Assembly: GCF_002250115.1 (NCBI RefSeq)
Contig: NZ_CP019985.1
Span: 3,472,001 to 3,536,000 of the forward strand
Length of the DNA: 64,000 nt
From: Shouchella clausii
Lineage (GTDB): Bacteria > Bacillota > Bacilli > Bacillales > Bacillaceae_D
Reading direction: 5' to 3'
The translations under genes and the position numbers were made by a program. Below the pieces are notes generated by a model, which worked only from the letters and a program-made list of their open reading frames with translations, ran no database searches and was not told the DNA's origin. Within the stretch, counting starts at the first letter, position 1; each line of letters begins with the position of its first letter. Shown piece by piece: positions 1 to 64,000 of the stretch.

Positions 1-1227
1 GATGCCTATTCGTTCCACGACTCGCCGGAAAGCCTTGATGAAGCATACTGGCAAATGCATGGCGCCTATAGCCGCATTTTTACGCGAGTTGGCCTCGAAT
101 TTCGGCCTGTGATTGCCGATTCCGGGACGATGGGTGGCAAAGATACGCACGAATTTATGGCGCTTGCAAGCGTAGGGGAAGATACTGTCGTCTATTCCGA
201 TGGATCTGATTACGCAGCCAACTTGGAAATGGCAAAAGCTGCGCTGCCAGAGGCGCCAAGTGTACAAGCACATGGCTTGCTTGAAAAGAGAGCAACGCCG
301 GAAGCAAAAACGGTCGACGAAGCCGCTGAAGCACTAGGTTTTGATGCCGATGACATTTTTAAAGCGCTTGTTGTTGTTGTCGATGACGTGCTATCCCTTT
401 TTATCTTGCGTGGCAACGATGAGCTTAACGAAGTCAAAGCATTGCATGAACTTGGCGCAAAAACGTTGCGCATGGCGAGTGAAGAAGAAGTCGTTGCCGC
501 TTTCGGCGCGACTCCTGGATCAATTGGTCCTGTAGGCGTAAAGGATGTGCCGATTTATGCCGACTACCGGATTCGCAGCATGGAGCGCATTGCGTGCGGA
601 GCCAATGAAACAGGCTACCACTATGTAAATGTCGGCCCAGGCCGCGACTATGAAGTGACCGCTTATAAAGATTTGCGCACTGTGCGCGAAGGCGATCCGT
701 CTCCAGACGGCAAAGGGACATTGCGCTTTGCTGAAGGAATTGAAATCGGGCAAATCTTTAAACTGGGTACCCGTTACTCTGAATCACTCGATGCGAAATA
801 TTTAGATGGCCAAGGAAAAGCGCAGCCTTTTCTAATGGGCTGTTATGGTATCGGCGTATCGCGGACGCTTGCCGCTGTGATTGAACAGCATCATGACGAG
901 GCGGGCATTGTTTGGCCGAAGGCAGTGGCGCCGTTCGACGTCCACTTATTAGCGTTAAATGTGAAAAATGAAGACCAGAAAACACTTGCTGAACAGCTAT
1001 ACAGCGACATTCGCCAAGCTGGAATCGACGTATTGTATGATGATCGGCCAGAACGGGCAGGCGTTAAATTTAAAGACGCTGACTTAATTGGCTTGCCAGT
1101 ACGGGTAGCCGTTGGCAAACGGGCCGGAGAAGGCATCGTCGAAGTGAAAGTCCGCAAAACGGGCGAACAGCTAGAGTTGACAGCTAGTGAGCTAGTTCGT
1201 TGGCTTAACGATTTTTTACGTGAATAA
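1..1227 (+). CDS. proS: Prolyl-tRNA synthetase, 3' part (5' end outside window)
   Basis: Charges tRNA-Pro with proline in the cytoplasm. The reading frame is open from base 1, so only the last 408 residues are seen. They hold the YbaK-like editing insertion (around residues 95-220 of the visible part, with DEAAEALGFDADDIFKALV), class II motif 3 (GCYGIGVSRTLAAVIEQ) and the C-terminal anticodon-binding domain ending WLNDFLRE. The insertion marks the bacterial-type ProS. polC follows, as in B. subtilis. Identification is firm; the start is not in the window. Confidence 0.97.
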   Translation, partial: DAYSFHDSPESLDEAYWQMHGAYSRIFTRVGLEFRPVIADSGTMGGKDTHEFMALASVGEDTVVYSDGSDYAANLEMAKAALPEAPSVQAHGLLEKRATPEAKTVDEAAEALGFDADDIFKALVVVVDDVLSLFILRGNDELNEVKALHELGAKTLRMASEEEVVAAFGATPGSIGPVGVKDVPIYADYRIRSMERIACGANETGYHYVNVGPGRDYEVTAYKDLRTVREGDPSPDGKGTLRFAEGIEIGQIFKLGTRYSESLDAKYLDGQGKAQPFLMGCYGIGVSRTLAAVIEQHHDEAGIVWPKAVAPFDVHLLALNVKNEDQKTLAEQLYSDIRQAGIDVLYDDRPERAGVKFKDADLIGLPVRVAVGKRAGEGIVEVKVRKTGEQLELTASELVRWLNDFLRE

Positions 1228-1237
1228 TGCGGGAATG

Positions 1238-1270
1238 CAGGCTGGCTAGTCGTCAGCCTGTTTACGCTTT
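1238..1270 (+). terminator. Weak terminator-like hairpin between proS and polC
   Basis: A seven-base stem (CAGGCTG with CAGCCTG, nine-base loop) follows the proS stop. The T-run is interrupted (TTTACGCTTT), so termination would be partial and polC may be read from proS transcripts. No separate polC promoter was seen. Confidence 0.4.
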
Positions 1271-1287
1271 AGCAAGGAGTGAAACAA

Positions 1288-4200
1288 ATGAGCCAAGCGA
1301 AAGAGACGAGAAAAGAGCGCCTTCAACTATTGCTTGACCAGCTGCAAATTCCAGATGACGGCCGTTCCCATTTTCAAGACGGCTATATTGAAAAACTAGC
1401 AATCTCAAAAGAACAGAAAGTCTGGCATTTTTTCATTCGATTAGAACGGTTGCTGCCAGCCGAATGGTGCGAACTGTTTAGAGGGCGTCTCGCCCAGACG
1501 TTTCGAGAAATCGCCAATGCACGTTGCTCATTTGCATATGCCAACAGCGAGACGGATGAATCAGTATGGCGCAGCTATTGGCCTCTTATCGCCAACGAAT
1601 TGGCGCGTGTCTCTCCACCTCTTGCTGCTACGTTGCAAAAGCAAGCCCCGACAGTCAATGACAATAAGCTGTCTTTAGTAGCGCAAAACGAAGCGGAAGC
1701 AGAAGCGATAAGGCGAAAGCTTGCCGATCCGTTTAAAGACATATGCGGCCAGTTTGGCTTGCCTGTATTGCCCCTTGCAGTCGCCGTACAACAATCACAG
1801 GAAGCTTATGATGAATTTGTCCGCAAACGTGCTGAAGAAGACCGGTCAAAAGTGGTCGAAGCGATGTTGGAAAAACAACGGGTTGAAGAGGAAATGGCGA
1901 AGCAAGTAAAACAAGCCAACTTGTCTATGGGTTATCCCATTAAAGATGAGCCGACGCCGCTCGAAGCGATTGTCGATGAAGAACGGCGCATTACCATTCA
2001 AGGCTATGTGTTCGCAACAGATATTCGCGAGCTCCGCAGTGGGCGGACATTGCTAACCTTTAAAATGACAGATTACACCGATTCGATTTTAGTGAAAATG
2101 TTTTCCCGGGATAAAGAAGATGTGCCGGTTATGCAAGCGGTCAAAAAAGGCATGTGGTTAAAAGTGCGAGGCGGCATTCAAAACGATACATTTGTCCGCG
2201 ACCTCGTTATGATCGCCAATGATTTTAACCAAGTAACGCCAAATGTCCGCGAAGATACCGCTGAACAAAAACGAGTCGAACTTCATACCCATTCGACAAT
2301 GAGCCAAATGGATGGCGTCGTTTCTGTTGGCAGGTATATCGAGCAGGCTGCAAAATGGGGCCATCCAGCGATTGCCATTACGGATCACGGCGTTGTCCAA
2401 GCGTTTCCAGAAGCATATGGCGCTGCCAAAAAGCATGACATTAAAGTGATTTATGGCATGGAGGCAAATGTCGTTGATGATGGCGTACCAATTGCTTACA
2501 ACTCAGACCATCGTCACTTGCTCGAAGAAGAGTATGTCGTCTTTGACGTGGAAACGACCGGTCTGTCGGCTGTCTACAATACGATCATTGAGCTTGCTGC
2601 CGTCAAAATCAAAAACGGCGAAATCATCGATACATATGAATCGTTTGCAGACCCAAAAGAGCCTCTGTCAGCAACGATCATCGAATTGACAGGGATTACC
2701 GATGACATGGTCCAAGGCGCTCCTGAACCTGCTGAAGTGCTGAAGCAATTTCGTGAATTTGCCGGCGATGCCACGTTGGTTGCCCATAATGCGAGCTTTG
2801 ATATTGGCTTTTTGAATGTCGGTTATAAAAAACTAGGCTTTTCAGAAGTCACAAACCCAGTCATAGACACGTTGGAGCTTGGCCGTTTTCTGTACCCAGA
2901 ATTAAAAAACCACCGCCTTAATACGTTATGTAAGAAATTTGACATTGAGCTCGTCAGCCATCACCGCGCGATTTATGATACACAGGCAACGGCGTATTTG
3001 CTTTGGAAAATGGTCAAAGATGCAGCGGAGAAAGAAATTGTTTACCATGATGAATTAAATAACCATATGGGGCAAGGGAATTTTCACCGCCAACGGCCGT
3101 TCCACTGTACGCTGCTTGTCACATCGCAAACAGGGTTGAAAAATTTATACCAGCTCGTGTCCATGTCCCATGTTGATTACTATTTCCGGACGCCACGGAT
3201 CCCTCGTTCCCAGTTAAATAAACATCGCGAAGGGTTGCTAATCGGTTCTGCTTGCGATAAAGGTGAAGTCTTTGAAGGCATGATGCAAAAATCAGCCGAT
3301 GAGGTGGAGAAAATCGCTGGTTTCTACGACTTTTTAGAAATTCAACCGCTCAGCAATTATGGACACTTGATTGAACGGGAACTTGTAAAAGATGAAACGG
3401 CATTGCAAGAGATTGTCGCCAATATTGTTGCTCTTGGCGAGCGGCTAGGGCTGCCGGTTGTGGCCACAGGAAATGTTCATTATTTAAACGAGGAAGATGC
3501 GATTTACCGTAAAATATTAATTGCTTCCCAAGGGGGGGCCAATCCCCTTAATAAGCAGAAGTTGCCGGACGTCCATTTCCGGACAACAACGGAAATGCTT
3601 GAAGAGTTTTCCTTTCTTGGGGCAGAACAGGCAGAGAAAGTGGTTGTCGCTGCTTCTAATGACATTGCCGCACAAGTTGGTGATGTCCGGCCGATTCCAG
3701 ATGACTTATATGCTCCTAAAATTGAGGGCGCTGACGACGAAATCCGGAATATGAGCTATGAACGGGCCAAGATGATTTACGGCGATCCGTTGCCGGAACT
3801 TGTAGAAGCCCGTTTGCAAAAAGAGTTAAAAAGCATTATTGGCCATGGTTTTGCTGTTATTTATTTAATTTCCCATAAGTTAGTTAAAAAATCGCTCGAT
3901 GATGGCTACCTTGTTGGCTCACGGGGGTCTGTCGGTTCTTCGTTTGTGGCAACGATGACGGAAATTACCGAAGTGAACCCGCTGCCGCCTCATTATGTAT
4001 GCCCGTCATGCAAGCATTCCCATTTCTTTGATGACGGCTCTGTTGCGTCTGGCTATGACTTGCCTGATGCTGAATGCCCGAAATGCGGCAGTATGTATAT
4101 AAAAGATGGACAGGATATCCCGTTTGAAACGTTTCTTGGGTTTAAAGGCGACAAAGTGCCTGATATCGACTTGAACTTTTCAGGTGAATACCAGCCTCGC

Positions 4201-5580
4201 GCCCACGCCTATACAAAGGAATTGTTTGGCGAAGACTACGTGTACCGCGCCGGGACAATTGGCACGGTAGCGGATAAAACAGCATACGGCTATGTGAAAG
4301 GCTACCAAAGCGACCATGATTTGCTCATGCGTGGGGCAGAAATCGACCGTCTTGTCGCCGGCTGCACAGGCGTTAAACGGACAACAGGCCAGCACCCAGG
4401 TGGGATCATCGTTGTTCCCGATTATATGGATATTCATGATTTTTCGCCGATCCAATACCCGGCCGATGACAAAAATGCAGAGTGGAAAACGACACATTTT
4501 GACTTCCATTCGATTCATGATAATTTGCTTAAGCTCGACATTCTTGGACACGATGATCCGACGGCGATTCGCATGCTTCAAGATTTAAGTGGAATCGATC
4601 CAAAAACGATCCCGACGGATGACCCAGACGTGATGAAAATATTTGCTTCACCAGATGTGCTCGGTGTAACAGAAGAACAAATACTGTGCAAAACTGGTAC
4701 GCTCGGCATTCCTGAGTTTGGTACCCGTTTTGTTAGGCAAATGCTTGAGGAAACGAAACCGAGCACCTTTTCTGAGCTGTTGCAAATTTCCGGGCTCTCC
4801 CACGGGACTGATGTTTGGCTTGGCAATGCCAATGAGCTCATTTACAATGGCACTTGCGAACTGAAAGATGTCATTGGCTGCCGTGATGACATTATGGTTT
4901 ACTTAATTTACAAAGGGCTGGAATCGTCACTCGCTTTTAAAATCATGGAGTTTGTCCGTAAAGGCAAAGGCTTGCAGCCTGAATGGGTCGAAGAAATGAA
5001 AAAGCATGATGTGCCTGATTGGTACATCGATTCATGCACAAAAATCAAATACATGTTCCCGAAAGCACATGCGGCTGCCTATGTGTTAATGGCTGTGCGG
5101 ATTGCTTATTTTAAAGTGCATCATCCGATTTTGTATTATGCAACCTATTTTACAGTTCGTGCCGATGACTTTGAACTGGACATTATGATCAAAGGGGCAA
5201 GTTCGATTCGTGCCAAAATGGAAGAAATCAATGCGAAAGGGCTTGACGCTTCCCCGAAAGAGAAAGCTGTTTTGACGGTGCTCGAGCTCTCACTAGAAAT
5301 GTGCGAACGTGGCTTCGGTTTTCATAAAGTTGATTTATATAAATCATCGGCAACAGAGTTCATAGTCGATGGCGATAAGCTGTTGCCACCTTTTAACGCG
5401 CTGAACGGCGTCGGCACAAACGCAGCACTAAACATCGTCAAGGCCCGGGAAAATGGCCACTTTTTGTCAAAGGAAGACTTGCAGCAGCGGGCAAAACTGA
5501 CGAAAACGGTTGTCGAGAACTTGTCTGAACACGGCTGTCTAGAAGGTTTGCCAGAGTCTAACCAGCTATCATTGTTTTAA
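1288..5580 (+). CDS. polC: DNA polymerase III PolC-type alpha subunit with proofreading exonuclease
   Basis: Replicative DNA polymerase of low-GC Gram-positives. The 1430 residues show the PolC order: N-terminal region, OB-fold (about 230-315), PHP domain ([15 protein letters not shown], about 328), a DEDD 3'-5' exonuclease inserted in the PHP (VVFDVETTG, about 416), a zinc-binding CPSC...CPKC pair near 905-935, the palm acidic motif PDIDLNFS near 957, and a helix-hairpin-helix tail ending NQLSLF, which resembles a beta-clamp-binding peptide. The ATG at 1288 is chosen over the in-frame GTG at 1279 because AAGGAG lies seven bases before it. Confidence 0.97.
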
Positions 5581-5593
5581 AGACGGGCCTGCC

Positions 5594-5622
5594 TTGCAAG
5601 CGTAGTGCTTATGTGGTACAAT
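5594..5622 (+). promoter_or_regulatory. Sigma-A promoter of the rimP-nusA-infB operon
   Basis: TTGCAA at 5594-5599, a 17-base spacer and TACAAT at 5617-5622, with an extended TGG just before the -10. It lies about 160 bases before rimP and has no competing -10 nearby. Confidence 0.7.
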
Positions 5623-5656
5623 CATTTATGGTAATAGTTAGCATACGATGATGGAG

Positions 5657-5683
5657 AAAAGAGTGGGGGCCCCCACTCTTTTT
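5657..5683 (+). promoter_or_regulatory. Leader hairpin/attenuator upstream of rimP
   Basis: A near-perfect inverted repeat (AAAAGAGTGGGGG against CCCCCACTCTTTTT) starts about 35 bases after the -10 and ends in a T-run, so it has the form of an intrinsic terminator inside the leader. In B. subtilis NusA is reported to limit its own operon through a NusA-dependent leader terminator; the same role here is inference from position. Confidence 0.6.
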
Positions 5684-5780
5684 GTTCGCATTGCGGGTTC
5701 GGCGTTAAAAGCGTCTCCCGTTGTGTATGCCTGTTCTAGAAGCGGATACGTTTTTAATGATGTAAAGGAGGAATTGGCGA

Positions 5781-6251
5781 TTGAGTAAAAATGTTTCTCG
5801 TACCGTAGAACAACTCGCAGAGCCGATTGTCCGCGAACTTCATTTGGAACTCGTGGAAGTAGAATATAAAAAAGAAGGGCCTAATTGGTATTTGCGTGTG
5901 TTTATTGACGCAGACAAAGGGGTCAACTTAGATGATTGCGAAGCTGTGAGTGAAAAGCTGAGCGAAGTCTTAGATGATGTGGACCCGATTAAAGAGGCGT
6001 ATTTTCTAGAAGTGTCATCCCCTGGGGCAGAGCGGCCGCTAAAAAAAGAAGCGGATGTAAAAAAAGCAGTCGGCAAAGGTGTGTACGTGACAACGTATGA
6101 ACCAATCGACGGCCAAAAAGCGTTTGAAGGCGTCCTTGTATCATTTGAAGACGCCACGCTTGTTATTGAAGGAAAAAACAAAACAAGAACAGTGACCTAC
6201 ACCGTGCCATACGCGAAAGTGGCAAATGCGCGGCTGTCGATCCTGCTCTAG
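5781..6251 (+). CDS. rimP: Ribosome maturation factor RimP
   Basis: Cytoplasmic factor for 30S subunit maturation (YlxS in B. subtilis). The 156 residues have the two-part RimP form: an alpha/beta N-domain containing LELVEVEYKKEGPNWYLRVFID and LEVSSPGAERPL, then an SH3-like barrel ending ANARLSILL. The start is TTG at 5781, with AAAGGAGGAA about six bases before it. It is the first gene of the operon that continues into nusA 30 bases later. Confidence 0.95.
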   Translation: MSKNVSRTVEQLAEPIVRELHLELVEVEYKKEGPNWYLRVFIDADKGVNLDDCEAVSEKLSEVLDDVDPIKEAYFLEVSSPGAERPLKKEADVKKAVGKGVYVTTYEPIDGQKAFEGVLVSFEDATLVIEGKNKTRTVTYTVPYAKVANARLSILL

Positions 6252-6281
6252 TTGCAAGCGAAATAAGGGAGGTTCCTTTCC

Positions 6282-7388
6282 ATGAACAGCGAATTTATGG
6301 AAGCTTTGTCAACACTGGAAGCAGACAAAGGCATCAAAAAAGAAGTCATTATTGAAGCAATCGAAGCTGCGCTTATTTCTGGCTATAAGCGCAACTTCGG
6401 CCAAGCGCAAAACGTGCGCGTTGATGTGAATCGGGACAATGGCAGCATCCGCGTGTTTGCCCGCAAAGTAGTCGTGGAAGAAGTGTTTGATAAACGCTTG
6501 GAAATTTCAGAAGCGGAAGCACAGCGGATTAATCCACATTATGAAGTCGATGATATTGTCGAAATTGAAGTCACGCCAAAAGACTTTGGCCGAATTGCTG
6601 CACAAACGGCGAAGCAAGTAGTCACGCAACGTGTTCGTGAAGCAGAGCGGGGCATCATTTATTCTGATTTTATTGACCGTGAAGAAGATATTATGAACGG
6701 CATTGTCCAACGTCAAGACCATCGCTTTATTTACGTTGACTTAGGGAAAGTTGAGGCGCTTTTGCCTCTGTCCGAGCAAATGCCGAATGAAACGTACAAA
6801 CATAATGACCGCATCAAAGCATATATTACGAAAGTCGAAAAAACGACAAAAGGCCCGCAAATTTTAATTTCCCGCACGCATCCTGGGCTCTTAAAGCGTT
6901 TGTTTGAATTAGAAGTGCCGGAAATTTACGACGGCACAGTGGAAATTAAATCGGTATCTCGCGAGGCAGGGGACCGCTCGAAAATTGCCGTCCACTCCGA
7001 CAACCCTGAAGTCGATTCAGTCGGAGCCTGTGTAGGCCAACGGGGCCAACGGGTACAGACAATTGTCGACGAACTCAAAGGCGAAAAAATTGACATAGTT
7101 GAATGGTCAGAGGACCCAGTTGTTTATGTGGCCAATGCCCTAAGCCCGGCAAAAGTAATGAAAGTCAATGTGCTTGAAGGGGAAAAAATGACACAAGTCA
7201 TCGTCCCTGACTACCAGCTGTCTTTAGCAATCGGCAAACGAGGCCAAAACGCACGACTGGCTGCTAAGCTGACGGGCTGGAAAATTGATATAAAAAGCGA
7301 ATCAGAAGCCCGCGAGCTTGGCCTTCTTGATGAGGAAAATGAAAATGATGAGTTAGAAGAATTCACAAATGAGGAAAATGAACGTTAA
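6282..7388 (+). CDS. nusA: Transcription termination/antitermination factor NusA
   Basis: RNA polymerase-associated factor that promotes pausing and intrinsic termination. The 368 residues hold the N-terminal polymerase-binding domain (1-125), an S1 domain (about 135-200, [22 protein letters not shown]) and two KH domains ([19 protein letters not shown] and [19 protein letters not shown]). There are no C-terminal acidic repeats of the E. coli kind, as expected in Bacillus; instead it ends in a short Glu/Asn-rich tail. It may act on the hairpin at 5657-5683, giving autoregulation. Confidence 0.96.
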
Positions 7389-7409
7389 GAGCAGGAGGCG
7401 GAAAATCGC

Positions 7410-7685
7410 ATGAAACAACGGAAAGTACCGCTGAGAAAATGCATTGTAACCAATGAAATGAAACCAAAGCAAGAACTTGTGCGGATTGTACGCACACCTG
7501 AAGGCACAGTCGAATTGGATCCCACTGGCAAAAGGAATGGCCGCGGCGCTTATTTGACGAACAGTGAAGATGTGTTTCACACGGCTAAAAAGCGCGATAG
7601 CCTAACGCGCCATTTGCAAGTGCAAGTGACCGGAGACGACTATGACCGCTTGATTGCAGAGCGGGTGAAGGTGAAAAAACGGTGA
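7410..7685 (+). CDS. ylxR: YlxR/RnpM-family RNA-binding protein
   Basis: A 91-residue basic protein with the YlxR signature RKCIVTNEMKPKQELVRIVR and DPTGKRNGRGAYL. The B. subtilis relative has been described as a modulator of RNase P (RnpM); the role here is inferred from family and position. A strong site (GCAGGAGGCGG) precedes the ATG. Its stop overlaps the GTG start of the next gene by four bases, so the two are probably translationally coupled. Confidence 0.9.
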   Translation: MKQRKVPLRKCIVTNEMKPKQELVRIVRTPEGTVELDPTGKRNGRGAYLTNSEDVFHTAKKRDSLTRHLQVQVTGDDYDRLIAERVKVKKR

Positions 7686-7990
7686 GCAACGACAAAAAGC
7701 TGCTCTCGCTCCTTGGCTTATGTCAACGTGCCGGACAGCTTGTTACAGGGGAAGAATTGGTTCTTGCCGCGATTCGCAAACAGGAGCTGTCAATGGTGAT
7801 CCTTGCTGGCGATGCTAGCAGCAATACCGAAAAGAAAATCAAGGACAAATGCGGCTATTATAAAATCCCAGTCTATCAAACGAGCGACCGTTTTGCGCTT
7901 GGGCAAGCGATCGGTAAAGAAACGCGCGTTGCAATAGGCGTAAGGAGTGAAGGATTTGCGAAGAAAATCGCCGCATTACTGAGCCAATAA
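7682..7990 (+). CDS. ylxQ: L7Ae-family K-turn RNA-binding protein YlxQ
   Basis: A 102-residue L7Ae/L30e-like protein. The family signature is seen in [35 protein letters not shown] and the ending [18 protein letters not shown]. Family members bind kink-turn RNA; the target of this paralogue is not known to me. The GTG start overlaps the ylxR stop (GTGA), and infB begins 13 bases after its stop. Confidence 0.9.
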
Positions 7991-8003
7991 TGGAGGTACG
8001 TAT

Positions 8004-10301
8004 ATGTCAAAAGTGCGAATCTATGAATACGCAAAGGCAAATAATGTTCAAAGCAAACAACTAATCGAAAGTTTAAAATCAATGGGTGTGGAAGTGTCGA
8101 ATCATATGTCAGCAATTGATGAAGAAACATTAAACAAAGCGAAGCAAGCCGGGAAGCCTGCCGCTGCAAAAGGGCATGGATCCACTAGTAACCAAAAGCA
8201 AAATAGCCAAAATAAAAACCAAAACCAACGGCCAAACCAAGGGCAAAAGCAACGCCCACAAAACAACCAGCAAAACCAAGGGCAAAAGCAGCGCCCGCAA
8301 AACAATCAGCAAAACCAATCTCAAGGCCAAACCAAACGCCCAAGCCAAGGCAGCAATAACCAAAGTGGCGCCGCAAAATCGCAAGCTGGGAAACCAAACC
8401 AAAACCGTGGCGGCAATCGTCCTGGTGGCCAAGGCCGTCCAGGCAGCAACAACCGCCGTCCAGGGAATAACCAAAATCGCCGCAACCACGGCAACCGTGG
8501 CGGAAAGCGTCGCCCACAGTCAAAAGTCAATCATCAGCAAATGCCGCTGCCTGAAAAAATTACAATTTCAGGTTCGCTTACGGTCAGCGAACTCGCCGCT
8601 AAGCTCCATCGTGAAGCCTCTGAATTGATTAAGAAATTAATTGGTCTTGGTGTCATGGCTACCATTAACCAGGAGCTCGACAAAGATACGATTGAATTGT
8701 TGGCAGCTGATTATGGTGTGGAAGTTGAAGAAGAAGTGATTGTGGATGAGCTCGATATTGAGTTGTATGATCGTGAAGATAAAGAGGAAGAATTAAAAGA
8801 GCGCCCGCCAGTTGTGACAATTATGGGCCATGTCGATCACGGAAAAACAACGCTGCTTGATTCAATCCGTAACACGAAAGTGACTGCGGGGGAAGCAGGG
8901 GGCATTACTCAGCATATCGGCGCTTACCAAATTGAACACTCAGGTAAAAAAATTACCTTTTTAGATACACCAGGTCACGCAGCCTTTACAACGATGCGGG
9001 CCCGTGGCGCGCAAGTGACGGACATTACGATTCTTGTTGTGGCTGCTGACGATGGCGTTATGCCGCAAACGAAAGAAGCGATCAGCCACGCGAAAGCGGC
9101 TGAAGTGCCGATTATTGTCGCTGTCAATAAAATTGACAAGGAAACAGCAAGTCCAGATCGAGTGATGCAAGAGTTAACGGAGTTTGAGCTTGTCCCAGAA
9201 GCTTGGGGAGGCGACACGATTTTTGTCAATGTTTCAGCTTTGACGGGTGAAGGCATTGATGAGTTAATTGAAATGATTTTACTCGTTGCTGAAGTTGAGG
9301 AATTTAAAGCCAACCCAGACAAACTTGCGACGGGCACAGTTGTTGAAGCACAGCTTGATAAAGGGCGCGGCCCAGTTGCCACACTTCTTGTCCAAAGCGG
9401 TACGTTGAATGTCGGGGACGCAGTCGTTGTCGGCAGCACCTATGGCCGCGTGCGGGCGCTTGTTAATGATGTAGGACGCCGCGTCAAAACGGCAGGACCG
9501 TCTGCACCAGTAGAAATTACAGGCTTAAACGAAGTGCCACAAGCTGGGGACCGTTTCCAAGCATTTGAAGACGAGAAAAAAGCCCGCCAATTAGGCGAAG
9601 GGCTAATGGCCCGTTATCGGGAGCAAAACTTAACGGCATCGTCAAAAGTAAGCTTGGATGACTTGTTTAACCAAATTCAGCAAGGGGATGTCAAAGACAT
9701 TAACGTCATCATCAAAGCCGACGTCCAAGGATCAGTTGAAGCGATGAAAGGGTCGTTGGAAAAAATTGATGTGGCAGGCGTAAAAGTCAATATCATCCAC
9801 ACTGGCGCTGGTGCGATCACGGAATCAGACATTATTTTGGCGTCTGCTTCCAACGCGATTGTCATCGGGTTCAACGTTCGCCCTGATGTGAACGCCAAAC
9901 GTGTGGCTGAAGCGGAAAACGTCGATATTCGTCTCCACCGTGTCATTTACAACGCGATTGACGAAATTGAACAGGCAATGAAAGGCGCCCTTGATCCTGA
10001 GTTTGAAGAAAAAGTCATCGGCCAAGTGGAAGTACGGACGACATTTAAAGTTTCGAAAGTCGGCACGATCGCCGGTTCTTATGTAACAGAAGGAAAAATC
10101 ACCCGCAATTCTTCTGTCCGTTTGATTCGTGACGGCATTGTCATTTATGAAGGCGAACTGAACGCTCTTAAACGCTACAAAGACGATGCCAAAGAAGTGC
10201 AAGCTGGCTATGAATGCGGGATTACGCTTGATAAGTTCAATGACATTAAAGAAGGCGACATGATTGAAGCGTATGTCATGGAAGAAGTGAAACGCGCCTA
10301 A
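8004..10301 (+). CDS. infB: Translation initiation factor IF-2
   Basis: GTPase that places initiator tRNA on the 30S subunit. The 765 residues comprise a short N-terminal IF2N helix domain, a Gln/Asn/Arg-rich low-complexity linker (about 60-175), a second IF2N domain, the G domain ([10 protein letters not shown] about 275, [12 protein letters not shown]) and the C-terminal beta-barrel/C2 domains. The linker holds a direct 13-residue repeat. RBS TGGAGG precedes the ATG. It overlaps ylxP by one base. Confidence 0.97.
8238..8315 (+). repeat. Two 39-bp tandem repeats inside infB
   Basis: Two adjacent 39-base units (8238-8276 and 8277-8315), identical except for a few silent changes, each encoding [13 protein letters not shown]. 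The unit length is a multiple of three, so copy number can change without a frameshift. They lie in the flexible linker of IF-2. Confidence 0.85.
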
Positions 10302-10579
10302 TGATGGCCTGTGTCCGCTGCGAGCTGTTCATCTATGAGGCACAGTCACTAAAGGATAAACGATCCGTTTTGCAAAGCGTGCTTCGCAAAGTGAGGCAAC
10401 GTTGCAATGTTTCAGCAGCAGAAACAGGGTACCAACAAACTTGGCAACGCGCAGAGCTTTCGCTTTGCGCAGTTGCTGCTAGTAAAAAAAGCGCAGAAGC
10501 TGAACTATTACGCGCATTGGCGATAATTGATCAGGCAGAAGCGGCAGAGCGCACATTGACCAACTGGGAGTGGGCGTGA
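10301..10579 (+). CDS. ylxP: DUF503 protein YlxP
   Basis: A 92-residue protein of the YlxP/DUF503 family (LKDKRSVLQSVLRKVRQRCNVSAAETG is the diagnostic stretch, seen in parts). It is always found next to infB and rbfA and is thought to have a role in ribosome assembly or RNA binding; I know of no settled biochemical function. ATG at 10301 overlaps the infB stop by one base (a second ATG follows at 10304). Confidence 0.88.
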   Translation: MMACVRCELFIYEAQSLKDKRSVLQSVLRKVRQRCNVSAAETGYQQTWQRAELSLCAVAASKKSAEAELLRALAIIDQAEAAERTLTNWEWA

Positions 10580-10604
10580 TTCCCATTAGTAGAGGTGATC
10601 GATT

Positions 10605-10961
10605 GTGGCGAATAACCGTGCTGTTCGCGTCGGCGAACAAATGAAAAAAGAATTGAGTGACATCCTTATTCGCGACATTAAAGATCCCCGTGTCCGTTTT
10701 GTCACGGTGACCGGGGTAGATGTCACAGGGGATTTACAACAAGCAACGGCTTTTATTACGGTGCTCGGTGATGATGAAGAACGCAAAGCGACCCTTGCTG
10801 GCCTTGAAAAGGCAAAAGGGTTTATCCGAACGGAATTGGGCAAGCGCATTCGCCTTCGGAAAACACCTGAGCTCAGTTTTTCGTTCGATGAATCGATTCA
10901 ATACGGCAACCGAATTGAAAGCTTATTGCGCGATTTGAACAAAAACGATTCGAACGAGTAG
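10605..10961 (+). CDS. rbfA: 30S ribosome-binding factor RbfA
   Basis: Small KH-fold protein that binds the 30S subunit and aids 16S rRNA 5'-end maturation. It is 118 residues; the family core is seen in [22 protein letters not shown] and [21 protein letters not shown] start with AGAGGTGATC before it. Confidence 0.95.
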
Positions 10962-10993
10962 TTGCAAAAGGAGAGCGCGCAGACGCTGTCCTG

Positions 10994-11027
10994 AGGGTAG
11001 CGCACTGACGCTATCCTTTCTTTTTTT
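10994..11027 (+). terminator. Intrinsic terminator between rbfA and truB
   Basis: Stem AGGGTAGCG/CGCTATCCT (nine pairs, one G-T), six-base loop, then a T-rich run (TTCTTTTTTT). The left arm is preceded by a similar block (GCGCAGACGCTGTCCT), so the region looks locally duplicated. It would make truB partly independent of the upstream operon. Confidence 0.7.
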
Positions 11028-11049
11028 AGTAAGACAGGGAGTGATGTTG

Positions 11050-11958
11050 ATGGAGCCAACAGGGATTGTGGTGCTCGACAAACCGAAAGGATGGACATCC
11101 CACGATTGTGTCCACCAAATGCGGAAATGGTTTCAAACACGGAAAGTCGGCCATACAGGGACGCTCGATCCCGAAGTGGATGGCGTTTTGCCGATCTGCA
11201 TCGGCAAAGCGACAAAAGTGGTCAAATACATGTCCGATTACGATAAAACGTATATAGGGGAAGTCACATTCGGCGTGGCGACGACTACGGAAGACGCACA
11301 CGGTGAAGTAGTAGAAGAGAAACGCGTCGATAAACCGTTTACGCGTACGGAAATTGAGGCGTTGCTGCAAGCCTTTATCGGCAAAATCGAGCAAACCCCC
11401 CCCTATTATTCGGCTGTAAAAGTAAACGGCAAACGCTTGTATGAATACGCTAGAGCGGGCATCGAAGTCGAGCGGCCAACGCGCACAGTGGAAATAAAAG
11501 CGTTGACATTGACGGAAATAACAACTGCGAAGCCAGGTTGTTTTTCGTTTGCCTTTTCTGTTACGTGTACAAAAGGCACTTACATTCGTACACTTGCTGT
11601 TGACATAGGGAAAAAGGCAGGCTACCCTGCCCATATGTCAAAGCTGACACGGACAGCATCTGGCCCGTTTACACAAGCAGATGCCATTCCTTTATCTGCA
11701 TTTGCGGAAATGAGTTTCGATGAGCGCCTGAATAAGTTGCGACCCCTTGATACGGCTCTTCAGCATTTTCCACGGGTCACTGCCGATAAGGAGCTGGAAA
11801 AACGAATACGCAATGGTGCTGTCCTGAAGAAAAGCGCTTCTTTTGGAGACAGGCGTTTTTTGTTTTATAATGAACAAGGAGATTGCTTGGCATTGTATCA
11901 AGCACATCCAACAAAGGCTGGGCTTATTAAACCAGAAACGTTATTTTGTCATGTTTAA
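11050..11958 (+). CDS. truB: tRNA pseudouridine(55) synthase TruB
   Basis: Makes pseudouridine-55 in the tRNA T-loop. The 302 residues include HTGTLDPEVDGVLPICIGKATK, with the catalytic Asp in TLDP, and the KR(L)YEYARAG and GTYIRTLAVDIG stretches, followed by a PUA-like tail. Possible starts are GTG 11041, ATG 11044 and ATG 11050; ATG 11050 has AGGGAG eight bases upstream and gives the usual N-terminus. Confidence 0.95.
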   Translation: MEPTGIVVLDKPKGWTSHDCVHQMRKWFQTRKVGHTGTLDPEVDGVLPICIGKATKVVKYMSDYDKTYIGEVTFGVATTTEDAHGEVVEEKRVDKPFTRTEIEALLQAFIGKIEQTPPYYSAVKVNGKRLYEYARAGIEVERPTRTVEIKALTLTEITTAKPGCFSFAFSVTCTKGTYIRTLAVDIGKKAGYPAHMSKLTRTASGPFTQADAIPLSAFAEMSFDERLNKLRPLDTALQHFPRVTADKELEKRIRNGAVLKKSASFGDRRFLFYNEQGDCLALYQAHPTKAGLIKPETLFCHV

Positions 11959-11977
11959 CGGTAAAGGGGGAAAAGTG

Positions 11978-12928
11978 GTGGTAGTGGAGCTAGATCTAGA
12001 TTCGATTAGCCACATAGAGGCCCCAGCGCCAACAGCTATGGCTCTTGGCTATTTTGACGGCGTTCATAAAGGGCACAAGGCGGTCATCGAAACCGCTAAA
12101 GCAGAAGCGGAAAAACGGGGCATTCAGTCTGCGGTGATGACGTTTTACCCCCATCCGAAAGAAGTGCTTGGTAAACCGGATCAGCCAATTGATTATTTGA
12201 CGCCTCTGCAAGCAAAAGTGGTGCGCTTAAAGGCGTTAGGGGTCGACGTTGTCTACGTTGTCAATTTTACAAAGGCGTTTTCGAAACTGACGCCACAAGC
12301 GTTTATCGAGCGGTTCGTAATTGGTTTAAACGTCAAGCATGTGGTGGCAGGCTTTGACTTTACATACGGCGTTAAAGGGGAAGGCAAGATGGACGATATT
12401 GACCGTTATGCTAACGGGCGCTTTACGCATACAACGGTCGAACAAGTGAGCGATGAGCAAGAAAAGATTTCGTCAACGCGTATTCGCAAACAGCTGTCAG
12501 AAGGAAATGTCAGCGAAGCGGCCAGGCTCCTCGGCTACCCGTATGTTTTCTCTGGAACAGTTGTCCATGGAGACGCACGGGGACGGCTAATTGGCTATCC
12601 GACTGCAAACATCGTTGCAAAAGAGCGGTTTATTGTGCCGAAAACAGGCGTCTATGTTGTCACATTGACACATGCGGGCAACACATACCAAGGAATGGCG
12701 AACATTGGCTATAAACCAACATTTGTCGATGATTTAGCAAAGCCAATTGTGGAAGTGAACATTTTCGACTTCAATAAGGAGATATACGGGGAGACGGTGG
12801 AAGTCGCGTTTTACGAGCGGATTCGTTCGGAACAAAAATTTAGCGGCATTGACGAAATCAAAGCACAGCTTGGCCGTGACCGTGCAACGGCGTTGCAGTT
12901 TTTCAAGCAACATACGGCAAATGGCTAA
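11978..12928 (+). CDS. ribC: Bifunctional riboflavin kinase/FAD synthetase
   Basis: Makes FMN and FAD. The 316 residues have an N-terminal nucleotidyltransferase domain (ALGYFDGVHKGH, FYPHPKEVLG, SSTRIRKQLSEGNV) and a C-terminal kinase barrel (GDARGRLIGYPTANI, GVYVV). GTG 11978 is preferred because a GGGGG site lies seven bases before it; longer in-frame starts would run back into truB. Also called ribF. No RFN element is seen. Confidence 0.94.
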   Translation: MVVELDLDSISHIEAPAPTAMALGYFDGVHKGHKAVIETAKAEAEKRGIQSAVMTFYPHPKEVLGKPDQPIDYLTPLQAKVVRLKALGVDVVYVVNFTKAFSKLTPQAFIERFVIGLNVKHVVAGFDFTYGVKGEGKMDDIDRYANGRFTHTTVEQVSDEQEKISSTRIRKQLSEGNVSEAARLLGYPYVFSGTVVHGDARGRLIGYPTANIVAKERFIVPKTGVYVVTLTHAGNTYQGMANIGYKPTFVDDLAKPIVEVNIFDFNKEIYGETVEVAFYERIRSEQKFSGIDEIKAQLGRDRATALQFFKQHTANG

Positions 12929-12963
12929 ACGTTGACGTCTTTAAGGGGAAGACAACGTTTTTA
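12927..12963 (+). terminator. Imperfect intrinsic terminator after ribC
   Basis: AAACGTTGACGTCTT pairs with AAGACAACGTTT across a seven-base loop with a small bulge, ending in TTTTTA. It marks the end of the truB-ribC segment. Confidence 0.55.
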
Positions 12964-13021
12964 GAGCGTCCAAGTGATATTTGCGATGTAGTTACAGGCA
13001 AAGAAGCTATAAAATGAACGC

Positions 13022-13050
13022 TTGCATTTCCAGATCAATCAAGCTATCAT
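13022..13050 (+). promoter_or_regulatory. Sigma-A promoter of rpsO
   Basis: TTGCAT at 13022-13027, 17-base spacer, TATCAT at 13045-13050, leaving a leader of about 100 nt before rpsO. Confidence 0.6.
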
Positions 13051-13056
13051 AGAAAG

Positions 13057-13156
13057 TGTCTGCATCCCCATGTGGACACGACACCCGTTTCTTGGCAAAA
13101 CGACTCACCACCGTTTGCTCAGAAATTGGGGTTTTAGGGAAAAGGAGGTGGCTCTG
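13057..13156 (+). promoter_or_regulatory. Structured rpsO 5' leader, possible S15 autoregulation
   Basis: The leader contains GTGTC...GACAC and CGTTT...AAACG stems before the AAAGGAGGTG ribosome-binding site. S15 controls its own mRNA through leader structures in several bacteria, including Geobacillus. I see stems but did not match a named S15-leader class. Confidence 0.4.
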
Positions 13157-13426
13157 ATGGCATTGACACAAGAGCGTAAAAATGAATTGATTGCAGAATT
13201 TAAAACGCATGAGACAGACACTGGTTCTCCAGAAGTCCAAGTCGCTATTCTTACGGAGCAAATTAACACTTTGAACGATCACTTGCGCACGCATAAAAAA
13301 GATCACCACTCTCGTCGTGGCCTTTTGAAAATGGTCGGTCAACGTCGCAACTTGCTAACTTATTTACGTAATAAAGACGTAACGCGTTACCGTAACCTTG
13401 TTGACAAGCTTGGCTTGCGTCGATAG
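13157..13426 (+). CDS. rpsO: 30S ribosomal protein S15
   Basis: An 89-residue primary 16S rRNA-binding protein with the standard signature [15 protein letters not shown] and [19 protein letters not shown]. The ATG at 13157 follows AAAGGAGGTG by seven bases. It stands alone between its own promoter and terminator. Confidence 0.97.
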
Positions 13427-13432
13427 TTTTGC

Positions 13433-13464
13433 AAAAAAGCGGGGGATGATCTCCCGCTTTTTTC
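13433..13464 (+). terminator. Intrinsic terminator after rpsO
   Basis: AAAAAAGCGGG...CCCGCTTTTTT hairpin directly after the rpsO stop codon. Confidence 0.85.
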
Positions 13465-13526
13465 TTCATGCGCTTCATTAGCAGGCGACAAGCTTAGAAA
13501 AATGGAAAACAACCCTAATTTCACTC

Positions 13527-13555
13527 TTTTAAACTTGTTCTGATTCGGTCATAAT
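13527..13555 (+). promoter_or_regulatory. Candidate sigma-A promoter of pnp
   Basis: TTTTAA, 17-base spacer, CATAAT at 13550-13555, 40 bases before pnp. The boxes are weak; the call rests mainly on position after a strong terminator. Confidence 0.35.
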
Positions 13556-13596
13556 AAGAAAGAAGAATTTTAGTTGTACGAGAGGAGTACACATTC

Positions 13597-15726
13597 ATGG
13601 ATCAAGAACGTCATGAGTTTTCAATTGACTGGGCTGGACGGACATTAAGCGTCGAAGTCGGTCAATTAGCCAAACAAGCCAACGGAGCGGTTCTCGTCCG
13701 TTATGGCGATACAGCTGTTCTTTCAACAGCTACTGCTTCAAAAGAACCAAAAGACCTTCCTTTCTTTCCGTTAACGGTCAATTATGAAGAACGTTTATAT
13801 GCAGCAGGAAAAATTCCAGGCGGGTTTATTAAACGGGAAGGACGTCCAAGCGAACGGGCGATTTTAACAAGCCGTTTGATTGACCGTCCAATTCGACCGC
13901 TGTTTCCAGATGGGTTTCGTAACGATGTCCAAGTAATCAGCATTGTGATGAGCTCTGACCAAGACGCCTCTCCTGAAATGGCGGCAATGATCGGTTCATC
14001 ACTGGCTCTTTGTGTTTCTGACATTCCGTTTGAAGGACCGATTGCTGGTGTGACTGTTGGAAGAATTAATGGCGAATTCATTATGAACCCAACGCCCGCT
14101 CAACTTGCAGAGAGCGATATTGACCTAACTGTAGCTGGAACAAAAGAAGCGATCAATATGGTGGAAGCTGGTGCAAAAGAAGTCCCGGAAGACGTTATGT
14201 TAGAAGCGATTTTAGCTGGGCATGAGAACATTAAAAAAATGATTGCTTTCCAAGAAAAAGTGGTTGAAGTTTGCGGCAAAGAAAAACGTGAAGTGCAGCT
14301 GAAAACATTTGACGCTGAATTGGAAGCGCGATTACGTGAAAGTGCCGAAGCTAGCATCAAAGAAGCAGTTCGGATTGCGGAAAAACACGCACGCCAAGAT
14401 GCGATCGATGAGATCATTGCTGCACAAGTCGAACAATATTCAGACGATGACAGCGTCGATGTGGACGAAGTAAAAGAGATTTTGCAAATGTTCGTTAAGG
14501 AAGAAGTCCGTCGCTTAATTACTGTTGAAAAAATCCGTCCTGATGGACGAGGTGTTGATGAAATCCGCCCGTTATCGTCGCAAATCAAGCTGCTGCCTCG
14601 TACACATGGCTCCGGTCTATTTACAAGAGGACAAACACAAGCACTTAGTGTCTGTACGCTTGGTGCCCTTGGCGATGTACAAGTGCTAGATGGCTTGGGC
14701 ATCGAAGAGACGAAGCGGTTTATGCACCACTACAATTTTCCGCAGTTTAGCGTCGGGGAAACCGGTCCGATTCGCGCGCCAGGACGCCGGGAAATCGGTC
14801 ATGGAGCCCTTGGCGAACGTGCGCTTGAGCAAGTCATTCCAAGTGAGCAAGAGTTTCCTTATACGATCCGGCTCGTATCTGAAGTGTTGGAGTCGAACGG
14901 ATCAACTTCACAAGCAAGCATTTGTGCAAGCACGTTAGCGATGATGGACGCAGGTGTGCCAATTAAAGCCCCAGTGGCAGGCATTGCGATGGGGCTTGTC
15001 AAACAAGGGGAGCACATGACGGTGCTTACTGATATCCAAGGCATGGAAGACGCTCTTGGCGATATGGACTTTAAAGTCGCTGGCACAGCGAATGGCGTTA
15101 CAGCTTTGCAAATGGATATAAAAATTTCCGGCATTAACCGCGAAGTGCTCGAACAAGCCCTTGAACAAGCAAAACAAGGACGAATGAAAATTTTAAGCAA
15201 CATGATGGAGGCCATTGACAAACCTCGTGCCGAGTTGTCGGAGTATGCGCCAAAAATCTTGACGCTAACGATCAATCCGGACAAAATCCGCGATGTCATT
15301 GGACCAAGCGGCAAGGTCATCAATAAAATCATTGAGGAAACAGGCGTGAAAATAGACATTGAGCAAGACGGCACTGTCTATATTTCTTCCCTAGATACCG
15401 CGATGAACCAAAAAGCGAAACAAATCATTGAAGATCTTGTTCGAGAAGTCCAAGTCGGTGAAACGTACCATGGGAAAGTTAAACGCATTGAAAAGTTTGG
15501 TGCCTTTGTCGAACTGTTTAAAGGCAAAGATGGCTTGCTCCATATCTCACAAATTGCTGAAGAACGGATCAACAAAGTCGAAGACGTTTTCAAGCTCGGT
15601 GATGAAGTAGACGTCCGCGTCACTGAAATTGACAATCAAGGACGAGTCAATTTGTCTCGCAAAGTCCTGTTAAAAGAACAACGGGAAAAGCAAGAAAAAG
15701 AAGCAAAAGATACAGCCAACGAATAA
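13597..15726 (+). CDS. pnp: Polyribonucleotide nucleotidyltransferase (PNPase)
   Basis: Phosphorolytic 3'-5' exoribonuclease. The 709 residues show two RNase PH domains (first about 1-225, second about 310-545, containing [11 protein letters not shown] and [17 protein letters not shown]), a KH domain (about 555-610, [16 protein letters not shown]) and an S1 domain (about 620-690, [26 protein letters not shown], in parts). The Glu/Lys-rich tail is short. It acts with RNase Y and RNase J in mRNA decay, both of which are also encoded in this window. Confidence 0.97.
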
Positions 15727-15732
15727 GAAACA

Positions 15733-15763
15733 AAGACTGGGGAAAATTCCTAGTCTTTTTTTA
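15733..15763 (+). terminator. Intrinsic terminator after pnp
   Basis: AAAGACTGGGGA / TCCTAGTCTTT hairpin with AAAT loop and a T-run. Confidence 0.8.
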
Positions 15764-15832
15764 TGGGCAAACGTCTAGTCCTCTTCTTTTGCTCATAGAC
15801 ATGCTAGTAAGTATCTAGCAGGAGGGGACACA

Positions 15833-16834
15833 ATGAAACAAAAATGGCTTCACTTCTGTTTGTGTGGTGTCATGGTCGTGCTGGCAATAGGCGCGATTCA
15901 AAACCCATTTTCGCTTCAGTATATCGACACCTTGAAAACAAACGCAACGGAAGATGTAGATACAGAAGAGAATGAGTTGTTAAAACAAATTAAAGCGCAT
16001 GCAGAAAAAGTGGCGATTCCAGCAACAAACGCACGCATTGACAAAGTCTGGAAAGCGTTGCCAGGTTACAACGGGCTTGAGGTCGACATTGAACAATCTT
16101 ATAATAAAATGAAGGAGTCTGGAAGTTTCAACCAGTCAAAACTCGTCTTTAAAGAAACAAAACCGGATGTCCATCTTGAGGATCTGCCACCAGCCCCTAC
16201 GTATAAAGGCCACGAAGAAAAGCCGATGGTTAGCTTTTTAATCAATGTTGCCTGGGGAAATGAGTATTTGCCTGATATGTTAAAAGTGTTGCAGCAGTAT
16301 GATGTCAAAGCGACGTTTTTTTTAGATGGATCATGGGTGAAAAAAAATCCACAACTTGCTGTAATGATTAAAGAAGAAGGCCATGAGATTGGCAGCCATG
16401 CTTATTCGCACCCTCACATGAATGCCCTCTCTAAGGCGGAAATAGACGAAGAGTTGACAAAAACGACGGAAGTAATTGAAGCAACACTGGATGTCACACC
16501 AAAATGGTTTGCTCCCCCAAGCGGCGAATTTAACCAACTGGTGGTTGAACGAGCTGCTGCATACGATATGCGTACCATTTTATGGACAGTCGATACAATT
16601 GACTGGAAAAAGCCCGAACCATCTGTTATGGTTGAACGGGTTGTCAATCAAATGCAGGCAGGCTCGATGTTGTTAATGCATCCGACAGAATCATCGTCAA
16701 AAGGGCTTGAAGCGATTATACAAGGGATGCAAGAAAAACAGTTGCAGATCGGGACTGTTAGCGATTTAATGGATGAAACAAGAATTGCCGCAAAGATGGC
16801 AGCTGAGAGCAATGGGGGTACAAAACGTGATTAA
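15833..16834 (+). CDS. ylxY: Polysaccharide deacetylase-like secreted protein YlxY, catalytic motif altered
   Basis: A 333-residue NodB-fold protein with an N-terminal signal/anchor segment (about residues 8-25). NodB motif 2 is recognisable (GSHAYSHPHM), but motif 1, normally TFDDG, reads INVAWGN, so both metal/catalytic Asp residues are missing. Motif 3 reads APPSGEFN, without the usual Arg. This matches the YlxY subfamily and suggests a non-deacetylase or binding role outside the membrane. It overlaps mlpA by eight bases. RBS AGGAGGGG precedes the ATG. Confidence 0.88.
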   Translation: MKQKWLHFCLCGVMVVLAIGAIQNPFSLQYIDTLKTNATEDVDTEENELLKQIKAHAEKVAIPATNARIDKVWKALPGYNGLEVDIEQSYNKMKESGSFNQSKLVFKETKPDVHLEDLPPAPTYKGHEEKPMVSFLINVAWGNEYLPDMLKVLQQYDVKATFFLDGSWVKKNPQLAVMIKEEGHEIGSHAYSHPHMNALSKAEIDEELTKTTEVIEATLDVTPKWFAPPSGEFNQLVVERAAAYDMRTILWTVDTIDWKKPEPSVMVERVVNQMQAGSMLLMHPTESSSKGLEAIIQGMQEKQLQIGTVSDLMDETRIAAKMAAESNGGTKRD

Positions 16835-18071
16835 AAAAGAGACGCTGGACAACGGCGTGCGAATTATTGCGGAGGCCAACGAGGCCATTCGGTCTGTTGC
16901 GATTGGCATCTGGGTAAAAACAGGCTCCCGCAATGAAACAAATGAGGAAAATGGCATTTCCCATTTTATTGAACATATGTTGTTTAAAGGAACGAAAACG
17001 CGTTCAGCCAAACAAATCGCAGAAGCGTTTGATCGCATTGGCGGACAGGTCAATGCGTTTACGGCAAAAGAATACACATGCTACTACGCTAAAGTTTTAG
17101 ATGAGCATGCTGCTTTTGCCCTTGATGTACTACAAGATATGTTTTTTGACTCTATCTTTGATGAAACAGAAATCGAGCGCGAGAAAAAAGTGGTGCTCGA
17201 AGAAATCAAAATGGTGGAGGACACACCAGACGACCTCGTCCACGATTTGCTTAGTCAAGCTGTCTTTGGCCGTTCCTCGCTGGCGAACCCAATTCTTGGC
17301 ACAGAAGACACGCTCCAAACATTTCACCGTCAGCAAATCAGTGATTACATGAAGCGTTTCTATACAGGCGAACGGGTCGTCGTGTCGGTTTGCGGCCATT
17401 TTGATGAGAGGCTAATTGAGCAGGTCAGGCAGACGTTTTCACGGGTGAAACGAACCCCTGAACCGTTTGCTGTGCCAAAAGCGACTTTCTCGCCAACAGT
17501 GAAATACCGCCAGAAAGATTCCGAGCAAGCCCATCTATGTTTAGCCTACCCTGGCTTAGAAATTGGTTCAAACCGTTCATTCGGGCTGATTTTGCTAAAC
17601 AATGCCCTTGGCGGCAGCATGTCGAGCCGTTTATTCCAAACCATTCGCGAAGAACAAGGCTTATGCTATTCTGTTTTCTCTTATCATTCTTCGTATGAAC
17701 GAATTGGTACGCTTACGATTTATGCAGGTACGCAAATGGCACAGTTGCCAAAGTTAACAGAAGCTCTTGCTGAAGTAACGAAAGCGGTACGTGCAGAAGG
17801 TCTTAGCCAAAAAGAATTGGAAAATAGCAAAGAGCAGCTCAAAGGCAGCATTATGCTTGGGCTTGAAAGCACAAGCAGCCGCATGACACGAAATGGCAAA
17901 AATGAATTGCTGTTGCAAGAACATAAAACATTAGACGAGTTGATCGCCGATATTAATGCTGTCAGTTTAGAGATGGTCAACGATCTAGCTTGCCAGCTCC
18001 TTGGGGCCACGCCGGCCGTTTCGCTTGTCGCCTCAAGCGAAACAATGCCGCCAACGATTTTCAGCAACTAG
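16827..18071 (+). CDS. mlpA: M16-family zinc peptidase MlpA
   Basis: Processing-peptidase-like metalloprotease (YmxG), 414 residues. The inverted zinc motif HFIEH (in GISHFIEHMLFKGT) and the downstream Glu of EEIKMVEDTPDD are present, so it should be active. The start is GTG 16827 with a GGGGG site eight bases before, which gives the family N-terminus (IKKETLDNGVRI). It overlaps the end of ylxY and is probably co-translated with it. Confidence 0.93.
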   Translation: MIKKETLDNGVRIIAEANEAIRSVAIGIWVKTGSRNETNEENGISHFIEHMLFKGTKTRSAKQIAEAFDRIGGQVNAFTAKEYTCYYAKVLDEHAAFALDVLQDMFFDSIFDETEIEREKKVVLEEIKMVEDTPDDLVHDLLSQAVFGRSSLANPILGTEDTLQTFHRQQISDYMKRFYTGERVVVSVCGHFDERLIEQVRQTFSRVKRTPEPFAVPKATFSPTVKYRQKDSEQAHLCLAYPGLEIGSNRSFGLILLNNALGGSMSSRLFQTIREEQGLCYSVFSYHSSYERIGTLTIYAGTQMAQLPKLTEALAEVTKAVRAEGLSQKELENSKEQLKGSIMLGLESTSSRMTRNGKNELLLQEHKTLDELIADINAVSLEMVNDLACQLLGATPAVSLVASSETMPPTIFSN

Positions 18072-18118
18072 TCTACTTTCTTTTCGACGTACATACATTG
18101 GAATAAGAGGTGATGGGC

Positions 18119-18349
18119 TTGCGGCTAAGTGAAATTGCTAACAAAGAAATCATTGATTTTGAGAAAGGCGAACGTCTTGGTGTTTTAGGACAGACAGATG
18201 TGCTGTTTGACGAGCATACAGGGGAAATTCACGCCTTTGTTGTGCCGACGAGCCGCTGGTACCAATTTAACCGCAAAGACAAAGAAGTGACGGTTTATTG
18301 GCAGCAAATCAAAAAAATCGGCCAAGACATGATTATTATTGAAACATAA
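18119..18349 (+). CDS. ymxH: PRC-barrel protein YmxH (YlmC/YmxH family)
   Basis: A 76-residue PRC-barrel protein (RLSEIANKEIIDFEKGERLGVLGQTD in parts) ending YWQQIKKIGQDMIIIET. Family members are linked to sporulation in genome surveys, but no biochemical role is settled. TTG 18119 is preferred because AGAGGTG lies six bases before it and it gives the family start MRLSE; ATG 18113 is the alternative. Confidence 0.85.
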   Translation: MRLSEIANKEIIDFEKGERLGVLGQTDVLFDEHTGEIHAFVVPTSRWYQFNRKDKEVTVYWQQIKKIGQDMIIIET

Positions 18350-18380
18350 GAATGGTGGTCGACTTTGGCGGCCACCCCAA

Positions 18381-18429
18381 TGAGGCTGAGAGAAACGCTC
18401 GCATACGTCGTCGTTTGCCTACAGGCTGA
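18381..18429 (+). repeat. Terminator-abutting inverted-repeat element, short copy (C)
   Basis: A 49-base element with ends TGAGGCTGAGAG and CTACAGGCTGA. The core (GCATACGTCGTCGTTTGCC) is the reverse complement of the cores at 49965-50000 and 57620-57655. It ends at 18429 and the terminator stem starts at 18430. Confidence 0.75.
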
Positions 18430-18456
18430 AAGCTTGCATTTGCAAGCTTTTTTTTG
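18430..18456 (+). terminator. Intrinsic terminator after ymxH
   Basis: Perfect nine-pair stem AAGCTTGCA/TGCAAGCTT with a run of T residues. Confidence 0.9.
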
Positions 18457-18463
18457 TGCCTGC

Positions 18464-18492
18464 ACCGATTGGTTCACTTAGTCATATGCTTT
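18464..18492 (+). promoter_or_regulatory. Sigma-K-type promoter of spoVFA
   Basis: ACC, 16 bases, then CATATGCTT: this fits the mother-cell sigma-K pattern (AC at -35, 16-base gap, CATA-N3-T at -10). The spoVF operon of B. subtilis is sigma-K dependent, so position and pattern agree. Confidence 0.55.
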
Positions 18493-18523
18493 AAAAGAAG
18501 CAACGCATAAAAGGAGGATCAGC

Positions 18524-19408
18524 ATGCTCACTGGAACCCATGTGGTCATGATTGGCGGCGATGCACGCCAGCTTGAGATCATTCGCAAATTATCGGCACT
18601 AGATGCAAAAATTTCCCTTGTTGGTTTTGAACAATTAAACGATGGCTTCATTGGCACAAGCAAGCAAGAGTTGCCTGAGATCGAGTGGTCGACAGTGGAT
18701 GCGATTTTGTTGCCGGTAGGCGGCATGTCCAATGATGGTCTCATTGCCAGCGTTTTCTCAAACCAGGAATTAAAATTGAAAGCAGCTTACTTAAATGAAA
18801 CGCCTGACCATTGCACGATTTATACTGGCATTTCGACAGACCGATTAGAAAAATTGGCCGCAAAAGCGAAATGCAAAATTGTCCTATTAATGGACCGCGA
18901 TGATGTGGCAATTTACAACTCGATTCCAACAGCTGAAGGCGCAGTCATGCTGGCGATTCAGCATACAGATCATACGATCCACCATGCGAAAGTGGCGGTG
19001 CTCGGCCTTGGCCGCATCGGCATGACCATTGCCCGCACATTCCATGCCCTTGGTGCGAGCGTTTTTGTCGGCGCAAAGGAAACGGCATTGCTCGCCCGTG
19101 CCTTCGAACTCGGAGTCGAGCCTTTTCCCCTTACCGCACTAAAAGAAACGTTAAAAAACATCGATCTCATTATCAATACCATCCCAGCCAGAATTGTCAC
19201 GTCTGACGTCCTCGCCGAATTACCACAACATGCTTTTGTCCTTGACTTGGCGTCAAAACCTGGCGGCGTTGATTTTGCGTATGCCAAAAAAAGAGGCTTG
19301 AAAGCCATGCACGTTCCTGGTCTTCCAGGCATGGTCGCCCCGAAAACAGCGGGCAAGATTTTAGCAAATGTTTTAAGTGATTTGCTTCATGAACAAACAC
19401 AATCATAA
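18524..19408 (+). CDS. spoVFA: Dipicolinate synthase subunit A
   Basis: With SpoVFB it makes dipicolinic acid from dihydrodipicolinate in the mother cell. The 294 residues have an N-terminal dipicolinate-synthase domain (MIGGDARQLEIIRKL) and a Rossmann NAD(P)-binding domain (VAVLGLGRIGMTIARTFHALGA). RBS AAGGAGG. The gene is followed 16 bases later by spoVFB and sits with asd-dapG-dapA, which supply its substrate. Confidence 0.96.
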   Translation: MLTGTHVVMIGGDARQLEIIRKLSALDAKISLVGFEQLNDGFIGTSKQELPEIEWSTVDAILLPVGGMSNDGLIASVFSNQELKLKAAYLNETPDHCTIYTGISTDRLEKLAAKAKCKIVLLMDRDDVAIYNSIPTAEGAVMLAIQHTDHTIHHAKVAVLGLGRIGMTIARTFHALGASVFVGAKETALLARAFELGVEPFPLTALKETLKNIDLIINTIPARIVTSDVLAELPQHAFVLDLASKPGGVDFAYAKKRGLKAMHVPGLPGMVAPKTAGKILANVLSDLLHEQTQS

Positions 19409-19424
19409 TGAAGGAGCGTGCGCG

Positions 19425-20006
19425 ATGCTTAAAGGCAAACATATAGGGTTTGGCCTAACTGGCTCACATTGCACATTTGACGCTGTTTATCCGCAAATTG
19501 AGAATTTGGTTAAGCTCGGCGCGAAAGTCACCCCTTTTTTAACCTATACAGTAGAGACGACAGACACCAAGTTCGGCGACAGTGGGGATTGGATGAAACG
19601 GCTGCAAACGATCACTTCTGAGCCATTTGTCAATTCAATGGTCAAAGCAGAGCCCTTTGGGCCGAAAACCCCTCTCGATTTAATGATTATTGCCCCGATG
19701 ACAGGAAATTCGATTTCCAAATTTGCGAATGCGATGACAGACAGCCCAGTACTCATGGGGGCAAAAGCGACATTGCGCAACGGCAAACCTGTTTTGCTTG
19801 GAATTTCTACAAACGATGGCCTCGGATTGAACGGCGTCAACATTATGCGCTTAATGGCGACAAAAAATATTTACTTTATTCCATATGGCCAAGATGACCA
19901 TGTGAAAAAGCCGAATTCCCTTGTAGCCCATATGGATCAACTAATTCCTGCAGCTGAAGCAGCGATGCACGGCAACCAACTTCAGCCTGTTCTTGTACAA
20001 AAATAG
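19425..20006 (+). CDS. spoVFB: Dipicolinate synthase subunit B
   Basis: Flavoprotein-fold partner of SpoVFA, 193 residues (GKHIGFGLTGSHCTFDAVYPQ; APMTGNSISKFANAMTDSPV). The start is ATG 19425 with AAGGAG ten bases upstream; the longer in-frame extension overlaps spoVFA and has no site. It lacks nothing I would expect of the family. Confidence 0.96.
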   Translation: MLKGKHIGFGLTGSHCTFDAVYPQIENLVKLGAKVTPFLTYTVETTDTKFGDSGDWMKRLQTITSEPFVNSMVKAEPFGPKTPLDLMIIAPMTGNSISKFANAMTDSPVLMGAKATLRNGKPVLLGISTNDGLGLNGVNIMRLMATKNIYFIPYGQDDHVKKPNSLVAHMDQLIPAAEAAMHGNQLQPVLVQK

Positions 20007-20017
20007 GCTTTGGACAG

Positions 20018-20046
20018 TTGCGTATCGTCGGGAAATCCCGTAAAGT
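20018..20046 (+). promoter_or_regulatory. Candidate sigma-A promoter of asd-dapG-dapA
   Basis: TTGCGT, 17-base spacer, TAAAGT at 20041-20046, 53 bases before asd. It would separate vegetative lysine/diaminopimelate synthesis from the sporulation-specific spoVF transcript. Confidence 0.45.
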
Positions 20047-20098
20047 TTAGTAGAGGATAAGAGATAGATAGCTGAACTTTGAGGGAGGATACGAAACC

Positions 20099-21151
20099 AT
20101 GAACGAACAACAACATTTTGACGTCGCTGTCGTCGGAGCAACCGGCGCAGTCGGCCAGCAAATGCTGAAAACATTAGAACAACGTGATTTTCCAATTAAG
20201 AGCCTAAAGCTCCTTTCATCGAAACGTTCGGCTGGAAAACAAATAACGTTTAAAGGCCAATCTTATACAGTCGAAGAGGCGACGCCTGAGTCGTTTCAAG
20301 GTGTACAATTAGCCCTTTTCTCAGCAGGCGGTTCAGTGTCAAAAGCGCTTGTTCCTGAAGCGATTAAACGCGGAGCTGTTTGCGTCGACAACACGAGCGC
20401 ATTTCGGATGGACGCTGACGTGCCCCTTGTCGTGCCTGAAGTCAATGAAAGCGATTTGCACAACCACCAAGGTGTAATTGCCAATCCAAATTGTTCCACG
20501 ATCCAAATGGTAGTTGCGTTGGAGCCGATCCGCCAAAAGCTTGGATTAAAGAAAGTGATCGTGTCCACATACCAAGCCGTTTCAGGTGCAGGGCTTGAAG
20601 CAGTCGAGGAAATGGAAAAGCAAACACGGGCCATTTTGGATGGGAAAGAAGCAACGGCAGAAGTGCTGCCGGTCGCGAAAGAGAAACGCCATTACCAAAT
20701 TGCTTTTAACGCAATTCCGCAAATTGATGTGTTTCAAGATAATGGCTATACGTTCGAGGAAATGAAAATGATTAATGAAACGAAGAAGATCATGCATATG
20801 CCTGAACTTGAAGTGGCTGCTACATGCGTGCGTTTGCCAATTGAAACGGGCCACTCAGAATCTGTCTACTTCGAAACGGAGCAGTCTGGCGCAAGCGTAA
20901 AAGAAATCCAAGCTTTGCTAAGCGAAGCGCCAGGCATCACACTCCAAGACAACCCAGCAGAACAGCTTTACCCCCTCGTCACAAATGCAGTCGGCAAAAA
21001 CGACGTATTCGTCGGCAGAGTGCGCCGCGACTTAGATCGTGACAATGGCTACCATGCTTGGGTTGTATCTGACAATCTTTTAAAAGGGGCAGCTTGGAAT
21101 TCCGTGCAAATCGCAGAAAGCCTCATCAAGCTGAACCTATTGAACAAGTGA
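20099..21151 (+). CDS. asd: Aspartate-semialdehyde dehydrogenase
   Basis: Second step of the aspartate pathway. The 350 residues have the N-terminal GATGAVGQQ nucleotide loop, the catalytic Cys in [10 protein letters not shown] and the GSAG-like [12 protein letters not shown] segment. It lies just upstream of dapG and dapA. RBS GGGAGG about nine bases before ATG. Confidence 0.96.
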
Positions 21152-21162
21152 GTGAATCAAAC

Positions 21163-22380
21163 ATGAAAATCATTATCCAGAAATTTGGCGGTACATCTGT
21201 AAAAACGGACGAATCGAGGCTGCAAGCGGTGCGCCATGTTCAAAAAGCAGTCAATGACGGCTACAAAGTTGTCGTTGTTGTCTCAGCGATGGGCCGAAAA
21301 GGCGATCCTTATGCAACCGATACGCTGCTTAGCCTCGTTAGCAAATCCCGCATCACGAAGCGGGAACAAGACTTGCTTGTTTCTTGCGGCGAGACGATTT
21401 CAGCGGTTGTATTTTCAGATCTCCTCAATGCACACGGCGTCCAAGCGACGGCCATGAACGGAGCGAAAGCAGGATTTCGTACAAACGAGGAGTTCGGCAA
21501 CGCGAAAATTAAAGAAATGAAATGCGAGCATTTGCTTAAAAAGCTAGAGACAGAAGATGTCGTCGTTGTTGCCGGTTTTCAAGGACAGTCGAAAAGCGGC
21601 GATGTAACGACGCTCGGCCGCGGTGCGAGCGATACATCGGCAACAGCTCTGGGCGCAGCTCTTCACGCGGAGTGGGTTGACATTTTTACTGATGTAGAAG
21701 GTGTTATGACCGCCGATCCTCGGATTGTCAGCGACGCGAGAGCATTGGAAGCCATGTCTTACAATGAAATTTGCAACATGGCGTACCAAGGCGCAAAAGT
21801 CATCCATCCGCGGGCGGTGGAAATTGCCATGCAAGCGAAAATTCCGATCCGGATTCGCTCCACTTACTCAGACAACGAGGGGACGCTCGTCACGGCCCTT
21901 GGCGCTTCCCATTCAATGGATGTAAACGAACGGATGATTACAGGAATTGCCCATGTGGCGAATGTGACGCAAATCAAAGTTGCTGCAAAAGAGGGCCAGC
22001 TTGACTTACAGGAAAATGTGTTTAAGTCGATGGCCCAAGCTAAGATTAGTGTAGACTTTATTAACATTAGCCCTAGTGGGGTGACCTATACTGTCAGTGA
22101 TGAGGCGGCAGATAAAGCAAAACAAGTGCTTGAGCGTCTTGGATACACGCCTGAGCTTCGGCGCGGGTGCGCGAAAGTGTCCGCTGTGGGAGCAGGAATG
22201 AGCGGTGTACCTGGCGTTGCTGCGAAAATTGTCAGCGCCTTAAGTGGAGAGAATGTACAAATTTTGCAATCGGCAGATTCCCATACAACGATTTGGGTAT
22301 TAGTCAAAAATGAAGATATGAAAAAGGCAGTGAATGCTCTGCACAAAATGTTTCAGCTCAGTGAAGCGACAACTGTGTAA
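21163..22380 (+). CDS. dapG: Aspartokinase I (monofunctional, diaminopimelate-type)
   Basis: Phosphorylates aspartate, 405 residues. KFGGTSV at the N-terminus, GRGASDTSATALG and DVEGVMTADPR are kinase-domain marks; two C-terminal ACT domains follow (VDFINISPSGVTYTV; GMSGVPGVAAKIVSALS). ATG 21163 gives the family N-terminus (MKIIIQKFGGTS); no strong site is visible, so it may depend on coupling to asd 11 bases upstream. Confidence 0.95.
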   Translation: MKIIIQKFGGTSVKTDESRLQAVRHVQKAVNDGYKVVVVVSAMGRKGDPYATDTLLSLVSKSRITKREQDLLVSCGETISAVVFSDLLNAHGVQATAMNGAKAGFRTNEEFGNAKIKEMKCEHLLKKLETEDVVVVAGFQGQSKSGDVTTLGRGASDTSATALGAALHAEWVDIFTDVEGVMTADPRIVSDARALEAMSYNEICNMAYQGAKVIHPRAVEIAMQAKIPIRIRSTYSDNEGTLVTALGASHSMDVNERMITGIAHVANVTQIKVAAKEGQLDLQENVFKSMAQAKISVDFINISPSGVTYTVSDEAADKAKQVLERLGYTPELRRGCAKVSAVGAGMSGVPGVAAKIVSALSGENVQILQSADSHTTIWVLVKNEDMKKAVNALHKMFQLSEATTV

Positions 22381-22405
22381 TTTCTTATAAACGGAGGGGG
22401 CGCAT

Positions 22406-23296
22406 GTGAAACCAACAGGAAAATACGGCCCAGTGTGGACAGCTATGGTAACGCCGTTTCAATCAACGGGCGCAATCGATTATCAGCAGGCAGAGCAGCT
22501 TATCGAGCATTTGATTGCAAACGGAACCGATGTCCTCATTGTAGCCGGGACAACCGGAGAATCACCGCTGCTGTCCAAAGAAGAAAAACTAGAGCTGTTC
22601 GCTTTTTGTGTCAAACAGGCCAACGGGCGTGCGGCCGTCGTAGCTGGCACAGGCTCCAATGATACGCATGCTTCGGTTGAGCTAACAAAGGCGGCGGAAA
22701 AGACAGGCGTCGACGGTGTCATGCTTGTCACTCCGTATTACAATAAACCGTCGCAACAAGGGCTTTTTTCCCATTTTAATGAAATTGCCAACGAGACAAA
22801 CTTGCCAGTCATGCTGTACAACGTTCCAGGCAGGACGGGAGTCAACCTTGAGGCGGAAACAACGATCGCCCTTGCGAATGTCAAAAATATCGTGGCGATT
22901 AAAGAAGCAAGTGGCAATTTGGAACAAATTGCGGCCATCATCGAGCATACGCCAGCCTCATTTGCTGTTTATAGCGGTGACGATAGCATGACGCTACCGA
23001 TTTTAGCGATTGGCGGAGATGGGATCGTTTCTGTTGCCTCCCATCTAATTGGCAAGGAAATGCAAGCGATGGTTGGCGCGTTTCAGGCAGGGGAAAATGC
23101 AAAAGCGGCAATGATGCACCGCAAGCTGTTGCCTGTCATGCAAGCTCTATTCCTAGCTCCAAATCCAGCGTGTGTAAAGTATGCGCTTAACAAAAGCGGC
23201 ATTGACGTTGGCGAAGTGAAACCCCCTCTTGCCCCTGTAAACGATCAGGAAAAAGTGGTGGTTGACCAGGCGCTGGCGAAAATCAAATCGCTATAA
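22406..23296 (+). CDS. dapA: 4-Hydroxy-tetrahydrodipicolinate synthase
   Basis: Condenses aspartate semialdehyde and pyruvate. The 296-residue TIM barrel has GTTGESPLL, the YYNKPSQQG segment with its catalytic Tyr nearby (LYNVPGRTG) and the Schiff-base Lys in AIKEASGN. GTG start behind ACGGAGGGGG. Its product feeds both lysine/peptidoglycan and, through SpoVFAB, spore dipicolinate. Confidence 0.96.
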   Translation: MKPTGKYGPVWTAMVTPFQSTGAIDYQQAEQLIEHLIANGTDVLIVAGTTGESPLLSKEEKLELFAFCVKQANGRAAVVAGTGSNDTHASVELTKAAEKTGVDGVMLVTPYYNKPSQQGLFSHFNEIANETNLPVMLYNVPGRTGVNLEAETTIALANVKNIVAIKEASGNLEQIAAIIEHTPASFAVYSGDDSMTLPILAIGGDGIVSVASHLIGKEMQAMVGAFQAGENAKAAMMHRKLLPVMQALFLAPNPACVKYALNKSGIDVGEVKPPLAPVNDQEKVVVDQALAKIKSL

Positions 23297-23312
23297 GCCT
23301 CATGTGAATGCT

Positions 23313-23404
23313 ACTGACGCTTGATGCCGAGATGCAAAACCGTATGAAGATGCATAAGCATATGCGGTGAGCAACGAAGAAAGCGAGCGTTTGTCTATCG
23401 TCTA
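23313..23404 (+). repeat. Terminator-abutting inverted-repeat element, diverged copy (D)
   Basis: Starts near ACTGACGCTTG and ends AGCGAGCGTTTGTCTATCG-TCTA. It shares the order ACGCTTG ... GAAGATGC ... CATATG ... GCGAGCGTTTGTCT with copies A and B but is shorter and more diverged. Its right end touches the dapA terminator stem. Confidence 0.55.
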
Positions 23405-23440
23405 AAGCCCCTATTGCAGCTGGCTGCAATAGGGGCTTTT
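23404..23440 (+). terminator. Strong intrinsic terminator after dapA
   Basis: A 16-pair perfect stem (left arm AAAGCCCCTATTGCAG) with a four-base loop, then TTTT. Confidence 0.9.
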
Positions 23441-23473
23441 CGCTGTGTGCGAACGTGGTCAATGAAATCCCCC

Positions 23474-23503
23474 TTGTTTTTATCTTGAAAATTAAGGTAT
23501 ACT
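23474..23503 (+). promoter_or_regulatory. Candidate sigma-A promoter upstream of rnjB
   Basis: TTGTTT, 18-base spacer, TATACT at 23498-23503. It would start a leader of about 300 nt. Confidence 0.5.
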
Positions 23504-23816
23504 AAGTTCCAAGTGATGCGTTCGGGTAAAGGTGGTCATGGAAGCCGCCATTGTTAAAAAAGAAAAATCGGCATTGGAACGGAACGAAATCGGAAAATGA
23601 TAGCTCGGTTCTCTAAATGTTCAATCAGTTAATGTGTGTTTCCAAGAAGCGCCACGGTCGCTTTAAACAGGGAATGGTTGAATGTTTGAAGCCGCGTGTT
23701 GTTTGTCGTGCGAGATTGGCGTCCATGAAGCCTGAAGTACGCACTAAACGGAATTTGAAACGATTACAAGAACAACCAGTTAAGTATGACTAGCGTTGTA
23801 ACTAGGAGGAAAATCA

Positions 23817-25484
23817 TTGTCTAAGCAAGAAACAGAAAAAGTGCGTGTGTTTGCCCTCGGCGGAGTCGGCGAAATCGGCAAAAATATGTACGGCATTGAA
23901 GTAGATGAGGATATCATTGTCATTGACGCGGGTTTAATGTTCCCTGATGACGATATGCTTGGAGTCGACATCGTTATTCCAGATGTGTCTTATTTAGTGG
24001 AAAACGAAGAACGTGTACGGGGAATTATTCTGACACATGGACACGAGGACCATATAGGCGGATTGTCGTATGTGCTGAAGAAAATCAACGTGCCTGTGTA
24101 TGCCACAAAGCTAACGTTAGGACTCGTTGAGGAGAAATTGAAAGAGGCAGGCATTCATAGGCACGCAGAACTGCGCTTAATCGATTCCAACTCGCGCATT
24201 AAGTTAGGAAATACACCAGTATCTTTCTTTCGTGTTAGCCATAGCATTCCAGATTGCGTTGGTGTTTGCGTGGAAACGGCCCAAGGCGCTATTGTTCATA
24301 CAGGTGATTTTAAGTTTGACCAAACACCAGTCGATGGAAAGCATGCTGATATCGGAAAAATGGCAGCAATTGGCCAAAAAGGTGTGCTCTGCCTCATGTC
24401 TGATTCAACGAATGCAGAGCGGCCAGGGACAACGAAATCGGAAGCTGAGGCTGGCAAAGGTATAAAAGACGTGTTCGCTCGTACAAAAGGGCGCCTTATT
24501 GTCACCTCGTTTGCTTCAAATGTCCATCGAATCCAGCAAGTAATCCAAGCGGCTTCCGCTACCAATCGAAAGCTTGCGGTTGTTGGCAAAAGCATGGTGC
24601 GCGTTATTACCATTGCTGGAAAGCTTGGCTACTTGAAAATACCGAAAGATTTATTAATTGATATGGACGAAGTGAACAAGCATAAACCAGAAAAAGTGGC
24701 GATTTTGACAACAGGAAGCCAAGGGGAACCGATGTCAGCATTAACGCGGATGGCAAAAGGAGCACACCGCCATATTACGATTACGCCAAATGACACAGTG
24801 ATTATTGCTGCTACAGCGATTCCTGGAAATGAGACAAGCGTATCCGCTGTCATCGACCAGCTTTACCGGATCGGCGCCGAGGTGATTTATGGCAACCAAG
24901 CTGTCCATGCCTCTGGCCATGGTTCACAAGAAGAACTAAAGTTGATGCTGAATTTGATGCGTCCAAAGTTTTTCTTGCCGATACACGGAGAAATCCGCAT
25001 GCAGCATGCGCACCGGCAATTGGCTTTGCAAGTCGGCATGAAAAAAGAACGGATTTATATAGTCGAAAAAGGGGAAGTCATTGAATTCAATAAACAACAA
25101 GCGCGGCGTGGCCCTAAAGTGCCATCGGGCCATGTGCTCATTGACGGACTTGGTGTCGGCGATGTCGGCAACATTGTCTTGCGCGATCGCCGCTTGCTTT
25201 CTAAAGATGGCATTTTAGTCGTCGTTGTCACATTGAACAAAAAGACAAACACGATTGTATCTGGACCGAATATTATTTCCCGCGGATTTGTCTATGTCCG
25301 TGAATCAGAAGAGCTTCTCGAGAAATCAAATGAGCTTGTGACCTCCATTTTGCAAAAATGTGTGACAGAAAATGTCAATGAGTGGTCAAGCTTAAAAAGC
25401 AACATTCGTGAAGGCTTAAGCCGCTACTTATTTGAAAAAACAAAAAGGCGGCCAATGATCTTGCCGATCATTATGGAAGTGTAG
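23817..25484 (+). CDS. rnjB: Ribonuclease J, rnjB locus (RNase J2-type with intact active site)
   Basis: Metallo-beta-lactamase/beta-CASP ribonuclease, 555 residues. Locus and wording (GVGEIGKNMYGIEVDEDI, GLMFPDDDMLGVDIVIPD) match B. subtilis RnjB (YmfA), whose zinc motif is degenerate. Here the motif is complete: HGHEDHIGG near residue 75, with GDFKFD, SDSTN and SGHGSQEE also present. The C-terminus (YEKTKRRPM-type, ending ILPIIMEV) is conserved. TTG start six bases after AGGAGGA. Activity is inferred; it may be a second catalytic RNase J. Confidence 0.93.
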   Translation: MSKQETEKVRVFALGGVGEIGKNMYGIEVDEDIIVIDAGLMFPDDDMLGVDIVIPDVSYLVENEERVRGIILTHGHEDHIGGLSYVLKKINVPVYATKLTLGLVEEKLKEAGIHRHAELRLIDSNSRIKLGNTPVSFFRVSHSIPDCVGVCVETAQGAIVHTGDFKFDQTPVDGKHADIGKMAAIGQKGVLCLMSDSTNAERPGTTKSEAEAGKGIKDVFARTKGRLIVTSFASNVHRIQQVIQAASATNRKLAVVGKSMVRVITIAGKLGYLKIPKDLLIDMDEVNKHKPEKVAILTTGSQGEPMSALTRMAKGAHRHITITPNDTVIIAATAIPGNETSVSAVIDQLYRIGAEVIYGNQAVHASGHGSQEELKLMLNLMRPKFFLPIHGEIRMQHAHRQLALQVGMKKERIYIVEKGEVIEFNKQQARRGPKVPSGHVLIDGLGVGDVGNIVLRDRRLLSKDGILVVVVTLNKKTNTIVSGPNIISRGFVYVRESEELLEKSNELVTSILQKCVTENVNEWSSLKSNIREGLSRYLFEKTKRRPMILPIIMEV

Positions 25485-25526
25485 CCGTAAGTTTTTTGAA
25501 AAAAGCGTTATATGCATGAACATTTA

Positions 25527-25566
25527 AAAGCCTGAGCCCCTTCCTTGAATGGGGCTCAGGCTTTCT
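25527..25566 (+). terminator. Intrinsic terminator after rnjB
   Basis: AAAGCCTGAGCCCC / GGGGCTCAGGCTTT, 14 pairs, ten-base loop, followed by TTTCTT. Confidence 0.88.
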
Positions 25567-25578
25567 TAGAGCGGCAAC

Positions 25579-25608
25579 ACATAATAATGAATGCTTCACC
25601 CCATACTA
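25579..25608 (+). promoter_or_regulatory. Sigma-G-type promoter of tepA
   Basis: ACATA, 18 bases, CATACTA. The -10 matches the forespore sigma-G pattern (CATWHTA) exactly and the -35 matches four of five. The B. subtilis TepA protease is a spore/germination protein, which agrees. Confidence 0.55.
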
Positions 25609-25638
25609 CTTTTATGTAAAGAGAAGGGTGTGGACAAG

Positions 25639-26370
25639 ATGGAAAATGAAGAGCAACCTGCTCCAGAAGAGCCGAAAGAAAAACAAGAAGAGAAAAGCAC
25701 GCTTGTCGAAAAAATCCAGCAGCTCGGGCAATCGAATGTGCCGGATATGGGCGCTTCCAACATCCATTGCATGACGGTCGTTGGCCAAATTGAAGGGCAT
25801 ATGCAACTGCCCCCGCAAAACAAAACGACAAAATATGAGCACATGATTCCACAGTTGGTGGCCGTCGAACAGAATCCGAAAATTGAAGGGTTGTTAATTA
25901 TTTTAAACACAGTAGGCGGCGATGTCGAAGCAGGGTTGGCCCTATCGGAAATGATCGCTTCGATCTCAAAACCAACCGTTACACTTGTGCTTGGCGGTGG
26001 GCATTCCATTGGCGTGCCGATTGCTACAGCGGCAAGCTATTCGTTTATTGCTGAAACAGCAACGATGACGATCCATCCTGTACGCCTGACTGGCCTCGTC
26101 ATTGGCGTACCGCAAACATTTGAATATTTGGATAAAATGCAAGACCGCGTCATTCGCTTTGTCACGTCCCATTCGCAAATATCGGAAGAAAAGTTTAAAG
26201 AATTAATGTTTTCAAAGGGCAATCTCACACGGGACATTGGTACGAATGTGATTGGCACAGATGCGGTCGAATATGGCCTTATCAATGAAGTGGGCGGCAT
26301 TGGCCAAGCGATAAGAAAGCTGAATGAAATGATTGAGGAACAGAAAGCAGACGGGGAGGTTATCCAATGA
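25639..26370 (+). CDS. tepA: ClpP-like spore germination protease TepA
   Basis: A 243-residue ClpP/SppA-fold protein (YmfB). The nucleophile region is [18 protein letters not shown], and the ClpP His region appears as [10 protein letters not shown]. The B. subtilis homologue was first named translocation-enhancing and later linked to rapid degradation of small acid-soluble spore proteins in outgrowth. The N-terminal 35 residues are Glu/Lys/Pro-rich. ATG 25639 follows AAGGGTG by eight bases. It overlaps ylzJ (ATGA). Confidence 0.93.
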
Positions 26371-26588
26371 TTTTGTACACGACGACTCCTTATGAACTTC
26401 TTTTTCCTGAAGAAGAGACGGTTTACCAAAGTCAACAACTGATTGACTGTGACGCTGGCCAGCTTGTCGTTGAACGGATTGACGATGGCAACTTTCGAGT
26501 CATCCGTCTCCTTTCGAGTGATCCAAATGCCTTTTTAAAACCTGAATACGCTCCAGGCTCATTGCTTTCAGCGAGATGGATTCCATAA
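26367..26588 (+). CDS. ylzJ: YlzJ-like protein
   Basis: A 73-residue protein of the YlzJ family, whose members sit next to tepA in spore formers. It starts at the ATGA overlap with tepA, so it is very likely co-translated. Visible features: start [17 protein letters not shown] and a tail ending LLSARWIP. No function is known to me. Confidence 0.85.
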
Positions 26589-26634
26589 AAAACCGTTAAA
26601 AACGGAATCGCTGTAGTGGTGGGCGCCGAAAACA

Positions 26635-26643
26635 TGGTATGAT
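26635..26643 (+). promoter_or_regulatory. Extended -10 promoter candidate for spoIIIE
   Basis: TGG immediately before TATGAT, followed by a second TATAAT-like run. No good -35 is seen. A nine-pair hairpin (AAGCAGCCT/AGGCTGCTT, 26668-26692) lies between it and the gene. Confidence 0.4.
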
Positions 26644-26720
26644 ATAATAACAACAGTCGATTTTAAGCAGCCTCGCGTTTAGGCTGCTTGTTCGAGTATG
26701 ATTTTCTAGAGGGTGACTCC

Positions 26721-29063
26721 ATGGCAAAACGCAAGAAACGAAAAAAAAACCAGTGGAAGTCCCAGTTGACTTTTGAACTTGTAGGATTAGGCCTACTTGT
26801 AGTGGCTCTTGTCACGCTGGCCCGATTAGGGAGCGTAGGGGAAGCATTTGTCCGTTTATTTCGTTTCTTCTTAGGAGAATGGTTTGTCGTTTTGGCGCTT
26901 GGTTTTTTTGTAAGCGCATTGTACATCATGATTAAACGGAAAAAACCGGCCTTGTGGGGAAGGCGTTTAGCTGGACTGTACACAATCGTGATTTCGATGG
27001 CGATTTTGGCCCACATCAGCTTATTCCGTGAACTTCAGCTAACTGGCAACGTCAGCGATGAATCGGTTTTGCGGGGGACGTGGAACCTGTATTGGGAAGA
27101 AATGACGTCTGGCCAGTCTGCCGATCTTGGCGGTGGTATGGTTGGGGCAGTTGGCTATGCAGTAAGCCATTTTTTGTTTGCCAACGCAGGTACATATTTG
27201 TTCTGTTTTATCCTCATTATGATTGGCGCGATTTTAATTTCCGGGCGCTCCTTTGGAGAAATGGTCGGAAAAGCTTACCGGCGTACGTATTTGTTTGTAA
27301 CTGATTTTGTGAAAGCGGCATGGCAAGACTTTGCTTCTTGGCGGAAACAGGCAAAAGTGAAAATGAATGAAGAACGCCAACAAAAGAAAGTGCGCCAGAA
27401 GAAAAAACAGCAAACAAACGAGGAAGTAGAGGAACAGGAGCTAGAACCATGGGATAAACAGACAGAGCCAGAAATTGTCGATTTCACGCAAAATGCACAG
27501 GTAACGCCTGAAGAGCAAACGGTCCATCCTGTTAAGCAAGGAAAGAAAGAAGGCGCTAGTGAAGTGGCGGAGGCTGGCGGAACAGATGAGGACGGAGCCC
27601 TGATGCCGGCTGGCTTGGTGCAGATGGAACAAGCAAATGAATCCTATACATTGCCAAGTCTCGACTTGTTGCTGACGCCTGATAAGCCAGAACAAAAGCA
27701 GGAAAAGCAACAATTGACATCCAATGCCCGCAAATTGGAAAAAACACTTGCTAGCTTCGGAGTGAACGTCCGTGTCTCCAAAGTTCATTTAGGTCCAGCC
27801 GTCACAAAGTATGAAGTCAATCCAAGCATTGGCGTAAAAGTAAGCAAAATTGTCAACTTGGCAGATGACCTTGCTTTGGCGCTTGCTGCAAAAGACATTC
27901 GCATTGAAGCACCAATCCCGGGGAAATCAGCTGTCGGCATTGAAGTGCCTAATCAGGAAATTGCGATTGTTTCTTTAAAGGAAGTGCTTGAAGGGGCTGC
28001 TTCACGACAACATGAAGTGCTTTCCGTTGGACTTGGCCGTGACATTTCAGGGGAACCTGTGCTGGCGCCGCTAAATAAAATGCCCCATTTGCTTGTGGCA
28101 GGGGCAACAGGCAGTGGCAAAAGTGTGTGCATCAACGGCATCATTACAAGCATTTTAATGAAAGCAAAACCCCATGAAGTGAAGCTGATGATGATTGATC
28201 CCAAAATGGTTGAGCTAAACGTGTACAACGGCATTCCCCATTTATTGACACCCGTAGTCACAGAACCGAAAAAAGCGTCTCAAGCATTAAAAAAAGTTGT
28301 TGCTGAAATGGAACGACGCTATGACTTGTTTTCACATACTGGCACACGCAATATCGAAGGCTATAATGACTATATTCGCCGCCACAATGAAACGGAAGAG
28401 GGCAAGCAGCCATTGTTGCCCTATATTGTCGTCATTGTGGACGAGCTCGCCGACTTAATGATGGTGGCGTCTGGCGATGTCGAAGATTCAATCGCTCGCC
28501 TTGCGCAAATGGCACGAGCAGCGGGCATTCATATGATTATTGCTACGCAGCGGCCGTCTGTAGATGTGATTACTGGCGTCATTAAGGCCAACATCCCGTC
28601 GCGGATAGCTTTCGGCGTTTCGTCGCAAACTGATTCGCGCACGATTTTGGACTCTGGCGGTGCCGAAAAGCTACTAGGCCGCGGGGATATGCTCTATTTG
28701 CCAATGGGCGCAACAAAGCCGACGCGTATACAAGGGGCATTTTTATCGGATCAGGAAGTTGAAAGAGTTGTTGAATATGTCATTTCTCAGCAAAAAGCCC
28801 AATATGTAGAAGAAATGACGCCTTCGGTTGACCAGGCAACAAACAGCGAGCCTGAAGATGACTTATACAACGACGCTGTTGACTTAGTCGTGGAAGTCGG
28901 TACTGCATCCGTGTCGATGATCCAGCGCCGCTTTCGCGTCGGCTATACACGGGCAGCGCGCATTATTGATGAAATGGAAGCGAGAGGCGTTGTTGGCCCA
29001 TATGAGGGCAGTAAGCCTAGGGAAGTACTGATCAGCCGTAATGATGAAGAGGCAACTTCATAA
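26721..29063 (+). CDS. spoIIIE: DNA translocase SpoIIIE (FtsK family)
   Basis: Pumps the chromosome into the forespore through the septum. The 780 residues have an N-terminal basic start ([10 protein letters not shown]), about four membrane segments (about 15-175), a charged linker (about 205-330), the motor domain with Walker [10 protein letters not shown] near 462 and Walker [12 protein letters not shown], and a C-terminal winged-helix gamma domain ([19 protein letters not shown]) that reads oriented DNA sites. ATG 26721 follows GAGGGTGA. Position after tepA-ylzJ identifies it as spoIIIE rather than sftA. Confidence 0.95.
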
Positions 29064-29101
29064 ACTAGAAAGAAAGGGTTGCGATAGAGAGGATGGAATC
29101 G

Positions 29102-29815
29102 GTGATGAAGGCGGATCATCGGCCGCTTTATATACAAGTGATCGATCAGTTAAAGGAAGAAATCAGCCACTACAGTGAAGGGAGTAAGCTCCCATCTGAA
29201 TATGAGCTTGCCAAGCAGCTAGGTGTAAGCAAAGAAACATTGCGGGAAGCGTTGCGCCTACTAGAGGAAGACGGACTCGTCGTAAGGCGCTACGGCGTAG
29301 GCACATTTGTGCCTTCAAAGCCGCTGTTTTCAGCGGGAATCGAAGAGCTGCAAAGTGTAACCAACATGATTGCGTCTGCAAATATGACGCCAGGCACGAT
29401 TTATTTGTCGTCAACGATCGAAGTTTCGGCAGAAGAAGACAGAGCGCGTTTTAATCGATCGAAATCGTTTGAAATGCTCCAACTTGAGCGTGTACGGACA
29501 GCAGACGGTATGCCTGTCGTTTACTGCCTTGACCAGCTTCCGGCGGATTTAGTCGGCAACCGCTCTATTCATGAAATGAAGTCGATCTTTCAGTTTTTAG
29601 AAGAGGCAGGCCGACCAATTGCTTATGCGCTTGCCTCGATTGAGCCGATCGGCTACCATGAGCATGTAACGGAAGTGCTGGAGTGCACTCCTGAAACGGC
29701 GCTTCTTCTTTTAAGACAAACCCATTATGATCACCATGATCAAGCGGTGCTCCACTCTGTCAATTATTTTCGGTCTGACAAATTTAAGTTTAATGTTGTA
29801 AGAAAAAGCAAATAA
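29102..29815 (+). CDS. ymfC: GntR-family (HutC-type) transcription regulator YmfC
   Basis: A 237-residue repressor-like protein with an N-terminal winged helix (LYIQVIDQLKEEI, LPSEYELAKQLGVSKETLREALRLLEEDG in parts) and a C-terminal UTRA effector domain. The ligand is unknown. The GTG at 29102 has AGAGAGG nine bases before it; ATG 29093 and ATG 29105 are alternatives. It precedes the ymfF-ymfH run. Confidence 0.85.
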   Translation: MMKADHRPLYIQVIDQLKEEISHYSEGSKLPSEYELAKQLGVSKETLREALRLLEEDGLVVRRYGVGTFVPSKPLFSAGIEELQSVTNMIASANMTPGTIYLSSTIEVSAEEDRARFNRSKSFEMLQLERVRTADGMPVVYCLDQLPADLVGNRSIHEMKSIFQFLEEAGRPIAYALASIEPIGYHEHVTEVLECTPETALLLLRQTHYDHHDQAVLHSVNYFRSDKFKFNVVRKSK

Positions 29816-29817
29816 GC

Positions 29818-29844
29818 AAAAAACCGCCACCTCCGGCGGTTTTT
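29818..29844 (+). terminator. Intrinsic terminator after ymfC
   Basis: A-run, CCGCC/GGCGG stem with six-base loop, T-run; the A/T runs extend the stem and make it usable on both strands. Confidence 0.85.
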
Positions 29845-29972
29845 AGACGTTGCGGATGATTTGCCGCCTTTGTTGGCACACTAAAAGGGGCCGCTGTTGC
29901 ATCGTCTTCCTTACTCGCAGCATGCGAGAAGGATTGGAACAACAAATTTAAGTTTGTAAAGGAAGTGAGCAA

Positions 29973-31250
29973 ATGGTTGATTTACAAGTGCGCTCATCGC
30001 AGCGGGCAGGCATGAATATTCATTATTGGAAAACGGACAAATTTAAAACCGTTACATTTTTACTAATGGCTAAAGCGCCATTGAATGAACGTACATTGAC
30101 AGTAAGAGCACTTATACCTTCTATTTTGCAAAGTGGCACTAAAAACTATAGCAATCGCAAACAACTTAGGCGCAAACTTGATGATATGTATGGAGCGATT
30201 TTAACGGGCGATGTTCAAAAAAAAGGCGAGCAGCATGTGCTTAGCTTTCGCATGGAAATAGCCAGTGAGCGGTTTTTGACAGGCCAACAGCCATTATTGA
30301 AAGAAGCGCTTTCCCTTTTTAAAGAAGTTGTTTTTGAGCCAAGACTAGAAGATGGGGCTTTCGCGAAAGCGATTGTTGAGCAAGAAAAACGTGCCTTGTC
30401 ACAGCGGATTGCAGCGATTTATGACGACAAAATGCGTTATGCCAACGTTCGGATCACAGAGGAAATGTTCAAAGGCGAAGCGTTTTCACTTCCAGCTTAT
30501 GGACGCGTTAGCGACCTTGATACACTCGATGAACAAGCGATTTACCAAGCGTATGAACGGATGGTCACCGAAGACCGTTTTGACCTTTATATCATTGGCG
30601 CCTACGATGAAAACGAGCTGACTCGCTCTATCGAGGAGCTATTCACACAAAACCGCCAACCAAAAGCGGAAGGACAAGCAGCAGCCAAGAGCCCGGTCCA
30701 CATAACCGAAAAACTCGTGACGGAAAACCAAAAAGTCAAACAAGGCAAATTGCATATTGGCTTTCGTACCCATACAACGTTTGGCGATGAAGATTATGAG
30801 GCGATGCAAGTCGCCAATGGCATTTTTGGCGGATTCCCGTCGTCAAAGTTGTTTCGAAATGTCCGTGAAAAAGAAAGTCTTGCTTATTATGCCGCATCTC
30901 GCCTTGAAAGTCATAAAGGCGTGCTAATGGTAATGGCCGGGATTGAATTTAATAAATTTGAACGTGCGGTTGCTATTATAAAGGAACAAGCAGAGGCTAT
31001 GAAAACAGGGGAATTTGACGAGGAAACGATTGAACAGACAAAAGCGATGCTCATCAATCAAATGCTAGAAGCGATTGATACACCAAGGGGATTTGTCGAA
31101 CTGTCTTACCATGAAATGGTTGCAGGGACGACTTATCCAATTGGCGAGCGGATTGAAGCGTTAAAGAAAGTCACGAAAACAGACATTGTCAATGCAGCGA
31201 ACAAATGGGAATTGGATACGATTTACTTTTTGAAAGGGGAGAGTGAATAA
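29973..31250 (+). CDS. ymfF: M16-like protein YmfF, zinc motif absent
   Basis: A 425-residue member of the M16 peptidase fold that lacks the HxxEH zinc motif. It resembles the non-catalytic half of two-chain M16 enzymes (RKLDDMYGAILTGDVQKKGEQH; FGGFPSSKLFRNVREKESLAY in parts). Its partner is probably YmfH, encoded next with a one-base overlap. RBS AAAGGAAGTG before ATG. Confidence 0.9.
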   Translation: MVDLQVRSSQRAGMNIHYWKTDKFKTVTFLLMAKAPLNERTLTVRALIPSILQSGTKNYSNRKQLRRKLDDMYGAILTGDVQKKGEQHVLSFRMEIASERFLTGQQPLLKEALSLFKEVVFEPRLEDGAFAKAIVEQEKRALSQRIAAIYDDKMRYANVRITEEMFKGEAFSLPAYGRVSDLDTLDEQAIYQAYERMVTEDRFDLYIIGAYDENELTRSIEELFTQNRQPKAEGQAAAKSPVHITEKLVTENQKVKQGKLHIGFRTHTTFGDEDYEAMQVANGIFGGFPSSKLFRNVREKESLAYYAASRLESHKGVLMVMAGIEFNKFERAVAIIKEQAEAMKTGEFDEETIEQTKAMLINQMLEAIDTPRGFVELSYHEMVAGTTYPIGERIEALKKVTKTDIVNAANKWELDTIYFLKGESE

Positions 31251-32542
31251 TGAAGCCGCTTAAATTTAAACAGCTAGAAGAGACGCTTTATTATGAGCAA
31301 CTTGATAATGGGCTTGATGTTTACATTCTTCCAAAGCCAGGGTTTCACAAAACGTTTGCCACTTTTACAACTAAATACGGTTCGATTGATAACCATTTTG
31401 TTCCTCTTGGACAGACAGAGCCAGTAAAAGTCCCAGACGGCATTGCCCACTTTCTAGAGCACAAAATGTTTGAAAGCGAAGAAGGCGATGTTTTTCATAC
31501 ATTTGGCAAACAAGGGGCACAAGCGAACGCTTTTACAAGCTTTACCCGCACCGCTTATTTATTTTCAAGCACATCCAACGTCAACCAAAATGTTGAAACG
31601 CTGCTTGACTTTGTTCAACACCCTTATTTTACCGATGAAACAGTGGAAAAAGAAAAAGGCATTATAGGACAAGAAATTACGATGTATGATGATGATCCTG
31701 ATTGGCGCGCTTACTTTGGGACAATTGAAAACATGTATTCATCCCACCCGGTCAAAATTGACATTGCAGGGACGATCCCGTCGATTAGCAAAATCACGAA
31801 AGAGGACTTGTACACTTGCTATGAGACGTTTTACCATCCTAGCAACATGTTGCTGTTCATTGTCGGCTCGGTGGACGTAAATGAAATGATGCAGCTCGTC
31901 CGGGCGAACCAAAGCAAAAAGGAATTTGCCGACCCAAAACCGATTGAGCGTCACGTGAAGCCTGAAGGGACGCCAGTCGACAGAGCCGAACATGTTGTCG
32001 CTATGCCTGTCCATACGCCGAAGGTATTTGTTGGCTTTAAAGAGTCAAACCCAACGCGGCAAGGGGAAGAACTGCTAAAATACGAACTGTCGTTAAATGT
32101 TTTGCTCGATCTTATGTTCGGCCCAAGTTCCGAGGCATACGAGGCTATGTATGAGGCAGGGATCATCAATGAGACGTTTGCATTTGACTATACTGCAGAA
32201 TATGGGTTCGGTTTTTCAATTATCGGCGGAGACAGTACAAAGCCAGAGGAACTAAAAGAAAAAATTATTGAGACCATTGCTGCATTCAAGCAGCGTCCAC
32301 TTGCGAAAGAAGAAGCGGATCGGGCCATTAAGAAAAAGATTGGCGCTTTTCTTCGTTCCTTGAACTCGCCTGAAAACATTGCCAATGAATTTACACGCTA
32401 TGCGTTTAATGGCATGAATTTATTTGATGTCGTGCCGGTGCTTGAATCGTTAGAAGCATCTGACTTGGAAACAGTGCTCCATCACCATTTTAAAAGCGAG
32501 TACCGGACGGTAGCGACAGTCAAAGACGAAGACATGTCATGA
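31250..32542 (+). CDS. ymfH: M16-family zinc peptidase YmfH
   Basis: A 430-residue M16 peptidase with HFLEH in GIAHFLEHKMFES and the downstream Glu in GIIGQEITMYDDDPD. It probably forms a two-chain enzyme with YmfF; the substrate is not known. It overlaps both neighbours: its ATG uses the last base of the ymfF stop, and its own stop forms ATGA with ymfI. Confidence 0.92.
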   Translation: MKPLKFKQLEETLYYEQLDNGLDVYILPKPGFHKTFATFTTKYGSIDNHFVPLGQTEPVKVPDGIAHFLEHKMFESEEGDVFHTFGKQGAQANAFTSFTRTAYLFSSTSNVNQNVETLLDFVQHPYFTDETVEKEKGIIGQEITMYDDDPDWRAYFGTIENMYSSHPVKIDIAGTIPSISKITKEDLYTCYETFYHPSNMLLFIVGSVDVNEMMQLVRANQSKKEFADPKPIERHVKPEGTPVDRAEHVVAMPVHTPKVFVGFKESNPTRQGEELLKYELSLNVLLDLMFGPSSEAYEAMYEAGIINETFAFDYTAEYGFGFSIIGGDSTKPEELKEKIIETIAAFKQRPLAKEEADRAIKKKIGAFLRSLNSPENIANEFTRYAFNGMNLFDVVPVLESLEASDLETVLHHHFKSEYRTVATVKDEDMS

Positions 32543-33252
32543 AGCGCATTTTAATAACAGGGGCAACTGGAGGAATCGGGCAAGCAACGGCAGCGATCCT
32601 TGCACAAGAGGCGTCTGAGCTTTATATCCACTACTCGGAAAACATCGAGGCAGCCAACGCCTTAGTGGCCGCCGTTCCTTGTCCTTGTGTTGCCATCAAA
32701 GCCGATTTGTCTAGCGCGGATGGCGCTGCCACACTTGCAAAGCAATTACCTGCCGTGCCTAATGTGTTTGTCGATTGTGCTGGCAGCGCTGCACCTGCGC
32801 TCTTGCAAGACGTTGGCGACGATATTCTTGAAGCACAAATGCATGTGCACTTGCTTAGCCCGATCAAACTAGTACGATCCTTTTTGCCGGAAATGCTAAG
32901 AAAACGCGATGGCGTGATCGTGCTCACATCATCCATTTGGGGGCTCACAGGAGCAAGCATGGAAAGCATCTATGCTGCAGCAAAAAGCGGTTTAAATGGG
33001 TTTGTTAAAAGCATGGCAAAAGAAACGGCCATGAGCGGCATACGCATTAATGCTGTTGCTCCTGGAGCAATCGATACAAACATGCTTAGAGGCTACAGCG
33101 AGGCTGATCTTCGTCTGCTTGCTGAAGACATTCCGTACGGCAGGCTTGGGACAGCCGAGGAAGTCGCAGAGGCGATTGCCTTTTTGGCCAGCGATAAGGC
33201 ATCGTACATACATGGCCAAATTCTTTCTGTCAATGGCGGTTGGTACTGTTAA
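32539..33252 (+). CDS. ymfI: Short-chain dehydrogenase/reductase YmfI
   Basis: A 237-residue FabG-like oxidoreductase with the TGATGGIGQA nucleotide motif, catalytic Ser/Tyr/Lys (SSIWG and YAAAKSG) and a C-terminal YIHGQILSVNGGW typical of FabG relatives. Its substrate is unknown. It is coupled to ymfH by the ATGA overlap. Confidence 0.92.
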   Translation: MKRILITGATGGIGQATAAILAQEASELYIHYSENIEAANALVAAVPCPCVAIKADLSSADGAATLAKQLPAVPNVFVDCAGSAAPALLQDVGDDILEAQMHVHLLSPIKLVRSFLPEMLRKRDGVIVLTSSIWGLTGASMESIYAAAKSGLNGFVKSMAKETAMSGIRINAVAPGAIDTNMLRGYSEADLRLLAEDIPYGRLGTAEEVAEAIAFLASDKASYIHGQILSVNGGWYC

Positions 33253-33258
33253 GTCAGC

Positions 33259-33287
33259 GCATAAAGGCAAGTGAATCCGGCATACTA
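33259..33287 (+). promoter_or_regulatory. Sigma-G-type promoter of ymfJ
   Basis: GCATA, 17 bases, CATACTA at 33281-33287. Both boxes fit the sigma-G pattern. Transcription would start near 33294, inside the left arm of the hairpin at 33290-33325. Confidence 0.6.
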
Positions 33288-33289
33288 AG

Positions 33290-33325
33290 TGTGAATCTTT
33301 TTAAATTCTAAAGGAGGGATTCACA
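33290..33325 (+). promoter_or_regulatory. Hairpin enclosing the ymfJ ribosome-binding site
   Basis: TGTGAATC (33290-33297) can pair with GATTCACA (33318-33325), placing AAGGAGG (33311-33317) in the loop and the first base of the start codon in the stem. A second copy of the left arm, GTGAATCC (33271-33278), could pair with the same right arm. Confidence 0.5.
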
Positions 33326-33573
33326 TGTCAGTACTTGACAACTGGGATCAATGGAAAGATTTTTTAGGAGGGCGTCTTGACCAAGCAAAAAAAGAGGGCA
33401 TGAATGAACATGTCGTAAGTGACCTTGCTTACCAAGTTGGCGAATATTTGGCTGGGCAAGTTGAGCCGAAAAACGAACAAGAACGTGTTCTTGCCGACCT
33501 TTGGAAAGTCGCTGATGAGAAAGAACAGCATGCTATCGCTAATATGATGGTAAAATTGGTAGAACAACAGTAA
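33325..33573 (+). CDS. ymfJ: DUF3243 protein YmfJ
   Basis: An 82-residue acidic helical protein (DNWDQWKDFLGGRLDQAKKEGM). The family is restricted to spore formers. Function unknown; B. subtilis ymfJ has been placed in forespore expression sets, as I recall, which agrees with the sigma-G-like promoter here. Stands alone between that promoter and a strong terminator. Confidence 0.88.
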   Translation: MSVLDNWDQWKDFLGGRLDQAKKEGMNEHVVSDLAYQVGEYLAGQVEPKNEQERVLADLWKVADEKEQHAIANMMVKLVEQQ

Positions 33574-33580
33574 GGCGCCC

Positions 33581-33617
33581 CTGCCTGTTCGCAATTTGTG
33601 AACAGGCAGTTTTTTTA
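33581..33617 (+). terminator. Intrinsic terminator after ymfJ
   Basis: CTGCCTGTTC / GAACAGGCAG, nine-base loop, eight T residues. Confidence 0.9.
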
Positions 33618-33766
33618 CTAAAAACGGCGGTTTGTTTGGCGATTTGCGGAAATTTGCAATTTTACATAGGAAAATACTTTCCTTTTAGTAGTGTATCCTA
33701 TATCATAGACCCAAGAAGAATAGCTGATTTGGTCCATTTTTCACACTCAAGAAAGGAAGTGCCGCG

Positions 33767-34534
33767 GTGAAAGAATGGTATTTTGAGTACCAGCTCCACG
33801 AAAACCGCCCGGGGATTCTCGGGGATATTTCTTCTCTTCTTGGCATGCTGTCCATTAATATTGTCACTATTAACGGCATTGACGACACGAGAAGAGGCAT
33901 GCTTTTGCGCACTTCTGACGATGACAGCGTAAAAAGGTTTAAAGCCATCTTACATACAATTGGCAACGTAACAGTTACAAAGTTCCGCGAGCCCCGCGTT
34001 AGAGACCGATTAGCGATTCGCCATGGTCGCTATATCGAGCGAAATGCCACGGAGAAAAAAACATTTAAGTTTATTCGCAGAGAGCTAGGGCTATTAGTTG
34101 ATTTTATGGCTGAATTAATGAAAAAAGAAGGCCATTATTTAATCGGCATTCGCGGCATGCCGAGAGTCGGCAAAACCGAATCGGTAGTAGCAGCAAGCGT
34201 CTGTGCGAACAAGCGCTGGAGCTTTATTTCTTCGACGCTTCTTAGGCAGACTGTACGGAGCCAGTTGGCTGAAGATGAAATGGATGGGGACAACATTTTT
34301 ATTATTGACGGCATTGTGTCAACGATGAGGGCCACTGAAAAGCACCGCATGCTTGTTGACGACATCATGCGGCTTCCTGCAGTAAAAGTGGTTGAACACC
34401 CTGACATTTTTATCCGTGAGTCAGAGTACGAGCTTGAAGACTTTGACTGCATTATTGAATTGCGCAATGACGATAGTGAGCAAATTACGTATGACGTCGT
34501 CGAGCCAGGCTTTTCTTCATTTGACATAAGCTAA
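33767..34534 (+). CDS. ymfK: DUF3388 protein YmfK with ACT-like and P-loop-like segments
   Basis: A 255-residue protein. The N-terminus looks like an ACT domain (ENRPGILGDISSLLGMLSINIVTINGIDD in parts). Near residue 128 there is a GxxxxGKT loop (GMPRVGKTE), and near 185 a hydrophobic-Asp strand (IFIIDGIV) that could be a Walker B. Family function is unknown; nucleotide binding is inference. GTG start with AAAGGAAG before it. Confidence 0.82.
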   Translation: MKEWYFEYQLHENRPGILGDISSLLGMLSINIVTINGIDDTRRGMLLRTSDDDSVKRFKAILHTIGNVTVTKFREPRVRDRLAIRHGRYIERNATEKKTFKFIRRELGLLVDFMAELMKKEGHYLIGIRGMPRVGKTESVVAASVCANKRWSFISSTLLRQTVRSQLAEDEMDGDNIFIIDGIVSTMRATEKHRMLVDDIMRLPAVKVVEHPDIFIRESEYELEDFDCIIELRNDDSEQITYDVVEPGFSSFDIS

Positions 34535-34555
34535 AGTTTGTAGGTAGGTGTGACC

Positions 34556-35464
34556 ATGTCAGAACTAGGGAATTACTTAAAAGAGACGCGTGAAGACAAG
34601 CAGATTACGCTTGATGATCTGCAGCGTACGACCAAAATTCAAAAACGGTATTTGGCAGCGATTGAAGAAGGCAATTTTGATACGCTCCCGGGCATTTTTT
34701 ATGCGCGGGCATTTGTCAAGACGTACGCGGAAGCGATTGGCCTTGATGCCGATGAAGTGCTGGAAACGTATAAAAACGAACTGCCCAATCCGCAAACGGA
34801 AGCAGTCGATTTGCCTTCACGCTCTGAACGCGTAAAAACAAGCGCGCGTACAGCGCCTTCAAGGCCAGGAAAAGGGCGTGGAAAATCGCTGGCTTCCATT
34901 TTAGTGCCAATCTTGCTCATTGCTGCTGTCGTGCTCGTCATCGTTCTTATTTGGAACGTGAGCGGCCGTGATAGCGGCGGCGAAGTTCAGAATGAGCAAG
35001 AAGCCGGGCAAACAGATACGTATGATCCGCCTGAGAATGCTGGCGATGAAGAGGAAGGCGAAGGAGCAGCTGATAAAGACGAAGCTGGCGAAGACGAAGC
35101 AGCTGACGAGGAAAGCGGATCGGAAGACGAGCAAACTGACAAAGAGCCTGAACTTTCATTGGAAGAGACATCCGGCAACGTCTCCACTTATATTCTTACA
35201 AACGTGGAGGCAATTGAAACGCTGAAAATTGAAATGGGAGAAGGCTCCTATGTGCAAGTCCGTGACCGCGATGGACAGGCAATTGAAGAAAACGGCGGAG
35301 ACTACAAAGATGATTTTGAGCCAGACGTGAGCGGCCTTGACGCCCTTGAGCTTAATATTGGCAACGGTTATGGGGTTGAAAGGGTAGAAGTGAACGGCAT
35401 TGAAGTCGAACTCTTGGAAACCGATCACCAGTATGTGACCATTACCGTTGAAGAACAAGAATAA
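34556..35464 (+). CDS. rodZ: Cell-shape protein RodZ (YmfM)
   Basis: A 302-residue membrane protein: cytoplasmic HTH_25 domain (LGNYLKETREDKQITLDDL, about 1-75), basic juxtamembrane segment, one membrane helix (about 107-127), a very acidic external linker (about 135-205, mostly Asp/Glu) and a C-terminal DUF4115-like beta domain. It links MreB to the wall-synthesis complex. The linker is more acidic than I recall from neutrophilic relatives, which fits an alkaliphile. ATG 34556 has AGGTAGGTG before it. Confidence 0.9.
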   Translation: MSELGNYLKETREDKQITLDDLQRTTKIQKRYLAAIEEGNFDTLPGIFYARAFVKTYAEAIGLDADEVLETYKNELPNPQTEAVDLPSRSERVKTSARTAPSRPGKGRGKSLASILVPILLIAAVVLVIVLIWNVSGRDSGGEVQNEQEAGQTDTYDPPENAGDEEEGEGAADKDEAGEDEAADEESGSEDEQTDKEPELSLEETSGNVSTYILTNVEAIETLKIEMGEGSYVQVRDRDGQAIEENGGDYKDDFEPDVSGLDALELNIGNGYGVERVEVNGIEVELLETDHQYVTITVEEQE

Positions 35465-35470
35465 CCAATC

Positions 35471-35498
35471 GTTCCCGGCTTAGTACCGGGGACTTTTT
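35471..35498 (+). terminator. Intrinsic terminator after rodZ
   Basis: GTTCCCGG / CCGGGGAC with seven-base loop and TTTTT. Confidence 0.85.
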
Positions 35499-35530
35499 CG
35501 TTGTTGTTGTTTTTGATTAAGCGCTGTTTT

Positions 35531-35559
35531 TTTCAGTACGGTGCCAACTATGGTACAAT
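35531..35559 (+). promoter_or_regulatory. Sigma-A promoter of pgsA-cinA
   Basis: TTTCAG, 17-base spacer, TACAAT at 35554-35559 with extended TGG. It argues against translation starts before about 35566. Confidence 0.6.
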
Positions 35560-35619
35560 AAAAAAGTGAGTCCAGACTGGTTTCATGCAAACTGGCAAAA
35601 AGGAAGGGACGGGAAGCTT

Positions 35620-36198
35620 TTGAATTTAGCAAATAAAATCACCGTAGCGCGGATTTGTTTAATTCCGGCATTTATGCTGTTTTTGCTTGTCGATTGGCCA
35701 CTTGGCGAAACGGAGTGGTTTCAACAGCCGATTACATACAGCATGCTTGTGGCCACAGCGATTTTTGTCGTTGCCTCTGCCACGGATTGGCTCGACGGCT
35801 ACTATGCACGGAAGCTTGACCTTGTCACTAGCTTCGGCAAATTTCTCGATCCTTTGGCCGATAAGCTCCTTGTGACCGCTGCCTTAATTGGGTTAGTGGA
35901 AGCGCAGCTCGTGCCAGCTTGGATTGCCATTGTCATTATTAGTCGTGAGTTTGCGGTAACGGGCATTCGCTTAGTTGCTGCAGCAGAAGGCGATGTTATA
36001 GCGGCGAGCAAACTGGGCAAATGGAAAACGCTCACCCAGATTATCGCTATTATTGCTAGTCTTTTACATAATATCCCTTTTTCAGCTCTTTCATTTCCAT
36101 TTGCTTCCATAATGCTATGGATCGCGGCTCTGTTAACGATCTGGTCTGGAATCGAATATTTTGTGAAAAACAAACACGTCATTCTAAAATCGATGTAA
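35620..36198 (+). CDS. pgsA: CDP-diacylglycerol-glycerol-3-phosphate 3-phosphatidyltransferase
   Basis: Makes phosphatidylglycerol phosphate at the membrane, 192 residues. The CDP-alcohol phosphatidyltransferase signature DG-x2-AR-x8-G-x3-D-x3-D is present (DWLDGYYARKL...GKFLDPLADKL), with several membrane helices. The TTG at 35620 gives the family start (NLANKITVARI); an upstream extension would begin at the predicted transcription start. Confidence 0.94.
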   Translation: MNLANKITVARICLIPAFMLFLLVDWPLGETEWFQQPITYSMLVATAIFVVASATDWLDGYYARKLDLVTSFGKFLDPLADKLLVTAALIGLVEAQLVPAWIAIVIISREFAVTGIRLVAAAEGDVIAASKLGKWKTLTQIIAIIASLLHNIPFSALSFPFASIMLWIAALLTIWSGIEYFVKNKHVILKSM

Positions 36199-36211
36199 GG
36201 GAGAGGATGGA

Positions 36212-37465
36212 TTGAATGCAGAAATAATGGCCGTTGGCTCAGAGCTGCTTCTTGGCCAGATCGCCAATACAAATGGCCAATTCATCTCTAAACAGCTAGC
36301 AAGCATTGGTGTCGACGTGTACCGGCACACAGTTGTGGGAGATAACGAGGACAGGCTAAAAAAAGCACTTCAAGAAGCACATGAGCGTGCCGATCTCGTC
36401 ATCTTAACGGGCGGGCTTGGCCCGACAAAAGATGACTTGACGAAAGAAACGGTCGCGGCGTTTTGTGGAAAAAAGCTTGTGTACGATGAAGCCGCTCTTC
36501 ATGAAATTGAACATTATTTTAAACGCCATAACCGCGTCATGACACCTAACAACAAAAAGCAAGCCTATGTGATTGAAGGCTGCACCGTGCTTGCAAACCG
36601 TCATGGCATGGCCCCCGGAATGCTATGCGAGCTTGAAGACGGGAAAAAACTGGCGCTTTTGCCTGGACCACCGAGCGAAATGAAGCCAATGTTCGTCAAC
36701 GAGCTTTTGCCTAAACTGTTAGGCGCAACTGAACATACAGAAATCACTTCCCGTGTGCTTCATTTTTTTGGAATTGGGGAATCACAATTAGAAACAGACC
36801 TTTTGGACTTGATTGCGACGCAAACGAACCCGACAATCGCTCCATTGGCTGGTGATGGGGAAGTGAAACTGCGCTTGACTGTAAAGCATGCAGATAAAAA
36901 TGAAGCTGCCCGTTTGCTTGATGAAACGGAAGCATTGATTCGGAAACGGGTCGGTTCATATTTGTACGGCTACAACGAAACGACACTGGTCAAGGAAACG
37001 TTTTTGCGTTTGCAGGCGAGCGGTCTGACAATTGCCAGCGCCGAAAGCTTGACTGCCGGGCTTTTCTCAAGCGAATTGGCTGCGTTTGCTGGTGCATCGG
37101 ACGTGCTAAAAGGGAGCGTGACTGCCTACTCCAATGAACTGAAGCAGCAATTGCTTCAAGTTTCAAGCGCCACCCTTGCTAGCGACGGCGCCATCAGCGA
37201 AGCATGTGCGTTGGAAATGGCACGTGGCGTCAAAACACTTTACGGTTCCGATATGGCCATCTCTTTTACAGGAGTGGCTGGGCCCGGGGTGCAAGAGGGC
37301 CACGAAGCGGGTACCGTTTTTCTGGCGCTTCTTTTGCCAGGAGGGAAAGAGCGCGTATACACGCTGTCTTTATCGGGGGGACGCAATGCCGTACGAATGC
37401 GGGCGGTGAAATTTGGCTATTTTTATTTACTGGAAGAATTGAAAAGGAGCAATGGTAGTAAATGA
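36212..37465 (+). CDS. cinA: CinA: competence/damage-inducible protein, NMN deamidase-type
   Basis: A 417-residue two-domain protein: N-terminal MoCF/COG1058 domain (AEIMAVGSELLLGQIANTN, GGLGPTKDDLTKE) and C-terminal PncC-like nicotinamide-nucleotide amidase domain (SAESLTAGLFSSELA, SFTGVAGPG). TTG start behind AGGGAGAGG. In B. subtilis it is directly followed by recA; here a helicase gene intervenes, overlapping the cinA stop by ATGA. Confidence 0.94.
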   Translation: MNAEIMAVGSELLLGQIANTNGQFISKQLASIGVDVYRHTVVGDNEDRLKKALQEAHERADLVILTGGLGPTKDDLTKETVAAFCGKKLVYDEAALHEIEHYFKRHNRVMTPNNKKQAYVIEGCTVLANRHGMAPGMLCELEDGKKLALLPGPPSEMKPMFVNELLPKLLGATEHTEITSRVLHFFGIGESQLETDLLDLIATQTNPTIAPLAGDGEVKLRLTVKHADKNEAARLLDETEALIRKRVGSYLYGYNETTLVKETFLRLQASGLTIASAESLTAGLFSSELAAFAGASDVLKGSVTAYSNELKQQLLQVSSATLASDGAISEACALEMARGVKTLYGSDMAISFTGVAGPGVQEGHEAGTVFLALLLPGGKERVYTLSLSGGRNAVRMRAVKFGYFYLLEELKRSNGSK

Positions 37466-39075
37466 CCTATTTTACAGACTTTGATATTTCGGACCAAGTG
37501 AAACAAGCAATCCAGGATATGGGGTTTGAAGAACCATCCCCTATCCAAGAAAAAGCGATTCCTGCCATTTTGACAGGTGGCGATGTAATTGGCCAGGCGC
37601 AAACAGGAACTGGAAAAACAGCTGCATTTGGGATACCGGTTGTTGATAAAGTGACCGAAGAGCGTTACATTCAAGCATTAATTTTGACGCCAACAAGGGA
37701 ACTGGCCATTCAAGTTTCTGGAGAACTGCAAAAGCTATCGGCTCATAAACGGATTCGGACGTTGCCGATTTACGGCGGGCAATCGATCGGCCACCAAATC
37801 AAAGCGTTGCGCCAAGGAGTGCAAGTAGTGATTGGTACCCCAGGACGGATGCTTGACCATTTGCGCCGTGGAACGCTCAAACTTAATTCGGTCCATACCG
37901 TTGTCCTTGACGAAGCCGATGAAATGCTCGATATGGGCTTTGTCGATGACATCGAAGCGATTTTAAAGGAAGTCAATCAAGTTCGACAAACGTTGTTGTT
38001 TTCTGCGACGATGCCGCCTGCGATCCGCAAGCTGTCACGAAAATACATGAACGATCCGAAAACAGTGACGATTAATAAGGGCGAAGTGACGGCACCTTCG
38101 ATCAACCAAGTTTATTATAAAGTATTGGAGCGAAATAAAATTGACTCCCTTTGCCGCATCATTGACAGCGATGATGTGGAGCTCGGCATTTTGTTTTGCC
38201 GCACGAAGAAAGGCGTCGCTGAATTGACAGAAGCGCTCCAAGCGCGGGGCTACCTTGTTGATGGTCTTCATGGAGACTTGACGCAATCTCAACGTGATGT
38301 TGTTATGAAGAAATTCCGCGACTCGTCGATCGAGTTTCTCATTGCTACAGACGTAGCCGCCAGGGGTATCGATGTAGAAAATGTCAGCCATGTCATCAAC
38401 TACGATATTCCACAAGACCCTGAAAGCTATGTGCACAGGATTGGGCGTACAGGGCGAGCGGGCCGGACAGGCGCAGCGATTACGTTGGTTACGCCTCGGG
38501 AAATGAAGCATCTCCGCTCTATTGAAAAAGAAATCAAGATGCACATTCCGTCAGCAAGTGTGCCGACGATTGAAGAAGTTGTTGAAAAACAGCAAAGCTC
38601 TTGGAAAAACTTAATTGAGGATACAATTGAGCAAGGCGGCAAAGAAATGGAGTTGTTCTTGCCCCTTGTAGATGAAATTCTTGCTGAGCAAGACCCTAAA
38701 CAAGTGGTTGCGGCGCTATTGAAATTAAAGTTTTCAACAGAGACGGCAACCGAAGATGCTGGCTACAGCTTTGGTGACACAGGCGGTGCCAAAGGAATGG
38801 TCCGCTTCTTCATCAATGTTGGACGAAATGTCAATTTGACGCCGAAAATTCTTGGCGAAGAAATCGGCCGCCTTGTCGGCATCCCTGTCAAATCGATTGG
38901 CCGCATCGACATCTTTGAAAACTTCTCCTTTGTCGATGTACCAGAAGAGGCTGCGCCATTTGTGTATGAAGGCTTGCGCTATTCCCGCATTAATGGAGCG
39001 CGCGTCAATCTTGAACCTGCTAAGCCGCGCCCGAAACGGGAGCGGCGCACGCCAGCGGGCTCACGCCGTTCATAG
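37462..39075 (+). CDS. DEAD-box RNA helicase with DbpA-type RNA-binding tail
   Basis: A 537-residue ATP-dependent RNA helicase. Q motif (EEPSPIQEKAI), Walker A AQTGTGKT (about 47), PTRELA, DEAD (about 155), SAT, ARGID and HRIGRTGR are all present. The C-terminus (about 440-515) is a DbpA-like RRM domain (MVRFFINVGRN...LVGIPVKSIGRIDIF), followed by a basic tail. It resembles a fusion of a CshA-like core with a DbpA tail; targets may be rRNA. It is translationally coupled to cinA and precedes recA. Confidence 0.9.
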   Translation: MTYFTDFDISDQVKQAIQDMGFEEPSPIQEKAIPAILTGGDVIGQAQTGTGKTAAFGIPVVDKVTEERYIQALILTPTRELAIQVSGELQKLSAHKRIRTLPIYGGQSIGHQIKALRQGVQVVIGTPGRMLDHLRRGTLKLNSVHTVVLDEADEMLDMGFVDDIEAILKEVNQVRQTLLFSATMPPAIRKLSRKYMNDPKTVTINKGEVTAPSINQVYYKVLERNKIDSLCRIIDSDDVELGILFCRTKKGVAELTEALQARGYLVDGLHGDLTQSQRDVVMKKFRDSSIEFLIATDVAARGIDVENVSHVINYDIPQDPESYVHRIGRTGRAGRTGAAITLVTPREMKHLRSIEKEIKMHIPSASVPTIEEVVEKQQSSWKNLIEDTIEQGGKEMELFLPLVDEILAEQDPKQVVAALLKLKFSTETATEDAGYSFGDTGGAKGMVRFFINVGRNVNLTPKILGEEIGRLVGIPVKSIGRIDIFENFSFVDVPEEAAPFVYEGLRYSRINGARVNLEPAKPRPKRERRTPAGSRRS

Positions 39076-39126
39076 ATCCTTAGCCAAAGCGTGCTGCTTT
39101 GTCAAACACGTAGTATCTACAGTCGG

Positions 39127-39158
39127 AAAGGCCGGGTTCCGCCCGGTCTTTCCTATTT
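39127..39158 (+). terminator. Terminator hairpin between the helicase gene and recA
   Basis: AAAGGCCGGG / CCCGGTCTTT with five-base loop, then CCTATTT. The T-run is imperfect. Confidence 0.55.
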
Positions 39159-39172
39159 GTCGTAAAAAAAGA

Positions 39173-39186
39173 CGAATAAATGTTCG
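39173..39186 (+). promoter_or_regulatory. LexA (SOS) box of recA
   Basis: CGAATAAATGTTCG differs by one base from the Bacillus LexA pattern CGAAC-N4-GTTCG. It lies ten bases before the recA -35, a usual position for repression. Confidence 0.7.
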
Positions 39187-39195
39187 TAAAAACTA

Positions 39196-39224
39196 TTGGC
39201 AAACGAAGCAAAACGCGTTATGAT
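39196..39224 (+). promoter_or_regulatory. Sigma-A promoter of recA
   Basis: TTGGCA, 17-base spacer, TATGAT at 39219-39224. Confidence 0.75.
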
Positions 39225-39303
39225 AGACTCATGCGAAGACTTACAACATTGTCCCTTACATGGATAACGATAGAAATGAGCGAATTGACAAGGAGAGATG
39301 AAA

Positions 39304-40356
39304 ATGAGTGATAGAAAACAAGCGCTTGACATGGCTTTACGCCATATTGAGAAACAATTTGGCAAAGGCTCTGTCATGAAGCTAGGTGAACAGGCTGAAC
39401 AGCGCGTATCGACGGTTTCAAGCGGTGCCCTCGCCCTTGATATTGCTTTGGGCGTAGGTGGCTATCCAAAAGGAAGAGTCATTGAAGTATATGGCCCAGA
39501 ATCTTCCGGTAAAACGACCGTTGCCCTCCATGCAATTGCTGAAGTGCAGCGCAATGGTGGCCAAGCTGCTTTTATTGATGCTGAGCATGCTCTTGATCCT
39601 GTCTATGCGAGCAAACTAGGCGTTAATATCGATGAGCTCTTGCTGTCCCAACCTGATACAGGCGAACAGGCACTTGAAATTGCGGAAGCACTTGTGCGCA
39701 GTGGTGCCCTTGATATAATTGTCATTGATAGTGTAGCTGCGCTCGTACCAAAAGCGGAAATTGAAGGGGAAATGGGCGACTCGCATGTCGGCTTGCAAGC
39801 ACGCTTAATGTCACAGGCGCTCCGGAAATTATCAGGAGCGATCAATAAGTCGAAAACGATTGCGATCTTCATCAACCAAATCCGTGAAAAAGTCGGCGTT
39901 ATGTTCGGCAATCCAGAAACGACGCCAGGGGGGCGCGCCCTTAAATTTTACTCGTCCGTCCGCTTGGAAGTGCGCCGTGCCGAGGCGTTGAAGCAAGGGA
40001 ATGAGATTGTCGGCAACCGCACTAAAATCAAAGTCGTCAAAAACAAAGTGGCTCCGCCTTTCCGTTTAGCGGAAGTTGACATTATGTACGGAGAAGGCAT
40101 TTCCAGGGAAGGTTCGATGCTTGACATTGCGGCGGAACTCGATATTGTCGAAAAAAGCGGTGCTTGGTATTCTTACAAAGGCGACCGCCTTGGGCAAGGC
40201 CGTGAAAATTCAAAACAATTTTTGAAAGAAAACCCGGAAATTACCGCCGAAATTGAGCGTTTGATTCGTGACCACCACGGGCTCGACGGGGAAGCGAAGC
40301 TGGAAGAGGCAGCTGAAGAACAAGCTTTTGAAGATGTGCCTTTAGATTTAAAATAA
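39304..40356 (+). CDS. recA: Recombinase RecA
   Basis: Strand-exchange protein and LexA co-protease, 350 residues. Walker [10 protein letters not shown] near 66, the [19 protein letters not shown] region with its DNA-binding loop 1, and [24 protein letters not shown] containing loop 2 are intact. The Glu-rich tail is typical. ATG 39304 lies seven bases after AGGAGA; ATG 39298 is too close to it. Confidence 0.98.
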
Positions 40357-40552
40357 AGAGAACAACATTGAGGCTCCCGAACAGAGTCCGCTGATAGACG
40401 CCCATACAAGAGGAGGAAAGATCTGGCCTGCGCCATGTTCTTTCCTCTGTATTTGAAAAACACGGGGTTTCAGCGGCAGCAACCGTTGAGGGGGCTTTTT
40501 TGATAGGAAAAAAAGAAGCAGTTTCACTTGCAAAAGGAGCCGACGGGATAAA
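40357..40552 (+). other. recA 3' region with two hairpins
   Basis: Holds a composite hairpin at 40413-40447 (outer GAGGAAAGA/TCTTTCCTC, inner TGGC/GCCA) and a GU-rich terminator-like hairpin at 40468-40500 (TTTCAGCGG/CCGTTGAGG, then GGGCTTTTTT). No sigma-A promoter for the next gene is clear, so the split-MR genes may depend on read-through from recA. Confidence 0.55.
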
Positions 40553-41545
40553 ATGGTCACGTTTTTATATTTTACCGATACCCATATCCGGGGGACAGCG
40601 CCTAAAAACCGTTTAGATGCGTTTCCAGAAACAATGAAACGAAAGTTGACAGAAATTATGGCTATTGCCAACCGTGAACAAGTGGATGTGCTTCTTCATG
40701 GTGGTGATGTTTTTGACAGGCCAGACTTATCGCCAAGCACAGTTGGCCAATTCGCACAAATTTTCCGGGAAGCTCCAGCGCCCATATACACGATTGCTGG
40801 GAACCATGATACATTTGGTCATAACCCGGAGACGGTGTCACGGACGATGCTTGGTCTCCTTGATGCGTTTGGCATTATGAAGCTCGTCCATCCTGGCAAG
40901 CCGATTTTGATTGAAAAAGCTGGTGTCCGCGTGCAAGTGTCCGGCCAGCCATACCATTATGAACTCGACCAGCGTGACCCTAAGCTAGACTATTATCCAA
41001 TTAATGAAACAGAAGCAGATACGATGATCCACCTCGTCCATAGCATGCTCGTCGAAAAAGCACTGCCTGACGGCATTCCTCATACGCTGATTGACCACAT
41101 TTGGGGGACGAGCGCCGACGTTATTTTGACAGGACATTACCATACTGGTTTTGGCATTAAAGAGCAAAACGGCAAATTTATTTGCAATCCAGGCGCAGTA
41201 GCGAGGATTAATAACCATTGGACAGAAGTAGAACGGCTGCCTAAAGTCATTATTGGTACTGTAACAAAAGAAGGCATAACGCTACGGGAAGAGACGCTGA
41301 CTGTCGCTCAAAAAGGGAGCGACGTGTTGGACAGGGCTTATGTGGAAAAAGCAAGCCACCAGGAAGAAAAACTTCACGCCTTTGTCCAGCAAGTGAGAGA
41401 GCAGGCGGATTTCCAAACGCTGCAAATGAGTGAAATCATTCGTGAGCTCGCCTCTATGCAAGGTGTCGAAGACAAAGTAAAACAGGAAGCACTAAGGCGG
41501 ATGACGATCGTGGAAGAGCGCTGGGAGCGTGATGAAACTGAATAA
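40553..41545 (+). CDS. Mre11/SbcD-like metallophosphoesterase of the split-MR module
   Basis: A 330-residue calcineurin-fold nuclease. Metal-binding motifs in order: DTHIRG (residue 9), GGDVFD (about 50), GNHD (about 82) and GHYHTG (about 200), as in SbcD/Mre11 and phage gp47 proteins. The C-terminal 70 residues are helical and charged and may dock on the ATPase. Its stop lies 14 bases inside the next gene. The nearest AAAGGAG is 13 bases from the ATG, longer than usual. Not present at this place in B. subtilis. Confidence 0.85.
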   Translation: MVTFLYFTDTHIRGTAPKNRLDAFPETMKRKLTEIMAIANREQVDVLLHGGDVFDRPDLSPSTVGQFAQIFREAPAPIYTIAGNHDTFGHNPETVSRTMLGLLDAFGIMKLVHPGKPILIEKAGVRVQVSGQPYHYELDQRDPKLDYYPINETEADTMIHLVHSMLVEKALPDGIPHTLIDHIWGTSADVILTGHYHTGFGIKEQNGKFICNPGAVARINNHWTEVERLPKVIIGTVTKEGITLREETLTVAQKGSDVLDRAYVEKASHQEEKLHAFVQQVREQADFQTLQMSEIIRELASMQGVEDKVKQEALRRMTIVEERWERDETE

Positions 41546-42968
41546 TATTGTAAGTGTCAGGCTTGAAAATTTCCAATCCCATTTAGATAGCACGCTGCAA
41601 TTTGACAAAGGCCTAAATGTGATCGTCGGCCAATCTGACAGCGGCAAGACCGCCATCTTGCGGGCAGTTCGTTGGGCATTGTTTAACCAGCCAAGGGGGA
41701 CGGATTTTATCCGTGTCGGTGCGGATTTTGTCCGTGTGACGATCACAATGGAGTCAGGACGTCTCATCATACGCGAGCGGACCAGCTCAAAAAATCGCTA
41801 CATCTTAAAAGAGCCGGGAGGACAAGACTTGGTGCTTGAAGGGTTTGGCAGCCAAGTGCCAGAAGAGGTGCTCCAAGCCCATGGCATGAGGTCGTTCCGG
41901 ATTGATGGCGATAATGAGTGGCATTTGCAAATTGCCCAGCAGTTAGACGGGCCCTTCTTGTTGGAAGCGCCAGGATCGCTGCGCGCGAAAACAATTGGCC
42001 GCATGAGCGGTGCCCACTATTTAGACATGGCGATCCGCGATGCCTCTAAAGATGTGTACGGACTCAGCCAACGAATCAAACAGAAACAAGGAGAAGTGGA
42101 GGAAGCCAAAACGGCGCTCGCCCCATTTGATGGGCTTGAGGCTGCGAAGACAAAACTGGACAAAGGCTTTGAAAAATTGCGGCTAGCCAAGGCTGCCCAG
42201 GATAGACTGGCGAAGCTCAAGCAATGGCATGCCCGTTACATAGAGCTGACAAGAGCAGAAGCAGAAGCCAACAAACAAAAAGCCAGTGTAGCCCAGCTAG
42301 CTGATTGGGAAGTTCGTTATGAACGGTTGTGTGCGCTGGCTGTTAAAAACAAGCGCCTGAGCCAGTTGGCGGAACAATGGGCACGGCTCGAAAAAGACAG
42401 CAGCACCTGCTCTTTATGGCTTTCAAAAACAGCGCAAGTGGACAGTGCTTATAGCCTTCACCAGGCGATACGAAACGAGGCAACTCGTTATGTGCGTCTG
42501 ACCACTCTTAAGCAGCAAAGCCAGGCAGTAAAGGACAATGAGCAAACATTGACAAAGGCAATGGCGCAAACAGCTTTTGTGCAAAGCCTAGACAGGAAGC
42601 AACTTGTACGAATGGAAGAGGAGAAAGCCAAAAAAGAACAGCTCGAAAAACTTGCCCGCCAGTGGCAGCAAACGCAGCAAGAATATACATCAGTGAAGGC
42701 CGCCAGTGCAGAATTGAAAGGGACAGATCAAGCAGCCCGGCAGTTAAACGAGGCGATTGAAACGACGAAGCTTTTAATGAAGTTAAACGATTATAAAAGA
42801 CAGTTAGCAGAAGTGACAAAGCGTGCTGCTGATGGACAAGCGTTTGTGAAAGAAAAGCTGGCTGAGGAAAAGCAGTTGAGCAATCGTTATACGGAAACAC
42901 TAAAAGCGCTTGGCATTTGCCCGACTTGTGGGCAAGCGATTAATCATGGAGGGGAGCATCACGAATGA
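41532..42968 (+). CDS. N-terminal half of a split Rad50/SbcC-like ATPase with zinc-hook motif
   Basis: A 478-residue protein: ABC-type N-lobe with Walker A GQSDSGKT (residues 33-40) and the following helix AILRAVRWALFN, then about 280 residues of coiled coil rich in Lys, Glu, Gln and Ala. It ends with CPTC (Cys463 and Cys466), a Rad50-type zinc hook only 12 residues from the stop. No signature motif or Walker B is present; these are in the gene at 43209. Overlaps its neighbours by 14 and 4 bases. Confidence 0.85.
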   Translation: MKLNNIVSVRLENFQSHLDSTLQFDKGLNVIVGQSDSGKTAILRAVRWALFNQPRGTDFIRVGADFVRVTITMESGRLIIRERTSSKNRYILKEPGGQDLVLEGFGSQVPEEVLQAHGMRSFRIDGDNEWHLQIAQQLDGPFLLEAPGSLRAKTIGRMSGAHYLDMAIRDASKDVYGLSQRIKQKQGEVEEAKTALAPFDGLEAAKTKLDKGFEKLRLAKAAQDRLAKLKQWHARYIELTRAEAEANKQKASVAQLADWEVRYERLCALAVKNKRLSQLAEQWARLEKDSSTCSLWLSKTAQVDSAYSLHQAIRNEATRYVRLTTLKQQSQAVKDNEQTLTKAMAQTAFVQSLDRKQLVRMEEEKAKKEQLEKLARQWQQTQQEYTSVKAASAELKGTDQAARQLNEAIETTKLLMKLNDYKRQLAEVTKRAADGQAFVKEKLAEEKQLSNRYTETLKALGICPTCGQAINHGGEHHE

Positions 42969-43219
42969 ACAGTGTAGAACAAGACTTGGAAAAAATGAAA
43001 CAAGCAATTGAAAAGGCGAAAGACGTTCGTTACCGGGCTGAAGCAAAGCTTGAAGAGTTAGAGAATCAAAAGCAACGGCTGTTAGTTGAATTAGAGGAAC
43101 TTGGCGTGAAGCCAGAGGAGCTCGACCAAGAGATTCAACGTTTAGAAGACAGCATTGCACGTTCCATGGATGAAGCATGGTCCCTTATTCCGAAGGAGCT
43201 TGTTAGCCGTGAGCAGTGA
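42965..43219 (+). CDS. Small coiled-coil protein of the split-MR module
   Basis: An 84-residue, almost entirely helical protein (heptad-like spacing of Leu/Ile from residue 5 to 70, many Glu/Lys/Gln). It starts in an ATGA overlap with the hook-bearing ATPase half and overlaps the C-terminal half by 11 bases. It has no catalytic motif. Its place between the two ATPase halves suggests it supplies part of the returning coiled-coil arm; that is inference. Confidence 0.75.
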   Translation: MNSVEQDLEKMKQAIEKAKDVRYRAEAKLEELENQKQRLLVELEELGVKPEELDQEIQRLEDSIARSMDEAWSLIPKELVSREQ

Positions 43220-43871
43220 ACGGGAGCTGGAGCAGTTAGAAAATGCTCTCCAGCAAGCGAGAGACCAATGGATGCGCCTTGATGAAAAGAAGCGGATGTT
43301 GCAAGAGCGACTTGAAGCGGCTGAAGCGGAACTTGTTCATATGGAAGACACGGTTGATACATATGAAAAGGCGCGCGTTCTTTTGCAACAATCAGCAGAA
43401 TATGCCAGGGAGCAAGCCAAACAACAAATGGAGACGTTAGTGACAAATGCGCTCCAGTACGTATTTGGGCCGCTTGTCTCCTTTGAAATCGAATTAGAAG
43501 AGCACGGCAACCGTGCAGTTGCGGACATGTACGTCATTTCTGATTACGAAGGCATTCGTGTGAAGACGAAGCCCCAAGACGCCAGAGGCGGAGGCGTCGT
43601 TGACATTGTGACGTTGGCGCTCCGCGTTGCTTTGATGGAAACGACACAGCCGCGTCAGGCAGGTCCGCTGTTGCTTGATGAACCGGGCAAGCATGTTTCA
43701 GGTGAGTATACGCATTACTTATATGAATTTTTAAAATCGCTGGCAACGATGTTTGGCCGGCAAATCATTATGATCACCCATAACCACCACTTAGCCGAAT
43801 CAGGCGACAAAGCCTTTTCAGTGGCCATTCGCGATGGGCTTAGCCAAATAGAAGACATTTCCAAACCTTGA
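43209..43871 (+). CDS. C-terminal half of a split Rad50/SbcC-like ATPase
   Basis: A 220-residue protein: N-terminal coiled coil (about 4-80), then the ABC C-lobe with a signature-like RGGGVVDIVTLALRVAL (Gly run at 127-129), Walker B LLLDEP (154-159) and the H-loop THNHH (190-194). It complements the N-lobe at 41532. GTG 43209 is preferred (site AAGGAG 11 bases before); the frame is open upstream. Its stop codon lies inside the -35 of the rny promoter. Confidence 0.85.
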   Translation: MSSERELEQLENALQQARDQWMRLDEKKRMLQERLEAAEAELVHMEDTVDTYEKARVLLQQSAEYAREQAKQQMETLVTNALQYVFGPLVSFEIELEEHGNRAVADMYVISDYEGIRVKTKPQDARGGGVVDIVTLALRVALMETTQPRQAGPLLLDEPGKHVSGEYTHYLYEFLKSLATMFGRQIIMITHNHHLAESGDKAFSVAIRDGLSQIEDISKP

Positions 43872-43896
43872 CATCGCCTGCGACTGAGCGTAGAAT
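43868..43896 (+). promoter_or_regulatory. Sigma-A promoter of rny
   Basis: Consensus TTGACA at 43868-43873, 17-base spacer, TAGAAT at 43891-43896. The leader is about 110 nt. Confidence 0.8.
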
Positions 43897-44010
43897 AAGA
43901 AATGATACAGTGTGTAAAAAAGGCTGTATTTTATGTAAGTTTGACCTGTAATTTAGCAAACGTGAATGAACCGTTAAAACCAACAATTGGATAGCAAGGG
44001 AGGTGAAACG

Positions 44011-45588
44011 ATGCCAAGTTATACGTTGAGTCTCTTGGTTCTCTGCCTCATTGTACTTGCTTTCTCTGTAGTTTTTGCAGTTGTTGGATATCTTGTTCGA
44101 AAATCAGTCGCTGAAGCGAAAATATCAAGTGCGGAACACGCAGCAAAGCAAATGATTGATGACGCCAAGCGCGAAGCAGAAACGAATAAAAAAGAAGCGA
44201 TTTTGGAAGTGAAAGACGAAGTCCATAAGCTTCGCAGTGATGCCGAGCGTGAGGTTCGTGAGCGAAGAAATGAGATTCAGAAACAAGAGCATCGTTTGGT
44301 CCAAAAAGAAGAGATTCTCGACCGCAAAAGCGAAACTCTCGATAAAAAAGAAGAATCGTTAGAAAAACGGGAGGAATCTCTCGCCAAAAAACAACGACAA
44401 GTTGAAGAGATGGAAAGTAAAATGAGCCAGTTGCTTGTTGAGCAGAAACAGGAACTGGAACGAGTATCTGGATTGTCACGGGAAGAAGCCCGAATGATCA
44501 TCCGACAAGAGGTTGAACAAGAAATTGCCCATGAAACGGCTCTTTTGATTAAAGAAAAAACAGCCGAGGCAAAAGAAACAGCAGATAAACGCTCGAAAGA
44601 AATTTTGTCTCTTGCCATTCAGCGTTGCTCCGCTGACCACGTGGCCGAGACGACGGTCTCTGTTGTCAATTTGCCTAATGATGAAATGAAAGGGCGCATT
44701 ATCGGCCGTGAAGGGCGGAATATTCGCGCGTTAGAAACGTTGACGGGGATCGATTTAATTATTGATGATACGCCGGAAGCGGTCATTTTATCAGGATTTG
44801 ATCCAATTCGTCGCGAGATTGCCCGTTCAGCTCTGGAGAAACTTGTCCAAGACGGACGGATTCATCCCGCCCGGATTGAAGAAATGGTGGATAAATCGCG
44901 GCGCGAGGTCGATGAAACGATTCGTGAGTACGGCGAGCAGACGACATTTGAAGTCGGCGTGCACGGTCTACACCCTGATCTAATTAAGATTTTGGGCAGG
45001 CTGCGCTTCCGTACAAGCTATGGCCAAAATGTCTTAAAGCACTCGATGGAAGTAGCCCATCTAGCAGGGATTATGGCGGCAGAGCTTGGCGAAGACGTGA
45101 AGCTAGCAAAACGGGCAGGCCTTTTGCATGATATCGGCAAGGCGATTGACCATGAAGTTGAAGGCAGCCATGTGGAAATTGGCGTCGAACTTGCGACAAA
45201 ATATAAGGAACATCCTGTTGTCATTAATGCAATTGCTTCGCATCATGGCGACACCGAGTCCACGTCGATTATTTCGACGCTTGTCGCTGCCGCTGATGCA
45301 TTATCAGCTGCTCGTCCCGGCGCAAGACGGGAAACACTTGAAACGTATATACGCCGCCTTGAAAAGCTCGAGGAGATTTCCGAGTCGTTTGATGGCGTGG
45401 AAAAAACGTTTGCCATTCAAGCGGGGCGTGAAGTGCGGATCATGGTTCGGCCAGATGTCGTCGACGATGCATTGGCCCATAAACTAGCGCGTGACATCAC
45501 GAAAAAAATTGAGCAAGAGCTCGATTACCCAGGTCATATTCGAGTGACTGTCATTCGCGAAACACGTGCTGTGGAATACGCAAAATAA
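44011..45588 (+). CDS. rny: Ribonuclease Y
   Basis: Membrane-anchored endoribonuclease that starts mRNA decay. The 525 residues have one N-terminal membrane helix (about 5-27), a long coiled coil (about 30-205), a KH domain ([16 protein letters not shown]) and an HD domain with [13 protein letters not shown] 44011 follows AAGGGAGGTG; a longer frame has no site. ricA, an RNase Y partner gene, lies 4 kb downstream. Confidence 0.97.
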
Positions 45589-45614
45589 AGTGGCGAAAGC
45601 CACTTTATTTTTTT
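45583..45614 (+). terminator. Intrinsic terminator overlapping the rny stop codon
   Basis: Perfect 12-pair stem AAATAAAGTGGC/GCCACTTTATTT capped by a GAAA tetraloop, then T-run. The rny TAA lies in the left arm. Confidence 0.9.
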
Positions 45615-45642
45615 GAAATTTGTTTGGAAAAGAGGGATTCCC

Positions 45643-46440
45643 TTGAGGATTTTATTTATTGGCGACGTTGTTGGCTCTCCCGGCCGCGACATGGTAGAAA
45701 CCCATATGAAACGCTTGAAACAGCATTACAAGCCGACTGTCACAGTCATAAATGGCGAAAATGCGGCACATGGGAAAGGGATTACAGAAAAAATATATAA
45801 AGGTTTTCTTGATTTAGGCGCGCAAATGGTGACGCTCGGTAACCACGCTTGGGATAAACGGGAAATTTTTGATTTCATTGAGGACGCAAAATGGCTTGTA
45901 CGCCCAGCGAACTTGCCTCCGAACACGCCTGGTGTCGGCTTCCGGGTGATGAAAGTCAACCAATTGAATGTCGCCGTCATCAATTTGCTAGGACGGACGT
46001 TTATGAATCCCGCGGATTGCCCTTTCCGTACAGTCGATCGGATTTTAGAGGAAATTGGCGCTGAAGCAGATTGCATATTTGTCGATTTTCATGCAGAAAC
46101 GACAAGCGAAAAGCAAGCGATGGGCTGGCATTTAGATGGGCGCGTCAGTGCAGTGATCGGCACGCACACACATGTGCAAACAGCAGATGAACGGATATTG
46201 CCAAAAGGGACCGCCTACTTGTCTGATGTTGGCATGACTGGCCCTTTAGACGGCATTCTTGGCATGGAAAAAGAAGCGGTGCTGTACCGGTTTTTGACGA
46301 ATTTGCCTGCGCGTTTTGAAGTGGCTGAAGGTCGCAAACAATTAAACGGTGTTGTGATTGATATTGATGACCGCACCGGAAAAGCAGCGAAAATTGAGCG
46401 CCTTTCCTTTTCCGATGAGCGCCCGTTTATGGAAATGTAG
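45643..46440 (+). CDS. ymdB: YmdB metallophosphoesterase (cyclic-nucleotide phosphodiesterase)
   Basis: A 265-residue calcineurin-like enzyme with GDVVGSPGRD at the N-terminus, NGENAAHGKGI, GNHAWDKREI and GTHTHVQTADERI as metal ligands. B. subtilis YmdB is a phosphodiesterase that affects biofilm and motility gene expression. TTG 45643 after AGAGGGA gives the family start (RILFIGDVVG). It lies directly after the rny terminator. Confidence 0.94.
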   Translation: MRILFIGDVVGSPGRDMVETHMKRLKQHYKPTVTVINGENAAHGKGITEKIYKGFLDLGAQMVTLGNHAWDKREIFDFIEDAKWLVRPANLPPNTPGVGFRVMKVNQLNVAVINLLGRTFMNPADCPFRTVDRILEEIGAEADCIFVDFHAETTSEKQAMGWHLDGRVSAVIGTHTHVQTADERILPKGTAYLSDVGMTGPLDGILGMEKEAVLYRFLTNLPARFEVAEGRKQLNGVVIDIDDRTGKAAKIERLSFSDERPFMEM

Positions 46441-46575
46441 ACAAATTTGTGTTTACGAGGCATATCCCTCCTATTTCTTCAATAGACATGTGATAAGGCG
46501 TTGGCCTGTTAATTGACAACTTGAGGAGACAACGATCGAACCAGCCCGCTTTATTTTATTTGAGGAGGGGTAGAA

Positions 46576-46839
46576 ATGGAAGTCTTAAAGGTTTCAGCAA
46601 AATCTACACCAAATTCTGTTGCAGGCGCACTCGCCGGTGTCATCCGGGAACGGGGAGCCGCAGAAATACAGGCGATTGGCGCAGGAGCGTTAAACCAGTC
46701 CATCAAAGCGATTGCGATTGCCAGAGGTTTCGTTGCTCCCAGTGGAATCGACTTGGTCTGCATTCCCGCGTTTACAGACATCCATATTGACGGAGAAGAG
46801 CGAACGGCCATTAAGCTGATCATAGAACCTCGTAGCTAA
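46576..46839 (+). CDS. spoVS: Stage V sporulation protein S
   Basis: An 87-residue Alba-like protein (VLKVSAKSTPNSVAGALAGVIRE in parts; GAGALNQSIKAIAIARGFVAPSG). It influences progress through sporulation and septation in B. subtilis. GAGGAGGGG ribosome-binding site. I could not find a convincing sigma-H promoter in the 135 bases upstream. Confidence 0.97.
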   Translation: MEVLKVSAKSTPNSVAGALAGVIRERGAAEIQAIGAGALNQSIKAIAIARGFVAPSGIDLVCIPAFTDIHIDGEERTAIKLIIEPRS

Positions 46840-46884
46840 AACAGGCTGCTGCATGGATACACGTGCAGCAGCCTGTTTTGCTTT
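46840..46884. terminator. Bidirectional terminator between spoVS and tgl
   Basis: A 14-pair perfect stem (left arm AACAGGCTGCTGCA), ten-base loop, T-rich on the + side and A-rich before it, so it can serve both converging genes. Confidence 0.88.
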
Positions 46885-47691
46885 TTAATAAAAGTCGATA
46901 CGATCACCCATTTCCACGACGATTGCATCCACAAGCCCAGTACGTGGCGTGTAGCCAGTAGCGGAGAATGTACGCACCAATTTAAAGTTAAGACGTGTTA
47001 CTTGGTCGAGCAAGTAAGCGGACGTTTGCGAGCCTGGGATCCGTTGCTCGTTTAAAATACGAATGATTTCTGCGCTCGGTTGAATCCCAATCCCATGGCC
47101 AAAGTACAAATCACGATCAAGCTTAATCGCGTTTTCGCCGCGCCAGACAGAATTATACGGGGCAAAATCGGGATTGTTAAAGTAAACACAGTCGCCAATA
47201 CAATAATCAGTCCCTGTTCTCGTCACTAGTTGCAAGTCTTCGTCGTGTTCCCAGGAATACAAATATAGCCCTTGGAACAACCGATCAAACGAAGGACGGT
47301 CAATCGAATCGAGCACTGCCTTATAAAAAAGAATGATAATGGCAGTGGCGCATTCAAATCCGTAGGCTCTGCCATTTAAAAAGATATCGTTGATCGCATC
47401 AGACGGCCTAACAGAAGGTTTTAACTGGAAGGCGCCATTAGGCATCCGCTGCCAAAAGCGGGGATTGCAATAGGACTGTTGAAAGGACTCGAATGAGGCA
47501 CCACTATGAAACATGGCCATTGACGCTTCGACCGTATGTAAGCGCAAAGCAACCTCAAAGCTGAGTTCATCAACGGATTGGTAGCGGTAGGTGGCGTCGC
47601 TTTCAAGCAAACTTGTTAGAATGGCGCGTTCCGCTTGGGATAAACCGTGGCTCGGTAATGTCTGCAACGGCTTTCCTGCAATTTCAATCAT
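46885..47691 (-). CDS. tgl: Spore-coat protein-glutamine gamma-glutamyltransferase (transglutaminase)
   Basis: Cross-links spore-coat proteins between Gln and Lys. The 268 residues contain the catalytic Cys in YGFECATAIIILFYK and the GDCVYFNNPDFAPYNSVWRGENAI segment typical of Bacillus Tgl. The start is the ATG at 47691 with AAAGGGAG eight bases before it; the frame stays open upstream towards miaB but without a site. It is the only coat enzyme here on the - strand, inserted between spoVS and miaB. Confidence 0.95.
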   Translation of the reverse strand: MIEIAGKPLQTLPSHGLSQAERAILTSLLESDATYRYQSVDELSFEVALRLHTVEASMAMFHSGASFESFQQSYCNPRFWQRMPNGAFQLKPSVRPSDAINDIFLNGRAYGFECATAIIILFYKAVLDSIDRPSFDRLFQGLYLYSWEHDEDLQLVTRTGTDYCIGDCVYFNNPDFAPYNSVWRGENAIKLDRDLYFGHGIGIQPSAEIIRILNEQRIPGSQTSAYLLDQVTRLNFKLVRTFSATGYTPRTGLVDAIVVEMGDRIDFY

Positions 47692-47820
47692 TGGACCAGC
47701 TCCCTTTATACGATTATTAAAACCTATGCGGCAAAAGGGACGTACAGCCCTCATTTTTATAGCTGGGGCTAGCGCTAGCATTGCTTTCAAATAAGATTGC
47801 CGCGAATCGGCTCTGTTCCA

Positions 47821-47849
47821 TTGTTTTCTAAGGATGAGACACGTATAAT
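47821..47849 (+). promoter_or_regulatory. Sigma-A promoter of miaB-ricA
   Basis: TTGTTT, 17-base spacer, perfect TATAAT at 47844-47849. Confidence 0.75.
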
Positions 47850-47889
47850 ATGGGAGGAACGTTTTGTTTGCATGGAAGGGGATTTTACA

Positions 47890-49452
47890 ATGAGTGATCA
47901 AAACAAGACGAAAGATTACAGCAAGTATTTTGATTTTAGCGATGCGCGCGTTGTTTCTGAAGACGACGAGAAAAAAATCATTAAAATAAAAGGCCGGGAA
48001 ATTACTATATACGATCAGCCGAATTATCGGGCAGGGCGAAAGAGAAAACGCGAAGACGTGCAAGTGCTTCGTCCCGAAAATTTGATCCCCGAAGATGTTG
48101 CCAATCTTGGCGCAGGGAAGAAATTTTTAATTCGGACATACGGCTGCCAAATGAATGTCCATGATTCTGAAAACATGTCAGGTCTTTTGCTCGGAATGGG
48201 CTTTGAGGAAACAACCGAAACAGAAGAGGCTGATGTCATTCTACTAAACACATGCGCCATCCGGGAAAACGCGGAAAACAAAGTGTTTGGCGAGATCGGC
48301 AACTTGAAGCCGCTTAAGTTGGAAAAGCCTGAACTGATTATTGGCGTATGTGGTTGTATGTCCCAAGAAGAATCAGTAGTTGGCAAAATTATGGAAAAGC
48401 ACCAGCATATTGATTTGATTTTCGGGACACACAACATTCATCGGTTGCCTCATTTATTACGGGATGCGATTTTTGGAAAAGAAATGGTCATCGAAGTGTG
48501 GTCCAAAGAAGGCGATATTGTTGAAAACATGCCACGCTCTCGTAAAAACAAAACACAAGCATGGGTAAACATTATGTATGGCTGTGATAAGTTTTGCACA
48601 TACTGCATTGTCCCATATACGCGAGGCAAAGAGCGTAGCCGCTTGCCTGAAGACATTATAGCCGAAGTGCGTGATTTGGCACGCCAAGGCTACAAAGAAA
48701 TTACGTTGCTTGGCCAAAATGTGAATGCCTATGGCAAAGATTTGCCTGGCTCTTATCGACTTGGCGACTTGATGAACGAAATCCATAAAATTGATATTCC
48801 GCGCGTCCGGTTTACGACAAGCCACCCTCGTGATTTTGACGACCATTTAATTGAAGTGCTTGCCCAAGGCGGAAACCTTGTTGAACATATCCATTTGCCA
48901 GTTCAGCACGGAAATTCTGATATTCTTAAACTGATGGGCCGCAAATATACGCGTGAGCAATACATTACGCTGGCGAATAAGATTAAACAAGCGATTCCGA
49001 ATGCTTCCTTTACAACTGACTTAATTGTTGGCTTCCCGAATGAGACGGAGGAACAATTTCAGGACATGCTTTCTCTCGTGGAAGAAATCCAATTTGATGC
49101 AGCGTATACGTATATTTATTCGCCTCGTGAAGGCACACCGGCAGCTCGAATGGAAGACAACGTCCCTATGTCTGTGAAAAAAGAACGCTTGGCCCGCTTA
49201 AATGCCCTTGTTAACGACATTTCCAACAAGCGCAACTTGGATTATCAGGACAAAATTGTTGAAGTGCTCGTAGAAGGAGAAAGCAAGAAAAATGAAGATG
49301 TTCTTGCTGGACGCACTCGGACAAACCGGCTTGTTAATTTCGTCGGACCGAAATCAGCAATTGGCGAGATTGTCTATGTGAAAATAACAGAAGCGAAAAC
49401 ATGGTCATTAGACGGAGAAATCGTTTCAGCGCCTGAGGTGAAAGCTCAATGA
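47890..49452 (+). CDS. miaB: tRNA-2-methylthio-N6-dimethylallyladenosine synthase
   Basis: Radical-SAM methylthiotransferase acting on i6A37 tRNA, 520 residues. N-terminal UPF0004 domain with three Cys ([24 protein letters not shown]), radical SAM CxxxCxxC (CDKFCTYC) and a C-terminal TRAM domain. ATG 47890 follows AAGGGG; ATG 47872 is an alternative. miaA, which makes its substrate, lies 7 kb downstream. Confidence 0.97.
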
Positions 49453-49868
49453 CAAAATTGTATACGAGACAGGAAATCAAAGACAAAGCAAAAGAACTGG
49501 CAAATATGCTCGCACAAACAGAGGAAGTTGATTTTTTCAAGCGCGCAGAAAAGAAAATCAATGAACATCTTCGCGTCCAGGAAATGATTGCCGAAATCAA
49601 ACGCTACCAAAAAGAAGCAGTGAATTTGAAGCATTACGGGAAGACAGAAGCGTTAAAAGAAGTGGAAGCGAAAATTGATGAATTGCATGATCAAATTGAT
49701 GAGATTCCTCTCGTGCAAGAATTTAAACGGAGTCAAGTCGAAGTCAACGAATTGTTGCAATTAATCACGAACACAGTGTCTAAAACCGTTACGGATGAAA
49801 TTATCCGTTCCATGGATGGCGATGTCATGCGAGGAACGACGACGAAAAACCCCTTTCATCACTGTTAA
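49449..49868 (+). CDS. ricA: RicA (YmcA), RNase Y-associated regulator
   Basis: A 139-residue helical YlbF/YmcA-family protein. With YlbF and YaaT it forms a complex that affects RNase Y processing, biofilm formation, competence and sporulation in B. subtilis. The ATGA overlap with miaB shows coupling. The tail ([16 protein letters not shown]) ends in a Cys, consistent with the iron-sulfur cluster reported for the complex. Confidence 0.93.
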
Positions 49869-49887
49869 TACGCTTGTTGTATTGCAC

Positions 49888-50012
49888 TCAGACTGAAAGA
49901 AAACGCTTGTCAAACGAGGAGTGCGGTTAAGGGAAGATGCGAATAAAACGGGGTTCATGAGTATATGAGTGAGGCAAACGACGACGTATGAGAGCGTTTG
50001 TCTGCAATCTGA
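49888..50012 (+). repeat. Terminator-abutting inverted-repeat element, full copy (A)
   Basis: A 125-base element starting TCAGACTGAAAGAAAACGCT and ending AGCGTTTGTCTGCAATCTGA, an imperfect terminal inverted repeat of about 20 bases. It is about 85 percent identical by eye to copy B at 57545. Its last base touches the ricA terminator stem. No coding potential. Confidence 0.8.
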
Positions 50013-50036
50013 ACACGGCAGCAATGCCGTGTTTTT
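50013..50036 (+). terminator. Intrinsic terminator after ricA
   Basis: ACACGGCA / TGCCGTGT, GCAA loop, T-run. Confidence 0.88.
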
Positions 50037-50191
50037 GTTTTATAGGTCTAAACAGGGTCAGTGATTCATAGCTTGGTATAGAGACGTCTAGGCGTAGGGG
50101 CGTTGCACAACATGATCAGCGGATGTGGGCAATGTAAAAAACAAGGCGATTGTCTCTTGCAATAGGCAAAATGAAAAATGGGAGGTACACG

Positions 50192-50764
50192 ATGGCTGAC
50201 TCAAAAAATGAAACGAGTTATCGCGAGATTATTACGAAAGCTGTCTGCGGCAAAGGGCGCAAATTTTCAGAAGCGACACATCATATCCGTCCACCAGAGC
50301 CACCGTCAAGCATACTCGGCTGCTGGATTATTAACCACACGTATAGTGCGAAAAAGCGTGGGGATACAGTCGAAGTCAATGGCAGCTATGACATTAATGT
50401 ATGGTTTTCGTATACCAATAACACGAAAACGGACGTTGCAACTCAAACGGTTTCTTATACCGACCTCGTGCCATTAACAATGAAAGATGACAATGTGATT
50501 TCCGAAGAATTGGAAGTTTATGCGAAGTCTGTGCAACAGCCGAATACGCTGGAAGCAGTCATTTCTGAGGACGGCCGCAGCGTTGATGTCCAAGTCGAAC
50601 GGGAATTTATTGTTGAATGCATTGGTGAAACGAAAGTGGCAGTAGCGGTCAATCCACAAGGGCTTATTGAAGAATATCCGATTGACTCACTTACTGGCGA
50701 AATTCGCGACGAAGAGTTTGAACAAATCGATCCAAACTTCTTACAAGAAGAAATCGACCGATAG
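50192..50764 (+). CDS. cotE: Spore outer-coat morphogenetic protein CotE
   Basis: Organises the outer coat, 190 residues. YREIITKAVCGKGRKF, SSILGCWIINHTY and VWFSYTNNTKTDVATQTVSY (in parts) match CotE; the C-terminus is acidic. ATG 50192 lies behind GGGAGGT; earlier in-frame starts lack a site. Confidence 0.95.
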   Translation: MADSKNETSYREIITKAVCGKGRKFSEATHHIRPPEPPSSILGCWIINHTYSAKKRGDTVEVNGSYDINVWFSYTNNTKTDVATQTVSYTDLVPLTMKDDNVISEELEVYAKSVQQPNTLEAVISEDGRSVDVQVEREFIVECIGETKVAVAVNPQGLIEEYPIDSLTGEIRDEEFEQIDPNFLQEEIDR

Positions 50765-50765
50765 G

Positions 50766-50801
50766 AAAAGCCGGCTCGCTTTTTGGAGAGCCGGTTTTTT
50801 T
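50766..50801 (+). terminator. Intrinsic terminator after cotE
   Basis: CCGGCTC/GAGCCGG stem extended by A/T runs, ten-base loop, T-run. Confidence 0.85.
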
Positions 50802-50834
50802 CCGTTAAAATCAAGGAAATCAACTGTCTTCCTA

Positions 50835-50843
50835 TGGTATAAT
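50835..50843 (+). promoter_or_regulatory. Extended -10 sigma-A promoter of mutS-mutL
   Basis: TGG immediately before a perfect TATAAT (50838-50843). The -35 region is poor, as is common for extended -10 promoters. Confidence 0.6.
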
Positions 50844-50877
50844 AGCGATTAGATTTTCAACATATCGGAGGCAATTT

Positions 50878-53493
50878 ATGGCACAAATGCATACCCCAAT
50901 GATGAAACAGTACTTGCAAATTAAAGCAAAGTACCAGGACGCCTTTTTATTTTTCCGGTTAGGCGACTTTTATGAAATGTTCAATGAAGATGCCATTAAA
51001 GCTGCCCAAGAATTAGAAATTACGTTAACGGGCCGCGGCCAAGGCGAAGACCGAATTCCAATGTGCGGTGTACCGTACCACTCGGCTGATTCGTATATAG
51101 CCCGCCTAATAGATAAAGGGTATAAAATTGCCATTTGTGAGCAAGTGGAAGACCCAAAAACAGCAAAAGGCGTTGTGAAGCGTGAAGTAACAAAAGTATT
51201 GACACCAGGTACGCTAATGAATAGCAAGTTGTTAGCAGAAAAAGAAAACAACTATTTGCTTGCCTTTGCCAACGAAGGGGAGGACGCGTGGGGCATCGCC
51301 CGTTGCGACCTTTCTACAGGCGAAAGCGATGTAACATTGATCAGAGGAGGGAGCGGAGAGCTTCTCCAAGAAATTGCAGCAAGTGGCGTTAAAGAAGCGA
51401 TTGCGCCGGCAGGACTCGCAGAAGAGCTGAAAGCAAAGCTTGGCGGACAGCAAGGTTTTGTTGTGTCCTATGAGGAACAAGAGGACGTGCCTAAAGAATA
51501 TGAACGGCTTATCGACCATATTCAACAGCCGTTGCTGAAACGAGCTTACGGGCGCATGCTCCATTATTTACTAGCGACACAGAAGCAAAGCTTGCGCCAT
51601 TTGCAACAAGTTGTTTTCCATCCGGCTGACTCTTACTTAAAAATGGACGTCCACGCAAAACGGAATTTGGAATTAGTGCAAACGTTGCGGGATAAAAAGA
51701 AAAGTGGCTCACTCCTTGCTGTGATTGACCAAACAGTAACAGCAATGGGCGGAAGGCTTTTGCGCCAATGGATTGAACGGCCTTTAGTGGACAGGAAAGC
51801 GATCGTAGGCAGACAGGCAGTGGTAGAAGCGTTTCTGGAACATTTTTTTGAACGGGAGCAATTGCGCGATTGTCTCCGCCATGTTTACGACATTGAACGG
51901 TTAGCAGCCCGTATTGCTTACGGCAGCGTCAATGCTCGGGAGCTTGTACAATTAAAGCGCTCGCTGCAAAACATTCCGGAGATCGCGTCAACGGTGGAAC
52001 AAGTCGGCCTTGATGGGCGTTGGTTAAAGCAGTCTGAGCAGTTTGCTGATTTGGTGGCCATGTTGGAGAAAAGCCTTGTCGATGATCCCCCGCTCTCATT
52101 AACGGAGGGTGGTCTTATTGTAGATGGTTATAACGAAGAACTGGATGCTTACCGGGATGCAAGCCGCAATGGCAAACAGTGGATTGCTGAACTTGAGCAG
52201 TCTGAACGTGAGGCAACGGGCATACGCTCATTAAAAGTAGGCTACAACCGTGTATTTGGTTACTACATTGAGGTAACAAGAGCCAATGCCCATATGCTGC
52301 CAGACGGCCGCTATGAACGCAAGCAGACGCTTACCAATGCCGAACGTTACATAACGCCAGAACTAAAGGAAAAAGAAGCACTCATATTGGAAGCCGATGA
52401 AAAGCTCGCCGATCTTGAATACCGTTTATTTGCTGATATCCGTAAACAAGTGGAAGCCTATGTTGCTAGTTTACAAAAGCTTGCCGCCGATATTAGCGAA
52501 ATGGATGTGCTCGCTGGTTTTGCCTCTGTTGCTGAACAAAACGGCTACACGAAGCCAACCATCACTGAAAGTCGCGATGTCGCCATCAAAGGTGGGCGCC
52601 ATCCTGTCGTAGAAACGGTCATTAAACGAGGCAGTTATGTAGAAAATGACATTGATTTAACGGGCGACAGGGATATGTTGTTAATTACGGGGCCGAATAT
52701 GGGCGGGAAAAGCACCTATATGCGCCAGCTTGCTTTAACTGTCGTCATGGCGCAAATCGGCAGCTATGTGCCTGCTGCAGAAGCAACGCTGCCTTTATTC
52801 GACCAAATTTTTACGCGCATTGGTGCCGCTGACGACCTTGCGAGCGGACAGAGCACATTTATGGTAGAAATGCTGGAGACAAAAGACGCGCTTGTGAAAG
52901 CAACACCACACAGCCTCATTTTGCTTGATGAGATTGGCCGTGGTACGTCGACGTATGACGGGATGGCGCTCGCACAGGCGATCATTGAATACATTTATGA
53001 AACCATTGGCGCTAAAACCCTTTTTTCGACCCATTACCACGAATTGACGCGGTTGGCTGATTCCCTTCATACGTTACGCAATGTCCATGTATCGGCTGTA
53101 GAGGAAAAGGGGACAGTGGTGTTTCTCCATCAAGTGATTGAAGGCGCTGCAGACCGCAGCTACGGCGTTTATGTCGCAGAACTGGCCGGTTTGCCAAAGC
53201 AGGTGACAACGAGGGCAGAGGCGCTTTTGACTGAGTTGGAGCATCTTCCGCAAAGACCGACAAGTGCTTCGGAAGAGCAACAAATCGATAGCGCAAAAAC
53301 GGAAACAGCAGCAACGGTCGAAGAACCGCAGCAGCTCTCGCTATTTCCAGCTGATGATGAAACAAAGCCAAAACAGCTAACAAAAAAAGAGCGTTCGGTA
53401 CTAGCGAAAATGGCTGAAGTCGATGTGTTGCACTTGACACCGATGCAAGCACTTGAAAAAATCAATGAGTGGCAAAAGCAGCTAAATAAGTAA
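50878..53493 (+). CDS. mutS: DNA mismatch repair protein MutS
   Basis: Mismatch sensor, 871 residues. The N-terminal mismatch-contact motif GDFYEMF is present; core and clamp domains follow; the ATPase has Walker A GPNMGGKST, Walker B LDEIGRGTSTYDG and STHYHEL. A Glu/Thr/Gln-rich linker (about 790-825) ends QQLSLFP, a likely beta-clamp-binding motif, before the C-terminal domain. RBS CGGAGG. Confidence 0.97.
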   Translation: MAQMHTPMMKQYLQIKAKYQDAFLFFRLGDFYEMFNEDAIKAAQELEITLTGRGQGEDRIPMCGVPYHSADSYIARLIDKGYKIAICEQVEDPKTAKGVVKREVTKVLTPGTLMNSKLLAEKENNYLLAFANEGEDAWGIARCDLSTGESDVTLIRGGSGELLQEIAASGVKEAIAPAGLAEELKAKLGGQQGFVVSYEEQEDVPKEYERLIDHIQQPLLKRAYGRMLHYLLATQKQSLRHLQQVVFHPADSYLKMDVHAKRNLELVQTLRDKKKSGSLLAVIDQTVTAMGGRLLRQWIERPLVDRKAIVGRQAVVEAFLEHFFEREQLRDCLRHVYDIERLAARIAYGSVNARELVQLKRSLQNIPEIASTVEQVGLDGRWLKQSEQFADLVAMLEKSLVDDPPLSLTEGGLIVDGYNEELDAYRDASRNGKQWIAELEQSEREATGIRSLKVGYNRVFGYYIEVTRANAHMLPDGRYERKQTLTNAERYITPELKEKEALILEADEKLADLEYRLFADIRKQVEAYVASLQKLAADISEMDVLAGFASVAEQNGYTKPTITESRDVAIKGGRHPVVETVIKRGSYVENDIDLTGDRDMLLITGPNMGGKSTYMRQLALTVVMAQIGSYVPAAEATLPLFDQIFTRIGAADDLASGQSTFMVEMLETKDALVKATPHSLILLDEIGRGTSTYDGMALAQAIIEYIYETIGAKTLFSTHYHELTRLADSLHTLRNVHVSAVEEKGTVVFLHQVIEGAADRSYGVYVAELAGLPKQVTTRAEALLTELEHLPQRPTSASEEQQIDSAKTETAATVEEPQQLSLFPADDETKPKQLTKKERSVLAKMAEVDVLHLTPMQALEKINEWQKQLNK

Positions 53494-53517
53494 TAAACGA
53501 AAAAAGGGGTGGAGACG

Positions 53518-55482
53518 ATGGCCGTTATTCAACAGCTTGACGATGCGCTTTCTAATAAAATCGCCGCTGGCGAAGTCGTTGAACGTCCTGCTTCTATCGT
53601 CAAAGAGCTTGTCGAAAATGCGATTGATGCAAACAGCAGCCAGATTCTAGTTGAAATTGAAGAAGGCGGCCTTTCGTCCATTCGCATTGTTGACAATGGG
53701 ACAGGCATTGAGCCGAATGAATTAGAATTGGCTTTTTCTCGTCACGCGACCTCAAAAATCAAAACGGACCGCGATTTGTTTACGATTCGCACGCTCGGTT
53801 TTCGCGGCGAAGCGCTGCCAAGCATCGCCTCTGTTTCCCGTGTAAACATGCAAACGAGCACAGGAAGTGCAGGCATGCAAGTCGAGCTTGAGGGGGGCAA
53901 GATCGTCCATAAGCAGCCCTCTGAAGCACGCAAAGGCACAACCATCGTCGTCACTGATTTGTTTTACAATACGCCGGCACGCCTAAAATATTTAAAGACG
54001 GTTTTAACGGAGGCGGGGCATGTGAGCGAAGTCATGAACCGTATGGCGTTGGCATACCCGCACATTCGTTTTCACTATGTTAGCGACGGCAAAACCGTGC
54101 TGAAAACAGCAGGGAACGGCGACTTGCGCCAAGTCATTGCCCAAGTCTATGGCCGCAAAACAGCAGAAAAAATGGTCCCTATTACGGGTTCATCGTTGGA
54201 TTATGAGCTAAGCGGCTATATCGCTAAGCCTGAGTTGACACGAGCAAACAGGCAGTATATGTCGATTTTCATAAATGGGCGCTACATCCGCAACTTTAAG
54301 TTGGCAAAAGCGATCCAACAAGGCTTTCACACAAAGCTGCCGATTGGCCGCTTTCCGATCGCTGTTCTTAAGTTGGAAATGGACCCGACGCTAATTGATG
54401 TCAATGTCCATCCGGCTAAGCTGGAAGTACGCTTGAGCAAGGAAGAAGCACTTAGCGAAATGATTGCCGAAAGCATTAAAAAGGCGTTAAGTGAACAAAC
54501 GCTCATACCTGAGCCGAAAAAAGAAAACACAGCTAAAACAAAAAGCGAACAGCTCTCTTTCTCTTTAGCGTACGAGTTGCAACCAGAAAAGGAGCATGTG
54601 CGCGAGACGATGCAACAGCCACGCCAGCGCCAGCTTGCTGCCGACGACCAAGTTAATCGCAAAGAGGAAAGCACAAGCATGGGCAACAGTTGGTCGCCAT
54701 CATATCAGCAAGAGGAGGAAGTCGAACAAGAAAGAAGCAGCGATGCCAGTATGCTTCCTCGAAATGAACAAGTGGAAACCAACACAGAGGATGGATATGA
54801 GCAGCCGGATAGAAGAACAGACGAGTCCCTTCCAATGGAAGAGGAGGCTGCTCTAGTCGAGCCAGAACCGCCTTTAGGCAACGATGCAGAGGCAAAGGGG
54901 GCGATGCCGCCTTTGTATCCAGTCGGCCAGATGCACGGAACGTACATTGTTGCCCAAAATGAACAAGGCATGTACTTAATTGATCAACATGCGGCACAAG
55001 AACGGATTAAATATGAGCATTTCCACCAAAAATTAGCTGAACCATTAGGACAGACACAAGAATTGCTTGTGCCGATTACACTTGAGCTGACAACGAGGGA
55101 AACGCTTGTTGTCACTGAATCGAAAGAAAAACTTGAAGCGGTCGGCGTATTTTTAGAAGAATTTGGGAAAAATACATTTGTTGTTCGTTCCCATCCGACT
55201 TGGTTTCCTCAAGGCGATGAAGAATCGACGATACGAGAAATGGTTGAGCAACTTTTGGACAATAAGCGGATTAGCATTGGCGAATTGCGCGAGGAAGCGG
55301 CGATTATGATGAGCTGCAAAGCGGCGATTAAAGCCAATCGCCATTTGCGCACGGATGAAATGTTTCAACTTCTGGAAACGCTGCGCCGTTGTCAAGAGCC
55401 GTATACATGCCCTCATGGCCGCCCGGTTGTGATCCACTTTTCAACGTATGAACTGGAGAAAATGTTTAAGCGCGTCATGTAG
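53518..55482 (+). CDS. mutL: DNA mismatch repair protein MutL (endonuclease type)
   Basis: A 654-residue MutL with a GHKL ATPase ([27 protein letters not shown]). The C-terminal endonuclease motif [12 protein letters not shown] and the Zn/Cys motifs ([16 protein letters not shown]) are intact, so it is a nicking MutL as in other Bacillaceae. The linker (about 330-465) is unusually Glu/Gln/Ser-rich. ATG 53518 is favoured over GTG 53509 by the site GGGGTGGAG. Confidence 0.96.
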
Positions 55483-55499
55483 AGGAGAGACAAAAAAAC

Positions 55500-56270
55500 G
55501 TGATCGTTACGACCGCAAGAAAACAGGCCAATGCTTTAAAAGAAAAAGCGGCTTTATGTGCTGCTAAACTTGGTGCTCGTTTTGTGGAGCGTCAAGACCG
55601 TTCTCTTGAAGCACTCTTTGCCGCTTACGGCGAAGATGTATGCATTGTCGGAAAAGAACGGCAAACGCTTTACAAATATAAGGAGGCAGTCCCGTTTTTT
55701 TATCATCCAAATGCGTCGTTTATCCGTTACAAACAGTGGAAGAAAACAGGAACGGATCCTTTAATCGACGCTGCCGCCTTGAGCACGGGCGATGAAGTCC
55801 TTGATGCTACACTTGGCATGGGTGCAGATGCGGTAATGGCTGCTCTTGCTGTCGGCAGAACAGGAACAGTAACGGGGCTTGAAGCGAGCAAGTCAATTGC
55901 TCATATCGTCGCAACCGGCTTAAAAGAGTGGCAGGAAGGGGATGAAATGTTTTTGCAGGCATTACGGCGAGTAAACGTTGTGAACACGGGCAGCGCTGCC
56001 TATTTCCAGCATTTGAAAGACAAATCCGTTGATGTTGTTTATTTTGACCCAATGTTTGAGACGAAAGTCGCTTCGCCTGGACTCGAAGGACTGCGCCATT
56101 TTGCCTGTTCCGAGACGTTGACAAAATCTGTTCTTGACGAAGCTAAACGGGTTGCAAGGCGTGCTGTCGTGTTAAAAGGCCACTGGCAAAGCGAGCAATT
56201 TGCCCGTTTTGGTTTTACCGTAAACAGAAGGCAACATGCTACTTTCCAATACGGCGTAATTGAAATCTAG
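55500..56270 (+). CDS. Class I SAM-dependent methyltransferase, RsmJ-like (DUF548)
   Basis: A 256-residue methyltransferase. VLDATLGMGADAVMAALAVG is the SAM loop, and VVYFDPMFE matches the DPMF motif of RsmJ, which methylates 16S rRNA G1516 in E. coli. The N-terminus (about 1-60) is unlike E. coli RsmJ. The rRNA target is inference. GTG start 17 bases after the mutL stop; same orientation as mutL and miaA, probably one transcript. Confidence 0.8.
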   Translation: MIVTTARKQANALKEKAALCAAKLGARFVERQDRSLEALFAAYGEDVCIVGKERQTLYKYKEAVPFFYHPNASFIRYKQWKKTGTDPLIDAAALSTGDEVLDATLGMGADAVMAALAVGRTGTVTGLEASKSIAHIVATGLKEWQEGDEMFLQALRRVNVVNTGSAAYFQHLKDKSVDVVYFDPMFETKVASPGLEGLRHFACSETLTKSVLDEAKRVARRAVVLKGHWQSEQFARFGFTVNRRQHATFQYGVIEI

Positions 56271-56299
56271 CATGGATTAGGATGGAAAGGAGGATGCCT

Positions 56300-57232
56300 A
56301 TGACGCAAGAACCGCTTATCGCGATTGTCGGCCCAACCGCTGTAGGAAAAACGGCTCTTGGCATTGAACTTGCGAAAACGTTTGGCGCAGAAATTATAAG
56401 CGGCGATTCGATGCAAGTGTACCGGACAATGGATATTGGCACGGCAAAAGCGACAGTCGAAGAAATGGCTGGTATTCCCCATCATTTAATTGATATCCTT
56501 GAGCCAGGCGACACATGGACGGTTTCCATGTTTCAGGAAAAAGCACTTTTGGCGATTGCTTCGATTCGCAGCCGTGGCAAATGGCCCCTATTAGTCGGTG
56601 GTACAGGTCTTTACGTCCAAGCGCTTACCCATGAATTGTCTTTTGGCGCTGCGTCATCGGACCCCTCATTCAGGGAAGAAATGGAATTGTATGCCAATCG
56701 TTTCGGCAACGCTGCACTCCACGAGAAGCTAGCAATAGCAGACCCAAAAGCAGCAGAAGCGATCCACGCCAATAATGTTCGCCGTGTTATTCGTGCTTTA
56801 GAGGTGATCCATCTTACGGGAAAACCGTTTTCCGAACAAGAGAACGGCCTTGCGCGGCCTCGTTTTGACAATGTTCTCATTGGCTTAGAAATGGAAAGAC
56901 AGGCGTTGTATGAGCGGATCAACCGCCGCGTTGATGCGATGATGGAGGCGGGCTTGTTGGAAGAAGTTCACCACCTTTATCAACGGGGAATCCAAGGCCA
57001 GGCCATTCAGGCGATTGGCTACAAGGAACTATATGCTTATTTTGATGGGAAATGCACCTATGACGAAGCAATTGAAGCTCTGAAAACCAATTCACGCCGC
57101 TATGCCAAAAGGCAGCTGACTTGGTTTAAAAACAGGAGCGATGCTGTCTGGTTTAATTTGGAGGAGCCAGAGGCCAAAGCAAAAATTTTTGATTATGTCC
57201 ACGCATTTTTAGCAGGAAAAGGGTTTGCTTAA
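56300..57232 (+). CDS. miaA: tRNA dimethylallyltransferase
   Basis: Adds the dimethylallyl group to A37 of tRNAs. The 310 residues have a P-loop GPTAVGKTAL, SGDSMQVYRTMDIGTAK and GGTGLYVQAL, and a C-terminal AIGYKEL segment. ATG 56300 lies six bases after AAAGGAGG; ATG 56294 and 56282 are less good. hfq follows, a conserved pairing in Firmicutes and Proteobacteria. Confidence 0.97.
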   Translation: MTQEPLIAIVGPTAVGKTALGIELAKTFGAEIISGDSMQVYRTMDIGTAKATVEEMAGIPHHLIDILEPGDTWTVSMFQEKALLAIASIRSRGKWPLLVGGTGLYVQALTHELSFGAASSDPSFREEMELYANRFGNAALHEKLAIADPKAAEAIHANNVRRVIRALEVIHLTGKPFSEQENGLARPRFDNVLIGLEMERQALYERINRRVDAMMEAGLLEEVHHLYQRGIQGQAIQAIGYKELYAYFDGKCTYDEAIEALKTNSRRYAKRQLTWFKNRSDAVWFNLEEPEAKAKIFDYVHAFLAGKGFA

Positions 57233-57276
57233 GGCGAATCAGTAAAGGAACGATGTAGAGAGAGGAGTCAGCCAAC

Positions 57277-57510
57277 ATGAAAGCAACAGTAAATATCCAA
57301 GATCAGTTTTTAAACCAATTGCGCAAAGAATCCATTCCGGTAACGGTTTTTTTATTAAATGGATTTCAATTGCGTGGGCAAGTAAAGGGATTTGATAACT
57401 TTACAGTCATTGTAGAAACAGAAGGCCGCCAACAGCTTGTTTACAAGCACGCGATTTCCACATTTGCCCCGCAAAAAAATGTTCAATTGAAAAACGAAGC
57501 GGAAGTATAA
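57277..57510 (+). CDS. hfq: RNA chaperone Hfq
   Basis: A 77-residue Sm-like hexameric RNA chaperone with Sm1 ([20 protein letters not shown]) and Sm2 ([12 protein letters not shown]) motifs. The last codons (GAAGCGGAAGTATAA) form part of a 15-16 bp segment repeated at 57669-57684, where it makes the left part of a terminator; see the findings. Confidence 0.97.
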
Positions 57511-57684
57511 CGCTTGAGGTTGTCGACAAAGTCGATAACCGCAATCAGACTGATAGAAAACGCTTGTCAGACGAGGAGTGCAGGCGAGGGAAGATGCGAA
57601 TAGAACGTGGGTTCATGAGCATATGAGTGAGGCAAACGACGACGTATGCGAGCGTTTTTCTACAGTCTGAAGCGGAAGTATAAC
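57496..57684 (+). repeat. Direct repeat of the hfq stop/terminator segment
   Basis: GAAGCGGAAGTATAAC occurs at 57496-57511, ending in the hfq stop codon, and again at 57669-57684 in the terminator. The 157 bases between hold a small hairpin (GTTGTCGAC/GTCGATAAC, 57519-57539) and repeat element B. Confidence 0.8.
57545..57670 (+). repeat. Terminator-abutting inverted-repeat element, full copy (B)
   Basis: A 126-base element starting TCAGACTGATAGAAAACGCT and ending AGCGTTTTTCTACAGTCTGA; the ends are inverted repeats with a one-base shift. The inner GAGGCAAACGACGACGTATG is shared with copy A and, inverted, with copy C. Confidence 0.82.
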
Positions 57685-57692
57685 CGCTTTTT
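57670..57692 (+). terminator. Displaced hfq terminator
   Basis: AAGCGG / CCGCTT with an eight-base loop (AAGTATAA) and TTTTT. The same arm sequence at the hfq stop codon has lost the matching CCGCTTTTT. Confidence 0.65.
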
Positions 57693-57725
57693 GCATAGCA
57701 ACGATAAAAACGGTTCTTTCCAAGG

Positions 57726-57760
57726 ACGGGATGAAAACAATCCATTTTCATCCCGTTTTC
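57726..57760. terminator. Bidirectional terminator between hfq and the recombinase gene
   Basis: ACGGGATGAAAA / TTTTCATCCCGT, 12 pairs, seven-base loop, T-run on the + side. Confidence 0.85.
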
Positions 57761-57795
57761 TATTTGTCTAAAAAGGCTCTTATAAAGCCAGCTTG

Positions 57796-58803
57796 CTATG
57801 AGCTGCTTAGATGGGAGTCTGTCCCAGTTTCTGTAGCTGTAGGAAGAAGCTCTTGTCTTCTAGCAACGTTCATTTTTTTGACTGTTAAAGCATAGCGCCG
57901 CAAGGAAAGCATGCTTTTTAGCCCTGCTTTTTGCTGGATCGTTGTCCACTGTTCCCCTGCAAGCATTAACTTGAGCAGAAATGAATGACGAAAATGCTGG
58001 GCGGAAATGCCTTTGCGCAAGCCAGCCCGCGCCACTTCTGTGCGGATCATTTTTTGCAAGGCAATTTCTGTCAACGCTTTAGGCGCGTCGTTTTCATAGG
58101 ACCAATGGTATGTACGCCTTGTAAAATCAAAAGCGACAAACAATGGATCATCCGTGTGTAAACGTGGCCGTACCGGTTCAGGGATAAGCGTCCAATAAGC
58201 ATGCAACTGCTTGGCATTTTTAGGGCAAAGTGCAAGCTGACGGTCGTGGCCGCTGTCTCTTCGAATGAGCAACGTGCCTTTTACAAAATTGACGTCATTC
58301 ATCTGCAGGTCGCAAAGTTCTTGCAATGTGAGGCCATAGTGGGCAAGAAGCAAAAACAACGCAAAATTTCGTTTCGTCAGTTGCGGCCTTGCAAGCAGCT
58401 GATTGTCCGTCAACCCTTCTTCTGATTGACTTGAACGCAAGATCGCAGCGATCTCCTTCGCATTGACCCATTCGTGAGGTTGAAGCGGTTCAGTTTCTAA
58501 AGGGGGCGGGTCATAGGTGAGGAGTGGATGACTCGCCAGCCGTTTTTCTGCCATTAAAAAGGCGGTGAATTGCCTGAGCACGGAAGCGACGCGGCGGATT
58601 GTCCGTGTTTGGTAGGAACGCTCCTCAATCAATTCATAAAAGTAACGTTCTGCATCCGTTTGCTCCATAGAATGGAAGTCTTTATCGCCGAGCCACTTGA
58701 AAAAGTCAAGCAAATCATAGCGGTAACGCCTAACGGTTGACGGCCGCCGTCCCTTGTCAGCAAGAGCACATGTGAAGCGCTCTACCCATTGAATCCCATC
58801 CAT
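57796..58803 (-). CDS. Tyrosine recombinase-like (XerC/D, phage-integrase fold) protein, degenerate active site
   Basis: A 335-residue protein with an N-terminal SAM-like core-binding domain (about 5-95) and a catalytic domain. The C-terminal box keeps HFRHSF (HxxR) and the nucleophile Tyr in LRRYAL. The first catalytic Arg, normally in GLRxSEL, is replaced: GLTLQEL. The usual second His (GHxxxxTTxxY) reads GLKSMLSLRRY. Strand exchange is therefore doubtful. No attachment sites or mobile-element partners are seen. ATG 58803 follows AAAGGGGTG. Confidence 0.8.
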   Translation of the reverse strand: MDGIQWVERFTCALADKGRRPSTVRRYRYDLLDFFKWLGDKDFHSMEQTDAERYFYELIEERSYQTRTIRRVASVLRQFTAFLMAEKRLASHPLLTYDPPPLETEPLQPHEWVNAKEIAAILRSSQSEEGLTDNQLLARPQLTKRNFALFLLLAHYGLTLQELCDLQMNDVNFVKGTLLIRRDSGHDRQLALCPKNAKQLHAYWTLIPEPVRPRLHTDDPLFVAFDFTRRTYHWSYENDAPKALTEIALQKMIRTEVARAGLRKGISAQHFRHSFLLKLMLAGEQWTTIQQKAGLKSMLSLRRYALTVKKMNVARRQELLPTATETGTDSHLSSS

Positions 58804-59035
58804 ACAAAGCACCCCTTTCAAGAAAATTGTACCAAATCCCTTTAACTCCGTCACGAACAGATAATAAGTCATTGGCTTTGCAAAGCGAAGTACTTGCTCG
58901 AACAATTGCTCCATATAGTAAAAGGGGAACGTCTTTTCAGCGGATGGGCATTTGTCACGTTTTTAATCCTTTTTGCGTATAGTAGCAACAAAGCAAGAGC
59001 CGCCTGAGGCAGGCTGCTGAAGGGGGGAAGATGCG

Positions 59036-59977
59036 GTGAGCAATCCGCTTGAAACGAAAAACAGCGCTAGAATCAATGTGGTATTAAATAAAGTTCCTGT
59101 AAAACGAGCGAGCACAGACTGGTTTGTCTCTCCAGAAGAAAAAGAAAAGCATGAAGTGCTGACGAAGTTTGAGCAGAAGCTGTCAGCGTATATCGGCTTG
59201 GATGAAATTAAAGCGTTAATCCAAGAGCTCTATGCATGGATTTATGTGAATGAACGCCGCAAAGAGCGCGGGCTTAAAGCAACAAAGCAAGTGCTCCATA
59301 TGATTTTTAAAGGCAATCCAGGGACAGGGAAAACGACAGTTGCTCGCATTGTTGCTTCTTTTTTACACGAAATGAACGTGCTCTCAAAGGGCCACTTATT
59401 GGAAATGGAGCGTGCTGATTTAGTTGGCGAATACATTGGCCATACGGCGCAAAAGACGCGGGAAGTGCTGAAGCAGGCAAGCGGTGGCGTGCTTTTTATT
59501 GATGAAGCCTATTCGTTGTCACGAGGTGGGGAAAAAGACTTCGGCAAGGAAGCGATCGATACGTTGGTGAAGGGGATGGAAAACAACGCCAATGACTTCG
59601 TGCTTATTATCGCCGGCTATTCAAAAGAAATGGATTACTTTCTGTCATTAAACCCTGGCTTGCCTTCAAGGTTTCCGATTTCAATTACGTTTCCTAATTA
59701 TAACGTTGACGAGTTGATGGAAATGTTAATCGGGATGGCAAAAGAACGAGATTACATGCTGTCGGAGGAGGCTTTGCAAGAATGCCGTGAGCATATTCGC
59801 AAAGTCGCGTCTGAACAGGAAAGAACATTTAGCAATGGGCGCTACATTCGCAATATGGTCGAAGAGGCAATCCGCCAGCAAGCGGTACGGATTTTAAAAC
59901 AAAACGATTATACAAAAACAGCGATGGAGCTGCTGAAAAAAGAAGATTTCCAGTTTAAACATAAACGCTTTATGTAA
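59036..59977 (+). CDS. spoVK: Stage V sporulation protein K, AAA ATPase
   Basis: A 313-residue CbxX/CfxQ-type AAA ATPase: Walker A GNPGTGKTT near 93, Walker B VLFIDEAYSL, sensor/arginine region PGLPSRFP. Needed for spore maturation in B. subtilis; its client is unknown. GTG start behind AAGGGGGGAAG. A weak sigma-E-like pair (GTCACGT, 15 bases, CGTATAGT) lies 60-95 bases upstream. Confidence 0.93.
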   Translation: MSNPLETKNSARINVVLNKVPVKRASTDWFVSPEEKEKHEVLTKFEQKLSAYIGLDEIKALIQELYAWIYVNERRKERGLKATKQVLHMIFKGNPGTGKTTVARIVASFLHEMNVLSKGHLLEMERADLVGEYIGHTAQKTREVLKQASGGVLFIDEAYSLSRGGEKDFGKEAIDTLVKGMENNANDFVLIIAGYSKEMDYFLSLNPGLPSRFPISITFPNYNVDELMEMLIGMAKERDYMLSEEALQECREHIRKVASEQERTFSNGRYIRNMVEEAIRQQAVRILKQNDYTKTAMELLKKEDFQFKHKRFM

Positions 59978-60015
59978 CACTACCCGTGTGTCTATTTTAC
60001 GGTGGTTCGTTTTCC

Positions 60016-60057
60016 GTTTCCTTTCTAGCTTATCACATGGTAAGCTAGAAAGGAGAC
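60016..60057 (+). promoter_or_regulatory. Long hairpin between spoVK and ynbB
   Basis: A 17-pair stem (left arm GTTTCCTTTCTAGCTTA, one G-T pair) with an eight-base loop. It has no T-run on either strand, so it is not a standard terminator. Its right arm contains AAAGGAG, so a ribosome-binding-like sequence is held in the stem. Confidence 0.6.
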
Positions 60058-60080
60058 AGCAGAGTAGGAGAGAACAAATC

Positions 60081-61385
60081 GTGACAGAGTTTTTATTTAA
60101 CGAAGAAATACAAGAAAAAATCATCCGAGCTGAAAAACGGATCGCGGCTCATCATCAAGAAATTGATCGGATTGCTTTAATCAACCAAAAACGGGTAATG
60201 GATAGCTTTGCCCGCCATCAAGTTGCTGATTTTCACTTTAGCCCTACCACCGGTTACGGTTACGACGATTTGGGCAGAGACACGCTAGAAGCCATTTATG
60301 CTGATGTCTTCGGGGGGGAAGCTGCTCTTGTCAGGCACCAAATTGTCTCAGGCACCCATGCAATCGCGATTGCTCTATTTGGCTTGTTGCGTCCAGGCGA
60401 TGAACTGCTTTATATATCAGGAAAACCTTATGATACGCTTGAAGAAATTGTCGGCATTCGCGGACATGGCTCTGGCTCCCTTCGTGATTACGGCATTTCT
60501 TACAACATGGTGCCACTAAGAGAAGGGCGCATGGACAAGCAGGCGATCAAAGAGGCGATCACTGAAAAAACAAAAGTAATTGGTATTCAACGATCTAAAG
60601 GTTACGGCGATCGACCTTCGTTCCATATCGATGAACTTGCTGATGTGATCGCATTTGTCAAATCGATTAAACAAGAAGTGCTCGTATTTGTCGATAATTG
60701 CTATGGTGAGTTTGTTGAAACAAAAGAACCGTGCCACATTGGTGCTGACATCATTGCCGGTTCGCTCATCAAGAATCCAGGTGGCGGGCTGGCGAAAACA
60801 GGCGGCTACTTGGTTGGTCAAACTCAAGCAATTGAGCTCGCTTCCTATCGCTTGGCGGCGCCAGGGATAGGGGCGGAAGGGGGAGCCACGTTAGGGACAC
60901 TTTTAGACATGTACCAAGGCTTTTTTCTTGCCCCCCATGTTGTCGCCCAAAGTGTAAAAGGCGCTGTTTTTACAGCTGCTTTGCTGGAAGAACTCGGTTT
61001 AGAAACGAGACCTAGCTCCCAAGAGCGGCGCACTGATTTAATTCAAGCTGTCCATTTCAAAACGGGCGAACAAATGGTGGCATTTTGCCAAGCGATCCAA
61101 CAAGCATCGCCAGTCAACGCTCATGTAAAGCCACAACCAAGCTATATGCCAGGCTACGCCGATGACGTCATTATGGCGGCTGGCACGTTTGTCCAAGGGG
61201 CAAGCATTGAGCTATCGGCCGATGGCCCACTGCGTCCCCCGTATGCCGCCTACATCCAAGGGGGGCTCACGTATGAACATGTGAAGCTAGCGGTCAGTGC
61301 TGCTTGTGAAAAAACGTTTATGACTGAAAAAGATCGGGAAAAAGACGAACAGAGCCCATCAGGCAATAAAGAGAGCAAATTCTGA
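60081..61385 (+). CDS. ynbB: YnbB, PLP-dependent enzyme of the methionine gamma-lyase-like family
   Basis: A 434-residue fold-type I PLP enzyme (COG4100, often labelled aluminium-resistance protein). The candidate PLP Lys is in GSLIKNPGGG, and FVDNCYGEFVE holds the cofactor-Asp. Substrate unknown; a Cys/Met-related lyase is a guess from the family. GTG 60081 has AGGAGAG eight bases before it; the frame is open back to 59988. In B. subtilis it lies next to glnR-glnA. Confidence 0.88.
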   Translation: MTEFLFNEEIQEKIIRAEKRIAAHHQEIDRIALINQKRVMDSFARHQVADFHFSPTTGYGYDDLGRDTLEAIYADVFGGEAALVRHQIVSGTHAIAIALFGLLRPGDELLYISGKPYDTLEEIVGIRGHGSGSLRDYGISYNMVPLREGRMDKQAIKEAITEKTKVIGIQRSKGYGDRPSFHIDELADVIAFVKSIKQEVLVFVDNCYGEFVETKEPCHIGADIIAGSLIKNPGGGLAKTGGYLVGQTQAIELASYRLAAPGIGAEGGATLGTLLDMYQGFFLAPHVVAQSVKGAVFTAALLEELGLETRPSSQERRTDLIQAVHFKTGEQMVAFCQAIQQASPVNAHVKPQPSYMPGYADDVIMAAGTFVQGASIELSADGPLRPPYAAYIQGGLTYEHVKLAVSAACEKTFMTEKDREKDEQSPSGNKESKF

Positions 61386-61424
61386 TGTAACTTCGCAAAA
61401 TCGGGTAAAGGCGCCAGGCAATGC

Positions 61425-61453
61425 TTGACTTCAAAATAAGCCTTTAGTACGAT
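61425..61453 (+). promoter_or_regulatory. Sigma-A promoter of glnA
   Basis: TTGACT, 17-base spacer, TACGAT at 61448-61453. Confidence 0.65.
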
Positions 61454-61477
61454 ACTAAAAAAGATAGACGCGAAAGA

Positions 61478-61585
61478 GGCAAGGAAACAACGAAGCCGAC
61501 TAGCCAATGGGCCTTACGTTGTTTGGCGAGCCTTTCAAGAACGAGTGGATGAATGGCTTGGGAACAGGGGGTATCCCCCTTTCTA
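61478..61585 (+). promoter_or_regulatory. Structured glnA leader RNA
   Basis: Nested arms AAACAACG (61487-61494) and CGTTGTTT (61515-61522) enclose a GCC/GGGC stem; an outer pair GAAAGAGGC and GCCTTTC may extend it. Further on, GGGGG-TAT-CCCCC followed by TTTCT (61565-61585) looks like an attenuator. I match it to no named riboswitch. Confidence 0.4.
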
Positions 61586-61618
61586 CATAGATGAAAAACG
61601 AGAGGAGAAAAACCACGC

Positions 61619-62968
61619 ATGCCAAAGTATACAAAAGAAGATATTGTCCGCCAAGCTCAAGATAACAATGTCCGCTTTATCCGCCTCCAGTTTACCGACT
61701 TGCTCGGAACGATCAAAAACGTTGAAATTCCAGTCGATCAGCTATCTAAAGCGCTTGACAACAAAATGATGTTTGATGGTTCATCAATTGAAGGGTTTGT
61801 CCGCATTGAAGAATCGGATATGTATTTGTACCCTGATTTAGATACATGGGTCGTTTTCCCATGGACGCCGGAAAAAGGGAAAGTCGCCCGTTTGATTTGC
61901 GACATTTACCAACCGGGAAAGCCAGGAGAGGAGCCAAAGCCGTTTGAAGGGGACCCACGGGGCATTTTAAAACGTGTCCTTAAGGAAGCACAGGAACTTG
62001 GCTTTACCGATTTCAACATTGGACCAGAGCCAGAGTTTTTCCTCTTTAAAAATGACGAGAAAGGCGAGCCGACACTTGAACTAAACGACCGCGGCGGCTA
62101 TTTTGACTTAGCGCCGACAGACCTAGGTGAAAACTGTCGCCGCGATATCGTGCTGGAGCTGGAAGATATGGGCTTCGAAATTGAGGCATCCCACCACGAA
62201 GTCGCCCCAGGCCAACACGAAATCGATTTTAAATATGCGGACGCTGTCTCCACATGCGACAACATCCAAACGTTTAAGCTCGTTGTCAAAACCATTGCCC
62301 GTAAGCACGGCTTGCATGCGACATTCATGCCAAAGCCCCTGTTTGGCGTCAACGGTTCAGGCATGCATTTGAACATGTCGCTATTCAACCAAGAGGGCAA
62401 CGCCTTTTACGACAAAAATACAGAAAGCCAGCTTAGCAAAACAGCGATGCAGTTTTTAGGCGGCATCCTTAAGCATGCAGAAGGCTTTACTGCGATTACC
62501 AATCCAATTGTCAATTCTTATAAACGGTTGGTGCCAGGCTACGAAGCGCCCGTGTACATCGCGTGGTCGATGCGGAACCGCTCGCCTCTTGTCCGCATTC
62601 CATCGTCACGAGGGGTATCAACGCGGATTGAAGTAAGAAGCCCGGACCCATCGGCGAACCCATATTTAGCGATGGCAGTAATGCTCGCTTCAGGCCTTGA
62701 CGGCATTAAAAAGAAAATCAACCCGCCTGAAGCAACGGACCGCAACATTTATATCATGAGCAAAGAAGAACGCCTGGATGAAGGCATCAAAGATTTGCCA
62801 TCAACATTAAAAGAAGCGATTGACAGCCTCCTAAAAGATGAAGTGCTCGTCAAAGCACTCGGCGAACACGCGCTAGAACATTTTGTAGAAGCGAAAGAAA
62901 TTGAATGGGATATGTTCCGCACGCAAGTCCACCCGTGGGAGCGGGATCAGTTCATGCAGAATTATTAA
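61619..62968 (+). CDS. glnA: Glutamine synthetase, type I-alpha
   Basis: Makes glutamine from glutamate and ammonia. The 449 residues have [42 protein letters not shown] and [10 protein letters not shown], and the C-terminus [17 protein letters not shown] is the type that feedback-inhibited GS uses to control TnrA/GlnR in Bacillus. No adenylylation-site loop of the GSI-beta type is seen. glnR is missing from its usual place just upstream. Confidence 0.97.
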
Positions 62969-62975
62969 GGAGAGG

Positions 62976-63008
62976 AACCCTTGACACTACTAGTGTCGGG
63001 GGTTTTTT
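62976..63008 (+). terminator. Intrinsic terminator after glnA
   Basis: AACCCTTGACAC / GTGTCGGGGGTT (12 pairs including two G-T), five-base loop, T-run. Confidence 0.85.
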
Positions 63009-63109
63009 ACGTTTAGAAAAAACATTGATAGTGATGGACCCTTTTCTTATAAGTTTAGTTGGAAGATCCATAGCGGCCGATGGTGCATAATTTCGTATCA
63101 TTTTAACAA

Positions 63110-63138
63110 TTGACAGAAACTCGATTCTATGTGATAGT
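63110..63138 (+). promoter_or_regulatory. Sigma-A promoter of the glcE-like gene
   Basis: Consensus TTGACA at 63110-63115, 17-base spacer, GATAGT at 63133-63138. The leader is about 190 nt. Confidence 0.6.
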
Positions 63139-63204
63139 ATAAGGAAAGTTCTAATTGACGAATGATGTTCAAAATAACGAACAAAAGATTGTGAAGGGGA
63201 AAGG

Positions 63205-63242
63205 CCATATTCATTCAACGGTCATTTGTTGAGTGAATATGG
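63205..63242 (+). promoter_or_regulatory. Long palindrome in the leader of the glcE-like gene
   Basis: CCATATTCATTCAAC pairs with GTTGAGTGAATATGG (15 pairs, one G-T), eight-base loop, no T-run. It could be an operator for a dimeric regulator or an mRNA stem-loop. Confidence 0.5.
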
Positions 63243-63331
63243 ATAACGATAACAACGCCAATGACAAGCATGTTTTCCATGATTTTTAAGTTTTGAGAAG
63301 TTGAGAATGGTACGCGGGAGGTGTTGCAGGA

Positions 63332-64000
63332 GTGTTGTCTGATTTGAAATCTGCTTTTCCTGATCTAGCGGTGGAACCAGGCTCTCCTGACAGTTGGTTA
63401 GGCAATGGTGGACATGTCCATGTATATCCAACCTCAGAAAAAGAAGTGGTAGGCTTGCTCAAGTTTGCCCACGATCATGGCAAGACGGTATCCGTTCAAG
63501 GCAATGGATCGAAGCGAGGGTTCGGCGGACTGAAGGAATCGTATGATGTGCTTTTGTCTTTGTCAAAATATACTGGTGTCATAGAGCACTCCCCAGGAGA
63601 TATGGTCGTCACTGTAAAAGTGGGTACACCTTTTCATGAACTTCAGGCCTATTTAGCAAAGCATCAACAACAAGTATCGCTTGATCCGGCGATGCCGCAC
63701 TTATCTACGGTTGGTGGTGTAATCGCTTCCAATGACAGCGGACCTAAACGCATGGGCTACGGTTCAGCCAGGGATATCGTGCTCGGGTTGAAGGTGGTTT
63801 ACCCCGATGGAACCGTTATCCGCACTGGCGGGAAAGTCGTCAAAAATGTTGCCGGCTATGATATGAATAAGTTATTTATTGGATCGATGGGGACGATTGG
63901 CGTGATCACGGAAATTACATTAAAGCTGCGGCCTTTGCCTAAATGCGAGAGTCTGGTTTTTGTTTCTTTTCAGGACAATCAGTTGGCTGAGTTGCGCTCT
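63332..64000 (+). CDS. FAD-binding oxidoreductase, GlcE-like (3' end outside window)
   Basis: The first 223 residues of an FAD_binding_4 (VAO-family) flavoprotein. VHVYPTSEKEVVGLLKFAHDHG, GNGSKRGFGG and VGGVIASNDSGPKRMGYGSARD (in parts), then GGKVVKNVAGYDMNKLFIGSMGTIGVITEI, match the FAD-binding domain of glycolate oxidase subunit GlcE more than GlcD. It probably starts a glc-type operon. GTG 63332 follows GGGAGGTG by seven bases. Read open to the end of the window. Confidence 0.85.
   Translation, partial: MLSDLKSAFPDLAVEPGSPDSWLGNGGHVHVYPTSEKEVVGLLKFAHDHGKTVSVQGNGSKRGFGGLKESYDVLLSLSKYTGVIEHSPGDMVVTVKVGTPFHELQAYLAKHQQQVSLDPAMPHLSTVGGVIASNDSGPKRMGYGSARDIVLGLKVVYPDGTVIRTGGKVVKNVAGYDMNKLFIGSMGTIGVITEITLKLRPLPKCESLVFVSFQDNQLAELRS

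Follow-up and report, generated by a model that had tools for sequence, protein, structure and literature searches.

A four-gene module beside recA in Shouchella clausii that probably encodes an Mre11-Rad50 complex with a divided Rad50 chain

The Genes at the Locus

The stretch of DNA analysed here (the window) comprises 64,000 nucleotides of Shouchella clausii. In it, four genes, here called MRE, NH, CC and CH, lie together on one strand, with recA and rny as their direct neighbours. An earlier sequence-only reading had reported these genes with overlaps of 14, 4 and 11 bases, and a check of the open reading frames confirmed both the positions and the overlaps. The features of the locus are:

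40468..40491, + strand: stem-loop resembling a terminator, in the gap from recA to MRE (by consensus match only)
40553..41545, + strand: MRE, SbcD/Mre11-type phosphoesterase, 330 amino acids
41532..42968, + strand: NH, Rad50 N-half, 478 amino acids; N-lobe containing Walker A, then a long arm of helix, end just past a hook-like motif
41628..41651, + strand: Walker A of NH, GQSDSGKT
42918..42935, + strand: CPTCGQ, motif resembling a zinc hook, C-terminus of NH
42965..43219, + strand: CC, coil-turn-coil protein, 84 amino acids; proposed to be the stretch that the descending arm lacks
43209..43871, + strand: CH, Rad50 C-half, 220 amino acids; arm helix of 85 residues, then C-lobe carrying a signature-type loop, Walker B and an H-loop
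43584..43595, + strand: RGGG, signature-type loop of CH, which replaces LSGGE of SbcC
43668..43700, + strand: LLLDEPGKHVS, Walker B and D-loop of CH; the D-loop Asp is Ser

The start of NH was taken as the ATG at 41532, the list of open reading frames beginning one codon earlier (GTG, 41529). For CH, the GTG at 43209 was preferred to the TTG at 43155, where the longest listed frame begins, because homologues begin near 43209. Rfam gave no match at the gathering score in the region 36000-50000. No LexA-like box was found near MRE at one mismatch, and the three matches in the window correspond to chance level.

The Nuclease

In profile searches MRE matched Metallophos (9.3e-14) and fell below the curated cut-off of the SbcD model TIGR00619 (34.8 bits versus 77.65). 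The calcineurin-like nuclease motifs DxH, GDxxD, GNHD and GHxH are present in the host copies, where D9, H11, D52, N84, H85, H163, H195 and H197 are kept in 88-91 of 91, whereas some positions vary in viral copies: the column of H195 holds Asp in 24 of 62, and that of N84 holds Gln in 13 of 62. The C-terminal region of about 60 residues is also conserved, and perhaps forms the helices that bind Rad50.

A Rad50 Chain in Three Pieces

NH matched the AAA_15, AAA_23 and Rad50 models (Rad50 model, 2.9e-20), and profile matching, structure matching and alignment identified in it the Walker A and Q-loop of a Rad50 N-lobe. At the far end of its arm there is a CxxC zinc-hook motif, a putative zinc site by alignment to SbcC. 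This feature, CPTCGQ, was absent from the sequence-only reading and sits 16 residues before the C-terminus. The C-terminus of NH always lies a few residues past CPxCG, and the motif aligns with the zinc hook of SbcC; thus, the Rad50 chain is cut at the hook. As a single chain, NH gave a poor predicted fold (pTM 0.32). The lengths of the arms are unbalanced, with about 280 mostly helical residues in NH (178-459) versus 84 in CC plus 85 in CH.

CC has invariant residues at G47, V48 and P50 and at I75 and P76 (28 aligned copies). Its match to the arm of SbcC is weak (hhalign, E 2.7e-4), and could be explained by a generic coil. CH has the fold of a Rad50 C-lobe with Walker B and H-loop, as determined by structure matching and alignment. 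By profile, it matches phrog_15167 strongly (9.4e-62); its matches to Rad50 C-lobe models are weak to moderate, and that to canonical SbcC is weak (hhalign, E 0.021, probability 2%). The claim that the locus holds a split Mre11/Rad50 module is supported: the two halves match the N-lobe and the C-lobe of Rad50.

The catalytic residues of the ATPase have been retained in nearly all copies of the module: the Walker A Lys, the Walker B Asp-Glu, the H-loop His and, save in three fused forms where it is Glu, the Q-loop Gln. The signature-type loop of CH is RGGG in 90 of 91 host copies and DGGG in the other, and the D-loop has Ser in 90 of 91. In searches for canonical SbcC, LSGGE was present at 23 of 30 loci, to which some genes contribute two loci each; the remaining seven are cut, unmatched or weak hits. 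As the signature loop and the D-loop of CH are unlike those of canonical Rad50, the ATP cycle may differ. A replacement of the signature serine by Arg is only one of two possible readings, as two alignment registers disagree about which residue stands at the serine: in the ungapped alignment the signature serine of P. furiosus Rad50 aligns with G127 of CH, not with R126, whereas the column of R126 holds Ser in 36 of 61 viral copies.

These alterations raise the question of whether the module is a remnant of a split SbcC that has lost the working of a Rad50, its halves acting apart or only tethering DNA. One of the two registers does put Arg at the signature serine, a situation comparable to S793R of P. 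furiosus Rad50, for which an excerpt of PMC7247530 reports that ATP binding and ATP-dependent dimerisation are blocked; the equivalent change in yeast reportedly still allows DNA ends to be tethered (excerpt of PMC7049730). However, the retained Walker A, Walker B and H-loop residues and mostly retained Q-loop Gln, the low dN/dS of the genes and the existence of natural fusions which rejoin the parts make such a remnant most improbable.

Conservation and Genomic Context

In all 36 genomes sampled from the host family, NH, CC and CH are separate open reading frames, in the same order and at the same locus. The C-half was found in 36/36, and MRE is intact in 35/36 (it is frame-broken in G006). 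The values of dN/dS, determined against three close relatives, are 0.01-0.14 across the four genes. A split arising from a sequencing error, an eventuality named in the sequence-only reading, is ruled out by the separate frames in 36/36 genomes, and a pseudogene is rejected along with it given the low dN/dS. The 80 loci examined in named Firmicutes genomes all have the four genes; in 24 genomes of the same taxonomic order but outside the host family, there was a single match to the C-half, and it was weak. According to the sequence-only reading, B. subtilis is without the module.

The interval between recA and rny was surveyed in the named genomes: recA is directly upstream at 75 of the 80 loci, and recA and rny both flank the module at 63. 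The module had been thought to be a local insertion between these two genes. This is not supported: the same locus is found across the sampled family and in other families of Firmicutes.

The module and canonical SbcD seldom occur in one genome. Canonical SbcD was detected in 4 of 50 module-bearing genomes versus 283 of 348 others in the class sample, and in 2 of 65 versus 158 of 333 in the phylum sample; the Fisher test was applied to these counts, and its p-values overstate the evidence because the genomes are related. Both systems are kept in 4 of 36 host-family genomes. Some genomes (G057, G059) have neither, so SbcCD can be lost without the module as its replacement. Overall, the module has the appearance of a core gene set, linked to recA in most cases, that stands in for SbcCD, rather than a recent phage insertion or a defence island.

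A defence role had been suggested for the locus, which could in that case be an anti-phage module with an ATPase like that of PtuA, Lamassu or Gabija, together with a nuclease. PADLOC models do match, the best for NH being LmuB (5.8e-15), with AriA, PtuA, GajA and others, but these weak matches scatter over several ATPase families, all of which share the ABC ATPase fold; Rad50 models and structures outscore them for NH and lead for CH. Moreover, within the host family the module is a core feature, usually linked to recA and not patchy, it is carried by phages themselves, its context is a housekeeping one, and it is nearly mutually exclusive with SbcD. We consider the chance of a defence function to be very slight.

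Phage Copies and Natural Fusions

The sequence-only reading pointed to phages as a possible source, and genes split in this way do occur in phages: of 80 viral contigs retained because they hold a relative of NH, 55 also have CH and 65 have MRE. NH, CC and CH match three separate phage families, PHROGs 16465, 18563 and 15167, which are labelled exonuclease, unknown function and ATPase, respectively, and which the listing does not link to one another. In a midpoint-rooted tree, whose root is arbitrary, the chromosomal copies nest among the phage copies. An origin from phage, perhaps by an ancient capture, is possible. The narrower proposal, that a phage recombination cassette was lately captured beside recA and has no essential role in the host, would fit the shared split genes and the nesting; yet the constant locus in the 36 family genomes and in other families, the purifying selection on all four genes, the direct neighbourhood of recA and rny, and the anticorrelation with SbcD render it unlikely.

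In three genomes, MRE, the N-lobe and the C-lobe are fused into a single protein, an arrangement that speaks for joint action of the pieces. At three further loci (L172, L173 and L175) MRE and NH are fused, and the C-half is a separate gene.

A Proposed Mechanism

We consider it probable that the module is a four-subunit Mre11-Rad50 (SbcCD-like) complex, which replaces SbcCD in most of the host family. The sequences show directly the protein families, the motifs of the active sites, where the chain is cut, the order of the genes and their conservation, the scarcity of SbcD where the module is present, and the natural fusions. The most likely role of the complex would be the ATP-gated processing of DNA ends. 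We infer its assembly, stoichiometry, ATP gating, zinc binding, and nuclease activity and substrate. NH would provide the N-lobe and rising arm of Rad50; the foot of the descending arm would belong to CH, together with the C-lobe, and CC would add another stretch of arm. NH and CH would pair to form one ABC ATPase head, and two ATP-clamped heads would control an MRE dimer. This dimer may work with RecA, cutting at hairpins, at DNA ends or at ends blocked by protein. Because the hook of NH sits at an unattached C-terminal end, two complexes could clasp one another via two chain ends rather than via two loops.

A bolder suggestion, which we offer tentatively and regard as rather doubtful in its entirety, is that the module represents an old Mre11-Rad50 lineage of its own. 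The arm of its Rad50 would be severed for good at the zinc hook, which two free chain ends would then make up; the union of the N- and C-halves would itself be a regulated step, and the altered signature loop would make a different ATP clamp. In much of the Firmicutes this would be the recA-coupled enzyme for end processing, and it would move between phages and hosts.

Comparison with Known Systems

Mre11-Rad50 is among the most conserved of DNA-repair machines and normally consists of two proteins; the loop of the hook, which joins the two strands of the Rad50 arm, is treated as central to the tethering of DNA ends. With SbcCD of Bacillus and E. coli the module shares the gene for an Mre11-type nuclease followed by the ATPase, the order N-lobe, arm, CPxCG hook, arm, C-lobe, and the Walker A, Walker B and H-loop. 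It differs in that canonical SbcC is one polypeptide, with the hook near residue 525 of about 1035 in complete frames, whereas the Rad50 chain of the module is three proteins, broken once at the hook and once more within the descending arm. In the module, the hook is at a free C-terminus, RGGG stands for LSGGE, the D-loop has Ser for Asp, and the nuclease has about 330 amino acids, compared with open frames of about 375-440 in most canonical SbcD matches.

Crystals of the catalytic domain of P. furiosus Rad50 (1ii8, 1f2t, 1f2u, 3qkr) are among the structures that NH and CH match best, and in them, as in the module, the N-lobe and C-lobe are separate chains. In those crystals the split is a laboratory design and most of the arms are lacking, whereas in the module it is natural and at the hook. 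The phage copies of the module resemble T4 gp46/gp47 and other phage SbcCD in being phage-encoded Mre11-Rad50, but the Rad50 of the latter is a single chain.

Fusions of Mre11 and Rad50 were described by Yoshida et al. (2011, PMC3175470), and like these, MRE-ATPase fusions occur beside the module; an excerpt of that paper notes that one P-loop NTPase segment of the fusion in Bacillus phage 0305phi8-36 was unobserved, and mentions neither a split Rad50 nor a separate gene for the C-half. No description of a split Rad50 or SbcC was found in the mainly open-access literature searched.

The four-piece module is conserved beside recA in many Firmicutes, occurs also in many phages, and among bacteria is found mostly in those without SbcCD. 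It would explain how most sampled members of the host family, and many other Firmicutes, live without detectable SbcCD, and it brings the three phage protein families, which are listed apart, together in a single proposed complex. A Rad50 cut naturally at the hook offers a direct test of what the unbroken hook of canonical Rad50 is needed for.

Organisation of the locus

Four overlapping genes lie between recA and rny, as the sequence-only reading had claimed, and their coordinates and overlaps (14, 4 and 11 bases along MRE, NH, CC and CH) are confirmed.

Genes at the locus
39298-40356, recA, upstream flank of the module
40553-41545, + strand, MRE, Mre11/SbcD-type nuclease gene (calcineurin-type phosphoesterase by family search)
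41532-42968, + strand, NH, Rad50 N-half (Rad50-type ATPase models by family search)
42965-43219, + strand, CC, small coiled coil (mostly coil-type matches by family search)
43209-43871, + strand, CH, Rad50 C-half (Rad50-type ATPase models by family search)
43987-45588, rny, downstream flank of the module

By inspection, a purine-rich, ribosome-site-like stretch lies close 5′ of every start among the four genes and, by consensus match only, there is a terminator-like stem in the recA-MRE gap and, overlapping the end of CH, a promoter-like site 5′ of rny. Against three close relatives, dN/dS is 0.031-0.051 for MRE, 0.11-0.14 for NH, 0.045-0.063 for CC and 0.013-0.038 for CH. Three distinct phage families in PHROGs match NH (6.4e-68), CC (3.1e-7) and CH (9.4e-62). 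At 39173-39224, 5′ of recA, there is a LexA-like box (one mismatch; window-wide, matches to the box are at chance level) together with a sigma-70-like promoter.

The module is best read as a four-subunit, SbcCD-type end-processing nuclease, in which NH and CH would form the head, MRE would dock at the base of the head, CC would fill in part of the arm and the hook would be built from the C-termini of NH; the sequence and conservation parts of this scheme are observed and the remainder is proposed. No account of a split Rad50 was recognised in the parts of the literature that the search covered, including those of a survey of bacterial recombination (PMC1193525), a paper on jumbo phages (PMC7824862), one on Mre11/Rad50 fusions (PMC3175470), PMC3814617 and PMC6375668.

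Position of the cut

The Rad50 chain is cut at the position of the zinc hook. When profiles were compared, NH 22-475 aligned to residues 19-528 of SbcC, represented by nine canonical proteins (E 4.2e-13), and the CPTCG of NH fell on the hook, CPVCG, of SbcC. In canonical SbcC (complete frames) the hook is mid-chain, at about residue 525 of about 1035, whereas in NH the motif is at the C-terminus, which reads ...GICPTCGQAINHGGEHHE, with 16 residues from the first cysteine to the end. The NH of every family genome (36 in total: the window's own plus 35 relatives) carries CPxCG within its final 32 residues. A sequencing error that divided one reading frame, the danger named in the sequence-only reading, does not explain the split, since NH, CC and CH are separate ORFs in every one of the 36; in one of these (G006) the MRE copy is frame-broken, and in another (G020) the locus ends at a contig edge before recA. 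CxxC lies at most 45 residues from the C-terminus in 87/91 host NH (the other four being three frame-broken copies, with the motif in the next ORF, and one with the motif at 48) and in 74/74 complete, distinct viral NH (86 loci, minus 8 incomplete and 4 duplicates), compared with 52 among the 728 other viral ORFs that reach 300 aa.

Conservation and gene context

The module appears to be a conserved core: its supposed insertion between recA and rny does not hold as a local event, as the C-half is present, at a kept gene order, in 36/36 family genomes versus 1/24 other genomes of the same order (a weak match, 3.0e-5). The order cinA-cshA-recA-MRE-NH-CC-CH-rny-ymdB-spoVS is constant among family genomes, as far as the fetched stretches reach. 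Among named-genome loci (80 of 111 relatives, including Thermoactinomycetaceae, Salsuginibacillus and Fuchsiella), all four genes are present in 80/80; 75 of these loci have recA immediately upstream, 64 have rny on the downstream side and 63 have both. Peptoniphilus loci have recA and lack the downstream rny; three further genomes (loci L317, L319 and L320) cluster with Peptoniphilus in the tree and have both genes as flanks. Loci from Desulfotomaculum, Carboxydocella, Carboxydothermus and Tumebacillus have no recA nearby, and one locus (L123) ends at a contig edge. Neither flank is found in nine of 12 other phylum-sample loci checked, three of the nine being one-ORF fusions. Even sampling of the class and of the phylum gives the C-half in 50/398 and 65/398 genomes, respectively.

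Relation to SbcCD

The distribution of the genes suggests that the module mostly stands in for SbcCD. A full-length SbcC frame is present in 4/36 family genomes, with weak partial matches in two more (G002 and G019); SbcC matches at 1e-10 occur in 21/24 other genomes of the order. SbcD exceeds the cut-off in the same four family genomes (4/36) versus 20/24 others of the order. In the genome that carries the window, full-length SbcC is absent, SbcC giving a single match that is weak and partial (E 2.7e-4), and MRE alone gives an SbcD-like match at 1e-5. Taking a C-half match at 1e-15 as module-bearing, SbcD is found in 4/50 module-bearing genomes of the class sample (G014, G093, G231 and G248) versus 283/348 without the module, and in 2/65 of the phylum sample (G544 and G821) versus 158/333 (Fisher p = 8e-25 and 1e-13, with kinship among genomes uncorrected and the two surveys joined by eye on the assumption of identical 398 genomes within each sample).

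The G544 and G821 copies (L310 and L313) sit among viral copies in the tree and are possibly prophage copies; each of these genomes has a canonical SbcD and a split copy with MRE after CH. Genomes that have lost SbcCD do not always have the module: both are missing from G057 and G059. These two and G050, of the same order, show no SbcC at 1e-10, no SbcD over the cut-off and no strong split-module match (G050 has one weak C-half match).

Phage, plasmid and fused forms

Phage homologues, anticipated from the sequence, do exist: viral contigs and Bacillus phage vB_BboS-125 (L001) carry split genes. In this phage NH, CC and CH are annotated genes and MRE is an unannotated ORF, at about 22285-23400 between gp36 and gp37, in a stretch without annotated CDS. 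An AP2-domain gene, gp33 (7407-7979), lies between its NH and CC genes, a position that might resemble that of an inserted mobile endonuclease. Among 80 viral contigs (of 99 viral-contig relatives of NH), many of which stop near NH, MRE is found on 65, CH on 55, CC by profile on 14 and MRE, NH and CH jointly on 54.

CC looks like a standing part of the module, because in a deep-branching viral clade whose NH is short (about 350 aa; 37 tips, 35 loci after exclusion of two near-duplicates) a coil-rich ORF of 74-100 aa directly precedes CH in 33/35 loci, while the + strand of these loci has 43 such ORFs in total, or about 0.05 per stretch of that size; in this clade the identification of CC leans on position and make-up more than on profile score.

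No ORF matching both NH and CH was found in 83 viral loci scanned. MRE is fused to NH on three viral contigs (L172, L173 and L175); on L175 (218,948 bases) the region 3597-7630 shows the fusion, with CC and CH as separate genes nearby. This arrangement may explain a Bacillus phage fusion for which, in the part of PMC3175470 consulted, one NTPase segment is described as not observed. Three genomes that belong to one family (G492, G739 and G800) encode MRE, the N-lobe and the C-lobe in one ORF of about 700 aa, which lacks both CxxC and CC. In a midpoint-rooted tree of 149 loci, the root of which is arbitrary, recA-linked copies form one group, beside other Firmicutes and the fused forms, and most phages fall outside it. 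A CH relative, 30-44% identical and labelled ParA or hypothetical protein, occurs on nine plasmid records (Paenibacillus, Bacillus velezensis, Geobacillus, Brevibacillus and others).

ATP site and nuclease site

Some columns of the nuclease site are variable in viral MRE: the H195 column is Asp in 24/62 and the N84 column is Gln in 13/62. In the three fused forms, the Q-loop column holds Glu. The ATP site, as judged from aligned motifs, is altered. The first column of the signature-type loop in viral copies is Ser in 36/61 and Arg in 16/61. In host copies the loop is RGGG in 90/91 and Ser replaces the D-loop aspartate in 90/91; the signature change would be Ser to Arg or Ser to Gly, depending on a one-residue register. 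In the portions consulted of PMC7247530 and PMC7049730, S793R in P. furiosus blocks ATP binding and dimerisation; therefore the ATP clamp may work differently in the split module. Canonical SbcC has LSGGE and LD at these positions, whereas host copies of the module have RGGG and the D-loop Ser.
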